DNA of 59,082 bases from Gammaproteobacteria bacterium (GTDB lineage Bacteria; Pseudomonadota; Gammaproteobacteria; Xanthomonadales; SZUA-36): NCBI GenBank assembly GCA_021772935.1, contig JAJFLA010000029.1, positions 1 to 59,082 on the forward strand. Reading direction: 5' to 3'. Shown here in pieces: positions 1 to 59,082 of the stretch; position 1 is the stretch's first letter, and each line of letters begins with the position of its first letter. Made by a program: the position numbers and the translations under genes. The notes under the pieces were generated by a model that saw nothing but the letters and a program-made list of their open reading frames with translations, was not told the DNA's origin and made no database searches.

Positions 1-46
1 TGAGTTGATGGATGAAAACCACGGTGATTTCTTCACTATAAACTAG
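1..46 (+). CDS. mreB: MreB C-terminal end (partial)
   Basis: Reading from base 2 gives ELMDENHGDFFTIN followed by TAG at 44-46. This resembles the C-terminus of the bacterial actin MreB, whose last residues in gammaproteobacteria follow the pattern EMxDxHGGDxF. MreB organises lateral wall synthesis on the inner face of the cytoplasmic membrane, and mreB directly precedes mreC in this family of operons, which is what follows here. Only the last 14 codons are in the window. The stop codon lies inside the CTAG that begins the inverted-repeat element, so the element sits exactly at the end of the gene. Confidence 0.75.
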   Translation, partial: ELMDENHGDFFTIN

Positions 47-312
47 TGTGGTGTAACGTATAAATGGCACATATCAGAGGCTCACAAATGATTCAAGACA
101 AGGCGCAGTTCGAACTTAATGGTTACTCCATTAACGAGGGATGCAACGCAGGATTGAGTCATTTGTGTGCCTCCCTTCGGGCGCGGCGAGAAGCCGTCAT
201 CTGCGGTGTTGCGTCTCTTGGAAAGGACCAGCCATTCCCTGCAAGACGCGCCTTGCAGCTAACGGCTTCTCACCACGCTGATATGTGCCATTTATACGTT
301 ACACCACACTAG
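43..312. mobile_element. MITE-like element with 35-bp terminal inverted repeats
   Basis: Bases 43-77 and 278-312 are perfect inverted repeats of each other (35 bp, outermost bases CTAG, then TGTGGTGTAACG inwards). The 270-bp interior has no credible gene. It holds nested imperfect foldbacks, for example around 79-92 with 154-166, and the GAGAAGCCG stretch near 188 with CGGCTTCTC near 262. If CTAG is a 4-bp target duplication, as IS5-group elements make at YTAR targets, the true ends start at TGTGG. The alternative is that CTAG belongs to the repeat. An 82-codon open frame inside is a by-product of the repeats. The element separates mreB from mreC and could form a large hairpin in the operon transcript. 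No transposase is present, so mobility would depend on an enzyme encoded elsewhere. Confidence 0.8.
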
Positions 313-364
313 GACTTATCCTGTCAGGTTACCTTACCTGACCCTACAGGCACACGATAAAAAT

Positions 365-1240
365 TTGATACATATACAATCATCAGATTCCAGTCGCTGG
401 TTTGGCGTGGAAGGCAAGCGCACAGCGCGCTTGATGGTGTATATTCTGTTGGCTATCGTATTAATGATGATGGATCAACGTGGACATTATGTTCCCCGAC
501 TACGCAGTGCAATGGAACTTGCATTTGAGCCTGTATTTCACCTGGTCGGTTGGCCGGGCGCAGCTTTGCAATCACTTGACCAACATACCCGCGCCCGACG
601 GGGATTGATTGCTGAAAACCAGCATCTAAGTCAACAATTACTGAAGACTGCAGGTTCAGTACAAACCCAGGCATCCCTGCAAAAAGAAAACCAAAGACTC
701 AGAGACTTGCTCGAGGCAACCCAGGGCAGGGCTTATAATTTTCGCTTTGCAGAAATGAAACGTGTTGATCTGGACCCCTTCGCTCACAAGGTATGGATTG
801 ACCGCGGGGTTGAAGAGGGTGTGTTTATTGGTCAGGCGGTCATAGATGGCCTGGGTATAGTCGGTCAGGTCGAAGACGTACACCGGCATTTTGCAACCGT
901 TCGCCTGATATCCGATCCGGACCATGCGTTACCGGTACAGATTAACCGCACCGGGCTACGCACGGTAGCTTATGGAACTGGTCAAACAAGCTATTTATTG
1001 ATGCCCAATGTACCGTTGCAAGCTGATGTGAGTCCCGGTGACAGGATCGTTACATCCGGTCTTGGCGACCGCTTTCCTCCCGGCTTTCCTGTTGGTGAAG
1101 TAGAACGTGTAGAGCGTGACGGTGGTGAAACTTTTGCCATGGTTTATATGCGGCCATTTGCAGCGCTCGATCGTGGGCGTGAGGTATTGCTGATTGAGTC
1201 ACAGCTTGGCTCAGCGCCACTGCCAGCCGAACAACCATGA
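365..1240 (+). CDS. mreC: Rod shape-determining protein MreC
   Basis: MreC is a bitopic periplasmic scaffold of the elongasome that binds PBP2 and links it to MreB. The 291-aa frame has a short cytoplasmic N-terminus, one membrane segment near residues 23-38 ending in the family-typical LMVxDxR-like MMMDQRGHY, a coiled coil near 60-105, and two beta domains with the conserved DPFAHKVWIDRGVEEGV and PGDRIVTSGLGDRFPPGFPVG patterns. The chosen start is TTG at 365, because no ATG lies before the membrane segment; upstream in-frame codons without a stop leave some doubt. The stop overlaps the mreD start by ATGA, so the two genes are translationally coupled. The inverted-repeat element lies just upstream. 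Confidence 0.93.
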   Translation: MIHIQSSDSSRWFGVEGKRTARLMVYILLAIVLMMMDQRGHYVPRLRSAMELAFEPVFHLVGWPGAALQSLDQHTRARRGLIAENQHLSQQLLKTAGSVQTQASLQKENQRLRDLLEATQGRAYNFRFAEMKRVDLDPFAHKVWIDRGVEEGVFIGQAVIDGLGIVGQVEDVHRHFATVRLISDPDHALPVQINRTGLRTVAYGTGQTSYLLMPNVPLQADVSPGDRIVTSGLGDRFPPGFPVGEVERVERDGGETFAMVYMRPFAALDRGREVLLIESQLGSAPLPAEQP

Positions 1241-1728
1241 AACCCAGCCGTGAAAGCCGCAGCCTGATTTTTCTGACCGTCGTGTCAGCTATTTTGCTGA
1301 CATTGTTGCCAGCGCCGGAGGTTTTGGTGCCATTTAAGCCCTATTGGGTGGCATTGGTCGTAGTTTACTGGTCATTGGAAACCCATGATGTGATCAGCAT
1401 GGGTCTGGCCTTTCTGATCGGGTTGGTTCTGGATGCGCTCAGTGGAAGCCTGATGGGCCTGCATGCTCTGAGCCTGATTGTAATGGTATTTTTGGTACAA
1501 CGCTTCCGTTCACGATTGCGATTTTTTCCACCATGGCAACAAGCGCTTAGTGTGTTGGCGTTGCTGGTTAATGATCGCATTATCCTGATCTGGATTGCCG
1601 TACTGTTGGGTGAGCCTTTACCCACCTGGAAGCATTGGCTACCGCCTTTGGTTGGCATGGCTTTGTGGCCATGGTTGTTCCTGTTTCTCGATCGTATTCG
1701 CGCCAGGATGCGCCGGCGCAAGCCGTGA
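1237..1728 (+). CDS. mreD: Rod shape-determining protein MreD
   Basis: A 163-aa, very hydrophobic inner-membrane protein with about five membrane segments, in the usual place after mreC. MreD is the third component of the MreBCD core and interacts with MreC and PBP2. Family traits visible are the N-terminal basic stretch, the LLPAPEVLVPFKPYWVALVVVYW region and the DVISMGLAFLIGLVLDALSG segment with conserved GLxxD. It overlaps mreC by four bases, and its TGA overlaps the GTG start of mrdA, so mreC, mreD and mrdA are one coupled unit. Confidence 0.93.
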   Translation: MKPSRESRSLIFLTVVSAILLTLLPAPEVLVPFKPYWVALVVVYWSLETHDVISMGLAFLIGLVLDALSGSLMGLHALSLIVMVFLVQRFRSRLRFFPPWQQALSVLALLVNDRIILIWIAVLLGEPLPTWKHWLPPLVGMALWPWLFLFLDRIRARMRRRKP

Positions 1729-3611
1729 TCAATTTTAGCCACGATCATGCTATCAAGGATGAATGGCAGGAGCAGCGCTTGTTCAACCGCAGGGCATGGA
1801 TCGGATTACTCATCGTTGGACTATGCCTGCTGACATTGCTTGCACGTTATGTCTGGTTACAGATTTTTGCGTTTGATAGTTTCTCTACACGTTCGGAGAG
1901 CAATCGTGTTGCCGTGCGACCAGTTGTGCCCAACCGGGGTATGATTTATGACCGTCGAGGGCGGGTGATCGCAGAAAACCAACCGGCTTACCGTCTGGAA
2001 ATTGTGCCGGAAAAGGTAGCGGGAAAATCGGCGGGTCTCACGGCATTGCTGGATGAGCTATCGATCTTGATCGCTCTGAGCGAAGACGACCGGAAAAGTT
2101 TTCATAAATCACGTCGCAATTACCGGGTATTTGACAGTGTTCCGGTGAAATTTAATCTGAGTGAAGAGGAGGTCGCTCGGTTTGCAGTCAACCGACACCG
2201 GTTTCACGGTGCAGACGTGGTCCCCTACCTGTCCAGAAATTACCCTTATGGTGAGCTTTTGACCCACGTTATTGGCTACACTGGTCGTCTGGACGCGGAT
2301 GACTTAGTCGCTGTGGATGAGGGGAATTACCGCGGTACCCGTACCATCGGGAAAATTGGTGTAGAGCAGTTTCGAGAAAGAGAACTGCATGGCACCAGTG
2401 GTTTTGAGCGTGTTGAAACCAACGCCAGTGGACGGGTTTTGAATGTGCTGGAGCGGCAAGACGCAATTCCTGGAACCGATCTCGTACTATCCATTGATGT
2501 AGCTGTGCAAAGGGCTGCCTGGGATGCACTGGGTGATCGCCCCGGCTCCGTGGTGGCCATTGACCCGGTTGATGGCAGTGTCATCGCGCTGGTTAGCAGG
2601 CCCGCCTACGATCCAAACGCTTTTATTCATGGCATAAGTCAGCGGGCCTATAACAATATTCTCATGGCACCGGGTCGGCCGTTATTTAATCGTGCACTTA
2701 AGGGTGGTTATGAGCCGGGCTCCACACTAAAACCTTTTGTCGGCCTCGCCGGATTGGAGATGGGGTTGGTTACACCCCAAACCCAGGTGTTTTCCAGTGG
2801 TAAATTCTATATCGAGGGCTATAGTCGTCCTTACCGGGACCACAAAGACACAGGGCATGGCTGGGTGAATATGGGCACAGCCCTGGAACAGTCTGTCAAT
2901 ACGTACTTCTACCAACTGGCCATGGACCTGGGCATAGACCGGATGCACGACTACCTTTCTCAGTTTGGTTTCGGGGCTGTCACCGGTATAGACATACCGG
3001 GTGAAGGAAAAGGCCTGTTGCCGTCACGTGAATGGAAACGGATTGCGCATGAAGAACCCTGGTATCCGGGCGAGACCGTAATAGCGGGCATCGGTCAGGG
3101 TTTCAACGTGGTGACACCGTTGCAACTGGCCAATGCGGTTGCAGCGCTGGTCAATGGTGGCACTCGCTATGCACCCAGGTTGCTGTACGCAACCAAGATG
3201 GCGGGGGTTGAAAGGGCAAAACGGGTCAAAGCCCCGGTTGAGTTGCAGATACCGGTCAGGGACCAACAGGATTGGCAAGCGGTTTTGGGTGGCATGGATC
3301 GAGTGGTCAATGGCTTGCGTGGCACCGCCAAGGGGATAGCCGTTGACGCGCGCTATCGGATGGCGGGTAAAACCGGTACTGCACAGGTGTATCAGCTTGC
3401 CGAAGACAAACTAACTGACGACAGCGAAGTCGCTCAACACCTGCGAGACCATGCATTATTTATTGCTTTTGCACCAGTGCAGGCCCCCAGGATTGCAGTT
3501 GCCGTGGTGGTTGATCACGGAGGTGCCGGTTCAACGGCTGCAGCGCCGGTTGCGCGGGCCACGCTTGATGCCTGGTTGGACCAGGAGATTGAACAGGAGT
3601 TACAACCATGA
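1725..3611 (+). CDS. mrdA: Penicillin-binding protein 2 (elongation transpeptidase)
   Basis: A class B penicillin-binding protein that cross-links peptidoglycan during rod elongation, in partnership with the glycosyltransferase RodA. From the GTG at 1725 it is 628 aa (E. coli PBP2 is 633). One N-terminal membrane anchor lies near residues 25-47, then the dimerisation domain (VVPNRGMIYDRRGRVIAENQPAY) and the transpeptidase domain with GSTLKP (serine about residue 333), SVN and KTGTAQ (lysine about 549). The GTG overlaps the mreD stop as GTGA; a longer frame upstream lies wholly inside mreD and is not needed. It ends just before rodA. Confidence 0.95.
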   Translation: MINFSHDHAIKDEWQEQRLFNRRAWIGLLIVGLCLLTLLARYVWLQIFAFDSFSTRSESNRVAVRPVVPNRGMIYDRRGRVIAENQPAYRLEIVPEKVAGKSAGLTALLDELSILIALSEDDRKSFHKSRRNYRVFDSVPVKFNLSEEEVARFAVNRHRFHGADVVPYLSRNYPYGELLTHVIGYTGRLDADDLVAVDEGNYRGTRTIGKIGVEQFRERELHGTSGFERVETNASGRVLNVLERQDAIPGTDLVLSIDVAVQRAAWDALGDRPGSVVAIDPVDGSVIALVSRPAYDPNAFIHGISQRAYNNILMAPGRPLFNRALKGGYEPGSTLKPFVGLAGLEMGLVTPQTQVFSSGKFYIEGYSRPYRDHKDTGHGWVNMGTALEQSVNTYFYQLAMDLGIDRMHDYLSQFGFGAVTGIDIPGEGKGLLPSREWKRIAHEEPWYPGETVIAGIGQGFNVVTPLQLANAVAALVNGGTRYAPRLLYATKMAGVERAKRVKAPVELQIPVRDQQDWQAVLGGMDRVVNGLRGTAKGIAVDARYRMAGKTGTAQVYQLAEDKLTDDSEVAQHLRDHALFIAFAPVQAPRIAVAVVVDHGGAGSTAAAPVARATLDAWLDQEIEQELQP

Positions 3612-3621
3612 AGTGCTGGTC

Positions 3622-4713
3622 ATGAAGCGCTTGTTACCGGCATGGGTCGGAGCGCCGCGGTTGGATCCGGTCTTGCTTAGCTTGCTGATGTTGATCATTG
3701 GTTTTGGCTTGGTCGTGCTCTATAGCGCATCCGGACAAAACATGGTGGTCGTTAAGCAGCAAGTTGCACGCCTTGGTTTTGGTCTTGTCGTCATGCTGGT
3801 TATCAGCCAGGTGCCGCCCCGCGTCCTGAAGGCCTGGACCCCTTGGTTGTATGGTATTGGTATTGTTATGTTATTGGCGACATGGGTACTTGGTGTAGGT
3901 CGTGGCACACAGCGGTGGCTGGATCTTGGATTGCTACGATTTCAGCCTTCTGAACTGATGAAGCTGGCGGTTCCAATGATGGTTGCCTGGTATCTGCATC
4001 CCAAGGTGTTGCCGCCGACGTGGAAGGCTGTTGGCATAGCATTGGGGATATTGTTGATTCCCACCTTATTGATCGCACGACAGCCTGATCTGGGCACTGC
4101 ACTGCTGGTGGCCGCCAGTGGCATTTTTACGCTCTACCTGGCTGGCTTGCGTTGGCGGGTTTTGTTTGGCTTTGCTGGAATGGCTACCGCCGCTGCCCCG
4201 GTACTGTGGTTGGTGATGAAGGAGTATCAACGCAACCGGGTACGTACTTTTTTAAACCCTGAAGCCGATCCACTGGGGCACGGCTGGAACATCATCCAGT
4301 CAAAAATTGCCGTCGGTTCAGGTGGTCTGACGGGTAAAGGCTGGTTAAATGGTACGCAATCACATCTCGAATTTGTTCCTGAACGCCATACCGATTTTAT
4401 CCTGGCGGTGCTGTCTGAAGAATTTGGCCTGATCGGTGTCATATTATTGATGCTGGTATATTTGTTGTTGGTCGCGCGCGGTTTGTATGTTGCCAGCATT
4501 GCTCGTGATACTGGAGCAAGACTGCTGGCGGGAGCACTGAGCCTGACCTTTTTTGTTTATGTACTGGTTAATGGCGGTATGGTATCAGGTGTATTGCCGG
4601 TTGTAGGTGTGCCCTTGCCACTGATCAGTTATGGCGGCACCTCTGCCGTGACTCTGTTGGCAGGCTTCGGCATGATGATGTCCATTTATGGCCACAGGAA
4701 GTTCATAAGGTAA
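3622..4713 (+). CDS. rodA: Peptidoglycan glycosyltransferase RodA
   Basis: A SEDS-family polymerase that makes glycan strands from lipid II together with PBP2. 363 aa with about ten membrane segments. Family signatures visible are LLRFQPSELMKLA, ARQPDLGTALLV, the FVPERHTDFILAVLSEEFGLIG block and the C-terminal LPLISYGGTSAV. I start at ATG 3622 (MKRLLPAWVG), 11 bases after the mrdA stop. The same frame stays open upstream inside mrdA but has no family resemblance there. Length and order match mrdA-rodA of E. coli. Confidence 0.95.
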   Translation: MKRLLPAWVGAPRLDPVLLSLLMLIIGFGLVVLYSASGQNMVVVKQQVARLGFGLVVMLVISQVPPRVLKAWTPWLYGIGIVMLLATWVLGVGRGTQRWLDLGLLRFQPSELMKLAVPMMVAWYLHPKVLPPTWKAVGIALGILLIPTLLIARQPDLGTALLVAASGIFTLYLAGLRWRVLFGFAGMATAAAPVLWLVMKEYQRNRVRTFLNPEADPLGHGWNIIQSKIAVGSGGLTGKGWLNGTQSHLEFVPERHTDFILAVLSEEFGLIGVILLMLVYLLLVARGLYVASIARDTGARLLAGALSLTFFVYVLVNGGMVSGVLPVVGVPLPLISYGGTSAVTLLAGFGMMMSIYGHRKFIR

Positions 4714-4849
4714 TGTTTATATGTAAAACAGTGTGGTTTGTAATGAATTTAGAGCGCTTACAACAACGGTTTTTACTTCGGCTTCGGGTAAACTCTATTT
4801 CATGGCTTACTAAATACGGTTCAAGCAATCAATCTGGGATCTTTGTTTA
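4714..4849. other. rodA-mltB intergenic region
   Basis: 136 bases without a gene. A small inverted repeat (TTGTA near 4737 with TACAA near 4760) is present, but I see no T-run behind it and no convincing promoter hexamer pair. Transcription of mltB may continue from the upstream operon. Confidence 0.3.
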
Positions 4850-5830
4850 ATGCGAAAACTTCTTATTTTGTTGTTTTTTTGCGTATCCGGCTTCGCCGCT
4901 GAGCACCCTGGCACGGATGCGTTTGTAAAACGTGCGGTCTCGGAATACGCCCTTCAGGAAAATGAAGTCCGGGCTCTGCTTGCTGAGGCCGAGTACAAGC
5001 AATCCATTATCGATGCCATCAGCCGGCCTGCTGAAGGCAAGCCATGGCATGAGTACCGACCGATATTTCTGACTAATAAACGAATCAAGCAGGGTGTCGG
5101 TTTCTGGAAGAAGAACCATGAATTAATCGCCGCGGCTTCAAAGCAGTTTGGTGTAGATGAAGAAATCATCGTCGCGATCATTGGCGTGGAGACATTTTAC
5201 GGACGCATTACCGGCAGCTATCGCACCATCGATGCATTGGTCACGCTGGGGTTTTATTATCCGCAGAATTTGTCTTCTGACCGTTCCCCATTTTTTTCCA
5301 GCGAGTTAATGCATTACATCCAACTTGCTGCCGAGGAAGGTTTGCCTGCAGCCGAAATCACCGGGTCTTATGCAGGTGCAATGGGTATGGGTCAGTTTAT
5401 GCCCAGTAGTTATCGTGAATATGCCGTGGATTTTGATGCAGATGGCAGTCGCGACCTTTGGCGTTCAACTGCTGACGTTGTTGGCAGTGTAGCCAATTAC
5501 CTGCACCGGCATGGCTGGCAGCCAGGTCAAGTCGTGACCCGTCGTGCCCGCGCCTCAAATACGGCTGCCATGGATGAGATTTCCGGCTACAATTTCACAC
5601 CGACACTGAGTGTTGCGCAATGGCAGGAAAAGGGTTTTAGCAGTTCGAGTGAGCTGTCACCTGAGCTGCCGGCTGCGGTTTTGAAACTGGTTGAAAAAGA
5701 TCGTAATACCTATTGGCTGACGTTCAAAAATTTTTATGTGATTACGCGTTATAACCGTAGCCCACGATATGCAATGGCGGTTTACGAGTTAAGCCAGGAG
5801 ATCAAAAAGGGTATGGACAAATCCAGATGA
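4850..5830 (+). CDS. mltB: Lytic murein transglycosylase B
   Basis: A periplasmic lytic transglycosylase that cleaves glycan strands to 1,6-anhydro ends. 326 aa. A signal peptide (MRKLLILLFFCVSGFAA) lacks a lipobox cysteine, so unlike E. coli MltB this form is predicted soluble. The catalytic glutamate is E114 in IIGVETFYGR. The family block AGAMGMGQFMPSSY followed by DFDADGSRDLW is intact. Its TGA overlaps the rlpA start (ATGA), so the two wall enzymes are coupled, a common arrangement next to mrdA-rodA. Anhydro-products would feed the AmpG/AnmK recycling genes at 46.5-49 kb. Confidence 0.93.
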   Translation: MRKLLILLFFCVSGFAAEHPGTDAFVKRAVSEYALQENEVRALLAEAEYKQSIIDAISRPAEGKPWHEYRPIFLTNKRIKQGVGFWKKNHELIAAASKQFGVDEEIIVAIIGVETFYGRITGSYRTIDALVTLGFYYPQNLSSDRSPFFSSELMHYIQLAAEEGLPAAEITGSYAGAMGMGQFMPSSYREYAVDFDADGSRDLWRSTADVVGSVANYLHRHGWQPGQVVTRRARASNTAAMDEISGYNFTPTLSVAQWQEKGFSSSSELSPELPAAVLKLVEKDRNTYWLTFKNFYVITRYNRSPRYAMAVYELSQEIKKGMDKSR

Positions 5831-6600
5831 AATGGCTGCTTTTTCCAGTCGCCCTGATGGTACTGCTGTTGGCGGGTTGTGCAGGCGATAAACATAAACA
5901 AAGCGGGTCACGAGACGGCCCCTCCAGTCGTCATATCAGGGCCTCCGATGTGCAGGACGCGGTGCCTAAAAAAGAGCCGCTGGCCCGATATGGCAACCGT
6001 AGCCCTTATACTGTGCTGGGCAAGACATATAAGGTGTTGTCTTCCAGCAAGGGCTATCACAAACGTGGTATTGCATCCTGGTACGGCAGCAAGTTTCATG
6101 GTCGGCGCACCTCAAGTGGGGAACTTTATGATATGCACCTGGCCACTGCGGCACATAAAAGCCTGCCGCTGCCGACCTACGCGGAGGTCACCAATCTTGA
6201 TAACGGCCGCAAGATGATTGTGAAAATCAATGATCGTGGCCCATTTCATGAAGACCGTATTCTTGACCTGTCTTACGCGGCAGCAATCAGGCTTGGGGTG
6301 GATAAAACCGGCACTGCACGGGTGGATGTCCGTGCTATTGACGTGAAAAAATCAAAACGTCGGTCAAGCAGGGTGGCCGCCGAAACATTTTTACAGGTGG
6401 GAGCATTCAGCGAGCGCAAAACAGCTAAAGAACTGGCCGGTAAAATGGCAGCTGCACGGCTTAAGCCGGTCTCGGTGAAGAAAATCCGGGGGTTGTATAA
6501 AGTATGGATAGGGCCTTACGCTTCTGAGACAGAAATCGAAGCGAACATGCGTCGTGTAGTTGAACTGGGCTATGAACGCCCACATAAGGTTAGTCGTTAA
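5827..6600 (+). CDS. rlpA: Rare lipoprotein A, septal-ring transglycosylase-like
   Basis: An outer-membrane lipoprotein with a double-psi beta-barrel and SPOR domain. The 257-aa product has a lipobox LLAGC (lipidated cysteine 18), a Ser/Lys-rich linker, then the barrel domain from GIASWYGSKFHGRRTSSGE to the catalytic-type KINDRGPFHEDRILDLS, and a C-terminal SPOR domain (LQVGAFSERKTA to VWIGPYASE) for denuded glycan. In Pseudomonas aeruginosa RlpA is a lytic transglycosylase for stem-free glycan; the intact barrel residues suggest the same here. It overlaps mltB by four bases and precedes dacA by 87 bases. Confidence 0.93.
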   Translation: MKWLLFPVALMVLLLAGCAGDKHKQSGSRDGPSSRHIRASDVQDAVPKKEPLARYGNRSPYTVLGKTYKVLSSSKGYHKRGIASWYGSKFHGRRTSSGELYDMHLATAAHKSLPLPTYAEVTNLDNGRKMIVKINDRGPFHEDRILDLSYAAAIRLGVDKTGTARVDVRAIDVKKSKRRSSRVAAETFLQVGAFSERKTAKELAGKMAAARLKPVSVKKIRGLYKVWIGPYASETEIEANMRRVVELGYERPHKVSR

Positions 6601-6687
6601 GGGTAAATCGCAAGGTCTTAGTCACTATATTAAGACTCAGGCCGGTGTGAACAGGTCCCAAAGTAATATTATGGAAAAAAGTTAATC

Positions 6688-7860
6688 ATGAAGAAAATCC
6701 TGTTACTCATTGTCATTGCCGTAGTCGTGCCGTTTGCAGCAATGGCTCAACCACTACCACCACCCAAGGGCATGCCAATACCGGCGGCGCCGACATTGGG
6801 TGCAAACAGTCACATTCTTGTAGATTTCAACAGCAGCCGTGTGTTGGTTGAGAATAATTCGGATATGCGGGTTGAGCCTGCCAGTATTACCAAGGTAATG
6901 ACGAGTTATGTGGTGTTTACGGAGCTGGCCAGTGGCAATATCAAGCTGAGTGATGCGGTTGTTGTCAGCGAAACAGCCTGGCGTACCGGTGGTTCTCGTA
7001 TGTTCATCGAGCCCTCAATGGACGTGACGGTTGAACAATTAATCAAGGGCATGGTGATCCAATCAGGTAATGATGCCAGTGTTGCACTGGCGGAGCATCT
7101 TGCTGGCACAGAAAGTGCCTTTGCCGATTTGATGAACCATTACGCCACGCAATTGGGCATGACAAACAGCCACTTTATGAACGCGACTGGTTTGCCGCAA
7201 GAGGATCACTACACCACGGCTCGAGACGTTGCGATATTGAGCATTGCATTGATCGCTCAGTTCCCGGAGTTTTATCACTGGTATTCAGAAAAAGAATATA
7301 GTTTCAATAATATACGACAACATAACCGTAATAATTTATTGTGGCGAGACCCTGCGGTTGATGGCCTGAAAACCGGCCACACACAAGCTGCAGGGTACTG
7401 TTTGGCTTCCTCAGCCAAGCGTGATGGTATGCGTCTGGTTAGCGTGGTACTGGGTTCCAGCTCGGAGTCATCGCGTGTCAGCGAAAGCCAAAGCCTGCTC
7501 AACTATGGTTTCCGCTTCTTTGAAACGGTCCAGTTATACAAGGCTGGTCAGGAACTGGCGCAAGGTAAGGTTTGGAAAGGGGAAGAAGAGCAGATAAGGC
7601 TGGGTATCCAGGACGAGTTGTTTGTCACCATACCGAGAGGCCGCTACGATGACCTCGACGCGCGGGTTGAGATGCGCTCGGAATTGATTGCGCCGATCGC
7701 CGAGGGTGACGAAGTCGGACAGATATCCATTCGTCTTGAAGACGGTGAGATTGCAAGTCGTAGCCTGGTTGCTCTGGAATCAATTAATGAGGCTGGCTTC
7801 CTGGGTCGCGCATGGGATGGCATGAGCATGTGGGTTAGCGGTCTGTTTGGTGATGATTAA
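6688..7860 (+). CDS. dacA: D-alanyl-D-alanine carboxypeptidase (PBP5/6 type)
   Basis: Trims the terminal D-Ala of stem peptides in the periplasm. 390 aa. Signal peptide (MKKILLLIVIAVVVPFAAMA), then the penicillin-binding motifs PASITK (serine about residue 66), SGN and DGLKTGH, the PBP5 C-terminal beta domain, and a terminal amphipathic stretch (GFLGRAWDGMSMWVSGLFG) that would attach it to the membrane surface. GGAAAAAAG before the ATG is a usable ribosome site. The stop TAA shares its last A with the start of the next gene, linking wall and lipoate genes as in many gammaproteobacteria. Confidence 0.95.
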   Translation: MKKILLLIVIAVVVPFAAMAQPLPPPKGMPIPAAPTLGANSHILVDFNSSRVLVENNSDMRVEPASITKVMTSYVVFTELASGNIKLSDAVVVSETAWRTGGSRMFIEPSMDVTVEQLIKGMVIQSGNDASVALAEHLAGTESAFADLMNHYATQLGMTNSHFMNATGLPQEDHYTTARDVAILSIALIAQFPEFYHWYSEKEYSFNNIRQHNRNNLLWRDPAVDGLKTGHTQAAGYCLASSAKRDGMRLVSVVLGSSSESSRVSESQSLLNYGFRFFETVQLYKAGQELAQGKVWKGEEEQIRLGIQDELFVTIPRGRYDDLDARVEMRSELIAPIAEGDEVGQISIRLEDGEIASRSLVALESINEAGFLGRAWDGMSMWVSGLFGDD

Positions 7861-8141
7861 TGGCTTCCAAAGGCCCACCTGAACAGGAGACACTGCTTGA
7901 GTTTCCCTGCAAGTTCCCCATCAAGGCCATGGGTCGTAGTGAAGCTGGTTTTGAAGCATTAGTGACAAATATTATTCTGGACCACGCTGACATGTTTGTT
8001 GGTGAACGGGTAAGCTTAAATCCCAGTAGCTCCGGTAATTTCATTTCGGTCACCGTGACCATTGAGGCCCAATCAAAAGCCCAACTGGATTGCATTTACC
8101 AGCACCTGACCGACTGTGGGAAAGTCCTGGTAGCACTGTAA
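7860..8141 (+). CDS. ybeD: YbeD family protein (DUF493)
   Basis: A 93-aa ferredoxin-like-fold protein of the UPF0250/DUF493 family, found between dacA and lipB in many gammaproteobacteria. Visible family features are [14 protein letters not shown] near the N-terminus, the [28 protein letters not shown] core and the CGKVLVAL ending. It probably acts as a small regulatory or lipoate-linked protein, but its biochemical role is not established. Its start overlaps the dacA stop and its TAA overlaps the lipB ATG (TAATG). Confidence 0.92.
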
Positions 8142-8818
8142 TGGTGGTAGCAAACCTGCAAGTCCGGCGTCTGGGCCAACTAGAATACGACTCTGTTTGG
8201 CGGGCCATGCAGAGATTCACCGATCAGCGTGATGAAAACACGCCAGACGAATTGTGGCTGGTGGAGCACCCACCTGTATTCACCCAAGGCCAGGCGGGTC
8301 ATGCAGAACACATTTTGGCGCCAGGAGATATTCCTGTGATTCAGGTAGATCGTGGTGGGCAGGTGACTTACCACGGCCCGGGCCAGATCGTGGCCTATCC
8401 GCTGATCGATATCCGCAGGTTAGAGATAGGCGTGCGTGAACTGGTGACAGGCATTGAGAAAGCCATCATCGAGGTGCTGCAAAGTTACGCCATCGATGCT
8501 CAGGTATTGGCAGGCGCTCCGGGCGTCTACATTGATGGTGTAAAAATCGCTTCACTTGGTTTACGGATTCGCAAGGGCAGGAGTTTTCATGGTCTTTCGT
8601 TTAACATCGATATGGATCTGGAACCTTTCCAACGGATTAATCCCTGCGGTTTACCGGGTTTGCAGGTGACTAATTTGTCAGCGTTTACCGAGGTTTCGAT
8701 GACTGAAGTTGAAGATCGCCTGATTGCCAGTTTGAGTAGAGTTTTAGGCTACAATGACCGGTTCCGCTTGGTGGCAGGTGTTTTGCCTTGCAGCGAACAG
8801 CTTGAATTGGAAGAGTAA
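8141..8818 (+). CDS. lipB: Octanoyl-[acyl-carrier-protein]:protein octanoyltransferase
   Basis: Transfers octanoyl groups from ACP to the lipoyl domains of E2 and H proteins, the first step of endogenous lipoate synthesis in the cytosol. 225 aa from ATG 8141. Family blocks visible are [18 protein letters not shown], the catalytic lysine in GVKIASLGL and the catalytic cysteine in INPCGLPG, with [10 protein letters not shown] between them. The frame is open 17 codons upstream inside ybeD; the TAATG junction is the more natural start. lipA follows after five bases. Confidence 0.95.
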
Positions 8819-8823
8819 GTTAA

Positions 8824-9843
8824 TTGACTGACCAGAATAAAATCCCGATCCGCGTGGTGACCCCTAAAGACGAAGGTGTGACCCCGAGTGGTTCCCGGTC
8901 TCGGTCTGCCAAGGAATTAGGGGCCGACAAATTGGCACGTAATACAGCCCGGTTCGATCAGACTGCGCCGGTATTGCGTAAGCCACCATGGATCCGAGTG
9001 CGTCTGCCCAGCGGCAATGCAGTCGCTGAGCTCAAATCACGCTTGCGTGATAAGCACCTGGTAACCGTGTGTGAAGAAGCCACCTGTCCGAATATTCATG
9101 AGTGTTTTAACAAAGGCACTGCCACTTTCATGATCCTTGGCGAAATCTGCACCCGACGTTGCTCATTTTGTGATGTTGCTCATGGCCGGCCCAGGCCAGC
9201 GGATGAAGCCGAGCCAGAAAACCTGGCCCGCACCATCCGCGATATGCAGTTACGTTATGTAGTCATCACGTCGGTTGATCGTGATGACCTGCGTGATGGT
9301 GGCGCCGAACACTATGTCCGTTGCCTGAGTCGTATCCGCGAGCTGAGTCCGGATATCAAACTGGAAATACTGGTTCCGGATTTTCGCGGCAAAGGCCGTA
9401 TGCAACGAGCGTTGGAAATTCTCGCAACGTCACCACCGGATGTGTTTAACCACAACCTTGAAACCGTCAAACCTCTATACCCAAATGTCCGACCGGGGGC
9501 CGATTACGACTGGTCGTTAAAACTGTTGAAGTGCTTTAAAGCGCAGCACCCGAAGATTCCAACCAAATCTGGCATCATGCTGGGTCTTGGTGAAACCTTT
9601 GAGCAAGTTGAGCAGGTATTAACCGATCTGCGGACAAACCATGTCGACATGGTGACGCTGGGTCAGTATCTGCAACCCACACCCCATCATCATCCGGTGT
9701 TGCGTTACTGGACGCCAGAAGAGTTTGAAAAACTTGCTAAACTTGGTTATGAGTTGGGTTTCACGCATGTCGCCTCAGGGCCACTGGTGCGATCTTCCTA
9801 TCATGCGGATTTGATGGCGGCGGAATCTGGACTGGTTGACTGA
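8824..9843 (+). CDS. lipA: Lipoyl synthase
   Basis: A radical-SAM enzyme that inserts two sulfurs into protein-bound octanoyl groups made by LipB. 339 aa. Auxiliary cluster cysteines are C83, C88 and C94 ([12 protein letters not shown]) and the radical-SAM cluster is C109-x3-C113-x2-C116 (CTRRCSFC). The closing motif [13 protein letters not shown] carries the serine that ligates the auxiliary cluster. The start is TTG at 8824, eight bases after GGAAGAG at the end of lipB. The N-terminal 60 residues are longer and less conserved than the catalytic core. Confidence 0.95.
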
Positions 9844-9916
9844 ACAGCGCAGCTGATTTGAACGTGTTCGGGTGGTCTTTCTTATCGTGTTTTTGAGTCG
9901 TCTAAACTTTCGACCC

Positions 9917-9946
9917 TTGCACTATGGAATTAGCAAGTGCTTAAAT
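9917..9946 (+). promoter_or_regulatory. Candidate prc promoter
   Basis: TTGCAC (9917-9922) and TTAAAT (9941-9946) are separated by 18 bases in the 208-base gap between lipA and prc. Each hexamer matches the sigma-70 consensus at four positions. It would give a leader of about 100 bases. Identified by eye only. Confidence 0.35.
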
Positions 9947-10051
9947 AGCGTGAAGAATTATCTATTAACCGGCAACTCAAAGTCAGGTTTGTGGTCAGTA
10001 GGGGATCAAGAGAAGGTTTATTAAAGCCAATCAACGTTGGAGTAAAAGAGT

Positions 10052-12226
10052 TTGAGAGCAATCAAGTTATTATTTGTGGTGCTAATCAGCACGTCGGTGT
10101 GGGCTTCTACCCAACCAGCGGAACAAGTACTGTTCAAGCCCGGCCTGGAGCAGCGCCTGCGCGCCAGCCTGGCGACCAAGTTTCTGGCCAACTGGCATTA
10201 TAAAGATACCAGACTTGATGACGAACTCTCGGTAAAGATCTTCGATCGCTACCTTGACTTGCTTGACCCGAATTTTAGTTTTTTCCTGGCCTCAGACATT
10301 GAGACTTTTGCGCCGAACCGGTTGCTTCTGGATGATGCATTGCAGCACTCTGACCCGACACCGGCCTACGAAATGTTTAATGTGTATGTGAACCGGGTGC
10401 ATGAACGCGTCAAATTTGCCCGTGAGCAACTCAAAAGTCCGATGGATTTCACCATTGATGAAGTTTATGTGTGGGATCGTAGTGAAACAGAATGGGCAAA
10501 AACGGCGGCAGAGCTTGATGAGTTCTGGCGTCAGCGAGTGAAGAATGATTTTCTGCGTTTGCTCCTGACTGATAAAGAAGAGGCAGCAATTATCGAGACC
10601 CTCGATGATCGCTATATGAATCTGGATCGGCGTATTACAGAATTAAACTCCGATGATATTTTTCAGTTCTTCATGAACGCTTTCGCGCAATCGATAGAAC
10701 CGCACACTGCCTACATGTCACCACGTAGTTCAGAGAATTTTGAGATTTCAATGCGACTATCACTGGAAGGTATCGGTGCTCTATTGGGTCGTGAAAATGA
10801 ATACACCAGCATCGCCAGGGTTGTGCCAGGCGGGCCGGCAGATAAAGGTGGTGAACTCAAGGCGGGCGACCGTGTTACTGCGGTGGGTCAGGGCCGCGAC
10901 GGTAAATTGCAGGATGTTGTTGGTTGGCGCGTAGATGATGTTGTTGACCTGATTCGCGGTGCCAAACATACCATGGTACGACTTGAGGTTCTGCACGAAG
11001 ATACCGGTATTGATGGTCCTGCGACGATCATCGAGATTGTGCGGGATGAAGTTAAGCTGGAAGAGCAAGCTGCAAAAAGCCGTGTCATCGAAATACCCGG
11101 CGAAGGTGAAGATATGATCAAGGTCGGTGTGATTGACCTGCCTGTGTTCTATCTGGACTTCAGTGGTCGCGCGAAGAATTTGCCTGACTACCGTTCCAGC
11201 ACCCGCGATGTCAGGAAGCTGATCAATGAAATGAAGGCTGAAGGTATCAAGGGACTGGTCGTTGATTTACGAAACAATGGTGGTGGTTCATTGCTTGAAG
11301 CTACAACACTGACTGGTTTATTTATCGACGAGGGCCCGGTTGTGCAGGTGCGCAATTCCAGTGGCCGTATCAGCACCGAGGAAGACACCGATCCTGGCAT
11401 GACCTGGAGTGGCCCAATGGCTGTTTTGGTTAATCGCTACAGTGCCTCTGCTTCTGAGATATTTGCTGCTGCAATACAGGATTATGGCCGTGGTTTGATT
11501 ATTGGTGAAACCACATTTGGTAAAGGTACGGTGCAGAACCTGGTAGATCTTGATGATTACGCGCGTGATCGTGATTCAGAAAAAATGGGGCAATTGAAGA
11601 TTACTATGGCGCAGTTTTTCCGCGTCAACGGAGGTTCGACGCAGAATCGTGGTGTCGAGCCTGATATTCATTTTCCATCAGCCGGTGACCCCGAGGATTA
11701 TGGTGAGCGCTCACTGGAAAATGCACTGCCCTGGACCAGTATTCCCTCGGCCAGTTTTAAACGTGAAGGCGATCTGGATCGCATGGTCGCAGTGGCGGAC
11801 TTCCGTTACCAGGATAGAATAACGGGTAATCAGGAGTTTACCTGGCTGCTCAGTGACGTCGAGGAATTCAATCTCAACAAAGATAAGAAAGAAATATCAT
11901 TGCTCGAAACCATGCGTCGCGAAGAGATGAAGAAAGACGAGGCCAAGCGCGAGGCAAGAAAAGCGGCTGAGGATGATCAGGGTCCACTATTGGAAGAGAC
12001 TGACACCCTTGCCGATGCAGATGAGCCTGTGGCTGTCACGGCTGATGACGAGGCCGAAGCCACGGTCGACGCGGAAGAAGATGAGGATGACGACCGTCCC
12101 GACCTGCTATTGCGTGAGTCAGCACGTATTGTTGGCGATATGATTGAGCTAGGTAAAGATGAACCGGCCCTTGCCAGGCAATTCTCATTACTGGCTAAGG
12201 ATCGGGGGCCTGAAAGTCTCAATTAG
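10052..12226 (+). CDS. prc: Tail-specific (C-terminal processing) protease Prc/Tsp
   Basis: A periplasmic PDZ serine protease that degrades or trims proteins with non-polar C-termini and, with NlpI in E. coli, controls the murein endopeptidase MepS. 724 aa (E. coli 682). It has a signal peptide ending VWA, a PDZ domain at roughly 240-320 (GIGALLGRENEYTSIARVVPGGPADK), and the catalytic dyad S466 in SASASE and K491 in TFGKGT, the same 25-residue spacing as E. coli S452/K477. An Asp/Glu-rich insertion near residues 640-685 explains the extra length. The start is TTG 10052 with GGAG nine bases before it. It converges on ydbL with five bases between them. Confidence 0.94.
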   Translation: MRAIKLLFVVLISTSVWASTQPAEQVLFKPGLEQRLRASLATKFLANWHYKDTRLDDELSVKIFDRYLDLLDPNFSFFLASDIETFAPNRLLLDDALQHSDPTPAYEMFNVYVNRVHERVKFAREQLKSPMDFTIDEVYVWDRSETEWAKTAAELDEFWRQRVKNDFLRLLLTDKEEAAIIETLDDRYMNLDRRITELNSDDIFQFFMNAFAQSIEPHTAYMSPRSSENFEISMRLSLEGIGALLGRENEYTSIARVVPGGPADKGGELKAGDRVTAVGQGRDGKLQDVVGWRVDDVVDLIRGAKHTMVRLEVLHEDTGIDGPATIIEIVRDEVKLEEQAAKSRVIEIPGEGEDMIKVGVIDLPVFYLDFSGRAKNLPDYRSSTRDVRKLINEMKAEGIKGLVVDLRNNGGGSLLEATTLTGLFIDEGPVVQVRNSSGRISTEEDTDPGMTWSGPMAVLVNRYSASASEIFAAAIQDYGRGLIIGETTFGKGTVQNLVDLDDYARDRDSEKMGQLKITMAQFFRVNGGSTQNRGVEPDIHFPSAGDPEDYGERSLENALPWTSIPSASFKREGDLDRMVAVADFRYQDRITGNQEFTWLLSDVEEFNLNKDKKEISLLETMRREEMKKDEAKREARKAAEDDQGPLLEETDTLADADEPVAVTADDEAEATVDAEEDEDDDRPDLLLRESARIVGDMIELGKDEPALARQFSLLAKDRGPESLN

Positions 12227-12231
12227 TCTGC

Positions 12232-12576
12232 TTATTTTTTCTGCCAGACACCGTTTGCGTCACGAATGTAATTGCCTTTGAGCGTTTTCTTGATCGCGGT
12301 ATTACCACCGATTTTTTCGACATCAGCAAGGCTGGTACCCTGCGTTGATGCAATTTTCTGATAACCAGCCTTGCGTTTGCTGTTTGTTTCGTTGACCAGC
12401 TTTTTGATATCTACAGCTACGTCCTGATGTACCAAACCAAGATAGCCATTGGATTGTTCACCGATTAAACCGTCAGCCTTGGGTTGTGTTAAAGGGCTGG
12501 CTACAGCGACAGATATTGTCAACAGGCTGATAAGCAGCGCAAGAAAAATGTTTGTGATCCAGTTGTCCCGTTTCAT
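12232..12576 (-). CDS. ydbL: YdbL family periplasmic protein (DUF1318)
   Basis: 114 aa with a signal peptide (LLISLLTISVAVASP) and the family pattern GLIGEQSNGYLG, NSKRKAGYQKIA and a GNYIRDANGVWQKK ending close to E. coli YdbL. YdbL is described as a periplasmic helper of the YdbH-YnbE bridge. I start at the third of three consecutive ATGs (12576), eight bases after GGAA; the first ATG (12582) is also possible. It is the last gene of ydbH-ynbE-ydbL, the same order as in E. coli. Confidence 0.9.
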   Translation of the reverse strand: MKRDNWITNIFLALLISLLTISVAVASPLTQPKADGLIGEQSNGYLGLVHQDVAVDIKKLVNETNSKRKAGYQKIASTQGTSLADVEKIGGNTAIKKTLKGNYIRDANGVWQKK

Positions 12577-12649
12577 CATCATGGTTCCATTTATTTCATT
12601 CGTGCAATTCGAGCATATTTTGTTTGTGGTTTTCTGATTCCTGGCCACA

Positions 12650-12829
12650 TCAGAACATGTCGTCTTCAAGCAGTTCTTCGACCTGCTTTTCAACCTTGAT
12701 CAGGATTTCGTGTTTGATATTGATGTTCATATTGATTTCAATCGGTTTGTCCGGTGCCTCAATCTTGACGGTTGGTGTACAGGCTGCACCCAAAAACAAT
12801 ATAACCACTACTATTGATACTCGACTCAT
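12650..12829 (-). CDS. ynbE: YnbE-type small outer-membrane lipoprotein
   Basis: A 59-aa frame too short for common cut-offs. It begins MSRVSIVVVILFLGAACTPT, so it has a signal peptide with lipobox GAAC and a lipidated cysteine near residue 17. It continues with IEAPDKPIEINMNINIKHEI and IKVEKQVEELLEDDMF. The alternating hydrophobic/polar INMNINIKHEI strand is the signature of YnbE, which forms stacked beta-strand oligomers on the C-terminus of YdbH to complete a bridge between the membranes. Position between ydbH and ydbL supports the call. Confidence 0.9.
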   Translation of the reverse strand: MSRVSIVVVILFLGAACTPTVKIEAPDKPIEINMNINIKHEILIKVEKQVEELLEDDMF

Positions 12830-12905
12830 TACATCACCACCGGCTTGTTGACCTGATAAGCTACATTATCACTTTACGCTGAATGTTTCCTGAACATTGC
12901 GTCTT

Positions 12906-15722
12906 TCACTGATTGATTCCAATTTGTTTCAGAATCGATTCTTCAAAGTCACCGGTGATAAATAAAGCTTCGAAAAGCGCCGGCAGAGTGCCGCTGATAT
13001 TCAGATTAAACACGATTGGGTGCCCCCCATACAGGTCAGGGTTTTTTCCTTCGAGATGGATGCCGATCTGGTAGGCGCCATCGGATTGGTAATCGATCGT
13101 TCCGGAAAGATCCTGGTATTGAAAGTTCTCCAGCGCCTGTAAACCGATGTTGCCGCCAGCAACACCTTCTTGCGTATAAGTAAGACGACCGGGCTTTGTT
13201 GAACTGAACCTTCCATTTTTTACAAATACGCCGGTTTCGTCGCTGCTCAGTGGCAAGGAAATCTCAAGTAGTCCCGTACCTTGTAGTCCATCGATATCAG
13301 CGAATGCCAGCAAGTGGCCAAGGTTGATATGTGTTAACTCAGCCGTTGTGTCTTCAATATGGGTGTTTGAAAATTGTAAGCTGTCAAGATTCAACACCCC
13401 ATCAAATACTTCCGCGTACAGGTTTTGCAAAAGAAAGGTTTCTGATTTTTCAAGTATTAGGTCAGCGCTGATATGTGTCACATCAACACCGCCAGCGAGT
13501 ACCACAGCTTCTATTGAGATGGGACCGCTCGCAGATAACATCTGGTCATAGTCGGTTTTGAAGCTAAACCCGGCTTGGTTTGCATTGCTTTCATGCATCG
13601 AGGCGGTCATTTCATATCCATTGATAGCCATTTTGGCTGTGATCTCATCATTCACTGCCACATTACCTTGCAGGTCGATAAATCCATCCGTCAGCCTGAC
13701 TGATGCTGGTAACTCAATATGGGCCACACGTAGCAAACTGCCCAACTCTGCCAGTTTGATCGTGCTGCTTGGCAGTGTAATCTTCCATCGTTCAGCTTCT
13801 GTGTTACCGGCAAAATTAATCGGCAACGCAGGACCGTTATCGAATGTCAGTAGGCCCTCACCACGAACATCTGTATTACTCCGCAAGCTGTAAGTAAGGT
13901 CGACATTAAACCCCGACCATAACTCACCCTCGAACTCGGTCTCAAAGCCTTGTGTACGGGTGCTTAGCGTACCAGCAAGGTTGAGTAGGTCCAGGTCTTG
14001 CCATGTCAAATCAATTTGTGTTGCCGAAGTGACGGGCGGGCTTATTTGCGCTTCCATCAGTGTGCCACTTCCCGTGCTGATCAGTTTTTCCTGCTGTGAT
14101 GTTAATTCTGTTGTAAAGGAAAGATCAGATGCGGTGATGGTCAGGGGCTGCGAATGCTCGTCACCGGGGAGAGTGATCATCGGGTTAATGGCAGTGACCG
14201 GCCCGGCAAAATAAAAATTGACGGGTGCATCAGGTGTTGACATCGAACCATTGAAATCCACTCGACCTTGCATGGCATAGCGGTTTGACTGCAATGATTG
14301 CCCGGTTGATAGTTGAACCTGCATGTTTTCCAAACGTGCCTCGAAATTTCCCGTCTGCTCGAAATCAATCGACTGGTGGTTGATGCGTAAATTCCCGGTA
14401 CTTGAGAGAGACAGTTGGTCTGCTTTCAGAGCCAGCTCTTCGCTCGTAAAAGCGAAGTCTGTGTTTTCTTTCCAATCAAGGCTAATCAAGCCGTTGGCAG
14501 TTGTTGATGTGGGTTCCAGGATGTCTTCCATCTCAAGCTGCAGAGCAGATGCCTGCAAGCTGAAGCTTTCTTCGCTGGAGTCAAGGTCGAAGTTGATCTT
14601 GCCTTTATAGCTGATCGGCACACTGATGCCGGGCTGAAACAAAAAGCGGCTGTTGGAAGCCAGCGCCAAGGTCATATTGACGTCTTGCCGGGGTGCGCGT
14701 TGCAGACCCGGGACGGCACGGGCGAGCAGGGCATCCAACCCACCTCTGTCATCCTGATATTGAATTTCAGCTGGTACTGGCAGCTCTACAAGGACTTTTT
14801 CACCTTCGAGACTTGCCAGCAATATAGCGTCAAGGTTTAGGGTTCCGCTATTGGATTCAACTTGCAGCCCTTCAGTACTCAGCGATACATGGTCTATAGT
14901 CTGCAAATCTTGACCAGTAAAATCTGCCTGTAGCGCCAGTTTGCCGCCCACATGGGTCAACACACCACCACTGCTGCGTGATAATAGTGAATCAAGCCAT
15001 TCCTGATTGGCCAATTCAGCATCAAAAGCGGCCTCTATGTGGGTGGTGGTATTCACGCGCTGATCTTTCTGCTCAATCTGTATCTTCAGCCATGGTGGAG
15101 AGCTTGCAGCAGCCGGAAATTGAATAATTGCTTTGAAGAAACCCTGACGTCCACTTAGCTCAAAGCGGCCACTTACGCGGGGGGCCATCTCAAAGCTCAC
15201 ATTCGAAGCACTTTGAAAACTCATATCTGAACCTGGCTTCAGCTTAAAGTCATCGAGATTCAATATGACAGCCTGGCCAGATAAGATATTTCCGGTCTCC
15301 ATGTTAGTAGTCTGATGCAAAGCTATGCGCGAATGGGAGACTGAAAGCTCCACTAGCTTACTGTTTAGTCTTATCACAGGTAGCGACAGATCATCTGGCA
15401 CAAAACCTTCAGCAGGCCTGTTTTCGACAGTCGCCAAATAGACATCAAGTGAGAGTGAGCCAATGTCGATCTTCAGGTCGTGGTAGTTAACACGGATATT
15501 GGTAGCATCAAGCGCCACCTCGGTCACGGGTAGCTTGCCCTTCACACGGAGCAAAGCGATATTTATTCCGGTTAGGCCCGGGAAACCGGATTCCAGGGTC
15601 TCCAGCTGCCAGCCAGACGGCAATTGCCTGGCGATGATATGAGGTAGCCAATGTGGTGTGGTTACATAAACACCCGCCAATAAAAGGCATAGGAAAAATA
15701 TGATTTTGAATGCGGGTTTCAT
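12906..15722 (-). CDS. ydbH: YdbH AsmA-like intermembrane lipid-transport protein
   Basis: 938 aa, the size class of E. coli YdbH (879). One N-terminal membrane anchor (IIFFLCLLLAGVYVTT) is followed by a long run of beta-rich AsmA-like repeats and a C-terminal dicarboxylate-like domain (the family is annotated as such) ending FNLNISGTLPALFEALFITGDFEESIL. YdbH, TamB and YhdP are partly redundant proteins thought to carry phospholipids to the outer membrane, and YdbH works with YnbE. I start at ATG 15722 (MKPAFK); a TTG 33 bases upstream keeps the frame open. It is divergent from priA. Confidence 0.88.
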   Translation of the reverse strand: MKPAFKIIFFLCLLLAGVYVTTPHWLPHIIARQLPSGWQLETLESGFPGLTGINIALLRVKGKLPVTEVALDATNIRVNYHDLKIDIGSLSLDVYLATVENRPAEGFVPDDLSLPVIRLNSKLVELSVSHSRIALHQTTNMETGNILSGQAVILNLDDFKLKPGSDMSFQSASNVSFEMAPRVSGRFELSGRQGFFKAIIQFPAAASSPPWLKIQIEQKDQRVNTTTHIEAAFDAELANQEWLDSLLSRSSGGVLTHVGGKLALQADFTGQDLQTIDHVSLSTEGLQVESNSGTLNLDAILLASLEGEKVLVELPVPAEIQYQDDRGGLDALLARAVPGLQRAPRQDVNMTLALASNSRFLFQPGISVPISYKGKINFDLDSSEESFSLQASALQLEMEDILEPTSTTANGLISLDWKENTDFAFTSEELALKADQLSLSSTGNLRINHQSIDFEQTGNFEARLENMQVQLSTGQSLQSNRYAMQGRVDFNGSMSTPDAPVNFYFAGPVTAINPMITLPGDEHSQPLTITASDLSFTTELTSQQEKLISTGSGTLMEAQISPPVTSATQIDLTWQDLDLLNLAGTLSTRTQGFETEFEGELWSGFNVDLTYSLRSNTDVRGEGLLTFDNGPALPINFAGNTEAERWKITLPSSTIKLAELGSLLRVAHIELPASVRLTDGFIDLQGNVAVNDEITAKMAINGYEMTASMHESNANQAGFSFKTDYDQMLSASGPISIEAVVLAGGVDVTHISADLILEKSETFLLQNLYAEVFDGVLNLDSLQFSNTHIEDTTAELTHINLGHLLAFADIDGLQGTGLLEISLPLSSDETGVFVKNGRFSSTKPGRLTYTQEGVAGGNIGLQALENFQYQDLSGTIDYQSDGAYQIGIHLEGKNPDLYGGHPIVFNLNISGTLPALFEALFITGDFEESILKQIGINQ

Positions 15723-15896
15723 TCTTGAAGTATCCGTTATCGTGGTGTCGCTCAAAACGGTTTTCGATATTTCCTATAAGTTTTTCTGACAAGCTTTTAG
15801 CGTTGAAAAGCATACCATATGTGTATTGGTACCCCTTTTTTGACCTCAGCAACTATTATTCCAATCTTGGGGTCTGTGACTGCTAGAATTCACGCT

Positions 15897-18083
15897 ATGC
15901 AATCTTCCTCACCAATGCTGGTTTTAAAGGTCGCCTTAGCGGTGCCGCTCAGGCAGCTTTTTGACTACCTGCCAGTTGAAAATGATATCAAACCCCGGCC
16001 TGGTCAGCGGGTAGTGGTGTCATTCGGGCGTCGTAAAATGGTGGGTGTGATTGTGGCGCTTTCCGATCAGAGCGCATGGCCACTCGAAAAGCTCGCAAAG
16101 GTAGCTGAATACCCGGACGGTGAAAAGACAGTCCTGACTGTTGAAACACTGGCTTTGCTCAAATGGTGCTGGCGTTATTACAAACATACGCCCGGTGAAG
16201 TGGTTTTTAATGCCCTGCCGCCGCGGTTGAGAAAGACAGATGGCGTGATGCCACCGCCACCGGTGCAGTATTGCCTCACAGCCGCCGGTAAAGACCGCTT
16301 GCAAGAGCCCCCCGGTCGCATAAAAGCCCAGTTTCGCTTACTGCAGCAGATGAGTTCAGGTCCAGTCCAGGAACCCCTGTTACAGACCATTTCACCAAGC
16401 TGGCGTAAAACCCTGGCGCGATTGCTTGAGCAACAATGGGTACATTCTGAACTCCAGACCTCAGCAAGGCTGAAATCGGTACCGGGGCCAGCGCTGATGG
16501 CTGAGCAACAGTTTGCAGTGGACGCCATCGGTGCCAGCCTGGGTGGTTTTCATTGTCATTTGCTCGATGGCATTACCGGTAGTGGAAAAACCGAGGTCTA
16601 CCTACGTGTGTTGGAACAGGTATTGGGCCAAGGTGGTCAGGCAATGTTACTGGTGCCAGAAATCGGTCTGACCCCCCAATTGTTGATGCGTTTCCAAAAA
16701 CGTTTGGGTATTGAGCCTTTAGTTACACATTCCGGACTCAATGAGGGGCAACGTCTGCAGGCCTGGGCGATGGCCAGGAGTGGGCTGGCACGGTTGGTCA
16801 TCGGTACACGCTCTGCACTTTTTCTTCCGATGCCTGAATTGCAATTGATTATCCTTGATGAAGAACACGACGCCTCATTCAAACAACAGGATGGTTTTCG
16901 TTATTCAGCCCGTGATGTGGCCGTCAAACGTGCCGCCGGGCTGGCCGTGCCAGTGGTGCTGGGAACGGCAACACCATCGCTTGAAACGTTCAATAACGCA
17001 ACGAATAACCGCTATAGTTGGCATCGCCTCCGAAAACGGGCCACGGGAGCCGCCGAGCCGCATTGGCGTGTGCTGGACCTGGTTCAACAAAGCATGACCG
17101 GCGGTATCTCTTCGGTAGCGATGGAAGCCATTGGGCAGACGCTTGAGAAAAAGGAACAAGCACTGATTTTTCTGAATCGCCGAGGTTATGCACCCATCAT
17201 CCTCTGTCATGAATGTGGCTGGCACGCTGCCTGCCAGCGCTGTGATGCCAATCTGACCTGGCACAAGGCCAGCCACAAATTGCTTTGCCATCACTGCGAT
17301 AGTGGTATGCGGGTGCCGGTGATGTGCCCGGATTGTGGTGCCGATGCCCTGCAAAGTGCGGGTGAGGGCACTGAGCAATTGGAACAAATGTTGAGCAAGG
17401 TCTTTCCACAAACACCCCTGCTGCGTTTTGATCGTGACACGGTGCGTAAAAAAGGTGAGTTCGAGCGTCTGTCAGCCCAGGTCAAGGCCGGTGAACCCTG
17501 TTTACTGGTCGGTACCCAGATGCTGGCCAAGGGTCATCATTTCCCCAAGGTTACGCTGGTTGTGATAGTGAACCTTGATCAGGCTTTGTACAGTGCAGAT
17601 TTCCGCGCATTGGAGCGTATGGGGCAATTGATGCTACAAGTGGCCGGACGTGCAGGCCGCGACCAACTGCCTGGGGAGGTCATTTTGCAAACGCACTACC
17701 CCCAACACGAATCTTTGCATACTTTGCTGACTTCCGGTTATGAGGCCTTTGCCGGTGAACTCTGCTCGAACAGACAGGCAGCTTGCCTGCCACCGTACAG
17801 TTACCAGGCTTTGTTACGTTCGGATGCCCATCAAAAAGAAGATGTCAGCGCTTTTCTGAATCAGGCGAAACAATGCTTTCCAATGGGTGAAGCCACGATT
17901 TATGGACCATTTCCAGCCATGATGGAGCGCAGGAGCGGTCGTACTCGATGGTATTTGCTGGTGCAGGCGAACAAGCGCTCGATGTTGCACCATCAGCTTG
18001 ACGATTGGGTTTTGCAGTTGCATAAACTGCCCTCTGCGCGCAAGGTGCGTTGGGTTGTTGATGTTGACCCGCAGGATTATTAA
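15897..18083 (+). CDS. priA: Primosomal replication helicase PriA
   Basis: A 3'-5' superfamily 2 helicase that reloads the replisome at stalled forks. 728 aa from ATG 15897; ATG 15915 is an alternative. An N-terminal 3'-DNA-binding domain (VALAVPLRQLFDYLP) is followed by Walker A GITGSGKTEVYL, the DEEH box (ILDEEHDASFKQ) and the zinc-binding cysteine cluster (CHECGWHAACQRCDAN, CHHCDSGM, CPDCGADAL). The C-terminal helicase domain contains QVAGRAGR. In many gammaproteobacteria priA stands next to argS and a SPOR gene; here those are 10 kb away on the other strand. Confidence 0.95.
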   Translation: MQSSSPMLVLKVALAVPLRQLFDYLPVENDIKPRPGQRVVVSFGRRKMVGVIVALSDQSAWPLEKLAKVAEYPDGEKTVLTVETLALLKWCWRYYKHTPGEVVFNALPPRLRKTDGVMPPPPVQYCLTAAGKDRLQEPPGRIKAQFRLLQQMSSGPVQEPLLQTISPSWRKTLARLLEQQWVHSELQTSARLKSVPGPALMAEQQFAVDAIGASLGGFHCHLLDGITGSGKTEVYLRVLEQVLGQGGQAMLLVPEIGLTPQLLMRFQKRLGIEPLVTHSGLNEGQRLQAWAMARSGLARLVIGTRSALFLPMPELQLIILDEEHDASFKQQDGFRYSARDVAVKRAAGLAVPVVLGTATPSLETFNNATNNRYSWHRLRKRATGAAEPHWRVLDLVQQSMTGGISSVAMEAIGQTLEKKEQALIFLNRRGYAPIILCHECGWHAACQRCDANLTWHKASHKLLCHHCDSGMRVPVMCPDCGADALQSAGEGTEQLEQMLSKVFPQTPLLRFDRDTVRKKGEFERLSAQVKAGEPCLLVGTQMLAKGHHFPKVTLVVIVNLDQALYSADFRALERMGQLMLQVAGRAGRDQLPGEVILQTHYPQHESLHTLLTSGYEAFAGELCSNRQAACLPPYSYQALLRSDAHQKEDVSAFLNQAKQCFPMGEATIYGPFPAMMERRSGRTRWYLLVQANKRSMLHHQLDDWVLQLHKLPSARKVRWVVDVDPQDY

Positions 18084-18170
18084 ACTTCGCCGCGAAGAAA
18101 TTTGTCATTTTCTCACACCCATGACCAATGACACTGATGTACTAACATCGGTTTGAGGGACGATAAGCGG

Positions 18171-18199
18171 TTGAAAAAATGTCGTGTCGTACCTATAAA
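18171..18199 (+). promoter_or_regulatory. Strong sigma-70 promoter for the moxR-bat operon
   Basis: TTGAAA (18171-18176) and TATAAA (18194-18199) are exactly 17 bases apart, 37 bases before the moxR ATG is approached at 18243. Both hexamers match the consensus at five of six positions. It lies in the 159-base gap after priA, so the moxR operon probably has its own promoter. Confidence 0.65.
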
Positions 18200-18242
18200 A
18201 CAATCAGCTTCACTATTGAAGTGGCAACAGCAGGTTTAGCCA

Positions 18243-19253
18243 ATGGAATCTACCGAAAAAATACCAGCAACAGATATGAGCCAGCACCCAGAGCGCACAG
18301 CGTTCAAACAGCTGAGCAAAGTAGCCAATGAGCTCATCATCGGCCAGGAGCGTCTGATGGAGCGTCTGGTCATGGCGTTGCTTTGCAACGGTCATTTGCT
18401 GGTCGAAGGCGCGCCAGGGTTAGCCAAGACTACGGCGATCAAAGTGTTGGCGGAGCGAATCGAAGGTGATTTCCACCGAATTCAGTTTACACCTGACTTA
18501 TTACCAGCTGACCTGACGGGTACCGAAATATACCGACCTCAAGAAGGCACCTTTGAATTCCAGCAAGGGCCAATTTTCCATAACATGATTCTTGCCGATG
18601 AAGTTAACCGTGCACCGGCCAAAGTTCAGTCTGCCATGCTCGAGGCGATGGGTGAGCACCAGGTAACCGTAGGCAGGGTCACCTACCCGATGTCACCCTT
18701 GTTTTTGGTCATGGCTACGCAAAACCCGATTGAGCAGGAAGGTACTTACCCATTGCCCGAAGCCCAGTTGGATCGCTTTTTGATGCATGTGTCCATCGTT
18801 TACCCGGATGCAAAAGCGGAGCAGGATATTCTCGAGCTGGCCCGAGGTCAGGCACGTGATGAGTTGGGTAAAAAGCCTGAGCCAAAGATGCTGGTGACCC
18901 AGCAACAGGTATTTGCCGCACAAAGGCAGGTACTGGATCTGCACATGGCGCCTGCATTGCAGGAATACATTGTGCAATTGGTACTGGCAACTCGTGACCC
19001 TGGCAAGTGGGATGAGGAGTTGGGTCACCTGGTCAGTTACGGCGCAAGCCCAAGAGCCACGATTGGGCTGGATCGCTGTGCACGTGCACGGGCCTGGCTT
19101 GATGACCGTGATTTTGCTTCACCGGATGATATTCATGCAGTCATTCATGAAATCATGCGCCATCGTGTGTTGCTTTCCTACGAAGCAGAAGCGGATGGTG
19201 TCACCGTGGACGAGTTGGTCAATCGTCTGTTGGATCTGGTTCCTGTTCCATGA
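18243..19253 (+). CDS. MoxR-family AAA+ ATPase
   Basis: A AAA+ chaperone-like ATPase of 336 aa. Walker A GAPGLAKTT (about 56-64), Walker B with sensor (MILADEVNRAPAKVQSAMLEAM), TQNPIEQEGTYPLPEAQLDRF and the C-terminal lid are all present. MoxR ATPases act with partner von Willebrand A (VWA) proteins to activate or assemble target complexes, probably by metal- or force-dependent remodelling. Its stop overlaps the DUF58 start by four bases, and DUF58, DUF4381, BatA, BatB/C and BatD follow, a typical Bat (Bacteroides aerotolerance-like) operon. Confidence 0.92.
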   Translation: MESTEKIPATDMSQHPERTAFKQLSKVANELIIGQERLMERLVMALLCNGHLLVEGAPGLAKTTAIKVLAERIEGDFHRIQFTPDLLPADLTGTEIYRPQEGTFEFQQGPIFHNMILADEVNRAPAKVQSAMLEAMGEHQVTVGRVTYPMSPLFLVMATQNPIEQEGTYPLPEAQLDRFLMHVSIVYPDAKAEQDILELARGQARDELGKKPEPKMLVTQQQVFAAQRQVLDLHMAPALQEYIVQLVLATRDPGKWDEELGHLVSYGASPRATIGLDRCARARAWLDDRDFASPDDIHAVIHEIMRHRVLLSYEAEADGVTVDELVNRLLDLVPVP

Positions 19254-20191
19254 CAGATGCTTTATCAGTCAATGAGCTCGGAGACGGTATTCATTTAAGC
19301 GCCTCCGAGTTGATTGCGTTGAAACCTCGATGCAATGCGCTTAGTTTGCCGATGAACCGACCTTCGGTTTCTGCATTGGCGGGTGCATACCGCTCACGTT
19401 TCCGTGGTCGTGGTGTAGATTTTGTAGAGTCGCGCAATTATCTTCCGGGCGATGATATCCGTAATATGGACTGGCGTGTCACCGCGCGCACCGGCAAGCC
19501 GCACACAAAGATATTCCAGGAAGAGCGTGAACGTCCGGTACTGCTTGTGGTAGATGCCAGCCCCAGTTTGTATTTTGGCACTCGCACACGACTCAAGTCG
19601 GTTGCAGCAGGGCAGCTGGCAGCTGCTATTGCCTGGGCAGCGGTACGACGGGGTGACCGGATTGGTGCTTTTTTGTTCAGCCCGAACAAGCACCGTGAAC
19701 TACGCCCGGCGGGTGGACGTCGTGGGGCCATGCGGGTTATTCAGGGTCTGGTGGACTGGTTAAAACCGGAATCAACGGATCAGGGTCACGAGCCGCTTTC
19801 GGCATCGCTGGAACGGGTTCGACATACCGTACGTCCTGGAAGCCTGGTACTGATCATTAGTGATTTTTTCAACCTGGACGAGCAATGCCACCGCCATCTG
19901 TCGCGCTTGCGGCAACACAATGATGTGATCGGTTGTCAGGTGATGGACCCGGCCGAGCAGTTTCTTCCCGTGGGAAGGTTTCCGATATCCGATGGACAGC
20001 TCAGCAGCATGCTGGATACACACCGCGCGAGATCACGTAGCCAGTTTGAGGCTATGAGTACTGAACATGGTGAAATGCCACGGCGAATGTTCCAGCGTCA
20101 TAAGTGCGGTTGGATGGTGTTAAAGACCAGTGATGACCCGGTAGACGTACTGGGTCGTGAATTACGTATGCTGGTAGGACGGCGTACATGA
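19250..20191 (+). CDS. DUF58 domain protein (VWA-like MoxR partner)
   Basis: 313 aa. The DUF58 signature is visible as GVDFVESRNYLPGDDIRNMDWRV followed by a VWA-like segment with VVDASPSLYFG (metal-site-like DxSxS) and RRGDRIGAFLF. Such proteins are the constant downstream partner of MoxR and probably present a substrate or adaptor to it. It is predicted cytosolic, without membrane segments. Four-base overlaps at both ends show tight coupling. The exact substrate is unknown. Confidence 0.9.
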   Translation: MTDALSVNELGDGIHLSASELIALKPRCNALSLPMNRPSVSALAGAYRSRFRGRGVDFVESRNYLPGDDIRNMDWRVTARTGKPHTKIFQEERERPVLLVVDASPSLYFGTRTRLKSVAAGQLAAAIAWAAVRRGDRIGAFLFSPNKHRELRPAGGRRGAMRVIQGLVDWLKPESTDQGHEPLSASLERVRHTVRPGSLVLIISDFFNLDEQCHRHLSRLRQHNDVIGCQVMDPAEQFLPVGRFPISDGQLSSMLDTHRARSRSQFEAMSTEHGEMPRRMFQRHKCGWMVLKTSDDPVDVLGRELRMLVGRRT

Positions 20192-20655
20192 ATCCAGACC
20201 TGTTATCACAATTACGTGATATTCATGCCGCTCCAGCGGTGGGCTGGTGGCCACCGGCCCCGGGTTGGTGGTTGCTGGCTTTGTTGTTGCTGGTTTTGTT
20301 GGGTTGGTTGGGACGCCTTCTGCTGGCGCGTTATCGGGTTCAGCAACGACGCAAACAAATGCTGAGTTGGCTTGACCATCTAAATGCAACAACCGACCCG
20401 CAGCATGACCCCCAGGTTTATTTGTCCACACTCAACCGCATCTTCAAACTGGTCGCACTCCGGGCTTTTCCCGGGCAGCATTGTGCTGCACTGGCTGGTC
20501 TGGAATGGGTCGAGTTTCTGGCTGACAAAATGAAGCATTCACAAGCAGCAGTGTCACTCAATGTGTTGGCCTCAGGCCCGTATGATCCTGCGCCGCAGTT
20601 TGATCCTGACACTTTGAGTGAACTCACACGTTTATGGATCAGACAGCATGGCTGA
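20188..20655 (+). CDS. DUF4381 membrane protein
   Basis: 155 aa with one strong membrane segment near residues 27-50 (WWLLALLLLVLLGWLGRLLLAR) preceded by the typical LRDIHAAPAVGWWPPAPGWW and followed by a soluble domain with a LNRIFKLVALRAFPGQHCAALAGLEWVEFL helical region. This matches the DUF4381 protein always found between DUF58 and BatA genes. Its function is unknown; it probably anchors the MoxR-VWA assembly to the membrane. It overlaps batA by eight bases. Confidence 0.87.
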   Translation: MNPDLLSQLRDIHAAPAVGWWPPAPGWWLLALLLLVLLGWLGRLLLARYRVQQRRKQMLSWLDHLNATTDPQHDPQVYLSTLNRIFKLVALRAFPGQHCAALAGLEWVEFLADKMKHSQAAVSLNVLASGPYDPAPQFDPDTLSELTRLWIRQHG

Positions 20656-21667
20656 TGAAGTGCTCACTAGCGGTTTGGCCATGGCATGGCCCTGGTTGCT
20701 GGTACTGGCACCGCTGCCGTGGTTGTTGCGTTTGTCGATGCCAGCGTCATTGTCAGGTGATTTACAAGCCTTGCGTGTGCCCTGGTTCTCGGCTGTGGCC
20801 GGGAGTAAGGCAGGCTGGATGCGTCGGCCGTGGTTGGCGCTGGTCGCCACCTTGGTCTGGCTATTATTGGTGGTAGCCGCATCCCGGCCACAATGGATAG
20901 GCGAGATTGAGAGCCTGCCGGTAACCGGACGGGATTTACTGCTGGCTGTTGATATTTCCGGCAGCATGGATACCCAGGACATGATCCTGAACAAGACCGC
21001 GGTAAATCGCCTGAAGGTTGTGAAAAAGGTGGCGGGCGAGTTCATCCAGAGACGTCATGGTGACCGTGTCGGCTTGATCCTTTTTGGTAGCCGGGCTTAT
21101 CTGCAGACACCACTGACCTTCGATACCGAGACCACGGCTACTTTGCTGGATGAATCCGAAATTGGTCTTGCTGGACGGGAAACCGCCATCGGTGATGCCA
21201 TCGGTTTGGCGGTAAAACGGCTACGGGATGATGCAGCAGCAGATCGCGTACTGGTGTTATTAACCGATGGTGCTAATACCTCTGGTGAAGTGCAGCCTTT
21301 ACAGGCCGCTGAGTTCGCTGCCCGTGATGGATTGACAGTTTATACCGTGGGTGTAGGCGCAGATGAGATGAAAGTGCAGGATTTTTTTGGCAGCCGTGTG
21401 GTTAACCCGTCTGCTGATCTTGATGAAGATACCTTGCGTAGCATTGCAGAACAAACCGGGGGGCGTTATTTCAGGGCCCGTGATGCCAAGGGTCTGGAAA
21501 AAATATACGAAATTCTGGATGAACTTGAACCGGTGGAGAGTGATGTGGAAATCATTCGCCCGATAGACGAATTGTTCTATTGGCCAATGGGGCTCGCTTA
21601 TGTCTTGGCACTGCTGGCGGCCCTGTTTTTGATCCGTCCGTTTAAATTACCTGTGCTGCCATCATGA
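20648..21667 (+). CDS. batA: VWA domain membrane protein BatA
   Basis: 339 aa. Membrane segments near the N-terminus and at the C-terminus (WPMGLAYVLALLAALFLI) flank a von Willebrand A domain with an intact metal-binding site (LLLAVDISGSMDTQDM, then LTFDTETT and LLTDGANTSG). The domain faces the periplasm by prediction. BatA acts with MoxR, BatB and BatD in envelope stress tolerance in several bacteria. I start at ATG 20648; an ATG 30 bases upstream is also in frame. 10 bases separate it from the next gene. Confidence 0.9.
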   Translation: MADEVLTSGLAMAWPWLLVLAPLPWLLRLSMPASLSGDLQALRVPWFSAVAGSKAGWMRRPWLALVATLVWLLLVVAASRPQWIGEIESLPVTGRDLLLAVDISGSMDTQDMILNKTAVNRLKVVKKVAGEFIQRRHGDRVGLILFGSRAYLQTPLTFDTETTATLLDESEIGLAGRETAIGDAIGLAVKRLRDDAAADRVLVLLTDGANTSGEVQPLQAAEFAARDGLTVYTVGVGADEMKVQDFFGSRVVNPSADLDEDTLRSIAEQTGGRYFRARDAKGLEKIYEILDELEPVESDVEIIRPIDELFYWPMGLAYVLALLAALFLIRPFKLPVLPS

Positions 21668-21677
21668 GGGTTCCTGG

Positions 21678-23381
21678 ATGATGGACGGGTTTCCTTTGCA
21701 CTTTATCCGACCCCTGTGGCTGACTTTGATACCTTTGGCGGTGATCATACCTTTGTTATGGCGCCATTTGCGTCGTCCCTCCGGTGACTGGAGCAAGGTT
21801 TGTGACGTGCATTTGCTGCGCTGGTTGAGTGTCGGTGATACGGCAAGCAGGCCATCCCGTTTCGGACCGTGGCTGGCGGGACTGATGTGGCTGCTTGCCG
21901 CTGTCGCACTGGCTGGGCCGAGTTGGCAGAAGTTACCAGATAGCTCATTCACTTCCCGTGATGCACGTGTGCTGGTATTAGACCTGTCCCTGTCCATGCT
22001 GGCCGAAGACCTGAAGCCCAACCGGCTGACCCAGGCGCACTTCAGGCTTACCGATATGCTTAGTGGTGCACTTGAAGGCCAAACTGGTCTCGTGTCTTAT
22101 GCTGGAGACGCATATGTAGTTTCACCCTTGACCAGCGATACCAATACCATCAGGAATATGTTGCCAGCACTACGACCGGATGTGATCCCGGTTTCTGGTA
22201 GCCGCCCTGACCTGGCGTTGGAAATGGCGGCTGAACTATTGAAACGTTCAGGTATGGCCCAGGGCGAAATATTGTTGATTGCTGATAGCGGTAGTCGCGC
22301 AGCAGAAAAAATAGCCACAAGTCTGGCGCAACAGGGCATCTTTACGTCGGTGTTGGCGGTTGGCACTCTACAGGGGGCACCGATTCCCAGCGGTGATGGT
22401 TTTGTCAGTGACAGTAAAGGCAATATTGTGGTGGCCCGTCTGCAACGAGATGCCTTGCAGGCCATCGCTCGTGCGGGTGGTGGGAAATACTCAGAATTAA
22501 CAGCCGGTAGTACGACAAATTCACCATGGGCTGCGGTAGATGGCAGTGAGTTCGCGCGTAAAGATGATGCACTGGGTGAACGCTGGAAAGATAGCGGACC
22601 CTGGCTGGTATTGGTCTTGTTGCCACTGGTCGCGTTCAGTTTCCGTCGTGGTCTGTTATTTGTATTGCCTTTGTTGATGCTGCCTGGCTTATTACTCAGC
22701 ACCAATGCACAAGCGGGTTTATGGGAAGACCTCTGGGCCAGCAAGGATCAACAGGCCCAGACCGCGCTCCAGCAAGAACGTGCTGCTGACGCGGCGGTAC
22801 TTGCGCAAGACCCGGCTATTGCCGGTGAAGCATTTTACCGCAGTGGTGATTTTGTTCGTGCTGGCCAGTCCTGGTTACAGCGGGATCAGGCAGATAGTCA
22901 CTACAACAGGGGCAATTCAATGGCCCAGACAGGAGAGTTTGAAGCCGCTATTGCAGCCTACGATGCGGCGCTCGCGCTGGATCCGGGGATGGAAGATGCA
23001 GTATTCAATCGAGACCTGGCTGAACAGATGAAACAAGAGCAGGAACAACAACAGAAGGATCAGGAAAATTCGGAAGGCGATTCTTCCGAAGAACAATCCG
23101 ATGATGAATCTGAACAAGGTGAAAACAGCGATGAGCAATCCTCTGAAGAACAGCAGGATGGTGAAAAAAGTGATGAAGAATCTGATCAGCAAAAAGAAGG
23201 TGAGGAAAACGACGAGCCTTCAGAATCTGAAATGGAACAAAACTGGTCTGAAGAAGATGCTCAAGCCATGGAACAGTGGTTACGGCGTATCCCGGATGAC
23301 CCGGGTGGTCTGTTAAGACGTAAATTCCGTAACCAGCACCAACGCCGTGGTGCGCCTGCAGATGAATCTGAGGAGTGGTAA
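21678..23381 (+). CDS. batB: BatB/BatC fusion: VWA domain plus TPR and acidic tail
   Basis: 567 aa combining two proteins that are separate in many bacteria. Residues about 1-330 are BatB-like: membrane segments and a VWA domain with VLVLDLSLSMLAEDL (metal site DLSLS), LVSYAGDAYVVSPLTSDT and LLIADSGSRA. Residues about 335-450 are BatC-like tetratricopeptide repeats (DSHYNRGNSMAQTGEFEAAIAAYDAAL). The remaining part is a low-complexity Glu/Gln/Ser/Asp-rich tail (about 455-530) ending in basic residues. The fusion is a known Bat arrangement. The tail is probably disordered. Confidence 0.9.
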   Translation: MMDGFPLHFIRPLWLTLIPLAVIIPLLWRHLRRPSGDWSKVCDVHLLRWLSVGDTASRPSRFGPWLAGLMWLLAAVALAGPSWQKLPDSSFTSRDARVLVLDLSLSMLAEDLKPNRLTQAHFRLTDMLSGALEGQTGLVSYAGDAYVVSPLTSDTNTIRNMLPALRPDVIPVSGSRPDLALEMAAELLKRSGMAQGEILLIADSGSRAAEKIATSLAQQGIFTSVLAVGTLQGAPIPSGDGFVSDSKGNIVVARLQRDALQAIARAGGGKYSELTAGSTTNSPWAAVDGSEFARKDDALGERWKDSGPWLVLVLLPLVAFSFRRGLLFVLPLLMLPGLLLSTNAQAGLWEDLWASKDQQAQTALQQERAADAAVLAQDPAIAGEAFYRSGDFVRAGQSWLQRDQADSHYNRGNSMAQTGEFEAAIAAYDAALALDPGMEDAVFNRDLAEQMKQEQEQQQKDQENSEGDSSEEQSDDESEQGENSDEQSSEEQQDGEKSDEESDQQKEGEENDEPSESEMEQNWSEEDAQAMEQWLRRIPDDPGGLLRRKFRNQHQRRGAPADESEEW

Positions 23382-23387
23382 CCAGGA

Positions 23388-25106
23388 ATGGAAAAGATGG
23401 TTTTTGATCAATTAGGCAGACAGGTCAGCAGGTTAGCGCTGTTTGTGATGATGTTGATGGTGGCTTCGGTGGCACAGTCAGCGACGGTTATCGCCAAACT
23501 GGATCGTAACAGCGCGGTGGTAGGTGAAACGGTAACGCTGGTTTTGCAGACAAATGACACGGACCAGAGTCTGGATACCGACCTGTCAGTGCTGCAGGCA
23601 GATTTTGATGTACTGAACCAACGATCCGAAACCCAGATGTCTTTTGTAAACGGACAACAGAAAGCAAGCGTGCGCTTGGTGGTAACACTTGAGCCAAAAC
23701 ACCAGGGAACCTTATTGATACCCGCCCTAAAATTTCCCGGCGTCAGTTCGAGGCCGCTATATTTAAAGGTTTCAGCGGCGCCGGTGCTGGCTCCCGGTGT
23801 TGCCGAACCAGTTTTTATTGAGGTCATGGTACAACCCGAATCCGGTCCGTATTACGTGCTTTCACAGGTTGGTTTGATGGTCAGGATTTTCTACCAGGCC
23901 AACTTGACCGAAGCAGCTATTAACCCACCCGCACCGGCACAGGCTTCGGTGCGTTTGCTGGATGAAGTACCCTATCAGGCCGACCGCAATGGCCAACGCT
24001 ATCGTGTACTGGAACGACGATATGCCATTTTCCCCGAACGCTCTGGCACACTCACGGTCCCAGCCATGCAGTTAAGTGGTCGTCTGATTGAACGACCTTC
24101 AGACCGCTTATGGCAGCCGACGGTACGCGGTCGCCGTGTACACGTGGAAAGCGAGCCATTGATACTGGAGATCAAGCCTCGCCCGACGACATTTACGGGT
24201 GATTTCTGGCTGCCGGCCCGGCGTATTACCTTATCGCAACAGATTTCAGATAATGCAAATTTACACGTTGGCGAGCCGATTACCCGCACCGTAATCATGG
24301 ATGCTATGGGGCTTGAAGAGAACATGTTGGAAGAGCCGCTTTGGCCGGAAGTGCCCGCAACCCGCATTTACCCGGACCAACCACAGGGTATTAGCCGTGA
24401 TGATGGTGAGTGGGTTTTGGGTCATAAAGAATTCCGCTATGCCATCGTGCCGGAGCAAGCCGGTGAACTGGTATTGCCGGAAATTCGTTTAGACTGGTGG
24501 GATACCGTTGCCAACCAACAGCGTACTGCTGTGTTGCCGGAGCACCGGGTCAATGTGTTGCCATCGGAACTGAGTCCATCAGCCGTCGTGTTGCCGCCTG
24601 CAGCAGGTGTTATACCTGAGACATCCACAGGCAATTCAGACGTGGATTTGACACCATCAACGAGTACAATCGTGTGGAAAATAAGCACGGGTGTGTTAGC
24701 CTTTTTGTGGTTGTCGACCCTCTTTATCTATCTCCGTCGAGGCCCGGTTATCACACTAGTGGCAAGTAGTAATGGATCGGCTTCTTTGGCTGAGAAAGTA
24801 TTGCTGAAGCGACTGCAACTCGCTTGCCAAAAAGGTGACGCATCATCTGCACGCAAAGATTTAGCACAATGGATCCGGAATTATGCACCACAAAACCAAC
24901 GCGGTAGTATGCGCGACTTTGCAGCAGTCTGTGGCGAACCAGCATTACAGGTTTCAATCGCTGAGCTTGATGCTTGGGGCTTCGCTGATGATAGTGCCGG
25001 GCTTTGGAAAGGTGGGGCGCTATGGGCAGCGTTCAAATGCTGGCAAGATCAGGTGAACGGGTCACAGAACGCTGAAATTGGTGATAAGCCAGACTTGTAT
25101 CAGTAA
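23388..25106 (+). CDS. batD: BatD-like protein (oxygen tolerance family)
   Basis: 572 aa. Signal peptide (FVMMLMVASVAQSATV), then long beta-rich periplasmic domains of the BatD family (AKLDRNSAVVGETVTLVLQTN at the start; QPQGISRDDGEWVLGHKEFRYAIVPEQAGELVLPEI near 330-370), one membrane segment around 425-445 (VWKISTGVLAFLWLSTLFIYL) and a cytosolic C-terminal helical domain. It completes the MoxR-Bat operon, six bases after the BatB/C gene. After its stop come the tandem repeats. Confidence 0.88.
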   Translation: MEKMVFDQLGRQVSRLALFVMMLMVASVAQSATVIAKLDRNSAVVGETVTLVLQTNDTDQSLDTDLSVLQADFDVLNQRSETQMSFVNGQQKASVRLVVTLEPKHQGTLLIPALKFPGVSSRPLYLKVSAAPVLAPGVAEPVFIEVMVQPESGPYYVLSQVGLMVRIFYQANLTEAAINPPAPAQASVRLLDEVPYQADRNGQRYRVLERRYAIFPERSGTLTVPAMQLSGRLIERPSDRLWQPTVRGRRVHVESEPLILEIKPRPTTFTGDFWLPARRITLSQQISDNANLHVGEPITRTVIMDAMGLEENMLEEPLWPEVPATRIYPDQPQGISRDDGEWVLGHKEFRYAIVPEQAGELVLPEIRLDWWDTVANQQRTAVLPEHRVNVLPSELSPSAVVLPPAAGVIPETSTGNSDVDLTPSTSTIVWKISTGVLAFLWLSTLFIYLRRGPVITLVASSNGSASLAEKVLLKRLQLACQKGDASSARKDLAQWIRNYAPQNQRGSMRDFAAVCGEPALQVSIAELDAWGFADDSAGLWKGGALWAAFKCWQDQVNGSQNAEIGDKPDLYQ

Positions 25107-25119
25107 AAGTACGCCTTAG

Positions 25120-25135
25120 CCCGTATATTTCACCA
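25120..25135 (+). repeat. CCCGTATATTTCACCA repeat, copy 1
   Basis: This 16-mer directly precedes the tandem repeats and recurs, inverted, at 27787-27802. Both copies stand between genes, next to hairpin-forming sequence, which suggests a dispersed intergenic repeat of this genome. Confidence 0.5.
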
Positions 25136-25140
25136 AGGAT

Positions 25141-25236
25141 GGCCCAGGCCAGCCTCTCGACCGTTTCACGGTGGCCCAGGCCAGCTTCTCGACCGTTTCA
25201 CGGTGGCCCAGGCCAGCCTCTCGACCGTTTCACGGT
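25141..25236. repeat. Three tandem copies of a 32-bp unit
   Basis: 25141-25172, 25173-25204 and 25205-25236 differ at one position (C or T after CCAGC). Each unit starts GGCCCAGGCC and contains the small hairpin ACCGT-TTC-ACGGT. There are no unique spacers, so this is not a CRISPR. It lies between the convergent batD and lipoprotein genes, where the hairpins could act as weak terminators or as a REP-like element. Confidence 0.9.
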
Positions 25237-25306
25237 CTCACCTTCTCTCACCTTCTCTCACCTTCTCTCACCTTCTCTCACCTTCTCTCACCTTCTCTCA
25301 CCTTTT
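25237..25306. repeat. Decamer tandem repeat CTCACCTTCT, seven copies
   Basis: Six perfect copies and a seventh with one change run directly on from the 32-bp repeats. One strand is pure pyrimidine apart from one A per unit. Such arrays change length by slipped replication. It lies between convergent genes and not in a promoter, so phase variation of a gene is not suggested by position. Confidence 0.92.
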
Positions 25307-25390
25307 CGGGAGTTTGCGCTGTAGCTGAGGCGACACCACCTATTCTGCAACAACACCCATTACGAATATGGAGGTGTACGTTTGTTCGTC

Positions 25391-26098
25391 CTATAGGTCT
25401 GTGGTGGCAGAATAAGAAAACCAACAGTTGCCAAATGTATCAGGTTTATTTAATTGACTTAGTTTCATGTATTGATGTCTGGTATGTTTATCCTTTCGCT
25501 CAATATTCTCGATACGAAACTGGAGGGTCGATTTGCCAAGGAATAGTTCAAGCGTTTCTTCACGTTTCTTCCACTCGCCGGTCAGGAAAGTTGAAATTTC
25601 CTTTTTATCCCAGCCGATAATTTCGATAATAAAAGTCCCCAATGGGTTTAGATTCAAATACGCATCGTCAGAATCGCAATTTCCGGAAAACTCAGCTGGC
25701 AGTTGCGGTTCTGTTGATTGGGGCTGTCGTCTGGTTTCTGCTTGCCCCAGATAGACACCAACATTTCTCCTGCTATAGGAATGGTTTTCTGTGCCGACAG
25801 CAACCGGATCAAGGCTAGTGTAGCCAAGCTCTGAAAGCGTGGCTCTGATGGTGTCGATATCAGCGATACGTGGGTGGGCCGGGGAATAAATCAGGGTAGC
25901 ACCAGCAAGGTCGGGTGGTTGCAAGTCTACCAGGTGAACCCTAAAGCCGTGGTGTCGCAGGCTGGTCGAGACCCGGCTCAGTTGCTCAGGTGCAATACCT
26001 TGCGTAAATAAGTGCACCCTGGTTGTTGCGCAAGCAGAAACAAACAGCAGTACCAATAAAAGCATGTGTTTTACTGCCACGAGCGAATTACCCGGCAC
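25391..26098 (-). CDS. Putative lipoprotein with LytR_C/SPOR-like domain
   Basis: 235 aa from GTG 26098, or 224 from ATG 26065 (MLLLVLLFVSAC). A lipobox VSAC predicts an outer-membrane lipoprotein. Residues after it (QLSRVSTSLRHHGFRVHLVD, ATLIYSPAHPRIADIDTIRATLSELGYTS) resemble the small alpha-beta fold of LytR C-terminal or SPOR domains. The second half, with EFSGNCDSDDAYLNLNPLGTFIIEI and EWKKREETLELFL, looks like a lipocalin-style strand set and I do not recognise it. It is the gene after gdhA on the minus strand, separated by eight bases. Function unknown. Confidence 0.75.
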   Translation of the reverse strand: MPGNSLVAVKHMLLLVLLFVSACATTRVHLFTQGIAPEQLSRVSTSLRHHGFRVHLVDLQPPDLAGATLIYSPAHPRIADIDTIRATLSELGYTSLDPVAVGTENHSYSRRNVGVYLGQAETRRQPQSTEPQLPAEFSGNCDSDDAYLNLNPLGTFIIEIIGWDKKEISTFLTGEWKKREETLELFLGKSTLQFRIENIERKDKHTRHQYMKLSQLNKPDTFGNCWFSYSATTDL

Positions 26099-26106
26099 GT
26101 GAATTC

Positions 26107-27459
26107 TTAAACCACTCCGTAAGCAATGAGCGCATCAGCAACCTTCTTGAAGCCAGCGATATTGGCACCTTTGAGATAATCAACATGAGTCGCGGATTCG
26201 GTACCGTACTCGACACAGCGTTCATGGATGTTGTTCATGATATCACCCAGGTGTTGGTTGAGTTCCTTGCGGGTCCAGGACATCCGTATGCTGTTTTGTG
26301 TCATCTCTAGACCCGATACCGCGACCCCCCCTGCGTTGGCGGCCTTGGCCGGACCATAAAGAATCTTTGCCTCCCGGTAGACAGCGATTGCACCGGCATC
26401 CGAACCCATGTTTGAACCCTCTGCTACCCCAATGCAGCCGTTTTCAATCAGGGTTCGTGCTTGTTCTGCGTTCACCTCATTCTGTGTCGCACAGGGAAAG
26501 GCGAGATCGCATGGGGTCGACCAGGGTCGTTGCCCTGCGAAAAACTCGACGCCGTATTCTTTCGCGTACTCGGCAATTCGACCTTTGCGAACTTCTTTCA
26601 GGTCTTTCAGCCAGGCCAGCTTGTCCATGTCAAAACCATCAGGGTCAAAAATAAAACCGGATGAGTCTGATAAGGTCACAGGTTTTGCACCATGTTGGAT
26701 CAGCTTTTCCGTTGCGTACAAGGCGACATTGCCCGAGCCCGAAACGAGACAGGTCTTGCCTTCGATGTTCTGGGCCTTGTGCTTGAGCATATCCTCCATG
26801 AAGTAGATTGTGCCGTAACCGGTGGCTTCCACACGGATGGCACTGCCACCAAATGAGAGACCCTTACCGGTCAGAACCCCGGTGAATTGATTAACCAGGC
26901 GTTTGTACTGACCAAACAAGTAGCTGATTTCTGTTCCGCCAACGCCGATATCACCGGCAGGTACGTCCGTATGTGAGCCTATATGGCGGTATAGTTCGGA
27001 CATAAAGCTCTGGCAGAATCGCATGATTTCGCGGTCGGACTTACCCTTTGGGTTGAAATTGGACCCGCCCTTACCGCCTCCCATTGGTAACCCTGTCAGG
27101 CTGTTTTTGAAGGTTTGTTCGAAAGCGAGGAATTTGAGAATGCTTAGTGACACGCTGGGATGAAAACGCAGGCCACCCTTGTAAGGTCCGATGGCGTTGC
27201 TATGTTGAACACGGTAACCACGGTTAACCCGAACCTTTCCTTGATCATCTTCCCAGCTGACGCGGAATATGATCACCCGGTCGGGCTCTGTCAATCGTTC
27301 AGACAAGTTGTGATTCTGGTATTCAGGATGCTCGTTAACGAAGGGGATCACGTCGCAGGCGAATTCACCAACCGCCTGTTGATACTCCTTCTCGCCAGGG
27401 TTGCGGAGAACCACACCGTCCATGAATTTTTGTACGGATCTGGCATCTTGGTCATTCAT
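26107..27459 (-). CDS. gdhA: NADP-specific glutamate dehydrogenase
   Basis: Catalyses reductive amination of 2-oxoglutarate to glutamate in the cytosol. 450 aa (E. coli GdhA 447). The family blocks VQHSNAIGPYKGGLRFH, the catalytic lysine region GLPMGGGKGGSNFNPKGKSD, DVPAGDIGVGGTEISYL and the Rossmann SGSGNVALYATEKL are all present. The start ATG 27459 has AAGGAG nine bases upstream, which decides it against a longer frame. The hexameric, 450-residue type is usually NADPH-dependent and anabolic. Confidence 0.95.
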   Translation of the reverse strand: MNDQDARSVQKFMDGVVLRNPGEKEYQQAVGEFACDVIPFVNEHPEYQNHNLSERLTEPDRVIIFRVSWEDDQGKVRVNRGYRVQHSNAIGPYKGGLRFHPSVSLSILKFLAFEQTFKNSLTGLPMGGGKGGSNFNPKGKSDREIMRFCQSFMSELYRHIGSHTDVPAGDIGVGGTEISYLFGQYKRLVNQFTGVLTGKGLSFGGSAIRVEATGYGTIYFMEDMLKHKAQNIEGKTCLVSGSGNVALYATEKLIQHGAKPVTLSDSSGFIFDPDGFDMDKLAWLKDLKEVRKGRIAEYAKEYGVEFFAGQRPWSTPCDLAFPCATQNEVNAEQARTLIENGCIGVAEGSNMGSDAGAIAVYREAKILYGPAKAANAGGVAVSGLEMTQNSIRMSWTRKELNQHLGDIMNNIHERCVEYGTESATHVDYLKGANIAGFKKVADALIAYGVV

Positions 27460-27908
27460 TCTTGCAGACTCCTTTGTAAAAAAATCAGGCGAGAAGGCCA
27501 TATTAATGTCTTGAATTCAACATGGGAAAAGACTTAGATCAATTAAACCTCAGTAAAAAACTGATTTTAATAAAATTAACACACTCGCGAACTATTAATT
27601 TGCATACAAATCGCTGGAGTAAGGGTGCTCTACAGAACAGAGTTAGAGAGCTTTTGGCTTATGCGAAAGAAAACCGGATAGGACAAACCGTAACTTTAGG
27701 AAATCGTTCAAATACCCTTTAAGGCTTTGAATTAAAAAATGAAATCATTACATTGCCCGCTCTCGCCTGAGAGCGCCTACTCTTGGTGGTGAAATATACG
27801 GGTTAGACCCCAAGCTTTTCAATAACTGCCTGATATCTTCAACGGGAGAAGCCATTATGTGCAATTAAGTTCATGGTTGGGTTTAACAAGCGGTTTTAGA
27901 GTGATGAA
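27460..27908. other. Intergenic region upstream of gdhA
   Basis: 449 bases without a convincing gene. A 66-codon frame at 27522-27722 lacks a ribosome site and family resemblance. A small hairpin (GCTCTC-GCCT-GAGAGC, near 27760-27775) is followed by the inverted second copy of the CCCGTATATTTCACCA repeat at 27787-27802. The gdhA promoter must lie at the left edge, but I could not pick clear hexamers. Confidence 0.5.
27787..27802 (-). repeat. CCCGTATATTTCACCA repeat, copy 2 (inverted)
   Basis: The reverse complement of 25120-25135, with similar bases on both sides (CTAACCCGTATATTTCACCACCAAGA against TTAGCCCGTATATTTCACCAAGGA, split here for reading). It is 2.65 kb from copy 1 and flanks gdhA and the lipoprotein gene on the other side, so the two copies bracket that pair. 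Confidence 0.5.
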
Positions 27909-28493
27909 TTACGGATTGGCTTTCATGACCAGTGTATCGATTTGGTTGTCCGATAACATACGTCGCATTTCATCCGCTCTGCGGGCACCCTTGAATGGCC
28001 CTATCCGGACCCGGTGCCAGGTTTGCTTGTCAACGGTAACCGTCTGCACAGTGGCCACAGAACCCAACAGTGCGAGCTGGGCTTTCATTTGTTCTGCATC
28101 CGCAGCGTTTCTGAAAGAGCCTACCTGTAAAATATAGCTTTGCTGGGCGCTATTGGTTGTTGCCGGTGCTGCTTCGCGCCTGAGTTCCTGCTCAGGCACA
28201 ACGACTTCCATCTCCGGCAACACCGTGAAAAAGTCATAACGGGGTTTCTTGGGCTTGGCAGTCGCTGTATTGTCCTTTTCAACCAATGCAGGTTCGGCTT
28301 TCCCTTTCGGGGTACTGTTGATCGAAGGCAAATGTTTTTGAAATTCTGGTAAATAGCCATTTAACATTAATGCAACCGCCATACCGAGTCCGATCAGAAT
28401 TCCACCCAGCAGCCAGAACCAGGCGGGTATTCCGTTTGAAGCTTTCTTTTTGACACCACGTCGGTTGCCGACTTTCTTACGCCTGGTGGCCAT
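27909..28493 (-). CDS. SPOR domain membrane protein (FtsN-like)
   Basis: 194 aa. A basic cytoplasmic N-terminus (MATRRKKVGNRRGVKKKA), one membrane segment (WFWLLGGILIGLGMAVALML), a Pro/Lys-rich periplasmic linker, and a C-terminal SPOR domain (SYILQVGSFRNAADAEQMKA to WHRVRIGPFKG). SPOR domains bind septal glycan lacking stem peptides. It stands directly after argS, one base after its stop, where many gammaproteobacteria carry the FtsN-like gene, though hslVU, the usual next genes, are not here. True FtsN identity is not certain. Confidence 0.88.
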   Translation of the reverse strand: MATRRKKVGNRRGVKKKASNGIPAWFWLLGGILIGLGMAVALMLNGYLPEFQKHLPSINSTPKGKAEPALVEKDNTATAKPKKPRYDFFTVLPEMEVVVPEQELRREAAPATTNSAQQSYILQVGSFRNAADAEQMKAQLALLGSVATVQTVTVDKQTWHRVRIGPFKGARRADEMRRMLSDNQIDTLVMKANP

Positions 28494-28494
28494 A

Positions 28495-30255
28495 TTACAT
28501 GGACTCCGGTGCTGAAATGCCGAGTAACGCCAGGCCATTGGCCAGAACAATGCGCGCAGCGAGAATCAGGTTCAAGCGCACATTTCTGATGTTTTCGTCA
28601 TCTACCAGAAATTGCTCTGAGTTGTAATAGGCGTGGAACTCGGTGGCCAGTGCTTGTAAATAGTGGGCAAGTTGGTGTGGTGCACGCAAACGAGCACAGG
28701 ATTCGATAATTTCAGGGTAGCGGCTCAATGCGCGTAACAATTTGATCTCATTGGGTTCGGTCAACAGGTTTAGTGCGGCTTCACCGATGGCCGGGTTATG
28801 TGTTTCATCCATTTGTTCAAGGTTCCTGAACACACTGCAAATACGTGCATGCGCGTATTGGATGTAATACACAGGGTTTTCATTGGTTCGGGATTTGGCC
28901 AGATCAAGGTCAAAATCCAGGTGTTGTTCGTGCGAGCGCATGACGTAAAAGAACCGGGCCGCATCGCTGCCAACTTCCTCCCTTAACTCCCTCAGGGTAA
29001 TGAATTGACCAGAGCGTGTGGACATTGCGACCTTTTGGCCATCGCGAAAAAGCACAGCAAACTGAACCAGTAGTATCTCCAGGCGATCAGGGTCTTCACC
29101 CAGCCCTGTGGCGGCTGCCCTTAAACGCGCCATATAGCCGTGGTGATCGGCACCAAAAATATAAACGGCCTTTTCAAAACCACGTTCCATTTTGTTCAAA
29201 AAATAGGCGATATCCGAGGCAAAGTAGGTTGTTCGTCCATTCTCACGTATCACGACCCGATCTTTTTCATCACCAAGCTTGGATGCGCGGAACCAGGTTG
29301 CGCCATCCTTTTTGTACAGATGGCCGTTTTCTTCAAGCCGTGCGATCGCGTGCTCAATCGCGCCACTATCCTCAAGCTCTTTTTCTGAGAACCAATGGTC
29401 AAATTTGACACCGAAGTCTGACAGGTCTTTTTGAATATCAGTGAGAATGCTGTTAACCGATGTTTCAAAAAACACTGGGTAACCTGCATTTCCCAAAAAC
29501 TTCCGGGCACGTTCAATTAACGCATCAATATGGGTTTCGCGGTTGCCACCGTCAGCTTCATCCGGGGGTAAGTGGTCGAGTATATCCGCTCCTTTAAAGC
29601 GCCATTTATCACCGACTTCTTTGCGAACAACACGTGCAATATTGTAGATGTAGTCACCACGGTAGCCATTTTCCGGGAAGCGTAGATGTTCGCCACATAA
29701 TTCCAGATAACGCAACCAGACACTGACCGCAAGGATATCCATTTGTCGGCCATTGTCATTGACATAGTATTCGCGCTGAACCACGTAACCTGCGGCTTGC
29801 AGGATGCTTGCCAGGCTAGCGCCATAGGCAGCACCACGACCATGGCCTACGTGTAGTGGCCCGGTGGGGTTGGCGGATACAAACTCAACCGTTACTTCAT
29901 GTTCCGGATCTGCTGGCAGGTGTCCGTAGCTGTCTCCGTAATAAAGGATGTCTTTGACCACGGTGGTCAAAGCGACTTGGTTCATATAGAAATTGATGAA
30001 CCCCGGCCCGGCGATTTTTGCGTGCTTTAACTGACGTGAATGCGGTAGCTTGTCAATGATAGCTTGCGCCAGTTCCTGTGGCGGTTTACCGGCTCGCTTG
30101 GCGAGCACCATCGCGATATTGGATGCAAATTCACCATGATCAGGCGTACGAGTTCGTTCCAGCTGTGGCACGATATCGCATTCTGCACTTAATATCCCTT
30201 CACGTATCAGGTGCAGAAGAGCCTGAATCAATAATTCTTCAATGTGTTCTTTCAA
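28495..30255 (-). CDS. argS: Arginyl-tRNA synthetase
   Basis: Class I aminoacyl-tRNA synthetase that charges tRNA-Arg. 586 aa. An N-terminal additional domain (IREGILSAECD), the HIGH-type motif in NPTGPLHVGHGRGAAYG, a KMSKS-equivalent in KVAMSTRSGQFITL, as usual for ArgRS where the lysine is replaced, and a C-terminal DALR anticodon domain (ALSRYPEIIESCARLRAPHQLAHYL, split across helices). The start ATG 30255 gives the normal length. A promoter candidate lies 50 bases upstream. Confidence 0.96.
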   Translation of the reverse strand: MKEHIEELLIQALLHLIREGILSAECDIVPQLERTRTPDHGEFASNIAMVLAKRAGKPPQELAQAIIDKLPHSRQLKHAKIAGPGFINFYMNQVALTTVVKDILYYGDSYGHLPADPEHEVTVEFVSANPTGPLHVGHGRGAAYGASLASILQAAGYVVQREYYVNDNGRQMDILAVSVWLRYLELCGEHLRFPENGYRGDYIYNIARVVRKEVGDKWRFKGADILDHLPPDEADGGNRETHIDALIERARKFLGNAGYPVFFETSVNSILTDIQKDLSDFGVKFDHWFSEKELEDSGAIEHAIARLEENGHLYKKDGATWFRASKLGDEKDRVVIRENGRTTYFASDIAYFLNKMERGFEKAVYIFGADHHGYMARLRAAATGLGEDPDRLEILLVQFAVLFRDGQKVAMSTRSGQFITLRELREEVGSDAARFFYVMRSHEQHLDFDLDLAKSRTNENPVYYIQYAHARICSVFRNLEQMDETHNPAIGEAALNLLTEPNEIKLLRALSRYPEIIESCARLRAPHQLAHYLQALATEFHAYYNSEQFLVDDENIRNVRLNLILAARIVLANGLALLGISAPESM

Positions 30256-30304
30256 GAAAATAAATCCTGTGACCGGCAGTGTGATGGCAGCACTAAAGAA
30301 AGCT

Positions 30305-30333
30305 ATTGTAAACCTTTGAACAAGCGCTGAAAA
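30305..30333 (-). promoter_or_regulatory. Candidate argS promoter
   Basis: On the minus strand TTTTCA (30333-30328) and TACAAT (30310-30305) are 17 bases apart. The -10 hexamer matches the consensus at five of six positions. The predicted start point is about 43 bases before the argS ATG. Confidence 0.5.
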
Positions 30334-30382
30334 CGACTGGATACCACTGGCACTGATTTATCATACATGAGGTGTACCAACC

Positions 30383-30579
30383 TGTGGATAACTCTGTGTA
30401 TAAAACTAACGGGAACATAGGTGTTAAAGACCATGCTAAGATTGTTCAAAATAACACTTTAGTGTTAAGCGAATGAAATATTATAAAAAACAATTAGATG
30501 CCTGATGTTTTGAATGATTTTGTGCCAACAGGTTCATTAAGCCTCTGTTTTTTTGTTAAGCACCCTTGACTGTGTATAA
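30383..30579. promoter_or_regulatory. Three DnaA-box 9-mers in the argS-dctM divergent region
   Basis: TGTGGATAA at 30383-30391, TGTGTATAA at 30395-30403 and TGTGTATAA at 30571-30579 all match the reverse complement of the E. coli DnaA box TTATNCACA and have the same orientation. The third box overlaps the -10 of a promoter candidate. The surrounding 462 bases are AT-rich and hold no gene. This may be a DnaA-titrating or DnaA-regulated site; position next to argS gives no reason to call it the chromosomal origin. Confidence 0.55.
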
Positions 30580-30580
30580 A
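30553..30580 (+). promoter_or_regulatory. Candidate dctM promoter
   Basis: TTGTTA (30553-30558) and TATAAA (30575-30580) are 16 bases apart, leaving a leader of about 130 bases before dctM. The -10 overlaps the third DnaA-box match, so DnaA binding would occlude it. Confidence 0.45.
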
Positions 30581-30717
30581 AAAACCGGTGCGGAAGCTTG
30601 CTTTGAAGACAATTTGCGGAAATAGAGTATTGTGTAGACAAAAAATACAAACTATAGCGCAGCAACACACAAAGCCTCGCCAATCTGTCTCCCGTACAAA
30701 CATGGCTGGCCACTGAT

Positions 30718-32097
30718 ATGGCCGGTTTGATGTCCTTGGGCCTATTCTTTGCTGCCGGCGTTGCTTTGCTGGCTGGTTTTCCAGTGGCTTTTACGCTTGC
30801 AGGCGTCGCGCTGATTTTTGCCCTGCTGGGTATCGCGACCGGTAGTTTTGATCCAGCCTTTCTGAGCGCGTTTCCCAGTCGTGTTTTCGGTATCATGAGC
30901 AATGAAACACTCATCGCAGTGCCGGTTTTTGTTTTCATGGGTGTGATGCTGGAGCGTTCAAAGCTTGCGGACCAATTATTACAGGCTTTAGCACAATTGA
31001 TGCGAAAGGTTCCTGGTGGACTGGGTCTTGCAGTTATGCTGGTAGGTACGCTGATGGCAGCAAGTACCGGTATTGTTGGTGCAACGGTCGTCACTATGGG
31101 CTTGCTGTCTTTACCGACCATGTTGCGAAATAATTATGCCCCATCTGTTGCCACAGGCAGCATTTGTGCGGCCGGCACGCTTGGCCAGATCATACCGCCG
31201 TCCATTGTTCTGATACTGCTCGCAGATGTGCTTTCCAATGCCTACCAACAGGCACAATTGCACATGGGTAATTTCAGCCCGGAAACAATATCAGTTGGTG
31301 AGTTGTTTGCCGGTGCACTGCTACCAGGGCTCATACTGGTCGGTCTTTACATGCTATACCTAAGTTTGTTGGCTTTTTTCAAACCGTCACTTATGCCAGC
31401 GGTAAAGCAAAATCCGGGTGATGAAGTCTCGCTGCTGGTGTTATTGAAGTTATTGTCCGGACCTTTGTTGCTAATTGTGGCTGTACTTGGTTCGATTTTG
31501 ACGGGCATGGCCACACCCACAGAGGCAGCAGCGGTGGGAGCGACCGGCGCGATGCTGCTGGCCGGAAAACAGAAACAATTTTCAGTTGAGACGTTAAGAG
31601 CTGTTGTGTACCAGTCCGCCCGGGTCAGCGCCATGGTTTTTATGATACTTATTGGGGCGTCGTTGTTTAGCCTGGTGTTTCGAGGCTATGGCGGTGATGA
31701 GTATGTTCAGTCCTTGCTGGTTAACTTGCCTGGTGGGCAGGCCGGTGCATTGTTGATCGTCATGCTGGTGTTATTCTTATTGGGCTTCATCCTGGATTTC
31801 ATTGAAATTACCTACGTCGTTATCCCCATTGTTGGGCCAGTTTTGCTGGCCATGGGTATTAACCCTGTGTGGCTGGGTGTCATGATCGCTATCAATTTGC
31901 AGACATCTTTTCTGACCCCGCCATTTGGTTTTTCCCTCTTTTATCTGCGGGGTGTTGCGCCACCGGAAATTGCCACCTCGGCCATCTACAGAGGTGTGAT
32001 TCCATTCATTGCCATTCAATTGCTGATGCTGGGTCTGTTGACCTTATGGCCAGGTCTGGCAACCTGGTTACCGAATGTGATTTATTCGGGTTCCTGA
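30718..32097 (+). CDS. dctM: TRAP transporter large permease subunit DctM
   Basis: 459 aa, about twelve membrane segments, of the tripartite ATP-independent periplasmic transporter large subunit family. Family motifs include LAGFPVAFTLAGVALIF, the MGVMLERSKLADQLL region, GTLMAASTGIVGATVVTMGLLSLP, the GTLGQIIPPSIVLILLAD block and LTPPFGFSLFYLRGVAPPE. It drives sodium-coupled uptake of organic acids delivered by DctP. The partner dctP lies downstream on the opposite strand, and no dctQ-like small subunit is adjacent. Start is ATG 30718 or ATG 30730; neither has a good ribosome site. Confidence 0.92.
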   Translation: MAGLMSLGLFFAAGVALLAGFPVAFTLAGVALIFALLGIATGSFDPAFLSAFPSRVFGIMSNETLIAVPVFVFMGVMLERSKLADQLLQALAQLMRKVPGGLGLAVMLVGTLMAASTGIVGATVVTMGLLSLPTMLRNNYAPSVATGSICAAGTLGQIIPPSIVLILLADVLSNAYQQAQLHMGNFSPETISVGELFAGALLPGLILVGLYMLYLSLLAFFKPSLMPAVKQNPGDEVSLLVLLKLLSGPLLLIVAVLGSILTGMATPTEAAAVGATGAMLLAGKQKQFSVETLRAVVYQSARVSAMVFMILIGASLFSLVFRGYGGDEYVQSLLVNLPGGQAGALLIVMLVLFLLGFILDFIEITYVVIPIVGPVLLAMGINPVWLGVMIAINLQTSFLTPPFGFSLFYLRGVAPPEIATSAIYRGVIPFIAIQLLMLGLLTLWPGLATWLPNVIYSGS

Positions 32098-32133
32098 GAG
32101 TGAATCCCCACCCACCCAGGAGGTGGCACCTAA

Positions 32134-32171
32134 GGGGTCACACAAGCCAGTCAAAAATTGAGTCTGACCCC
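32134..32171. terminator. Hairpin between convergent dctM and dctP
   Basis: GGGGTCA (32134-32140) and TGACCCC (32165-32171) can pair in the 94-base gap between the convergent genes, and CCACC-CAGGA-GGTGG lies just before. There is no clear T-run on either side, so intrinsic termination is possible but not shown. Confidence 0.35.
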
Positions 32172-32191
32172 AGCTCTTTCCCCCAGCTTTG

Positions 32192-33310
32192 TTATCTGAT
32201 CAATGGGTCCGCGCGCAGGTTCAGCAGGGTGCGATCGGATATTGCGGACCAGGGCCTGACGATATCCGAATAGGCCTGGAATGAGGCGTAAATGCGCCCC
32301 ATCAGGTCATCCTCGCTGGCCATTTCACGCACCAGATTATCACTGATTTCACCCAGATGGTTTAGCACTTCATCAGGAAAGCGACGCAGGTCAACGGCGT
32401 GTTCATCGAGTAGTTTCTTTAGCGCTACACCGTTGTTGTAGGTGAAGTCAGATAAGGTATCGGTGACAGCGGCCTGGCAGGCGACTCTGACAATGGCCTG
32501 CAAGTCTTCGGGTAGCGTATTCCAGGCCTGTTGGTTAATGATGCATTCCAGGCCGGTGCCGGGCTCGTGCCAGCCCGGGTAGTAGTAATATTTAGCGGCT
32601 CTAAACAGGCCAAAAGCGAGATCGTTATATGGCCCCACCCATTCAGTTGCATCAATAGTGCCGGTTTGTAAGGCCGTAAACAACTCCGCGCCGGGGATGT
32701 TAGTTGGTGTTCCACCAGCCCGTCTGAGAATTTCTCCACCGAGGCCAGGAATACGCATTTTGAGACCTTTAAGGTCAGCAACACTGTTGATTTCGCGGTT
32801 GAACCAACCACCCATCTGGGGGCCGGAGCTACCTGCCAGGAATGGTACAATTCCATGTGGTGCATAAACTTCTCGCCACAGCTCAAGACCGCCACCATAG
32901 TAAATCCAGCCATGCAACTCCTGTGCACTCATGCCAAAAGGTATACCGGCAAAAAACTGCGCGGCTGGTGCTTTGCCTTTCCAGTAATAGGTGGCGCTGT
33001 GGCCCATTTCCGCAGTGCGTTGCTTCACAGCATCAAATACCTCGAAGGCGGGCACCAACTCGTTACCACCGTAAACCTTAATCTGCAGACGTCCATTGCT
33101 GAGCTGGTTGATGGATTCGGCCAAGCGGTTAGCGCCGGTTCCCAGTCCTGGGAAATCACGTGGCCAGGATGTGACCATTTTCCATTTGAACGTCTCTGAT
33201 GTGGTTTGGTTTCCACATTCGACCTGCGGTCCGTTACGGTTTCCACACGCGCTCAACAGACCGGTGGCTCCTGCCAGCCCAGTGGCGGCTACAAACTTTC
33301 TACGATCCAT
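32192..33310 (-). CDS. dctP: TRAP transporter solute-binding protein DctP (Tat-exported)
   Basis: 372 aa periplasmic binding protein for a TRAP transporter. The N-terminus MDRRKFVAATGLAGATGLLSACG holds a twin-arginine motif and a lipobox cysteine, so export folded by Tat and lipid anchoring are likely. The mature part follows the DctP/TakP pattern: FKWKMVTSWPRDFPGLG, NGRLQIKVYGGNELVPAFEVFDAV, and LKGLKMRIPGLGGEILRRAGGTP with the ligand-carboxylate arginine. It resembles binding proteins for 2-oxo acids more than C4-dicarboxylates. Start ATG 33310 has AGGAG ten bases before it; a TTG 27 bases further up is less likely. Confidence 0.9.
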   Translation of the reverse strand: MDRRKFVAATGLAGATGLLSACGNRNGPQVECGNQTTSETFKWKMVTSWPRDFPGLGTGANRLAESINQLSNGRLQIKVYGGNELVPAFEVFDAVKQRTAEMGHSATYYWKGKAPAAQFFAGIPFGMSAQELHGWIYYGGGLELWREVYAPHGIVPFLAGSSGPQMGGWFNREINSVADLKGLKMRIPGLGGEILRRAGGTPTNIPGAELFTALQTGTIDATEWVGPYNDLAFGLFRAAKYYYYPGWHEPGTGLECIINQQAWNTLPEDLQAIVRVACQAAVTDTLSDFTYNNGVALKKLLDEHAVDLRRFPDEVLNHLGEISDNLVREMASEDDLMGRIYASFQAYSDIVRPWSAISDRTLLNLRADPLIR

Positions 33311-33394
33311 GGACCAAATACTCCTATTGAGGCTCAATAAAGCGCCTCTTGGTGCTATAGTGAAAGACAGAAGTCTATATTAGATCAGGGTTTC

Positions 33395-33601
33395 ATGAAA
33401 TCAGACGATACCTCAGAAATTAAGCAATTACTGGGCGAGTTGCGCGAAGAGCATCGTGACCTCGACCTGGCCATCAATCGCATGGCTATGGATCCGTGGC
33501 AGGACCAGTTACGTTTGCGGCGTTTGAAAAAGCGCAAGTTGAAGCTTAAAGACTGGATTGAGCGGCTGGAATCAAAGTTGATTCCAGATCTGGATGCCTA
33601 A
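33395..33601 (+). CDS. YdcH family small coiled-coil protein (DUF465)
   Basis: 68 aa. Two helices with the DUF465 pattern LLGELREEHRDLDLAI, then LRRLKKRKLKLKDWIERLES. The family is widespread in proteobacteria and has no settled function. It stands alone between divergent dctP and convergent plsB, and its stop overlaps the plsB stop by four bases. Confidence 0.85.
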   Translation: MKSDDTSEIKQLLGELREEHRDLDLAINRMAMDPWQDQLRLRRLKKRKLKLKDWIERLESKLIPDLDA

Positions 33602-36099
33602 TTAGCTGACCCCACGATCGGTGTTTGTCGGTCAATCTCCTGTCGTATAGGCTCTCCGAGAATAAACTTTGCGTCCTTACTGATCTGTGCCAAACGCTGG
33701 TCAAATACCAGTTTATTATCCTGGTTTGGTGACAGGTAGCCGGTTTTGCGTAGCTGTGCGATAAACCCCTTGAACAAGGCTTTGTCGTAAAATTCCGGTG
33801 CATCGAATTCGTGCAGCATGGAGATGCGCTGTGCTGTGTGAATACAAAGGGTCTCAAGCTCTGTCCTGCTCAGCACGCCTGAGCCATTCCTTGCCAACAG
33901 GGATACAGTTATCAGGTAGCGATGTAATGTTTGTAAAAGACTGTGGGCCAGGATGTTGAGCTGTATGACTGTTTCGGGGTTATCGGTCGTGCGTGACAGC
34001 GTTTCGTCGTCTTTATTACGGATTAACAGGCCGTTTTGTATCAGCTGTTTAATGGAATCATCCAGGGCCTTGACTATCTCACGTTGTCCCCAGGGTATGA
34101 ACAATTCAGCTTCAAGAAACGGGTGGATAATAATTGCAAACTTGTGCAAGTGGCTGATCAAAAAACTACGGTGTTCGAGGAAGCAACATGCTACCAGTGA
34201 TGGTAGTACCATCAAGTGAGCGGCATTGTTACGGAAGTAAGTCAGCCCTATGGCACGATCAGGCTGAAGTGAAATGATGTTACCCAATGGGTGTTCCTGG
34301 CGTTTCAGGACTTTCATCACAATGCCATATTCGATGACTTCTTGTGCGTCTTTTTGTGTCACCGTGACCCGCTCAGGTGTCGGTTTTTGTTTTAACAGGG
34401 CTTGGTAGAGACTTACCTGCCGAGCCAGTTGTTGCTCACCCAAAGCATGCCGGGGCGTACCCAGCATCACCAGTGCCAGCAGGTTAATCGGGTTGACATC
34501 GGCGCTGGCATTAATGTGGGTCATGATGCTTTGCCCCAGGTCGTCGATGACGGTCCCAAGCCAGGCTGGGCGCTTCGCTTCCTTGCGGATGGTTTCCTGC
34601 CACTGAGGGTCTTGTTGCTTGAGCAGATCATCCAGAAAAATAGGTTCGCAAAGACTGACATGTGCTTCGCCATAATTATGTCGGGCGACTCCGAAAATCT
34701 TTCCAAGGTCAGAAAGTTTTTCTGATCGCTTGGCTTTTCCAGATAGTTCGGTAGTGTAACTGTTGCCTTCTACCAGTCGTTCGTAGCCAATGTAGACTGG
34801 CTGGAACATGATCGGTCTGACTGGTGCATTCAGATAACTTCTGACCGACATCGCCAGCATACCGGCCTTGGGTGGCAGCAAGCGACCGGTGCGGCTACGG
34901 GTGCCCTCAATAAAATATTCAATTGAAACACCCTGGGATTGAATCGTACTGAGGTATTCGTAAAACACAGCGGCGTATAACTTGTGTGAGCGGAAGCTGC
35001 GGCGCAGGTAAAATGCACCACCGCGGCGAAGCAACGAGCCTACGATGGGTAGATTAAGGTTAATGCCTGCGGCAATATGTGGTGGAACCGAACCGTTTTC
35101 ATGCACCAGGTACGACAGCAACACATAATCCAGATGGCTGCGGTGGCAGGGAACATAGATGACTTCGTGGCCAAGCGCCTGATGCTGCAAACCTTCAAAG
35201 TGATTGACCTTGATACCGTTGTAAATACGATTCCAGAACCAGGAAATCATGGTCTCCAAAATGACAATAACTGAATAGGAGTAATTGGCAGCGATTTCAC
35301 GTCCGTACTTTATGGCCTGACGACGGGTTTTTTCGGCTGTAATACCGGAACGACGTGCCTTCTCTTCAATTGCTGCACGAACAGTGGGCGAATTGACAAC
35401 CTGATCAACGATAGTGCGTCGGTGTGAAAGATCCGGTCCGATGGCAGCGGTGCGTACGCGTTTAAAATGAACTCTGAGTATGCGCGAGACTTTTCTTAAT
35501 GCCAGTGCTGAATCCAGACCTTCAGCTTCCAGTTCCTGTAGGGAAACCGGACGGCTAAATTGTACAAAGGTCTTGCGGCCGTTGACTAACGTGCTGAAAA
35601 ATCTGCGGAGTCTGCCTCCAATTTCCCAGTTCTCTGAAAAAATAATACGTGTAAATCCACTGTCTTTGCTGGGTCTCTGGCCCACCAATACAGTCACGGG
35701 TACCAACTGAATATCCAGCTCAGGGTTTGCCCAGTTCTCTTCAACCATCAGTTGTAACATGTCGGAGTTGCGGCGCGGGTCGGGGCGCCGGAAGAGGATG
35801 CCTTTAAGCCGCTTTAGGGCTGCGTAGGAGCGTGTCGGGCTTTGGGGGATATCGGGTATAGCCAATAGTGGTCGAGCCAGACCCTGTTGTTCGCAGCAAG
35901 TGTCCAGAATCAATACGGATGATAATGCATACGAATCCATGACATAACAAACTGGCTTATCACCATTGCTGCCAATATTCCCATCGGGATCGGCCTGGAC
36001 GCGAGGTTTGACCCAGAAACCCAAGACTGTTCGCAAGGCCAGATACCAGCGTAGTCTCAGCTTGGCGATCAATGTGCGTGGTTTTTCTTGCTTGCCCAT
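33598..36099 (-). CDS. plsB: Glycerol-3-phosphate 1-O-acyltransferase PlsB
   Basis: Acylates glycerol-3-phosphate from acyl-ACP or acyl-CoA at the inner membrane, the first step of phospholipid synthesis. 833 aa (E. coli 807). The acyltransferase blocks are in order: I, VPCHRSHLDYVLLSYLV with the HxxxxD box; II, GGAFYLRRSFR; III, YFIEGTRSRTGRLLPPKAGML; IV, VRPIMFQPVYIGYERL. The N-terminal LRWYLALRTVLGFWVKPRV and long C-terminal domain are typical of gammaproteobacterial PlsB. An intrinsic-terminator-like hairpin lies 56-90 bases upstream of its start. Confidence 0.95.
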   Translation of the reverse strand: MGKQEKPRTLIAKLRLRWYLALRTVLGFWVKPRVQADPDGNIGSNGDKPVCYVMDSYALSSVLILDTCCEQQGLARPLLAIPDIPQSPTRSYAALKRLKGILFRRPDPRRNSDMLQLMVEENWANPELDIQLVPVTVLVGQRPSKDSGFTRIIFSENWEIGGRLRRFFSTLVNGRKTFVQFSRPVSLQELEAEGLDSALALRKVSRILRVHFKRVRTAAIGPDLSHRRTIVDQVVNSPTVRAAIEEKARRSGITAEKTRRQAIKYGREIAANYSYSVIVILETMISWFWNRIYNGIKVNHFEGLQHQALGHEVIYVPCHRSHLDYVLLSYLVHENGSVPPHIAAGINLNLPIVGSLLRRGGAFYLRRSFRSHKLYAAVFYEYLSTIQSQGVSIEYFIEGTRSRTGRLLPPKAGMLAMSVRSYLNAPVRPIMFQPVYIGYERLVEGNSYTTELSGKAKRSEKLSDLGKIFGVARHNYGEAHVSLCEPIFLDDLLKQQDPQWQETIRKEAKRPAWLGTVIDDLGQSIMTHINASADVNPINLLALVMLGTPRHALGEQQLARQVSLYQALLKQKPTPERVTVTQKDAQEVIEYGIVMKVLKRQEHPLGNIISLQPDRAIGLTYFRNNAAHLMVLPSLVACCFLEHRSFLISHLHKFAIIIHPFLEAELFIPWGQREIVKALDDSIKQLIQNGLLIRNKDDETLSRTTDNPETVIQLNILAHSLLQTLHRYLITVSLLARNGSGVLSRTELETLCIHTAQRISMLHEFDAPEFYDKALFKGFIAQLRKTGYLSPNQDNKLVFDQRLAQISKDAKFILGEPIRQEIDRQTPIVGSAN

Positions 36100-36154
36100 A
36101 TGCCTTTGTTTGTGTTGTGAAGCTTGTATTCTATCTTGGAATTATGAGAACGCA

Positions 36155-36207
36155 TAAAAAATCCGGGCGAGACGCGAGGTCTGCCCGGAAAATCCGGCAG
36201 AGCCGGA
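36155..36207 (-). terminator. Double hairpin with T-run between pyrF and plsB
   Basis: Read on the minus strand: TCCGGC-TCT-GCCGGA followed by TTTT (36207-36190), then CCGGGCAGAC and GTCTCGCCCGG pairing around CTCGC (36189-36162), followed by ATTTTTT (to 36155). The second is a strong intrinsic terminator: about ten paired bases with one bulge and a run of six T. It stands 159 bases after the pyrF stop and 56 bases before the plsB start. Confidence 0.75.
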
Positions 36208-36260
36208 GAGGATCGGTTTAAAGATTTAGTTTATAAATTATTATTTTATTAATCAGTTAC
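36155..36260 (-). ncRNA. Candidate small RNA or plsB leader attenuator
   Basis: A promoter candidate on the minus strand has the perfect -35 TTGACA (36296-36291) and TACGAT (36272-36267) 18 bases apart, predicting a start near 36260. The RNA would be AT-rich for 50 bases, then fold into the two hairpins and stop near 36155, about 105 nt. Either this is an independent small RNA, or it is the plsB leader with a built-in terminator (attenuation). No open frame of note lies in it. I do not recognise a known RNA family. Confidence 0.4.
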
Positions 36261-36266
36261 GACGGT

Positions 36267-36296
36267 ATCGTAATGTAAAACATTAATAATTGTCAA
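36267..36296 (-). promoter_or_regulatory. Promoter with consensus -35, upstream of plsB
   Basis: TTGACA and TACGAT with an 18-base, AT-rich spacer. It points towards the hairpin pair and plsB. The -10 matches four positions including the key A2 and T6. Confidence 0.5.
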
Positions 36297-36365
36297 TAGC
36301 CATGGGTTAAGAAAGAACCCTTTGTTGCGACTACCGGTGAAAAGATAAACCGTTCTGACCCTGGA

Positions 36366-37082
36366 TTAAGGGTTTGCTAGGGCTCGGGCAATTTCATTCT
36401 GGATGGCTTCGGCGGTTGCAACAGGGTCGCTGGCGGTTCGAATGGGCCTGCCAACCACTAGATAATCCGCACCATCACGGATGGCCTGAAAGGGTGTCAT
36501 GACACGTTGCTGGTCATCGTCATTGTGTATGGGTCGGATGCCTGGACAGACCGTAATCAGTTGTGGCGCGGCATATTGACGCAAGACACTGACCTCCAGC
36601 CCGGATGAAACTACGCCGTCACAGCCAAGTGCCAACGCGCGCTTCGCACGTGACAAAACCAGCGTGCGGGCGTCACACTTGAAACCCATGTCATCCAGGT
36701 CACCTTGATCAAGGCTGGTCAAGGCGGTCACTGCGAGTATTTGCATGTTGCCTTTGGCATCGGCTGCTGCCTTGAGCATGCTGTCATTGCCGTGTACTGT
36801 GCAGAAATCAATTTCATGACGGGCCAGTTGGCGAACGGCAGCGGCCACGGTTGCTGGGATATCGAATAGTTTAAGATCAGCAAAGACCTTTTTGCCCTTG
36901 CCTTTGAGTTCTGCCAGCAACTCAAAATAGTGGCCGGATAAAAACACTTCCAAACCCAGCTTATAAAATTCTACGGAATCCCCAAGGGTGGAAATCAATG
37001 CCTGCGCCTCTTCGAGAGTCGGCACATCAAGGGCAAATATCAAGCGTTCACGGTTGGAAATATGTGTGTTAACTGTGGTCAT
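36366..37082 (-). CDS. pyrF: Orotidine 5'-phosphate decarboxylase
   Basis: Makes UMP from OMP, the last step of de novo pyrimidine synthesis. 238 aa, TIM barrel. The catalytic Asp-Lys block is seen as VFADLKLFDIPATV, with FALDVP near the start, and the phosphate loop end is VVGRPI. Start ATG 37082 lies inside the end of the hydrolase gene (14-base overlap), so the two are coupled; the frame continues upstream without family resemblance. pyrE is in the same window at 45 kb but not in the same operon. Confidence 0.94.
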   Translation of the reverse strand: MTTVNTHISNRERLIFALDVPTLEEAQALISTLGDSVEFYKLGLEVFLSGHYFELLAELKGKGKKVFADLKLFDIPATVAAAVRQLARHEIDFCTVHGNDSMLKAAADAKGNMQILAVTALTSLDQGDLDDMGFKCDARTLVLSRAKRALALGCDGVVSSGLEVSVLRQYAAPQLITVCPGIRPIHNDDDQQRVMTPFQAIRDGADYLVVGRPIRTASDPVATAEAIQNEIARALANP

Positions 37083-37935
37083 CGTTAGCCTGTTGCTGCA
37101 GAAACCCGGTGATGCAGGCACCGATGTGTTCTGGTTGCTCCATGTGAAAATGATGATGTCCATCATCGGTGACATGTTTGCAGTCAGCGAGAGCTAAAAG
37201 ACGCTTCTGCACCATCTCTTCGCCAAGATATTCTATAACTGAAGGCGAGGTTATTACCAGCGTAGGTGAGCGGATGGCGGCGAGCAAATTCAGCATCTGT
37301 TCATCGGTAAATAGCAGTGGAGACCGCCAATTCAGACGCGGGTCGGTGCGCCATTGATAATAATCACCAATGTGTTCCAGTGAACGTTCACAAAGAAGAT
37401 GGGTGGCGTAATCTGACAGATCAGAGTTCTTTTGTCGCGCCAGCACCGCCTCTTCTATGGATTCATAGGGTCTCAGGTTACTGCGGTTTTTACGTGCCGA
37501 CTTCATTGACAATCGTAATTGCCGGGCGGCCTGGTCGGGTGGCAGTGTCAATATCCCAATTGCATCCAGCAACACCAGACGGTTGACCCGTTCGGGCAGA
37601 GCCGCAGCAAAGCCACTGGCAATACCGCCCCCCATCGAATGACCGATGATATGACAACTGTCCCAGCCTAGTTCATCCAGTGCAGCGTCCACGTCATATA
37701 GGTGGTCGGGGAAATAGTAACGACTGGTTTCAGGTCGGTGTGAGGAAAATCCGTGACCCGCAAAATCCACTGCCAGCAAGTCAAAATCTTTCAAGTACGG
37801 TGCCAACGGTACAAAGGAGGCTGCATTATCCAACCAGCCGTGCAGACACAGGACCTTCGGCGCACCGGGTCTGGCCCAATGCAGTCCCTCTAGTGTGCCC
37901 CATGACAGGTGGATATTGACTGGAGCCGCTTTCAT
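37069..37935 (-). CDS. Alpha/beta-fold hydrolase
   Basis: 288 aa. The alpha/beta hydrolase core is clear: oxyanion region CLHGWLDNAASF, the nucleophile elbow IGHSMGGG, an aspartate around SPTLVITS and a histidine in the GHHHFHMEQPEHI segment near the C-terminus. It resembles serine hydrolases of the YbfF/MhpC type; the substrate cannot be told. It starts one base from the uvrD stop and overlaps pyrF, so uvrD, hydrolase and pyrF appear to be one transcript. Confidence 0.85.
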   Translation of the reverse strand: MKAAPVNIHLSWGTLEGLHWARPGAPKVLCLHGWLDNAASFVPLAPYLKDFDLLAVDFAGHGFSSHRPETSRYYFPDHLYDVDAALDELGWDSCHIIGHSMGGGIASGFAAALPERVNRLVLLDAIGILTLPPDQAARQLRLSMKSARKNRSNLRPYESIEEAVLARQKNSDLSDYATHLLCERSLEHIGDYYQWRTDPRLNWRSPLLFTDEQMLNLLAAIRSPTLVITSPSVIEYLGEEMVQKRLLALADCKHVTDDGHHHFHMEQPEHIGACITGFLQQQANDDHS

Positions 37936-40121
37936 CAGTTATTTGACAGGTTTGCGTAAGCCAACACCAACCATTTGGCACCTGCGCGACTAAAATTAAC
38001 CTGTACACGGGCGTGTTCACCGGAGCCCTCAAAGCTGATCACTGTTCCGCTGCCGAATTTTTTGTGGCTGACCGACGCGCCTAACTGGAATGGCCAATCC
38101 TGCTTGATATTCGAGTTAGATTTTTGGTGTTCAGGCGCTTTGTGGCTGACCCAGGGTCGTTGGACCTGCATCCGTGGTCGGATTTCCTGTATCAATCCTG
38201 ACGGGATTTCATCGAGGAAACGTGATGGTCGGGAATGGTTCTCCGAGCCGTACATTCGTCTGACCTCAGCATGGCTGAGGCACAGGTGTTCACGTGCACG
38301 TGTGATGCCGACATAACAAAGCCGACGTTCTTCTTCCAGTCGCCCACCAGCTTCGGTGACACTGCGCTGGTGTGGGAACAGGCCGTCTTCCATACCGACG
38401 ATAAAAACCATTGGAAACTCCAGGCCCTTGGCCGAGTGTAGCGTCATCAATTGCACACAATCATCCCAGGCTTCACCTTGCGTTTCGCCGGCTTCCAGTG
38501 CGGCGTGACTCAGGAATGACTGCAGATCGGTCATACCGGCTTCTTCATCTTCTTGAGGCAGTACAAATGCCTCCGCTGCATTGACCAGTTCACGCAAGTT
38601 TTCGATCCGTGACTCCATCTTTTCCCGTGGTTCTTTCTCGTAGTGGGTGACCAGTTGGCTGTCTTCAATGACGCCTTGCATCTGGTTCCCCAGTGTCCAG
38701 TCAGTCATGCGTTCACGCATGTCAGCAATAAGTTTTATGAAGCTTTGCACTGCCCCGAGGGCCCTGGCAGGCAGCAGGTTTTGCCGCTCGCACTCAAGTG
38801 CTGCCTGCCACAGGGGTAAGCTGCATTCACGTGCCTGTATACGCAGTATGGAGAGTGTTTTCTGGCCAATGCCACGGGTGGGTGTGTTAATCACTCGCTC
38901 CATCGCCGCATCATCATTCGGGTTTTGAATCAGGCGTAGATAAGCAAGCGCATCCTTAATTTCCGCGCGTTCGAAAAAACGCTGGCCGCCATAAACACGA
39001 TAGGCAATAGAGGCTCTGAGCAGGTATTCTTCAAACAATCTTGATTGTGCGGTGGTGCGGTAAACAATCGCCGCTTCCTCGGCCCGTCGGCCCTTGCCCA
39101 GCCACTGTTCGATCTGTTCAATGACAAAACGGGCCTCGTCCTGTTCATTGAATGCTGAATAAAGTGTGATGGGCGCACCCTCGTCACCAGCGGTCCAGAG
39201 CTTTTTGCCCATTCGGTCTTCGTTATTGGCAATCAGGGCATTGGCGGCCTTCAGGATATTGCCGGTAGAACGATAGTTTTGTTCCAGTTTGACGGTTTGC
39301 ACAGCGGTGAAGTCACGTCTGAAATGCTGTACATTTTCAACCTGAGCACCGCGCCAACCGTAAATGGATTGATCGTCGTCCCCTACCACCAAAACGCTGC
39401 CGCTATCCCCGGCCAACATACGTATCCATGCGTACTGAATGGAATTGGTGTCCTGAAATTCGTCCACCAGCAGGTGACTCAGACGATTGCGGTAGTGCGC
39501 CAGCAGTGAGGGATCATTCAACCAGAGCTCGTGCGCGCGTAGTAGAAGCTCTGCAAAATCTACCAGACCGGCACGGTCACAGTAAGCCTGGTAAAGCTCG
39601 TATATGCGCACCCACTGGGCCGTCATTGGGTTATCCATATGCTCGATGGAGGACGGTCGCTGGCCTTCATCCTTGCGGGCGTTTATGTACCACTGTGCCT
39701 GTCTTGCCGGCCACTGGGTCTCATCCAGACTCTCCTCCTTGATCAAACGGCGAAGCACTCGGTGCTGGTCATCCGAATCCAGTATCTGAAAATTTTCCTG
39801 CAAACCAGCTTCTTGCCAGTGCATGCGTAGTAGCCGGTGGGCGGTGCCATGAAAGGTGCCAATCCACATTGAGTGTGTAGATACCTGAAGCAAATTTTGT
39901 GCGCGTTCACGCATTTCACCGGCTGCTTTATTGGTAAATGTCACCGCCATGATGCTGAGCGGTGATATGTGTTCAACCTGTATAAGCCAGGCCAGGCGGT
40001 GGATCAGAACACGGGTCTTTCCACTTCCGGCACCAGCAAGCACCAGCGTGTGTTGTGATTGTGTAGTAACCGCTTCTCGTTGTGCTTCATTCAACTCATC
40101 AAGCAGGTGGGATACATCCAT
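37935..40121 (-). CDS. uvrD: DNA helicase II UvrD
   Basis: A superfamily 1A 3'-5' helicase for nucleotide excision and mismatch repair. 728 aa (E. coli UvrD 720), beginning MDVSHLLDELNEAQREAV, nearly the E. coli start. Motif I is LAGAGSGKTRVLIHR, then TFTNKAAGEMR, GTFHGTAHRLLR, DEFQDTN, GDDDQSIYGWRGA, and the late helicase motifs TLHSAKGLEFPMVFIVGMEDGLFPH and RRLCYVGITRARE. The C-terminal FGSGTVISFEGSGEHARVQVNF (split in motif) is the UvrD tudor-like region. It lies two bases after purD. Confidence 0.95.
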   Translation of the reverse strand: MDVSHLLDELNEAQREAVTTQSQHTLVLAGAGSGKTRVLIHRLAWLIQVEHISPLSIMAVTFTNKAAGEMRERAQNLLQVSTHSMWIGTFHGTAHRLLRMHWQEAGLQENFQILDSDDQHRVLRRLIKEESLDETQWPARQAQWYINARKDEGQRPSSIEHMDNPMTAQWVRIYELYQAYCDRAGLVDFAELLLRAHELWLNDPSLLAHYRNRLSHLLVDEFQDTNSIQYAWIRMLAGDSGSVLVVGDDDQSIYGWRGAQVENVQHFRRDFTAVQTVKLEQNYRSTGNILKAANALIANNEDRMGKKLWTAGDEGAPITLYSAFNEQDEARFVIEQIEQWLGKGRRAEEAAIVYRTTAQSRLFEEYLLRASIAYRVYGGQRFFERAEIKDALAYLRLIQNPNDDAAMERVINTPTRGIGQKTLSILRIQARECSLPLWQAALECERQNLLPARALGAVQSFIKLIADMRERMTDWTLGNQMQGVIEDSQLVTHYEKEPREKMESRIENLRELVNAAEAFVLPQEDEEAGMTDLQSFLSHAALEAGETQGEAWDDCVQLMTLHSAKGLEFPMVFIVGMEDGLFPHQRSVTEAGGRLEEERRLCYVGITRAREHLCLSHAEVRRMYGSENHSRPSRFLDEIPSGLIQEIRPRMQVQRPWVSHKAPEHQKSNSNIKQDWPFQLGASVSHKKFGSGTVISFEGSGEHARVQVNFSRAGAKWLVLAYANLSNN

Positions 40122-40123
40122 GT

Positions 40124-41437
40124 TCAGTGAGGCCCTTTAACACTTGCAAGGTCGCTGCGCTCTCTTGCGATCGCACGGTAGCCAATGTCACGTCTGCAAA
40201 AGGCATCGACCCAGTTAATGTTATCGCAGCCAGAGTAAGCTGCTGCAGCCGCTTCGCCAACACTGTCAGCCATCGCACACACGCATAACACCCGTCCACC
40301 TGCAGTTACAATCTGGTCGTCGAGTCGTTTTGTTCCGGCGTGGAACACCTGGATGTCTTTCTGGTTAGTGGAATTCAGTCCGGAGATCACCTGGTTCTTT
40401 GAATAACTGCCAGGATAACCACCTGCTGCCATGACAACCGCCAAAGCTGGTCGCGGGTCCCATTGTGCTTCCACCTTATCGAGCTTTCCATTGACCGCTG
40501 CAAGGCAGAGTGTTGCCAGATCGGACTGCAGGCGCATCATGATGGGTTGAGTTTCCGGGTCTCCGAAACGTACGTTGAATTCAAGAACTTTTGTTTCTCC
40601 ATCAGCTGAAATCATCAGGCCAGCGTACAAAAAGCCTGTAAACGGTATCCCCTGTTCAGCCATACCGCGAATGGTCGGCTCGATAACGGTTTCCATGGCT
40701 CTTTTGTGTAATTCGTGATTGATGACGGGCGCTGGTGAATATGCGCCCATTCCACCAGTATTGGGGCCAAGGTCACCCTCGTCGCGCGCTTTGTGGTCCT
40801 GGCTGGTGGCTAACGGAAGGATGTGTTCACCATCGGCCATTACGATGAAGCTGGCCTCTTCACCGCTAAGAAACTCCTCAATGACCACTCGCCGACCGGC
40901 CTCACCAAAGGTGTTGCCCGCCAGCATATCCTTAACGGCCAGCTCTGCTTCTTCTTGGGTTTGGGCAATGATAACGCCTTTGCCTGCTGCGAGACCGTCA
41001 GCCTTGACCACGATGGGTGTACCATTTTGACGAATAAAAGCAATGGCCTCATCGATATCAGTGAAATTCCCATACGCCGCCGTGGGAATATCGTGACGGG
41101 CCATAAAGTCCTTGGCAAAGGCTTTAGAGCCTTCGAGTTGAGCGGCGGCAGCGGTTGGGCCAAAGCAGGGCAAACCGATCGCTGTAAACTGATCGACGAT
41201 GCCAGCCACCAATGGCGCCTCTGGGCCGACGATGGTCAAGTCGATATGGTGCTCTTGAGCAAAGTTAAGCAAGCCTTCGATGTCATCAGCTGCCAGTGGA
41301 ATATTCTCAACGCCTTTTTCAAGTTCGGTGCCAGCATTGCCAGGTGCTACATACACGGTTTCGACCTGTGCAGCCTGTGCTGTGCGCCAAGCCAGGGCGT
41401 GTTCACGGCCACCGCCTCCAATGATAAGTACTTTCAT
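40124..41437 (-). CDS. purD: Phosphoribosylamine-glycine ligase
   Basis: GAR synthetase, second step of purine synthesis. 437 aa. An N-terminal Rossmann-like domain (MKVLIIGGGGREHALAW), ATP-grasp domain (GTPIVVKADGLAAGKGVIIA; EEFLSGEEASFIVMADG), and the signature TGGMGAYSPAPV followed by FNVRFGDPETQPIMMRL. Start ATG 41437, ten bases after the purH stop; a longer upstream frame runs into purH without resemblance. purH-purD order is conserved in gammaproteobacteria. Confidence 0.95.
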   Translation of the reverse strand: MKVLIIGGGGREHALAWRTAQAAQVETVYVAPGNAGTELEKGVENIPLAADDIEGLLNFAQEHHIDLTIVGPEAPLVAGIVDQFTAIGLPCFGPTAAAAQLEGSKAFAKDFMARHDIPTAAYGNFTDIDEAIAFIRQNGTPIVVKADGLAAGKGVIIAQTQEEAELAVKDMLAGNTFGEAGRRVVIEEFLSGEEASFIVMADGEHILPLATSQDHKARDEGDLGPNTGGMGAYSPAPVINHELHKRAMETVIEPTIRGMAEQGIPFTGFLYAGLMISADGETKVLEFNVRFGDPETQPIMMRLQSDLATLCLAAVNGKLDKVEAQWDPRPALAVVMAAGGYPGSYSKNQVISGLNSTNQKDIQVFHAGTKRLDDQIVTAGGRVLCVCAMADSVGEAAAAAYSGCDNINWVDAFCRRDIGYRAIARERSDLASVKGPH

Positions 41438-41447
41438 CCGCTGGTCC

Positions 41448-43013
41448 TTAATGCCGGAAATGACGTACACCGGTGAATACCATCGCCAGACCAAACTCGT
41501 TGGCTGCTGCTATGACTTCGTCATCACGCATGGAGCCGCCGGGTTGAATCACGGCTTTGATACCGGCATCAGCAGCAGTATCGATGCCATCCCTGAACGG
41601 AAAAAATGCATCGGAGGCCATCGCGGCACCATCAAGGCTAAGTCCTGCGTCTGTGGCTTTCCAGCGCGCAATCCGGGCCGAGTCGATGCGGCTCATCTGG
41701 CCTGCGCCGATACCGAGAGTGCGACCGCCGGCGGCATAAACAATGGCGTTGGATTTTGCCAAACGAGCAACTTTCCAGGCAAATAACATATCCTGCCATT
41801 CTTGTTCTGTGGGTTTGCGTTCACTGACACAACGGCAATCTTGCCTGCTTATCCTGTCAGTATCTTTTTGTTGCACCAGTAATCCACCTGATACCCGCTG
41901 ATAATGCAAACCTGAGGCAGGGGAGTGGTTTTTGCTACTGCGAAGCAGACGTATATTAGGCTTGTTTGCAAACTGTTCTAATGCCCCATCGCTGAATGCG
42001 GGTGCGATAACGACTTCGACGAACTGTTGCTCAACAATGCGGGTGGCAACTTCAGTATCCAGCCGTTGGTTAAACGCGATGATGCCGCCAAAACTTGAAA
42101 CCGGGTCGGTCGCAAATGCACTTAGATATGCCTCGGTATTACTGTTGCCCAAGGCTATACCGCAGGGGTTGGTATGTTTGACAATGGCGCAAGCCGGTTG
42201 CTGATCAAATTGGCTGACGCATTCCAGTGCTGCATCCGCGTCGTTGATGTTGTTATAGGAAAGCGCTTTACCCTGGAGTTGTTCGGCAGCAGCAATACCA
42301 GTCGGCTTGACACCGGATTCAACATAAAAAGCAGCTGCCTGATGCGGGTTTTCACCATAACGAAGTTCCTGCCTGCTCTGAAACTGCGGTGTGATGTACT
42401 CGGGTAGTATCTTGCTTGCTTCGGTATCGCCGTTTCTGCGGCTGAGGAAAGCTGCCACCAGGCCGTCGTAACGGGCCGTATGCGCAAAGGCCTTGGTCGC
42501 GAGGGAGTATCGAGTGTCTTTGGATACCGAGCCTGATGAGACCAACTCGTCTGCGACCAAAGCATAATCCTGGGGATCAACAACAACCGTAACGCGCGCA
42601 TGGTTTTTAGCGGCTGCCCGCACCATCGCGGGACCACCGATATCAATGTTTTCAATCGCGTCTTCGAAACTGCAGTTGGTGTCTGCGATGACCGCTTCGA
42701 ACGGGTATAGGTTGACGATGACGAGATCAATGGGGGCGATGGCCTGCTCCTGCATGACACGATGGTCTTGTTGCCGACCGAGAATACCGCCATGAATGCG
42801 TGGGTGCAGGGTTTTAACGCGGCCGTCCATGATTTCGGAAAAGCCGGTGTGCTCGCCGACACCGGTTACAGCGAGACCTGCTTTCTTCAATTGTTTTTGT
42901 GTACCGCCTGTGCTTATCAAGGTGAAGCCCAGGTCCAGTAATTGCTGGGCAAAACCCACAAGCCCCGCTTTGTCTGAAACGCTAATGAGTGCGAGCTTGT
43001 TGGTTGAAGGCAT
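41448..43013 (-). CDS. purH: Bifunctional AICAR transformylase / IMP cyclohydrolase
   Basis: The last two steps of IMP synthesis. 521 aa. The N-terminal methylglyoxal-synthase-like cyclohydrolase domain ([41 protein letters not shown]) is followed by the transformylase domain with [11 protein letters not shown] and [11 protein letters not shown], ending in [18 protein letters not shown] start at ATG 43013; a TTG ten codons upstream is in frame but has no clear ribosome site. 78 bases separate it from fis. Confidence 0.95.
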
Positions 43014-43091
43014 GGGTGGCTCAGCTGCAAAAAGTTTACTCAATCAAATATCTGTGTGCTGAACACACAGCAAATTTGGACCTGATGCCAG

Positions 43092-43373
43092 TCACCGACG
43101 CAGCCGGGTTATTTTGCTCGATTGCGCACTGATGGAATAGCGTTGCATTTTGGTGCGCAGGGTATTTCGGGTAATACCCAGCATGCCAGCGGCACGTGAC
43201 TGGTTACCACCGGTGCGCTTTAAGATTTCTTCGATCAGCGGTGGTTCTATTTCAGCAAGCAGCATCTGGTATAGGTTTTCTGGGGCGGTATTATCCATGT
43301 CCTGCAGGTATCTGCTGATGGTGCTTTGTACGTGCTGCCGGAGGGGAATAGCATGTTCTGAATCTGCGTTCAT
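43092..43373 (-). CDS. fis: DNA-binding protein Fis
   Basis: A 93-aa nucleoid protein (E. coli Fis 98). The N-terminal arm is followed by helices A and B (LYQMLLAEIEPPLIEEILKR) and the C-terminal helix-turn-helix GGNQSRAAGMLGITRNTLRTK, the best conserved part of Fis. Fis bends DNA at rRNA promoters, recombination enhancers and origins. dusB, which precedes fis in enterics and many relatives, is missing: the 176 bases upstream hold no gene. Confidence 0.94.
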   Translation of the reverse strand: MNADSEHAIPLRQHVQSTISRYLQDMDNTAPENLYQMLLAEIEPPLIEEILKRTGGNQSRAAGMLGITRNTLRTKMQRYSISAQSSKITRLRR

Positions 43374-43549
43374 GATGCCTTTGAATAGTTGTTGTCTGTT
43401 GTTGACATGTTACTTACCAACACTAACATAATTGACCAGTAAAACTTAAATTTATTCTTGTTGAAGTGTGATTTTATCAGTTTGAGATTCATCAGGTTTG
43501 AGTTGATGGCCTGTATTCAGAAGTCTCACCTCAAACGACAGGAAGAAAG

Positions 43550-44287
43550 TCAAAGAAACTGAATTTCAAAGCCAACAGCTTTTTCCCCGGGATCTCCAAG
43601 CTCAAGCAAAACAGGTAAATATACTTCCGTCGCCAGACCTGCTTCAGTATCCGCTCCTGGACGTAAATAATCCGAGGGTTGGAGTCGGCGCCGTGCGATT
43701 GCTTGGCTGGCCGCATCCAGCAGCGTAAGTTCCAGCTCTGGAAACACCTGGCTGCGTTGAGCGAGATTTACAAAGGTAAGACTTAAAACCAGAATGCCCG
43801 AACGTGTTGGATGTGTGTGTATGTCACGGCTGACAAGCTGTATTTGATGCGGATCTTTCAGCAACCCGTCTTCTTCGACCTGTAACCAGCCAGCTTGTTT
43901 CAACCAGGCATTGATTGCAGGATTTTCCAGTAGTGGTTGCCGAAATGTCCAGCTTGTGTTGGCGATCGTGATCAGCACAAGTAGCGTTGTTGCCATGCTC
44001 CAGGCGAGGTGGTTTGGTCTGTTCCTTTTTTCACCAGGGTCACTGCTTTCAAAAGTGCTGTTGTTAGCACTATCGTTGGAGTTTTTAACAGACCTGAGTA
44101 CGGGTGGGCCGGTGTTTGGACCCGTCGCCGGTCTGTGTGCTTGTCCAGACGGCCAGTCGTCAAATAGAAAGCTCAACGCGCTGAAGGTTTTGCCGCATTG
44201 ACCACAGCGCACGGAGCCGTGGGCATGGGAAACCAATGCAGCGGTGAGTGGGTGCACGGTCTTGCATTGTGGGCAACGGGTAAACAT
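43550..44287 (-). CDS. Zinc-ribbon / DUF3426 membrane protein
   Basis: 245 aa. An MJ0042-type zinc ribbon at the N-terminus (CPQC at 5-8 and CGQC about residues 28-31), a Ser/Asn-rich linker, one membrane segment (WSMATTLLVLITIANTSW), and a C-terminal DUF3426 beta domain with LSLTFVNLAQRSQVFPELELTLLD. This protein is regularly found with prmA, dusB and fis. Its role is not known; the layout suggests a cytosolic zinc finger tied to a periplasmic domain. Confidence 0.88.
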   Translation of the reverse strand: MFTRCPQCKTVHPLTAALVSHAHGSVRCGQCGKTFSALSFLFDDWPSGQAHRPATGPNTGPPVLRSVKNSNDSANNSTFESSDPGEKRNRPNHLAWSMATTLLVLITIANTSWTFRQPLLENPAINAWLKQAGWLQVEEDGLLKDPHQIQLVSRDIHTHPTRSGILVLSLTFVNLAQRSQVFPELELTLLDAASQAIARRRLQPSDYLRPGADTEAGLATEVYLPVLLELGDPGEKAVGFEIQFL

Positions 44288-44323
44288 CAGCTTGGTGTTG
44301 CTGGAGGTTGCGGCAGTGAAAAG

Positions 44324-45013
44324 TTAACCGTGATCACCTTGAGCTTCTTTGGTTTTACCAATGTCTGATTTCAAGGTGCGATAGCGCAGGAGTTCTGCCT
44401 GAAAGCTGGCGCGGATCTGGTTTCTTCTATTGTTGATTGCCGTCTGTCGTTTTTTATCCCATGCGCGTCGCTTATAAAGTCTATTGATACCCTTTTGCTG
44501 ATCAATGCTGATCGGCAGGTTGGCCCGTTGTTGATCAGCGGCCTGTCTGATCTGATCCCTGATGGCTGTGTTGGTACTTTCAATAGACTGATTAATTAAG
44601 CTCGACTCGTAACCCAATTGGGTAATTCCCTTCTCAAGGGCGTCATTAATAGCTTCTTCCGAGCGGTATTTGACAAGCAACAACCGGTCGGACTGGCGCT
44701 GAAGTTCTTGTTCTGCAACCGGTGGTTCTGTCAGTTGAGGGTCTGGTTCTATTATGGTTTCCGGGGCTATAGACGTATTTTCGACATGTTTAATGACTAT
44801 TCCGACATTGTTAAGAACATCATATGGCCGGTTTGCGTATTCGGGGGGTACTATTGCGCCGTAGTGAATATTACCGTCATTGTCTTTCCAGCGGTAGGTT
44901 TCAGCGGCCAATGCGGTAACTGATAAACAAAATGCCGTGGCGATCAAAACCGCTACAACACCTGGCTTTACCAGCGCTCGGAATATGCTTGGAATAGACA
45001 ACTTAGACTCCAT
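44324..45013 (-). CDS. DUF4124 domain periplasmic protein
   Basis: 229 aa. A signal or anchor segment (VAVLIATAFCLSVTALA), then the DUF4124 motif ETYRWKDNDGNIHYGAIVPPE, a short SH3-like domain, and a helical basic C-terminal half (coiled coil with many Gln/Arg). DUF4124 proteins are common in proteobacteria and uncharacterised. Two ATG codons (45013 and 45019) both overlap the end of pyrE, so coupling with pyrE is likely. I chose the inner one. Confidence 0.8.
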   Translation of the reverse strand: MESKLSIPSIFRALVKPGVVAVLIATAFCLSVTALAAETYRWKDNDGNIHYGAIVPPEYANRPYDVLNNVGIVIKHVENTSIAPETIIEPDPQLTEPPVAEQELQRQSDRLLLVKYRSEEAINDALEKGITQLGYESSLINQSIESTNTAIRDQIRQAADQQRANLPISIDQQKGINRLYKRRAWDKKRQTAINNRRNQIRASFQAELLRYRTLKSDIGKTKEAQGDHG

Positions 45014-45644
45014 AGTCATTACGATAACGTCGAACTGCTTCAATGTCGATACCAGTAACAGGTTGACTTTCAAGGAATTCAACCAGGTCTTTCAGACCTG
45101 CGATGGCAATAACAGGTATGCCAAACTCATGTTCAATTTCCTCTGCTGCCGATAAATCACTCTGACCACGCTCCTGTCGATCCAGTGCAATGGCAACGCC
45201 ACACGGGGTTGCGCCAGCTTGTTGAATCCATTCGATGGATTCTCGTACCGAGGTGCCGGCGGATATGACATCATCGGTAATGAGAACATCACCGTTGAGT
45301 TCAGCACCAACCAATGTGCCGCCCTCGCCATGGTCCTTGGCTTCCTTACGGTTGTAGGCAAATGGGACATTTTTCTGGTGACTGGTGTTGAGCATGATGG
45401 CGATGCCGGCGGCCAGTGGAATACCTTTGTAAGCGGGTCCAAAGAGCATGTCAAAGTTGATTCCTGAATCGAGAATGGCTTGAGCATAACAATTTGCAAG
45501 TACTTCCAGGCTATGACCGTCATCAAAGCCACCGGCATTGAAAAAATAGGGACTGACGCGTCCGGATTTCAATGTGAACTGGCCAAATTTGAGGTTGCCC
45601 TGGGTCATTGCCAGTTCAAAAAACTGCTGTTGATAGTTCTGCAT
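45003..45644 (-). CDS. pyrE: Orotate phosphoribosyltransferase
   Basis: Forms OMP from orotate and PRPP. 213 aa (E. coli 213). The start MQNYQQQFFELAMTQGNLKFG, the PLAAGIAI and FAYNRKEAKDHGEGG loop, and the PRPP-binding motif VLITDDVISAGTSVRES are typical. It is divergent from the exonuclease gene, an order shared with pyrE-crc in Pseudomonas. Confidence 0.95.
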   Translation of the reverse strand: MQNYQQQFFELAMTQGNLKFGQFTLKSGRVSPYFFNAGGFDDGHSLEVLANCYAQAILDSGINFDMLFGPAYKGIPLAAGIAIMLNTSHQKNVPFAYNRKEAKDHGEGGTLVGAELNGDVLITDDVISAGTSVRESIEWIQQAGATPCGVAIALDRQERGQSDLSAAEEIEHEFGIPVIAIAGLKDLVEFLESQPVTGIDIEAVRRYRNDYGV

Positions 45645-45781
45645 CGGGGAAGTATCTCGCGGCTTCGCCTGAGCTGCAATCCTGATCTGCGATTCTGGCT
45701 ACAATGGGCTTCGGTCATGACATCATGTCCAAGGGCGGTTATGCTGTTTTCCTGCGCTCAATAACAGAAGAAATCCATCCT

Positions 45782-46570
45782 ATGCGAATTATCAGTGTTA
45801 ATACCAATGGCATCCGGGCAGCGGCCCGCAAAGGCTTTTTTGAATGGATGCAAAAGCAACAACCGGATGTTGTCTGTATCCAGGAAACCAAGGCCCAGGA
45901 GCACCAGCTGGACGACCCGGTGTTTTCACCGCCCGGCTACAACCGTTATTTTCATGATGCACAAAAAAAAGGCTACAGCGGTGTTGCGATCTACGCCCGC
46001 CACCAACCCGATGAAGTGCATTTTGGCATTGGTTGGGATGTGATGGATAACGAAGGCCGTTGGATAAAAGCTGATTTTGGCAATTTGAGTGTCATCTCCT
46101 TGTACCTGCCGTCGGGTTCCTCGAAGGAGGAGCGACAACAGATCAAGTACCAGACCATGGATTATTTGCAGCCCTTGCTCAAGGCAATGGTGAAAGAAGG
46201 CCGCGAATATATTATCTGCGGTGATTGGAATATCGCGCACAAGAAAATTGATATTAAAAACTGGCGTGGCAACCAGAAAAACTCCGGGTTTTTACCAGAA
46301 GAGCGTGCCTGGATGGATGAATTATTCGGGCCGGTCGGTATGGTCGATGCTTTTCGAGGGGTGGAGCAAGGCGAACACCAGTACACCTGGTGGTCAAACC
46401 GTGGTCAGGCCTGGGCTAACAATACCGGTTGGCGGATTGATTACCATGTGGCCACGCCTGTTGTGGCAGCATTGGCACAGGCGGTGGAGATTTATAAAGA
46501 CGAGCGCTTTTCCGATCATGCCCCCCTGACCATCGACTACGACTACGAAATTCAGAAAAGTAGCAGATGA
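45782..46570 (+). CDS. xthA: Exodeoxyribonuclease III (Crc-related, catalytic residues intact)
   Basis: 262 aa endonuclease/exonuclease/phosphatase-fold enzyme. Catalytic residues are all seen: E35 in CIQETKA, the GDWNIAH Asp and Asn, RIDYHV, and the Asp-His pair in FSDHAPL. It therefore should be an active AP endonuclease/exonuclease. Its closest visible pattern is Pseudomonas Crc (MRIISVNxNGIxAAA start, MDVKNWR-like KIDIKNWRGNQ, the PERAWxDExFG block), and it lies next to pyrE as crc does, but Crc has lost these residues. Start ATG 45782; the frame is open 26 codons upstream. It overlaps ampG by four bases. Confidence 0.9.
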   Translation: MRIISVNTNGIRAAARKGFFEWMQKQQPDVVCIQETKAQEHQLDDPVFSPPGYNRYFHDAQKKGYSGVAIYARHQPDEVHFGIGWDVMDNEGRWIKADFGNLSVISLYLPSGSSKEERQQIKYQTMDYLQPLLKAMVKEGREYIICGDWNIAHKKIDIKNWRGNQKNSGFLPEERAWMDELFGPVGMVDAFRGVEQGEHQYTWWSNRGQAWANNTGWRIDYHVATPVVAALAQAVEIYKDERFSDHAPLTIDYDYEIQKSSR

Positions 46571-47811
46571 ATTCCGCTCCAAGGCGTTGGCAGGAGATAC
46601 TTCTTAACCGCAAGATGGTGACCTGCATCTTTCTGGGTTTTACCTCGGGACTGCCACTCTATGTTTTGATTCAACTGGTACCTGCATGGTTGCGCAGCCA
46701 CGATGTGGACCTGGCCACCATTGGTCTGTTTGCGCTGGTTTCGCTGCCATATACCTGGAAGTTCGTGTGGTCGCCGTTAATGGACCGGTACAGGTTGCCG
46801 TTTCTTGGTAGGCGACGTGGCTGGGCGCTAATTACGCAGCTTGGTTTATTTGTCTCGATTGCAGCGCTTGGTCAGTTTGACCCTTCAGTATCGCTTCAGG
46901 CGATTGTGGTGACGGTATTCATCATCTCTCTTTTTGGTGCAAGCCAGGATATAGTGATCGATGCTTACCGGCGTGAGTTGCTGGCAGATGACGAACTTGG
47001 CACCGGCACATCTTTCTTTGTCAATGCATATCGTTTGTCTTCGCTGGTGCCTGGATCGCTGGCACTGATTCTATCTGATCTCCTGCCATGGGCCGTTGTC
47101 TATTGGGTCACTGCCGGATTTATGAGCGTTGGTATTATTACTACCTTGATCATCAAAGAAGTCAGTGATGATGCGCTGGCACCGGCGACATTAAGAGAGG
47201 CGGTCATTGATCCTTTTGTGGAGTTTTTTGCTCGTGACGGTATCAAGGCCGGGCTGGCCATTCTTGCCTTTATGTTCCTTTACAAACTCGGTGACAACAT
47301 GGCGACAGCGTTGGCGACACCGTTCTATCTTGATATGGGTTTTAGCCGCACCGAAATTGGCTCGATTGCCAAGGTTGCCGCCCTTTGGTCATCCATAGTC
47401 GGTGGTATCCTCGGTGGTGTGGTCATGTTGAAACTGAGTATCAATCGTGCACTATGGTTATTCGGTTTTGTGCAGATGTTTACCATTTTGGGCTATGTCT
47501 GGTTGAGTACGGTTGGCCATCACCCGCTAGGTTTGTTTGTCGTGGTCAGTGGTGAATACCTGGGTGTGGGGCTGGGTGCAATCGCACTGACGGCTTACAT
47601 GGCGCGGGAGACCAGCACGGCCTTTACGGCCACCCAGTTTGCATTATTCAGCAGCTTCATCGCAATACCGAGAACGGTTGCCAATGCATCAACCGGCTTC
47701 ATTATCGAATCGATAGGTTATACACAGTTTTTCATCGTCTGCACCTTGGTAGCCATTCCGGGTATGCTGTTGCTGTTTAAGGTGGCGCCGTGGAATACCA
47801 ACAAGACATGA
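46567..47811 (+). CDS. ampG: AmpG-type muropeptide permease (MFS)
   Basis: 414 aa, twelve membrane segments. AmpG imports GlcNAc-anhydroMurNAc-peptides released by lytic transglycosylases. Family blocks are FLGFTSGLPLYVLIQLVPAWLR, LPYTWKFVWSPLMDRYRLPFLGRRRGW, GASQDIVIDAYRRELL and the TSTAFTATQFALFSS region. The E. coli protein is longer (491) by extra C-terminal helices; the 414-residue form is common elsewhere. It is co-transcribed with the exonuclease and converges on anmK, another recycling gene. Confidence 0.92.
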   Translation: MNSAPRRWQEILLNRKMVTCIFLGFTSGLPLYVLIQLVPAWLRSHDVDLATIGLFALVSLPYTWKFVWSPLMDRYRLPFLGRRRGWALITQLGLFVSIAALGQFDPSVSLQAIVVTVFIISLFGASQDIVIDAYRRELLADDELGTGTSFFVNAYRLSSLVPGSLALILSDLLPWAVVYWVTAGFMSVGIITTLIIKEVSDDALAPATLREAVIDPFVEFFARDGIKAGLAILAFMFLYKLGDNMATALATPFYLDMGFSRTEIGSIAKVAALWSSIVGGILGGVVMLKLSINRALWLFGFVQMFTILGYVWLSTVGHHPLGLFVVVSGEYLGVGLGAIALTAYMARETSTAFTATQFALFSSFIAIPRTVANASTGFIIESIGYTQFFIVCTLVAIPGMLLLFKVAPWNTNKT

Positions 47812-47860
47812 TTTATGCCACTGAAGACACAATTGACGGAATCAGGACACAACACACCGC

Positions 47861-48964
47861 TCACGGCTGATGGATAACACCGAGTAAAACCGGCTTAGAT
47901 GCACCGGTTATTGGTGGTGTGTTCTGCACTGACTCGTTCAGTCTTTCACGTGCCAGCCACGCAAATAACGAGCCTTCCACCCAGTCGGGATCAGCCCCAT
48001 ATCGGGATGTGGACTCTACCACCACATCCGGTAATGCGGCTGCCAGCCTGCGCATCAGAAAGGTATTGTGTACACCGCCACCGCATACCAACAGACGTTT
48101 GGGCAAACCAGCTTCGGTGAGACTGATGGATATGCTTTGTGCGCTTAATTCAAGCAAAGTGGTCTGAACATCCACTTCTGCTCGCGCTGTATCGGCCAGC
48201 ATGTTTTCCAGCCAGGTGATATTAAAGTGTTCAAGCCCGGTGCTCTTGGGTGACGACCGTTTAAAGTAGGGGTCTGCCAGCATGCGCTGCAGCAGGTCAG
48301 GGTCCACCTGGCCTTTTGCAGCCCAATGTCCATGGTCGTCATAATCTTTTTGCAGGTGACGTTGGGTCCAGGCATCCAACAGGCAATTACCGGGGCCGCA
48401 GTCAAAGCCTGAGACACCGCCATTGGCAGGTAAAATCGTAAGGTTGGCGATCCCACCGAGGTTGAGAATTGCACGGTCTTCTTTTTCGCTGTGAAATAGA
48501 CGTTGATGAAATAGTGGTGCTAACGGTGCGCCCTGACCACCGGCTCTGAGGTCTGCACTTCGAAAATCAGTTACCACTGTTGTACTGGTGTTGCGGGCGA
48601 TTAAAGTGCCTTTTCCCAGCTGGATAGTGACTGGCCTGTCACCCTGAGGTTGGTGCCAGACATTTTGACCGTGTGAGCCAATGGCCCGTATGTCGCCCAT
48701 CTCCATGCCGGCTTCATGTACCAGATTTTGTGCGATGCGTGCGAACAAACGCCCAAGGTTTTCGTCCAACAGCTTGGCCAGCTGCTCGCTAGGCGGGGCA
48801 CCGGTGGCAAGCAGTTGATCAAGCGTCAGCTTGATAGCGGCTGGGTAGGGTATACACGAGGCGTGCAAAATATCCATTGAGCCGTGACTGAAATTTACCA
48901 GCACGGCATCCACGCCATCCCGGCTGGTACCGGATAACATTCCGATGATCAGCTCTTCGTTCAT
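47861..48964 (-). CDS. anmK: Anhydro-N-acetylmuramic acid kinase
   Basis: Phosphorylates and opens anhydroMurNAc to MurNAc-6-phosphate in murein recycling. 367 aa (E. coli 369). Features visible: GMLSGTSRDGVDAVLVNF (ATP phosphate loop), IGSHGQNVWHQP, the catalytic GFDCGPGNCLLDAW and the LLVCGGGVHNTFLMRRL end. It overlaps the M23 peptidase gene by four bases, the usual anmK-mepM pairing of gammaproteobacteria. Confidence 0.95.
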   Translation of the reverse strand: MNEELIIGMLSGTSRDGVDAVLVNFSHGSMDILHASCIPYPAAIKLTLDQLLATGAPPSEQLAKLLDENLGRLFARIAQNLVHEAGMEMGDIRAIGSHGQNVWHQPQGDRPVTIQLGKGTLIARNTSTTVVTDFRSADLRAGGQGAPLAPLFHQRLFHSEKEDRAILNLGGIANLTILPANGGVSGFDCGPGNCLLDAWTQRHLQKDYDDHGHWAAKGQVDPDLLQRMLADPYFKRSSPKSTGLEHFNITWLENMLADTARAEVDVQTTLLELSAQSISISLTEAGLPKRLLVCGGGVHNTFLMRRLAAALPDVVVESTSRYGADPDWVEGSLFAWLARERLNESVQNTPPITGASKPVLLGVIHQP

Positions 48965-50331
48965 GGGCTACTGGTTGCGTACATCGAAGCTGATTCCAGC
49001 CGGTTCAGTCGTGATAGCAGCGGGCTGGTCTTCTTCCGGAACTCAGCTATCTGTGTTTCAGCCAATGGGTTGGCCGGGGGTAGTGCGATGGTGCGCGGAT
49101 TGCGGTGAACGCCGTTGAGTAAAAATTCATAGTGTAGATGCGGGGCCTGCGCCAGACCGGTGGAGCCTACATAACCGATGACCTGTCCCTGTTTGACCCG
49201 CTGGCCTTTTTTGACCGTACGGTTGGTGAAGTGCAGGTATTTGGTAACAATGCTGTTGGCGTGTTGAATAAACACGTGGTGGCCATTGTATTTGCTATAG
49301 GCCGAGCGAATAACCTTGCCATCACCTGCAGTAAACACTGGCGTGCCTTTGGGTGCCCTGTAGTCAATACCGTTGTGGGCTTTGACCCGTTTCAGTATCG
49401 GGTGATAGCGCTTTGGGTTGAAGTTGGAACTGATATAAGAGAAATTCAGTGGAGCGCGCAGGAAAGCTTTGCGCATATTGTTCCCATCAGGTGCAAAATA
49501 TTGGGCATGGCCATCGACATCAAATCGTATGGCCTGGAATTTTTCACCCTGGTTGATGAAGGTTGCACCGATGATTTCGCCATCACGCAAAAAGCTACCA
49601 TCCCGGTAAATTTTTTCATACACAAGGTAAAACCGGTCACCCTCACGAATGTCGAGAACAAAATCGATGTCCCAGCCAAACAGATTTGCCAGTTTCATCA
49701 CCATGCCATCATTGAGACCAGCTTTTTTACCCGCCAGAAACAACGATGATGTGATGGTACCGCTGGTTTCAGTGGTTTCCGTGATCATGTCGCGGGTTTT
49801 GGTGCTCGCAAAGGCTTGTTGCCCGTCGTGTTTGATGATCAGGTAACGGTCCTCATCGATGGCGTAGCGCATGCGTTTGAGTGATTTGTCTTCGTGACGT
49901 TGGAATTCGAACAGCTCACCGGGGCGTATTTTCTTTAGCTGTTGAGTCTCTTTGTTTAGCGCTAACACTTCGTGCAGTGTTTTTGCACTGAAACCCTGTT
50001 GACGAAAGATACCGTCCAGCGACTGTCCGGCGTCAACGATGACATCCTCCCATTGCTCAATTGGGTGGGCAGTCGTGATGGCAGATTCATCGCCAAAGCT
50101 TGCGGGAATGGTGTTTCCGGGTGGAATCTGAAAATCGAGTCGCTCGGGCAGGTTCAGATTGACTATTTTGTTGGCAACAGTTTTATCATCAGTACGGCTT
50201 TCAAAAGCACCCAAAGCGATACCAAAGATAATGAGCGTCAGGGCAAACACGAATAGTTTGGTTCGGTTCAGCTTGAAGTGAAACCGCTGTGATGTCTTGG
50301 TCAGGTTTGAAAAGAAATTCATATTTTGCAT
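48961..50331 (-). CDS. mepM: M23 family murein endopeptidase (MepM-like)
   Basis: 456 aa. One membrane segment (KLFVFALTLIIFGIALGAF), an OapA/LysM-like region (VIVDAGQSLDGIFRQQGFS), and a C-terminal LytM domain with zinc ligands in HNGIDYRAPKG (H and D) and HLHYEF. It cleaves D,D-crosslinks during wall growth. In related genomes tyrS follows on the far side; here the cassette array begins 200 bases from its start, so the array occupies that place. ATG 50331 or 50322 may be the start. Confidence 0.92.
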   Translation of the reverse strand: MQNMNFFSNLTKTSQRFHFKLNRTKLFVFALTLIIFGIALGAFESRTDDKTVANKIVNLNLPERLDFQIPPGNTIPASFGDESAITTAHPIEQWEDVIVDAGQSLDGIFRQQGFSAKTLHEVLALNKETQQLKKIRPGELFEFQRHEDKSLKRMRYAIDEDRYLIIKHDGQQAFASTKTRDMITETTETSGTITSSLFLAGKKAGLNDGMVMKLANLFGWDIDFVLDIREGDRFYLVYEKIYRDGSFLRDGEIIGATFINQGEKFQAIRFDVDGHAQYFAPDGNNMRKAFLRAPLNFSYISSNFNPKRYHPILKRVKAHNGIDYRAPKGTPVFTAGDGKVIRSAYSKYNGHHVFIQHANSIVTKYLHFTNRTVKKGQRVKQGQVIGYVGSTGLAQAPHLHYEFLLNGVHRNPRTIALPPANPLAETQIAEFRKKTSPLLSRLNRLESASMYATSSP

Positions 50332-50534
50332 GCTGCATATTGACCATCAGAGAAGTTGTGCGTTCAGGCAACGCTAAAAATACCACACGATACCAAATTT
50401 GGCTGTGGCTGACATCACGGTGACCAACATGGTTTGGCCTAAAACAACAGGAGAATTTTGTTAATAAGCTGGCATTAATTGCTGTGTATTTCCAGTTGTT
50501 CGATGTTTGCTTGGTGAGTGTCGTGACTCTATGC
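50332..50534. other. Left boundary between mepM and the cassette array
   Basis: 203 bases with no gene. It must carry the mepM promoter, although I see no clear hexamer pair. It is the chromosomal sequence beyond the oldest attC. No duplicated ends or second recombination core were found here. Confidence 0.4.
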
Positions 50535-50592
50535 ATAACGGTTTAGTTAACCGGCGCCAACATCGCTGGCGTCCGTGTTAATTACTTGTATG
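50535..50592 (-). repeat. attC-1 (subfamily B, degenerate R'')
   Basis: ATAACGG at one end and CTTGTATG at the other with the hairpin GGCGCCA-ACATCGC-TGGCGTCC between. It matches attC-9 and attC-12 closely, but the R'' core reads TTGTATG instead of TTGTTATG, which may stop recombination. It is the last site of the array. Confidence 0.85.
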
Positions 50593-50604
50593 GTTGTTGA
50601 TTCA

Positions 50605-50940
50605 TCACACATTATCTCCTGCAATACTTCTATCAATTTGCAAGAATTCTATTGGTGCTCCATTATCTTCGATGAACGCAACAACTACTCCAGGACTTGG
50701 GCTATTCGGCTCAATTATGACATTCTTGCCTTTTAGCACCTTTTCCAAATCATCCACTTCGAATGCTATATGAGGAATTGTTTTCACCAGGTCCGGATAA
50801 GGAGCATCATCTTCGAAACGATTCCATTCAACACCATATGGACTTCTACCGAAACCACTCACGTACATTTTTAAATCTTTGAGGTGTTCTTCATCTCTAA
50901 GTTTATTCTTAGTTGGGATACCCAAATGATGAAACTTCAT
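50605..50940 (-). CDS. Cassette 1: VOC (glyoxalase/bleomycin-resistance fold) protein
   Basis: 111 aa. The N-terminal MKFHHLGIPT and the C-terminal strand APIEFLQID are the paired beta-alpha-beta-beta-beta ends of a vicinal-oxygen-chelate domain; IPHIAFEVDDLEKVL is the second module start. Candidate metal ligands are H5 and the glutamate near the end. Members include dioxygenases, epimerases and antibiotic-binding proteins, and the reaction here cannot be told. ATG 50940 has AGGAG nine bases before it. The stop is 12 bases before attC-1. The neighbouring cassette also encodes a VOC protein, but the two are not close copies. Confidence 0.82.
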   Translation of the reverse strand: MKFHHLGIPTKNKLRDEEHLKDLKMYVSGFGRSPYGVEWNRFEDDAPYPDLVKTIPHIAFEVDDLEKVLKGKNVIIEPNSPSPGVVVAFIEDNGAPIEFLQIDRSIAGDNV

Positions 50941-50977
50941 TGCCGTCAACTCCTAAATTCAAATGCTGACCCGGCAC

Positions 50978-51035
50978 ATAACGCCTAGCCTAAACCACCG
51001 AGCGGTAGCGAGGTCGATTTGAGGCACTGGTTAGG
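50978..51035 (-). repeat. attC-2 (unique type)
   Basis: TAACGCCTAGCCTAAAC at one end and GATTTGAGGCACTGGTTAGG at the other are imperfect inverses, around AGCGGTAGC. The R'' core is CCTAAC, as in class 1 cassettes. The stop codon of the next gene is the TAA inside it. Confidence 0.85.
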
Positions 51036-51432
51036 AGCCGGGCCAGATAAATTCAATGCGAATTCCTCCCGGCTCATTAAAAATCATGTGTTTTCGTGGG
51101 CCTATACCAACGAGCTCTGGCATAAATTCAATTTTGACACCTGGATACGCTTTTACTTTTTCCGCTATTTCGTTAAGTTCCTCTTCTGAACTCACTTCAA
51201 GTGCAAAATGGTGAAGGCCTATATTTTGCCTGAACTGAAATTCGTTAACTGGAAGGTTATGGTCTACTTCCCAAAGCGTTAGGCGTATGCAACCGTCTCC
51301 TACAGCAGAACGAGGGTAGCTTTCGTCTCTTCCTGATTCCTCCCAACCTAAGCAGTCGACAAAAAATGAAACTGCCCGGTCAAGATTTTTGACTGAAAGC
51401 CCGAGGTGATTTATTCCTTGGGTTTTGTACAT
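51031..51432 (-). CDS. Cassette 2: VOC-family protein
   Basis: 133 aa, a full VOC domain: GINHLGLSVKNLDRAVSFF at the start, GLHHFALEVSSEEELNEIAE for the second module, and the closing FNEPGGIRIEFIWPG. Metal-ligand candidates are H9 (INHLG), H of GLHHF and E of RIEFI, the classic glyoxalase-I-like H/H/E set. The closest general type is glyoxalase or fosfomycin-resistance-like protein; the substrate is unknown. GGGAG lies five bases before the ATG. Its stop TAA is the one inside the R'' box of attC-2. Confidence 0.85.
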   Translation of the reverse strand: MYKTQGINHLGLSVKNLDRAVSFFVDCLGWEESGRDESYPRSAVGDGCIRLTLWEVDHNLPVNEFQFRQNIGLHHFALEVSSEEELNEIAEKVKAYPGVKIEFMPELVGIGPRKHMIFNEPGGIRIEFIWPGS

Positions 51433-51441
51433 TTTATCTCC

Positions 51442-51525
51442 CTAACGCCTTGCTAACGGGAGTAAAAATGCGCAGCATTTTTGCATCCCAGAGAGCGAAG
51501 CGAACGAGTTGAGCAACTTGTTATG
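51442..51525 (-). repeat. attC-3 (unique type)
   Basis: CTAACGCCTTGCTAACGGG and CGAGTTGAGCAACTTGTTATG are imperfect inverses. The middle has the hairpin AAAAATGC-GCA-GCATTTTT. 84 bp. Confidence 0.88.
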
Positions 51526-51536
51526 GGTCGTTTTAT

Positions 51537-51680
51537 TCACGTAGATTCGTCTACCGGGGATTTTTTGGTTTGAGTTTTTGCATTGCTCTGATCTATTTTT
51601 TTCAGAAGCTTTTCTTTCTTCTTTTTCTTTTTCGCGTTTTCCTTCTGTTGTTTTTCAAATGTGTAGTTAGTTTTTGCCAT
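51537..51680 (-). CDS. Cassette 3: 47-aa lysine-rich small protein
   Basis: MAKTNYTFEKQQKENAKKKK at the start, then more Lys and a KSPVDEST ending. About a third of residues are lysine and the middle is predicted to be one long basic helix. Small proteins beginning M-A-K/S-x-N-Y-x-F-x-K-R/Q-Q-K-E are, as I recall them, common in environmental gammaproteobacteria and of unknown role; nucleic-acid or ribosome binding would be a guess. It ends 11 bases before attC-3. It is below usual gene-finder length limits. Confidence 0.6.
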   Translation of the reverse strand: MAKTNYTFEKQQKENAKKKKKKEKLLKKIDQSNAKTQTKKSPVDEST

Positions 51681-51789
51681 TAAAATTCTCTTATCTAAAT
51701 TTACGTGTTAATTAAAGAGGAATTATTTTTTCACAATAGAACCTTTCTTATTTTGGTTTACTTCGAATATAGATACATGATTAATACAC

Positions 51790-51849
51790 ATAACGATTTA
51801 GTAAAGCGGCGCCGCTTTGCTTTGCCTCAAGCTCGCACCATAGTTGCAC
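51790..51849 (-). repeat. attC-4 (degenerate)
   Basis: The R' side ATAACGATTTAGTAAAGCGGC is canonical and pairs over AAAGCGGC-GCCGCTTT. The R'' side is weak: GTTGCAC at 51843-51849 is the best candidate. It may be a damaged site. Confidence 0.55.
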
Positions 51850-51903
51850 GGCAGTAGAACCAACTCGAAGATCACGAATTATCATGCGACTCCCCAAAGA
51901 ATC
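51850..51903 (-). other. Cassette 4: mini-cassette without a recognisable gene
   Basis: Only about 54 bases lie between attC-4 and attC-5. On the minus strand the recombination-core ATG opens MILWGVA and a stop, which overlaps by ATGA a second frame beginning MIIRDLRVG that runs through attC-4 for 34 codons into cassette 3. It may be a deletion remnant of a larger cassette. Confidence 0.4.
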
Positions 51904-51971
51904 ATAACGATCAGCTAAGGGGTCCCCTGGTCGCTCAGCGTCCCGTGAGGCACCTTGAGCGGCAAGTTATG
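51904..51971 (-). repeat. attC-5 (unique type)
   Basis: ATAACGATCAGCTAAGG and CCTTGAGCGGCAAGTTATG are imperfect inverses around a GC-rich middle. 68 bp. The thioredoxin-like gene reads through it to a TAG at 51915. Confidence 0.87.
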
Positions 51972-52382
51972 TAACCAACTTTCGATTTTAGTTTGACCCA
52001 AGTTACCTTTGCCTACGTTCGTATAGTGCCAAGAGTAGCCCATAAGCCTGTCCAATTCATTTGCGTCAGCATCCAGGGCCAGGAGCGTAGGCGCAAACTT
52101 AACTTTGTACCGATCCTCAACAGTTGTACGTTTCAGTTCCATTTCAATTTTAGAAGTAACAAACATTTCTTCAATTTGTGCCGATATTTGTGGGTTTTCA
52201 AGATCTTTTTCGAGTACTCGACAAGGTTGGCAGTGCTCCATGGAAAAGTACACAAGAATTTGTTTGTTTTGCGCCCTGGCAGATTTTTTGAGCGTGTCTA
52301 TCTCGACATGTTGCCAATTACTATTATCCATACATGCGGCTAGTATCAAAACCAATGGCAAGATGGTGGCACTTTTAAACAT
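51915..52382 (-). CDS. Cassette 5: thioredoxin-like lipoprotein
   Basis: 155 aa. MFKSATILPLVLILAACMD is a signal peptide with lipobox LAAC, so a periplasmic lipoprotein. LVYFSMEHCQPCRVLEKDLE carries a CQPC redox pair on a thioredoxin strand-helix, and VKFAPTLLALDADANELDRLMGY includes the cis-Pro-like turn (APT). It probably reduces or isomerises disulfides or monitors redox. The start ATG is the recombination-core ATG of attC-6 itself, with no leader of its own. The last 18 residues (from HNLPLK) are encoded by attC-5. The frame upstream through attC-6 is also open but is not lipoprotein-like. Confidence 0.82.
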   Translation of the reverse strand: MFKSATILPLVLILAACMDNSNWQHVEIDTLKKSARAQNKQILVYFSMEHCQPCRVLEKDLENPQISAQIEEMFVTSKIEMELKRTTVEDRYKVKFAPTLLALDADANELDRLMGYSWHYTNVGKGNLGQTKIESWLHNLPLKVPHGTLSDQGTP

Positions 52383-52469
52383 AACGTCTGAATTAACCGG
52401 CGTGCGTGCCGACGTTTCCGCGGAAACACGCCGCCGCACTTTCACGCGTCCGGTTGAATGATTTGTTAG
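52381..52469 (-). repeat. attC-6 (subfamily A)
   Basis: ATAACGTCTGAATTAACCGG and CCGGTTGAATGATTTGTTAG flank a GC-rich foldback with TTTCCGCGGAAA. 89 bp. Very similar to attC-10 and attC-14. Confidence 0.92.
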
Positions 52470-52783
52470 TTCTCACGTCCACCGCCCCTCTTCAGCTTGC
52501 TTGCGCGAAGTCGTTGTTTACTCCGCATTACATGCAGAATGTAGACACAATCATCATCATGGCGATAAAAAACCCGACACGGCGGTTCGACAATTTGACG
52601 ATAGTCCCAACCTTCAAGCTCAACTGGTTTTGAACCGCTTTCAGGGTGATCTGTTAGTTGCTCAGCATGTTTGAAAATTCTGCGCACCAACTTCTGTGCT
52701 GCAACTGGATTCTCTAAGGCAATAAAATCTGCTATTGCGTCAAGATCAGAGAGCGCCGGTTCGGTCCAAATTATTCCAACCAT
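52466..52783 (-). CDS. parE: Cassette 6: RelE/ParE-type toxin
   Basis: 105 aa. The ParE fold is visible: IIWTEPALSDLDAIADFIA at the start, FKHAEQLTDHPESG, and the C-terminal strands YRQIVEPPCRVFYRHDDDCVYILHVMRSKQRLR. Such toxins poison gyrase or, in RelE relatives, cut mRNA; which one applies cannot be told. It follows the antitoxin with a 13-base overlap. Its stop TAA is inside the R'' box of attC-6. Confidence 0.9.
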   Translation of the reverse strand: MVGIIWTEPALSDLDAIADFIALENPVAAQKLVRRIFKHAEQLTDHPESGSKPVELEGWDYRQIVEPPCRVFYRHDDDCVYILHVMRSKQRLRASKLKRGGGREN

Positions 52784-53028
52784 CGAGACATTCTGGATTT
52801 TGCGTCTTCGTGAGAAAGGGTCCGACCATCTTCAATCGCACGTTCCCCACGGGCAATGCCTTCGAGAAGCTTTAATCTCCTTTTTAAGCCTTCGAAGCTA
52901 TCTACATCAACCAGGTAAGCAGAGGGAAGACCGTGTTGAGTAATCAGAATTGGCTCTTTGTCACGAGATAGTTCAGAAAGTAATTCCGTTGCTTTTCGTT
53001 TTAGCGTAGTTACTAGTTCAGTTCTCAT
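52771..53028 (-). CDS. Cassette 6: Phd/YefM-type antitoxin
   Basis: 85 aa. LKRKATELLSELSRDKEPIL followed by ITQHGLPSAYLVDVDSFEGL is the Phd/YefM DNA-binding and dimerisation domain; the C-terminal helix (GRTLSHEDAKSRMSRWLE) should wrap and inhibit the toxin. It would also repress its own promoter. The promoter -10 ends six bases before the ATG, so the mRNA may have no leader. Toxin-antitoxin pairs are frequent cargo of sedentary integrons, where they are thought to stabilise arrays. Confidence 0.9.
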   Translation of the reverse strand: MRTELVTTLKRKATELLSELSRDKEPILITQHGLPSAYLVDVDSFEGLKRRLKLLEGIARGERAIEDGRTLSHEDAKSRMSRWLE

Positions 53029-53034
53029 GATGTG

Positions 53035-53063
53035 ATACTAAAGTAGCACATTGATTGATGCAA
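53035..53063 (-). promoter_or_regulatory. Promoter of the toxin-antitoxin cassette
   Basis: On the minus strand TTGCAT (53063-53058) and TAGTAT (53040-53035) are 17 bases apart. The start point would fall at or next to the antitoxin ATG (53028), predicting a leaderless transcript. An internal promoter fits the rule that TA cassettes do not depend on Pc. Confidence 0.6.
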
Positions 53064-53075
53064 GCACGAGTGAAG

Positions 53076-53167
53076 CTAACGGTTTAGTTAAGCGGCCCAG
53101 AAAGGCGCAGCCTTTTTGGGTCCGGTGGAGGCGCGTAGCGCCGTAACGTACTTGAACGCTTTGTATG
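53076..53167 (-). repeat. attC-7 (subfamily C, degenerate R'')
   Basis: CTAACGGTTTAGTTAAGCGGC at one end and GTACTTGAACGCTTTGTATG at the other. The R'' core lacks one T of GTTATG, as in attC-1. 92 bp. Confidence 0.88.
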
Positions 53168-53198
53168 TATATTTGCACTCGCTGTAATTGGCAAGCAC

Positions 53199-53909
53199 TC
53201 ATAAAACAGCACCGTTAATCTTCATGCGTTTTGCATTGCAACAATCGGTATATTTGCGCCAGTCCCAATGACCATCAACCTCATAAACGTCCGTTACACC
53301 AAATTTTGCCATGTCTTCAATAGAAAAATCGAATCCTACAATTGGGTCTGCAGTAAAAAATGCTCCGAGACGCGACCAAAATGAATATCGGTTAAGGCCA
53401 TATGTTGTTATCCGATGGTCAACTTTGATTTTTTTAAAAAATTCGATTTCACGCTTCCTCAAAGCAACAAAGTATTCAATACCTTGACGATGTAATTTAT
53501 CAATATTTTTTTGCCAAGAACTGCCGTGCCAGAAAATTATTGAGTTTTTATTAAGCCCCTTTCGATTCGCTGCTGTGAATATATAGTTGGCGCAAGATGA
53601 CAAGCACGCCTTTTCAATAACAACACTCAGGTTATTGTCATAAATCCAATTGCCAACATCCAGGCCCAACAACACGTCACCCCCACCACTGGATATTACA
53701 AGCGTATCGGGTTTGACTGTTGCCTGCTTAAAAAGGGAATACAGTAGTTCGTTACTATCCGCATCTAGAAGTCCTTCATAGTGGAGCTGATTACCGTCAT
53801 CAAGAAACACGGTTGTTGAAGGCTCAGGTGTGTCAGTATTTGACCCCGCACATGATGCAAGAAACAAGATTACAATCGCTAACGTGAGTATGTTAGCAAG
53901 CGATCTCAC
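53199..53909 (-). CDS. Cassette 7: lipoprotein with Clp/crotonase-like fold
   Basis: 236 aa. Lipobox LASC after a signal peptide. Residues about 65-115 (LVISSGGGDVLLGLDVGNWI then ACLSSCANYIFTAANRK) follow the ClpP/SDH-type serine protease pattern: a Gly-rich turn (SGGGD) and the putative nucleophile in LSSCANY. The putative base His in FWHGSSW is further on. Activity is uncertain. The start is GTG 53909. The recombination-core ATG of attC-8 opens a three-codon leader (MYQ) whose TGA lies two bases before this GTG, suggesting reinitiation. Confidence 0.75.
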   Translation of the reverse strand: MRSLANILTLAIVILFLASCAGSNTDTPEPSTTVFLDDGNQLHYEGLLDADSNELLYSLFKQATVKPDTLVISSGGGDVLLGLDVGNWIYDNNLSVVIEKACLSSCANYIFTAANRKGLNKNSIIFWHGSSWQKNIDKLHRQGIEYFVALRKREIEFFKKIKVDHRITTYGLNRYSFWSRLGAFFTADPIVGFDFSIEDMAKFGVTDVYEVDGHWDWRKYTDCCNAKRMKINGAVL

Positions 53910-53920
53910 TTCACTGATAC

Positions 53921-54000
53921 ATAACGTTTTAGTTAAGCGGCGCAGCGTTGCTACGTCCGGTGGAGCCAGCTTGCTGGCGGAACTTAAACGCTTTGTTATG
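53921..54000 (-). repeat. attC-8 (subfamily C)
   Basis: ATAACGTTTTAGTTAAGCGGC and GGAACTTAAACGCTTTGTTATG around the CCAGC-TTG-CTGG hairpin. 80 bp; closest to attC-13. Confidence 0.92.
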
Positions 54001-54679
54001 TTTTAATTTTGCCGCCAATTTTGACTCGTTTCGTGATTGTTAATGGATGCCAGGAATCTACTTGCCCAAGCCTTCGCTCAGATGGAGTTGCGTAGATAAC
54101 AAGTACGGATAATGCCCCAACGGTATAAAACCAAGCAGCATAAACACACTTACCTTCAATAGATTCAACTTCCATATCAGAATACCCAGTATCTACCCCG
54201 TTACTTTCCCAAAAAGCCAAATACACATTTTTAACTGATTTTTCGTTAAGTAGGCTTTTTCTAAATTGGTCGATATCGATTGATACCTTATTCTCAACTA
54301 TTGCACACCCAAATAATTTGACGAAATATAGATGCACCCTAAGCATTGATATCTTCACTGAACCGGGGAAAACCTTTTCTAGTTTTATGATATCCCCCTT
54401 TTTAATAGGTGGACTCTTCTGTAGAAGATAATTTGATAATTTTCCCCACGCCCTGTCAAATTTAGATGTTCTTGAATTGTTGCATGGGCCACACATAGGA
54501 GCATCTGATTTCAAACGAGGGTCCTTCTTTATGCTTTTTAACTTTACATTTTTATCTTTTTTCGTGTGAAGATATAGCGGTGAGGTTTGAGAGACGTGGC
54601 CAAAGAGAGATTTTAGGTCAGATTTCTTAATTAAGTGCTCCCCTGTGCTTCCGTTATTTTCACATATCCAACAGTTCAT
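53996..54679 (-). CDS. Cassette 8: HNH-like zinc-finger protein
   Basis: 227 aa. CWICENNGSTGEHLIKKSDL followed by MCGPCNNSRTSKFDRAW is the CxxC - EH - CxxC(NN) layout of HNH-type nuclease domains, with the His of GEH as the candidate catalytic base and two CxxC pairs for structural zinc. The C-terminal 130 residues are unrecognised. HNH proteins of this kind occur in phage-defence systems, but no partner gene is present. AGGGGG lies five bases before the ATG. The stop is the TAA in the R'' box of attC-8. Confidence 0.75.
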   Translation of the reverse strand: MNCWICENNGSTGEHLIKKSDLKSLFGHVSQTSPLYLHTKKDKNVKLKSIKKDPRLKSDAPMCGPCNNSRTSKFDRAWGKLSNYLLQKSPPIKKGDIIKLEKVFPGSVKISMLRVHLYFVKLFGCAIVENKVSIDIDQFRKSLLNEKSVKNVYLAFWESNGVDTGYSDMEVESIEGKCVYAAWFYTVGALSVLVIYATPSERRLGQVDSWHPLTITKRVKIGGKIKT

Positions 54680-54696
54680 CGGTGCCCCCTTAAAAC

Positions 54697-54756
54697 ATAA
54701 CGTTTGAGTTAACCGGCGCCAGCATCGCTGGCGTCCGCGTTTAATGATTTGTTATG
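54697..54756 (-). repeat. attC-9 (subfamily B)
   Basis: ATAACGTTTGAGTTAACCGG and GTTTAATGATTTGTTATG around GGCGCCAGC-ATC-GCTGGCGTCC. 60 bp; nearly the same as attC-12. Confidence 0.93.
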
Positions 54757-55389
54757 TCTGTCCAGTACGGCCTCAGTGCTCACACCTACCAACGGGTGGT
54801 TGCAGTCCTTGATCTCAGGGTGTTTCTTGAGTGTCCGGAACACGAATCTACTCCTTGTCCAAGCAAGTAGTTTACCTAACAATCCAGCTTGGCTCGTTAC
54901 ACATCTTATCAGCTGGGCCTGTGCCATGATGTGGCCTCTGAGGGCGGCATCTTCGTAATACTCCCTAGCAGTGTCTATGCACTTGGATACACCAATTCCC
55001 TTTTCATACATTTGGCCCAATGCAAATGAAGCGCCAACCTCACGATCCTTAATCGATTGGAAATGTTCAAGCGCCTTAGATTGTTCTTGCTCAGATGCAG
55101 ACTGAAGATAGATTCTACCAAGCCCCAAATTGGCGGCAGGATGACCGGCGTCAGATTCGATTGATCGCCGATACCAACTAGCAGCCTTGTCCAGATCCAG
55201 AGAAACATCACCTTTCCCAAGTTCGTAGATGTTTCCGATTTCTAGGAATGCCGGTTCGAATCTCGCCTCTGCCAATTTTTTGAACTCGTTTAATGCGGCG
55301 GAATATCGCTCTGCCTCAAATAGTCGCGTTGCTTCAAGCCAGTGACTCTCGACAGCCTCAAAGTCTAATTGGTCGTGATCAACTGACAT
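54709..55389 (-). CDS. Cassette 9: Sel1-like repeat protein
   Basis: 226 aa without signal peptide. Sel1-type repeats can be read from about residue 40 (FLEIGNIYELGKGDVSLDLDKAASWYRRS, then ANLGLGRIYLQ, FALGQMYEKGIGVSKCIDTAREYYEDAALRG - quoted in parts as repeat starts LEIGNIYE, LGLGRIYL and LGQMYEKG). Such solenoids mediate protein contacts, often in envelope or effector settings. The start ATG is the recombination-core ATG of attC-10. The last 15 residues, HNKSLNADASDAGAG, are encoded by attC-9. Confidence 0.82.
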   Translation of the reverse strand: MSVDHDQLDFEAVESHWLEATRLFEAERYSAALNEFKKLAEARFEPAFLEIGNIYELGKGDVSLDLDKAASWYRRSIESDAGHPAANLGLGRIYLQSASEQEQSKALEHFQSIKDREVGASFALGQMYEKGIGVSKCIDTAREYYEDAALRGHIMAQAQLIRCVTSQAGLLGKLLAWTRSRFVFRTLKKHPEIKDCNHPLVGVSTEAVLDRHNKSLNADASDAGAG

Positions 55390-55477
55390 AACGTCTGAAT
55401 TAACCGGCGCGTGTGCCGACGTTCCCGCGAAAACGCGCCACCGCACTTTCCCGCGTCCGGTTGAATGATTTGTTATG
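55388..55477 (-). repeat. attC-10 (subfamily A)
   Basis: ATAACGTCTGAATTAACCGG and CCGGTTGAATGATTTGTTATG flank the long GC-rich foldback. 90 bp. Confidence 0.93.
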
Positions 55478-55912
55478 CGACGACATGTGTGCCATTTGAA
55501 ACTCACCAAGCCAGTCAGGTAATTCACCTGGCGGTAATTTCAACTCACATTTGTGTGACCTCTCACTGTGAATCCGCATCATTAAGTAAGTCGCCGTTTT
55601 CGGGTCCTCCACTGACACTCTCGTAATTTCGATAGTTTTTGATCTGTGACCGGTCCGCTGTTCCAGAGAATCTATAAGTTGAGTTGCAATCTCTGGTGTG
55701 GTCTTGCCTTCCGTCTCAAGCACAATATCTTTAAACAAAGTCACTTGCCCAGAATCCATGACCTGCCCAACTTCAACGAATCGCACCTGTGAGCCACACC
55801 CAACTATTTGAGCCTTTACGAATAAATAGTCACCTGTCGTAAAACTGTCAGCGTTCGCAACCGCCAATAAAACTACTGGCAGTGTTGCAAAAATTAGAAT
55901 CCATCTCTTCAT
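55400..55912 (-). CDS. Cassette 10: secreted protein of unknown function
   Basis: 170 aa. Signal peptide MKRWILIFATLPVVLLAVANA. The mature part (TGDYLFVKAQIVGCGSQ, VEVGQVMDSGQVTLFKDIVL, TTPEIATQLIDSLEQRTG) has the rhythm of a polysaccharide-export/SLBB-like domain, but this is a weak likeness. Two cysteines (in VGCGS and HKCEL) could pair. The last 25 residues, from HNKSFNRTRES to GTRAG, are encoded by attC-10. The ATG lies 14 bases inside the cassette. Its TAA is ten bases before the start of the cassette 9 gene. Confidence 0.72.
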   Translation of the reverse strand: MKRWILIFATLPVVLLAVANADSFTTGDYLFVKAQIVGCGSQVRFVEVGQVMDSGQVTLFKDIVLETEGKTTPEIATQLIDSLEQRTGHRSKTIEITRVSVEDPKTATYLMMRIHSERSHKCELKLPPGELPDWLGEFQMAHMSSHNKSFNRTRESAVARFRGNVGTRAG

Positions 55913-55921
55913 AAAATTAGC

Positions 55922-56014
55922 CTAACGTTTGAGTTAAGCGGCGTAAAACTGCGCAGCAGTTTTATGTCCGGTGGAGGGCCGTAGGCCCGGAACGAACTTG
56001 AACGATTTGTTATG
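55922..56014 (-). repeat. attC-11 (subfamily C)
   Basis: CTAACGTTTGAGTTAAGCGGC and GAACTTGAACGATTTGTTATG, with AAAACTGC-GCA-GCAGTTTT between. 93 bp. Confidence 0.92.
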
Positions 56015-56049
56015 CTTCAAACTCATCCTCAGTTTCCCAGCTGCATGCT

Positions 56050-57036
56050 TCAATCACAAAAAAGCTTCTTTATTTCATCCGCAGCCGATTCTGTGGCTGC
56101 CATAAACGCTTCCAGGCTTGCCGGATCGGAGAACATCATTCTCTGTTCTATCTTGGCCTTAATCTCAGCTTCCAGCCAAGGGCTGTTGAGTCCGCACTTT
56201 CTTGAAGCCAATAGAAAGTTCAAGCCTTGCATGTAGTTGGAAGGGGTAAATAAACCCGGCGTAAGAGCAGCATAACTCTGAGCAAACGCTAACACCCCTA
56301 AAGGTTCGCGTTCATCGGTATTGTTCCAAGTGTACTCTACAGCGTCATGTTGATATTCAAGCAGTTTAAGCGTGTCTTCAGACACATTCCCAGACTGCCT
56401 AGGAGGCCACAGAGCATATACGTACCGTGCTGTAACAATGCCGTTGTCTGCCAACAGTTTTATGCGATCGCGTAAATCATCCTCGAACAAGCTTTCAGCG
56501 GCTCGGCATTGATCATGTTTCTTCCATAGATGGGCTTCGAGTGATTCGAGACTGTCGAACAAAAACTGCTGACCATCGCCAAATGACAAGTACGTTTCGG
56601 AGGTAAACGTCATTTTGCTGAAATCGGCAAGGTATTTCTGAACATGGTCTTCTTTAAATCCAGAATTGCATTGCCTCATTAAGTTGCTTGTAGCAATTGC
56701 ATCCTCAGTGTTTCCACTCAACGCAGAATCTAGTTGTTTCTTCACAGATTCCTGAAACTCAATATCTACTTCATGATCGGTTTGTGCTATCTCGGCCGGG
56801 TTGCCGGGAACATGAGCTATAGTTTTAGCGTGTTTACCACCGGTAACTGACTCATCCGCCTGAACAGGGCTTGTTTCCGAAGCAGGAATTGCTTCACCGG
56901 CTGTATTAGCTATTTCGGGGATGGAACTGTCTGATTCTTTGGTATGAGCATTGTCAGAGTTGCGAATCCACACCCATGATATCGCCAACAATACCAAACA
57001 AACCAAGATCACCAAGCCAGGAATAAATTTTTTCAT
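56050..57036 (-). CDS. Cassette 11: membrane-anchored protein of unknown function
   Basis: 328 aa. One N-terminal membrane segment (GLVILVCLVLLAISWVWI), a low-complexity Ser/Glu/Ala linker to about residue 95, then a helical C-terminal domain with MRQCNSGF, KKHDQCRAAESLFEDDL, SRKCGLNS and KKLFCD. Four or more spaced cysteines suggest disulfides in the periplasm. The layout (anchor, linker, helical repeat-like domain) is the same as in cassette 13, although sequences are not alike. GGAGG precedes the ATG by four bases. It ends 35 bases before attC-11. Confidence 0.72.
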   Translation of the reverse strand: MKKFIPGLVILVCLVLLAISWVWIRNSDNAHTKESDSSIPEIANTAGEAIPASETSPVQADESVTGGKHAKTIAHVPGNPAEIAQTDHEVDIEFQESVKKQLDSALSGNTEDAIATSNLMRQCNSGFKEDHVQKYLADFSKMTFTSETYLSFGDGQQFLFDSLESLEAHLWKKHDQCRAAESLFEDDLRDRIKLLADNGIVTARYVYALWPPRQSGNVSEDTLKLLEYQHDAVEYTWNNTDEREPLGVLAFAQSYAALTPGLFTPSNYMQGLNFLLASRKCGLNSPWLEAEIKAKIEQRMMFSDPASLEAFMAATESAADEIKKLFCD

Positions 57037-57133
57037 ACATCCTCCGAAACAGAGCTAAACCAAATAAGAGTTGCCGTTAGGTCCGGTCTGTTTGATTAGT
57101 TGGTGATTCGGACGTATCTCGCCCATCAACTTT

Positions 57134-57162
57134 TTATTAACTATTGCTTTGCGGGTTGCCAA
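57134..57162 (-). promoter_or_regulatory. Candidate internal promoter of cassette 11
   Basis: On the minus strand TTGGCA (57162-57157) and TAATAA (57139-57134) are 17 bases apart, within the 133-base leader between attC-12 and the gene. Leaders this long are unusual in the array. Confidence 0.5.
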
Positions 57163-57169
57163 TGCAAGC

Positions 57170-57229
57170 ATAACGTCTGAATTAACCGGCACCGGCATCG
57201 CCGGTGTCCGTGTTTAATGATTTGTTATG
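57170..57229 (-). repeat. attC-12 (subfamily B)
   Basis: ATAACGTCTGAATTAACCGG and GTTTAATGATTTGTTATG around GGCACCGGC-ATC-GCCGGTGTCC. 60 bp; the hairpin has compensating changes relative to attC-9 (both arms altered). Confidence 0.93.
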
Positions 57230-57631
57230 CTTTTTTTCCGCCAATCGAACGAACAGCACGTAAAAAAGTGGAATCGTCAGTGTCCAGATAATCGGCAACG
57301 CAACACTAAAGAAATCGTAACTGAGAAGAAAAAAATGTAGTAGAGAGGCTAGCGCTAAAATACTGGCAATCGAATAGAGCAAAATGCGGCGTGGTTTCAA
57401 CAACACCATAAGTCCAGCAACGATTGAGCCGAAGACAATAAACCGGAGAATGTCATAAATGAAAGCGACTGGCCGTATATTTTCTCGGTCAAAGACTTCC
57501 GTTATAGCTCCAAGGACCGACATACTATTCGTATCCATATAGAACCCCAGCGACATCATCGCCCATAGTGCAACAACGGACAGAATGGCCGATATCAGGC
57601 AGTTAACGATGATCCTCAGTTTAATAAGCAT
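57182..57631 (-). CDS. Cassette 12: four-helix membrane protein
   Basis: 149 aa with about four membrane segments (ISAILSVVALWAMMSLGFYM; FIVFGSIVAGLMVLL; ILLYSIASILALASLLHFFLL; VALPIIWTLTIPLFYVLFV). No family recognised. The start is the recombination-core ATG of attC-13 (no leader of its own). The last 15 residues, HNKSLNTDTGDAGAG, are encoded by attC-12, and its TAA is ten bases before the core ATG of the next cassette. Confidence 0.75.
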   Translation of the reverse strand: MLIKLRIIVNCLISAILSVVALWAMMSLGFYMDTNSMSVLGAITEVFDRENIRPVAFIYDILRFIVFGSIVAGLMVLLKPRRILLYSIASILALASLLHFFLLSYDFFSVALPIIWTLTIPLFYVLFVRLAEKKHNKSLNTDTGDAGAG

Positions 57632-57710
57632 AACGTTTTAGTTAAGCGGCGCCGTTAGGCGTCCGGTGAAGCCAGCTTGCTGGCGGAACGTACTTAAACG
57701 CTTTGTTATG
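57630..57710 (-). repeat. attC-13 (subfamily C)
   Basis: ATAACGTTTTAGTTAAGCGGC and GTACTTAAACGCTTTGTTATG around GCCAGC-TT-GCTGGC. 81 bp. Confidence 0.92.
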
Positions 57711-57788
57711 TGTTTCTTTGCCTAATTTCTTCATAGCAGCCTTCGCATATTGGCATTGTTTGTGCGTAGCATAGTATTTAGTGAACAT
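57642..57788 (-). CDS. Cassette 13b: 48-aa small protein with attC-encoded tail
   Basis: MFTKYYATHKQCQYAKAAMK then KLGKET and an attC-13-encoded tail HNKAFKYVPPASWLHRTPN plus GAA. Only the first 26 residues are specific to the cassette; they look like a basic helix with one cysteine. AAGGAGG lies eight bases before the ATG and inside the end of the upstream gene (GAAGGAGGATGA), so translation is coupled to it. Function unknown. The strong ribosome site makes expression likely. Confidence 0.65.
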   Translation of the reverse strand: MFTKYYATHKQCQYAKAAMKKLGKETHNKAFKYVPPASWLHRTPNGAA

Positions 57789-57792
57789 CGAC

Positions 57793-58590
57793 TCATCCTC
57801 CTTCGTGTAATTGTGCAATGATTTCATAGGCGTTACTCACTACCCACCTCTGAGTTTCAATATCCAATGTGCGGATATATGCTTCGACTGGCATTGCAGC
57901 AGAGAGATTTCCTTCCAAATAAGCTGCTAGGAACCAACTTGCCGTATCTCTATCATGAAATGGATCCATAGAGTGCCGTTGCCTTTGTACCGCGCCGTGC
58001 AATATCGGTTCCGATGAACCTGCCATTCTCGCGGACTCTATGGCGTAATAATCACCCTCGGCCCACCGTCGTGCAGAATATGCCGTGTTCGCTAACGCAA
58101 GCATGGCTGCTGGATCCCCCCCCTCCGCCAAGGCAACAATTTCTTCGAGCGTAGTGCTTTTGGAATATTTGTTTAACGAATCTGGGTCTCCTCGTTTATC
58201 TCCGGCCGGTGCATACATAAGAGACCATTCATTACCTTTTTCCGTAATTCCAGCCAGTCCCTTTTCCTCCATCTGCTGTTTCCAATCCTCGATGTCACTT
58301 TTGAGTTTTTCCTGCGATACGATCACCTCGATAACCGGCAAGAAGGGCTTGGGTGTATCCAATTGAAGCTGAGAGTGGGGATCAGGGTCTTGGGATGGGA
58401 GTGAAGAGGAATCATCGGTAGCCTGAGATCCAAGTTCATCTCTGACTGGTCGGTTTGACGCTCCTGAATTGTTTACTACCTTTTCAGCGCGTTGCATGAG
58501 TGGGTGCTCTTCGAATGACTGAGACGCAAAGAACAAGAACACGGCAATAACAATTATTAACGCCCCGTACACTGCGGAAAGTTTCTTCAT
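57793..58590 (-). CDS. Cassette 13a: membrane-anchored Sel1-like protein
   Basis: 265 aa. N-terminal membrane segment (LIIVIAVFLFFASQS), Ser/Asp-rich linker to about residue 85, then helical repeats (LEEIVALAEGGDPAAMLALA, AYSARRWAEGDYYAIESARM) that resemble Sel1 repeats, so a periplasmic helical scaffold. It ends ...LHEGG with the ribosome site for the following small gene inside its last codons. AAGGAAA precedes the ATG. Together with 13b this is a two-gene cassette. Confidence 0.75.
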   Translation of the reverse strand: MKKLSAVYGALIIVIAVFLFFASQSFEEHPLMQRAEKVVNNSGASNRPVRDELGSQATDDSSSLPSQDPDPHSQLQLDTPKPFLPVIEVIVSQEKLKSDIEDWKQQMEEKGLAGITEKGNEWSLMYAPAGDKRGDPDSLNKYSKSTTLEEIVALAEGGDPAAMLALANTAYSARRWAEGDYYAIESARMAGSSEPILHGAVQRQRHSMDPFHDRDTASWFLAAYLEGNLSAAMPVEAYIRTLDIETQRWVVSNAYEIIAQLHEGG

Positions 58591-58637
58591 CAGTATGTTT
58601 CCTTGGTCGACGACTTTTTTAGAAATTCAATTGTCAC

Positions 58638-58726
58638 ATAACGGCTGAATTAACCGGCGCGCGCACAAACGTTTCCGCGGAAACGCGCCACTGCACTTTC
58701 CCGCGTCCGGTTGAATGAATTGTTAA
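58638..58726 (-). repeat. attC-14 (subfamily A)
   Basis: ATAACGGCTGAATTAACCGG and CCGGTTGAATGAATTGTTAA flank the foldback with TTTCCGCGGAAA. 89 bp. The R'' core GTTAAA differs from the others at its last bases. Confidence 0.9.
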
Positions 58727-58766
58727 ATATTTTGGCCGAGACCCTGTTTGATGCTCTAAATGCCAA
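58650..58766 (-). CDS. Cassette 14: 38-aa ORF mostly encoded by attC
   Basis: TTG 58766 has AGGAGGGG nine bases before it. The frame reads MAFRASNRVSAKIF and then enters attC-14 in the usual frame (NNSFNRTRES to CARAG) to a TAA at 58650. Only 14 residues are specific to the cassette. It may be a decayed gene, or a minimal cassette that mainly supplies translation through the attC. Sixth case of the same frame through an attC. Confidence 0.45.
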   Translation of the reverse strand: MAFRASNRVSAKIFNNSFNRTRESAVARFRGNVCARAG

Positions 58767-58794
58767 TTGTGATCCCCTCCTATTTCAGCCTGAC

Positions 58795-58860
58795 TTGCTG
58801 CTAACGTCGCACCCACATGGGGTGGGTATTTCTACGAAGTGACACTGTAAGTGTATACCA
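58795..58860 (-). promoter_or_regulatory. Right end of cassette 14: possible attI and Pc
   Basis: GTTAGC (58805-58800, minus) is a recombination-core-like sequence at the start of cassette 14. Beyond it no matching R'' box or attC hairpin is seen, so it may be the attI crossover. ACCCAC-ATG-GGGTGGGT lies next to it. Further out TGGTATACA (58860-58852) is an extended -10 that would read into the array. All of this is tentative because the integrase is outside the window. Confidence 0.3.
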
Positions 58861-59082
58861 TCAATTTTAATGCTGAAGATTCGTTGATGACGATGCTGTT
58901 TGTACGGCTTTGTCATGTCGCAATCTTCTAACATGGTGAATGCCAAATATATATAACTACAATTAGGTGGAAAAAGTGCAGTTAATAGCTTTTTCTTTGG
59001 TTTTTTTCATATTATTTTTTATATGTTTTTGATTAATATATCTATTTGTTGAATTGTTACTGGTCGTTAACCGCACAAATTC
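58861..59082. other. AT-rich sequence at the window end
   Basis: 222 bases with no open frame of note on either strand and no second attC. If the integrase gene is nearby its start must be beyond 59082. Confidence 0.4.

Follow-up and report, generated by a model that had tools for sequence, protein, structure and literature searches.

Beside anmK and mepM in a gammaproteobacterial draft genome (G000), a run of attC-like sites and small genes raises the question of whether a complete chromosomal integron or an integrase-less cluster lies there, and thereby whether the array is still active. For the origin of integrase-less arrays, three routes have been proposed (PMC8618304). The array is an integron array of captured gene cassettes and, with a probability of roughly 0.86, represents a decayed chromosomal integron that was inserted between mepM and tyrS, has since lost its integrase and is probably frozen.

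Insertion of the array between mepM and tyrS

The window analysed is the entire contig C22 of G000 (59,082 nucleotides, 59 kb). A sequence-only reading had placed an integron array beside anmK-mepM, which is borne out by the attC sites, the attI and the position of tyrS in congeners. The left end of the array, put at about 200 bases from mepM, lies 203 bases from the mepM start, and tyrS, expected to be frequent at this place in relatives, adjoins mepM in eight of the nine congeners compared. Seven of these eight carry mepM at 66-74% identity, and G002 carries a 55-aa end piece. The two genes are divergent and no array separates them in the eight, and both flanks of the G000 array resemble, by eye, the intergenic sequence of the congeners. 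Since mepM and tyrS are direct neighbours there, an insertion of approximately 10.4 kb is indicated at the G000 locus.

The right end of C22 shares exactly 76 nt with the end of contig C45, which past the overlap contains an intI remnant, a TPR/transglutaminase-like lipoprotein gene and tyrS. The same 76-mer terminates C44 and C45, so that C22 is joinable to either; the join to C45 is preferred because of the mepM-tyrS synteny, the sole deciding evidence.

attC sites of the array

Fourteen attC-like sites, every one on the minus strand, are distributed over 50534-58928 (Table 1), matching the number and the near-uniform orientation previously claimed; by an independent covariance model, ten are firm and four are weak (50977, 51441, 51789 and 58800). 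This model, R2, was trained only on ten attC sites of contig C32, and gives 12 matches in the window at E <= 0.53, comprising ten sites (E <= 1.6e-4) and the long site in two halves; over the remaining 50 kb it has zero matches at E <= 10. The covariance-model scan suggested earlier thus recovers 10 of the 14 sites, and a loss of most of them did not occur. Model R1, largely circular for the window with 12 of its 22 training sites derived from it, yields 14 matches there at E <= 0.58, including the same long site as two halves, and misses the 58800 site. Applied without filters to 50300-59082 only, R2 returns 27 matches at E <= 10, including opposite-strand and chance-level ones, and the extra sites at 50977, 51441 and 58886-58918 (E values in Table 1) come from this run. 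RNAalifold on mixed attC subtypes gave no structure; hence the box pairs were set by hand in R1 and R2, and the pairing is assumed, not derived from covariation. In single-strand folding of the plus (bottom) strand of 13 sites, with the 188-nt site left out, five beat every shuffle, and the sites 50976 and 58637 are no better than the shuffles. No Rfam family reaches its gathering threshold in the window. The one-orientation array of attC sites with R and L boxes that characterizes a chromosomal integron is present, ten of its sites being firm and four weak.

Table 1. Coordinates of the features at the array locus, in the numbering of the window
Position	Strand	Feature	Evidence
48961-50331	-	mepM, left chromosomal flank of insertion	homologues in congeners beside tyrS
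50534-50594	-	last attC, degenerate R'' end	R2 E 1.6e-4
50605-50949	-	cassette gene, 114 aa, VOC-like (by eye)	no Pfam match
50977-51036	-	attC of another subtype, weak	R1 E 3.8e-5 (in training set); R2 unfiltered E 1.4
51031-51432	-	VOC (glyoxalase) superfamily cassette gene	PF00903 E 3.4e-14
51441-51526	-	attC of another subtype	R1 E 4e-8 (in training set); R2 unfiltered E 0.046; fold z -3.8
51789-51972	-	long weak attC, matched only as two halves	R1 E 0.0048, 0.58; R2 E 0.26, 0.53
51915-52382	-	thioredoxin-like cassette gene, end inside long attC	PF13899 E 1.7e-8
52380-52471	-	attC	R2 E 2.5e-9
52466-52783	-	ParE-type toxin, same cassette as Phd/YefM-type antitoxin	PF05016 E 2.4e-19
52771-53028	-	Phd/YefM-type antitoxin	PF02604 E 7.9e-13
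53075-53169	-	attC	R2 E 2.2e-13
53199-53909	-	cassette gene, 236 aa; sub-threshold ClpP-related match only	NF045542 E 0.0057, 16.6 bits vs cut-off 120
53920-54001	-	attC	R2 E 1e-15
53996-54679	-	cassette gene, 227 aa, without family; stop is TAA of attC	ORF
54696-54757	-	attC, 62-bp subtype	R2 E 2.1e-9
54709-55389	-	Sel1-repeat cassette gene, attC-encoded tail NKSLNADASDAGAG	PF08238 E 3.4e-12
55387-55478	-	attC	R2 E 1.9e-10
55400-55912	-	cassette gene, 170 aa, attC-encoded C-terminus	ORF
55921-56015	-	attC	R2 E 1.9e-12
56050-57036	-	cassette gene, 328 aa, without family	ORF
57169-57230	-	attC, 62-bp subtype	R2 E 1.6e-8; fold z -4.2
57182-57631	-	cassette gene, 149 aa, membrane-protein-like (by eye); tail NKSLNTDTGDAGAG, end inside next attC	ORF; no Pfam match
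57629-57711	-	attC	R2 88.9 bits, E 5e-17
57793-58590	-	cassette gene, 265 aa, N-terminal hydrophobic segment (by eye)	ORF; no Pfam, PADLOC or NCBIfam match
58637-58728	-	attC of short cassette, no convincing gene	R2 51.4 bits, E 8e-9; fold at shuffle level
58800-58928 (approximate)	-	first cassette after attI, no convincing gene; degenerate attC, weak	GTTAGC-type end by eye; R2 unfiltered E 0.54 (58886-58918 only); fold beats all 200 shuffles
58953-59082	-	attI region (by sequence), core 58954-58974, crossover ~58956/58957, runs on into C45	identity to C32 attI region

Cassette genes and attC-encoded tails

Pfam, run on 13 ORFs of the window, assigns a family to five and none to eight; PADLOC gives zero matches for ten of the 13, and NCBIfam, for eight of them, nothing but matches far under cut-off. 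The possibility that the VOC protein at 51031-51432 is a specific resistance enzyme was discarded, because all 17 NCBIfam models listed fall far under their cut-offs. At the distal end, the 204 bp at 50615-50818 are 87% identical to part of contig C20.

The 62-bp attC subtype provides a single C-terminal tail to unrelated proteins. The phase count of attC-encoded tails covers all 126 sites (78/126 in an earlier exploratory look). The 62-bp attC has no match in viral contigs (exact pattern) or plasmids (blastn), and a literature search, with most subscription journals outside its scope, found no account of a shared attC-encoded tail. Such a shared tail from one attC subtype bears on how cassettes are made.

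attI and the state of the integrase

At the proximal end of the array, the 130 bp of 58953-59082 match, at 95.4% identity, the attI region that adjoins the full-length intI gene on C32, and the identity stops at the crossover, which identifies the segment as the putative attI expected of a chromosomal integron. Both attI and integrase had been predicted just outside; attI lies inside the window, and a trace of the integrase does lie outside, as a remnant on C45 and not as a gene. Two promoter-like sites in the attI end, against 1.4 expected in shuffles, give no evidence of a promoter.

The C45 remnant retains codons 1-72 of intI at 92% (tblastn) and a displaced 31-bp piece at 97%, and covers only positions 1-57 of TIGR02249. 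The only full-length intI found in G000 is on C32 and contains, in the draft assembly, a stop at codon 211 of its 328-codon frame; read through this stop, it scores 422 bits against a cut-off of 265. No intact integron integrase above cut-off was found in the 56-contig draft, in whose unassembled part an intact intI could sit. An intact intI beside attI is thus absent from the array. Between a complete integron and an integrase-less cluster, the locus is, as far as the draft assembly allows, a formerly complete integron with a decayed integrase.

Other arrays in the genome and its congeners

G000 contains several arrays, many of them headed by attI, and no intact integrase was found in it. At least 49 R1 matches at E <= 1 are present, a lower bound with 150 of 991 first-look candidates scored; 48 are clustered, the exception being a single site on C11. 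The search for attI cores yielded eight, divided among three families, compared with one for the control pattern; model-found attC sites follow six of them, half sites only follow the other two, and one core sits within an array (C41 copy b). The attI end of one platform family is present at four loci, with copies on C21 (90% over 268 bp) and C44 (94% over 160 bp). An attI core is missing from three arrays (C14, C19 and C20) and from the single C11 site, the best match having at least six mismatches in the stretches examined. The C14 and C19 arrays run into an insertion element close to the contig end. In C41 copy b, an attC-like site (about 3905-3955 of locus L142, by eye and with no model match) precedes the attI core at 4065, with no evident ORF. 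Copying of the platform attI end, together with more or less of intI, and subsequent decay most likely gave rise to the attI-like array heads.

Among the congeners, G005 and G006 have intact integrases, and differently broken copies occur in G002, G003 and G008, as in G000. G003 contains four attI cores; on its contig C52, attI and an intI remnant are accompanied by zero attC matches in the 10 kb examined. The attI matches in G006 C15 and G004 C152, with three mismatches each and no attC match in the stretch examined, were taken as chance. Identities of 92-96% link some cassettes from other G000 arrays with cassettes of G003: C32 shares two stretches of 496 and 471 bp with G003 C28 at 95.8% identity, and C20 shares 1006 bp with the same contig at 92.3%. 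Compared with the 66% identity of the G003 mepM, these values point to recent cassette traffic in the lineage.

Origin and present state of the array

In the proposed sequence of events, a chromosomal integron would have been inserted between the divergent mepM and tyrS. While the integrase worked, cassette circles presumably entered at attI, at the right end, and older cassettes were displaced towards mepM. Later, truncation would have left the local intI as a 5' fragment, and the full-length intI on C32 would have gained its internal stop. With the local gene cut to a remnant and the C32 gene stopped, the array is probably frozen, and any further change would have to come from ordinary mutation or from an integrase entering in trans.

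The recent cassette traffic in the lineage counts against a long-frozen state. An integrase acting in trans, or read-through of the C32 stop, might still shuffle cassettes, given that the C32 protein is complete apart from the stop, that the stretches common with G003 suggest recent movement, and that intI2 activity was restored by suppression of an internal stop (PMC2426708). Continued activity is nevertheless unlikely, as no stop-free integron integrase match exceeds the cut-off in G000, and the only common stretch involving the window array, the 204 bp shared with C20, is 87% identical and so not recent. That the cluster was founded off-target at a chance attG-like site and never was a complete integron corresponds to one of the three CALIN origins (PMC8618304), and is very unlikely with an attI and a 5' intI remnant at the array head, neither being expected from such an insertion. 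The reading as dispersed REP sequences or some other repeat family unrelated to integrons, for which short palindromic repeats in many copies speak, can practically be dismissed: the genome-wide dispersal considered earlier did not occur, 48 of 49 matches being clustered, spaced like cassettes and running in a single orientation within each cluster, the sites have attC-type boxes and attI heads the array.

Regarding the repeated attI cores, their spread as mobile units by the integrase, in attI-bearing cassettes rather than by segmental duplication of platforms, is a tentative possibility at best. C41 copy b lies inside an array between an attC-like site and another cassette, copy c also follows an attC, and recombination of attI-type cassettes is documented for class 1 and 2 integrons (PMC12901181). 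However, the A-family copies keep part of intI with differing left ends, as duplication and decay predict, and a crossover site was found at no left boundary. It is improbable that the many platforms are mimicked by an assembly or binning artefact, with several strains or contaminant contigs. The contamination estimate is 2.29%, and at the right end of C21 the G+C content climbs from about 50% to 75% over a few hundred bases, suggesting a chimera there; yet C32, C41, C44 and C45 each measure between 54 and 340 kb, the copies differ by 3-10% from C32, which is much for strain variants of one locus, and four attI cores occur independently in G003. The decayed chromosomal integron, therefore, remains the preferred explanation of the window array.

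Comparison with known integrons and implications

Broken integrases and integrase-less arrays are already known; of so many attI-headed arrays in one chromosome, a literature search, mostly outside subscription journals, found no account. According to one survey, two or more intI occur in over one-fifth of integron-bearing lineages, and pseudogenes make up nearly a third of intI (PMC2426708). Sedentary chromosomal integrons with an inactivated integrase, such as the Xanthomonas ilvD integron (PMC12444791) and those of this survey, are alike in attI, attC array and an intI broken by stop, frameshift or deletion; by contrast, G000 has four loci with the attI end of one family, eight cores of three families and no intact integrase found. 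By gene content, the window array would qualify as a CALIN, with at least two attC sites and no adjacent intact integron integrase, but attI is retained at its head and the neighbouring C45 carries a 5' intI remnant, so that an origin by integrase loss is directly readable. A known prophage array is similarly headed by attI without its own integrase; that case involves one such array and an intact IntI, whereas in G000 several lie in the chromosome and an intact IntI was not found. In class 1 and 2 integrons, gene cassettes of the Delta-attI type (PMC12901181) place attI inside the array after another recombination site, as in C41 copy b; these cassettes have an ORF before a usually truncated attI, whereas copy b is a short putative unit with no evident ORF. 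The integron remnant of Treponema phagedenis also retains attC sites and cassettes with intI lost; that study focuses on attC and sets attI aside as less conserved (PMC3607928).

The attI end might have become a multicopy dispersed element in the genus, with units copied or moved, some into other arrays, each seeding an array served in trans by one integrase, and with a joint freeze on failure of that integrase. This is a speculative extension, for which the odds are rather low; if true, a former multi-attI system would be a direct route to integrase-less arrays (CALINs). Because the head of the window array keeps attI, with a truncated integrase next door, the loss-of-platform route is readable at this locus. 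The repeated attI cores suggest a way of seeking such origins elsewhere, attI having been put aside in the survey cited last, and the genus offers a natural series from intact integrases in two species to variously broken ones in four.

The head of the window array at the mepM–tyrS locus

The preferred reading of the cassette array beside anmK–mepM in the window is that of a chromosomal integron that has decayed. The sequence-only reading had placed both the insertion site attI and the integrase just outside the window. The attI region lies inside it, at the right end, where 130 bp are 95.4% identical to the sequence between the full-length integrase gene (intI) and the first cassette of contig C32 of the same genome (G000), the identity stopping at the G|TTA crossover. 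Furthermore, what lies beyond the window is only an integrase remnant. The end of the window overlaps the right end of contig C45 by exactly 76 bases, and C45 carries beyond this overlap the remnant, a TPR/transglutaminase-like lipoprotein gene, and tyrS. By tblastn, codons 1–72 of the remnant are retained at 92%, and a displaced 31-bp piece lies farther along; the integron integrase model TIGR02249 matches it over positions 1–57 only. Had a cassette cluster been founded off-target, an attI and a 5' intI piece would not be expected at its head.

An equal overlap exists with the right end of contig C44, as is expected where the assembler met a repeat. The 76-base overlap together with mepM–tyrS synteny joins the window contig (C22) to C45, and an insertion of roughly 10.4 kb thus separates mepM and tyrS in G000. 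The comparison of this locus in relatives, which the sequence-only reading had proposed, found the two genes as direct neighbors with no array between them in eight of nine congeners (G001–G008, G002 being counted with mepM cut by a contig end), separated by about 60 to 240 bp between matched ends; no orthologous mepM was found in G009. In G000, both edges of this congener intergenic region can be made out by eye, one on C22 and the other on C45.

attC sites and cassette cargo

C22 is one entire contig of the 56 in the 3.96-Mb draft genome. Its last 8.5 kb contain 14 attC-like cassette sites that all point the same way, and the cassette genes lie on the minus strand. A covariance model (R1) trained on 22 attC sites, 12 of them from the window itself, gave 14 window hits at E <= 0.58, including two halves of the long site, and missed the degenerate site. 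A second model (R2) was trained on ten attC sites from C32 alone and is hence a fairer test; it recovered ten window sites at E <= 1.6e-4, returned the long site as two half hits (E 0.26 and 0.53), and gave no attC match in the remaining 50 kb of the window. The covariance scan suggested earlier thus recovered most sites, and the array is real, ten of its 14 sites being found independently. Genome-wide, R1 at E <= 1 gave at least 49 hits, a lower bound with 150 of 991 candidates scored; 48 were clustered (at least 10 on C32, 11 on C22, 8 on C19, 6 on C20, 4 on C14, 3 on C36, and two clusters of 3 on C41), and one stood alone on C11. A dispersed REP family, the alternative raised for these sites, is excluded by this clustering.

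Pfam families were assigned to five of the 13 window ORFs (ParE toxin, Phd/YefM antitoxin, VOC, thioredoxin-like, and Sel1) and none to the other eight, and to five of six scanned C32 ORFs (TfoX_N, BrnT, CopG antitoxin below cut-off, HicB, and Phd/YefM). C32 shares two stretches with contig C28 of congener G003 at 95.8% identity, and C20 shares one of 1006 bp with it at 92.3%; within G000, a BrnT/BrnA stretch is common to C32 and C41 (86%) and a 204-bp stretch to C22 and C20 (87%). The interspecies identity, high compared with the 66% of mepM between G003 and G000, indicates that cassettes of the other arrays moved recently; among 24 stretches compared (matches of at least 150 bp), the window array showed no recent sharing of comparable identity.

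A 23-base end of an insertion element (up to 3 mismatches) occurs on five contigs; on C32, C21, C14, and C19 it is seen by eye to break up a terminal attC of the contig, and the element may prefer attC.

Coordinates of the features discussed (L-numbers are fetched sequence stretches; in G000, L141 is C36, L142 is C41, and L145 is C21; L172 is C6 of G003)
Feature	Sequence	Positions
attC, weak or other subtype	window	50977
attC, weak or other subtype	window	51441
Long attC, weak or other subtype	window	51789-51972
Degenerate attC, weak or other subtype	window	58800-58928
attI region	window	58953-59082
62-bp attC	window	54696-54757, 57169-57230
62-bp attC (elsewhere, among others)	L012	8281-8342
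	L142	3119-3180
	L139	4537-4598
	L174	2034-2095
Full-length intI	C32	117314-118255
Leader ORF at family C attI	L141	3300-3393
	L171	3100-3171
	L172	5546-5620
	L173	4613-4690
Insertion-element end	L012	~12245
	L145	~110-132
	L143	~54-76
	L139	~6481
	L140	~5636
G+C climb	L145	~6625-7005
Flank shared with G003 C6 array (C41)	L142	150-2236
Flank shared with the array on C41 (G003 C6)	L172	6288-8158
tmRNA gene	L141	1413-1773
Integron downstream of atpC (G002, G008)	L038	5257-8350
	L039	1-2990

A C-terminal tail encoded by attC

ORF stops were surveyed at all 126 model attC hits in the fetched stretches (55 in G000, 71 in congeners). A 62-bp attC family comprises 19 sites, including one 91-bp site caught by pattern; 13 ORFs read through attC in one phase, five stop before it, and the remaining one, at the 91-bp site, ends with the R'' TAA. 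At the other 107 sites, 30 ORFs stop at the R'' TAA, 56 before attC, four in the tail phase, and five elsewhere inside, and 12 sites have no ORF. With similar proteins taken once and the subtype defined after the pattern was seen, the tail phase accounts for 11 of 12 protein clusters stopping inside a 62-bp attC versus 4 of 35 for the others (Fisher p 8e-7). The 62-bp attC, a subtype set post hoc, gives unrelated proteins a C-terminal tail, mostly ending like NKSLNTDASDAGAG. No 62-bp attC was found in viral contigs and plasmids.

Multiple attI copies

With the C32 attI as query, matches in G000 lie on C32, C45, C22, C21 (90%), C44 (94%), and C41 (79%, 53 bp only). A search for the 21-base core with up to three mismatches found eight in G000, four of them on C41 and one each on C32, C22, C21, and C36, where the reversed control pattern gave one. 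In the nine congeners it found seven (four in G003, one each in G002, G004, and G006) and the control none. The G004 and G006 matches look like chance, without attC hits in the fetched stretches. Alignment, leaving out the G002 core, separates three families: A (C32, C22/C45, C21, and G003 C52, with C44 by its overlapping tail, the contig ending before the core), B (three of the C41 cores), and C (the fourth C41 core, that of C36, and three in G003). Family A has four loci in G000, because C22 and C45 are one. In six of the eight G000 cases, the model finds an attC following the core within 800 bp and in the same orientation; the remaining two (C21 and C41 copy c) have by eye only a half or interrupted attC. 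Copy b on C41 lies inside an array, with an attC-like site (by eye) before it and the next cassette after it, and copy c is preceded by an attC of the opposite array. A short leader ORF, following a Shine–Dalgarno-like stretch, overlaps attI at C36 and the three G003 family C copies, and is reminiscent of ORF-11 of attI1.

Arrays on C14, C19, and C20 speak against a simple rule of an attI head on every array: in the fetched stretches, these and the lone C11 site have no attI core (six or more mismatches), and those on C14 and C19 meet an insertion element at the proximal end. In G003, no core was found in the fetched stretches of the C28 and C7 arrays, and the best match at the C10 array has four mismatches.

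G+C at the right end of C21 climbs to 75% from about 50% within what by eye is a uvrB-like gene, which probably marks an assembly chimera. The C41 and G003 C6 arrays have flanks 70.5% identical over 1897 bp, yet their heads belong to different attI families. On C36, about 1.6 kb separates the tmRNA gene (tag ANDDNYALAA) from the attI and array, which begin downstream of it.

The route by which attI heads multiplied is less certain than the decayed-integron reading. The A copies differ in what is left of intI: the whole gene at one, about 72 codons at another, about 22 at a third, and about 4 (by eye 18) at the last. They have the look of duplicated platforms from which intI was lost to differing extents. 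The in-array copies would allow movement of attI units by integrase; such movement has been shown for the attI-type cassettes of mobile integrons (PMC12901181). One earlier case of an attI heading an integrase-less array is a Shewanella prophage (PMC9892861); the literature searches turned up no chromosome described with many such heads.

Integrase loss in the genus

The full-length intI of G000, on C32 and followed by the C32 array, scores 422 bits where the cut-off is 265, and has a TAA at codon 211 of its 328-codon frame. Downstream of atpC, the G002 orthologue carries a frameshift and that of G008 retains the C-terminal part only; the G003 C52 copy has 55 N-terminal codons and then, in a different frame, roughly the last 23. 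In G005 and G006 the integrases are intact, with an identity of about 60% across the entire protein, and G006 carries another that is more distant. The fetched G005 stretch is identical to JAJRUM010000045.1 across the 9.3 kb compared, and that of G006 to QIKV01000192.1 across 6.9 kb. No integrase match above cut-off was found in G001, G004, G007, and G009. The orthologous integron of G002 and G008 occupies a locus different from both described G000 platforms.

Because the orthologues are broken differently in G000, G002, G003, and G008, intI has been lost repeatedly within one genus, in this sample of G000 and nine congeners. This agrees with a published survey, in which nearly a third of intI genes are pseudogenes and over a fifth of lineages carry more than one intI (PMC2426708), and with Xanthomonas, in which the integron integrase was inactivated repeatedly (PMC12444791).
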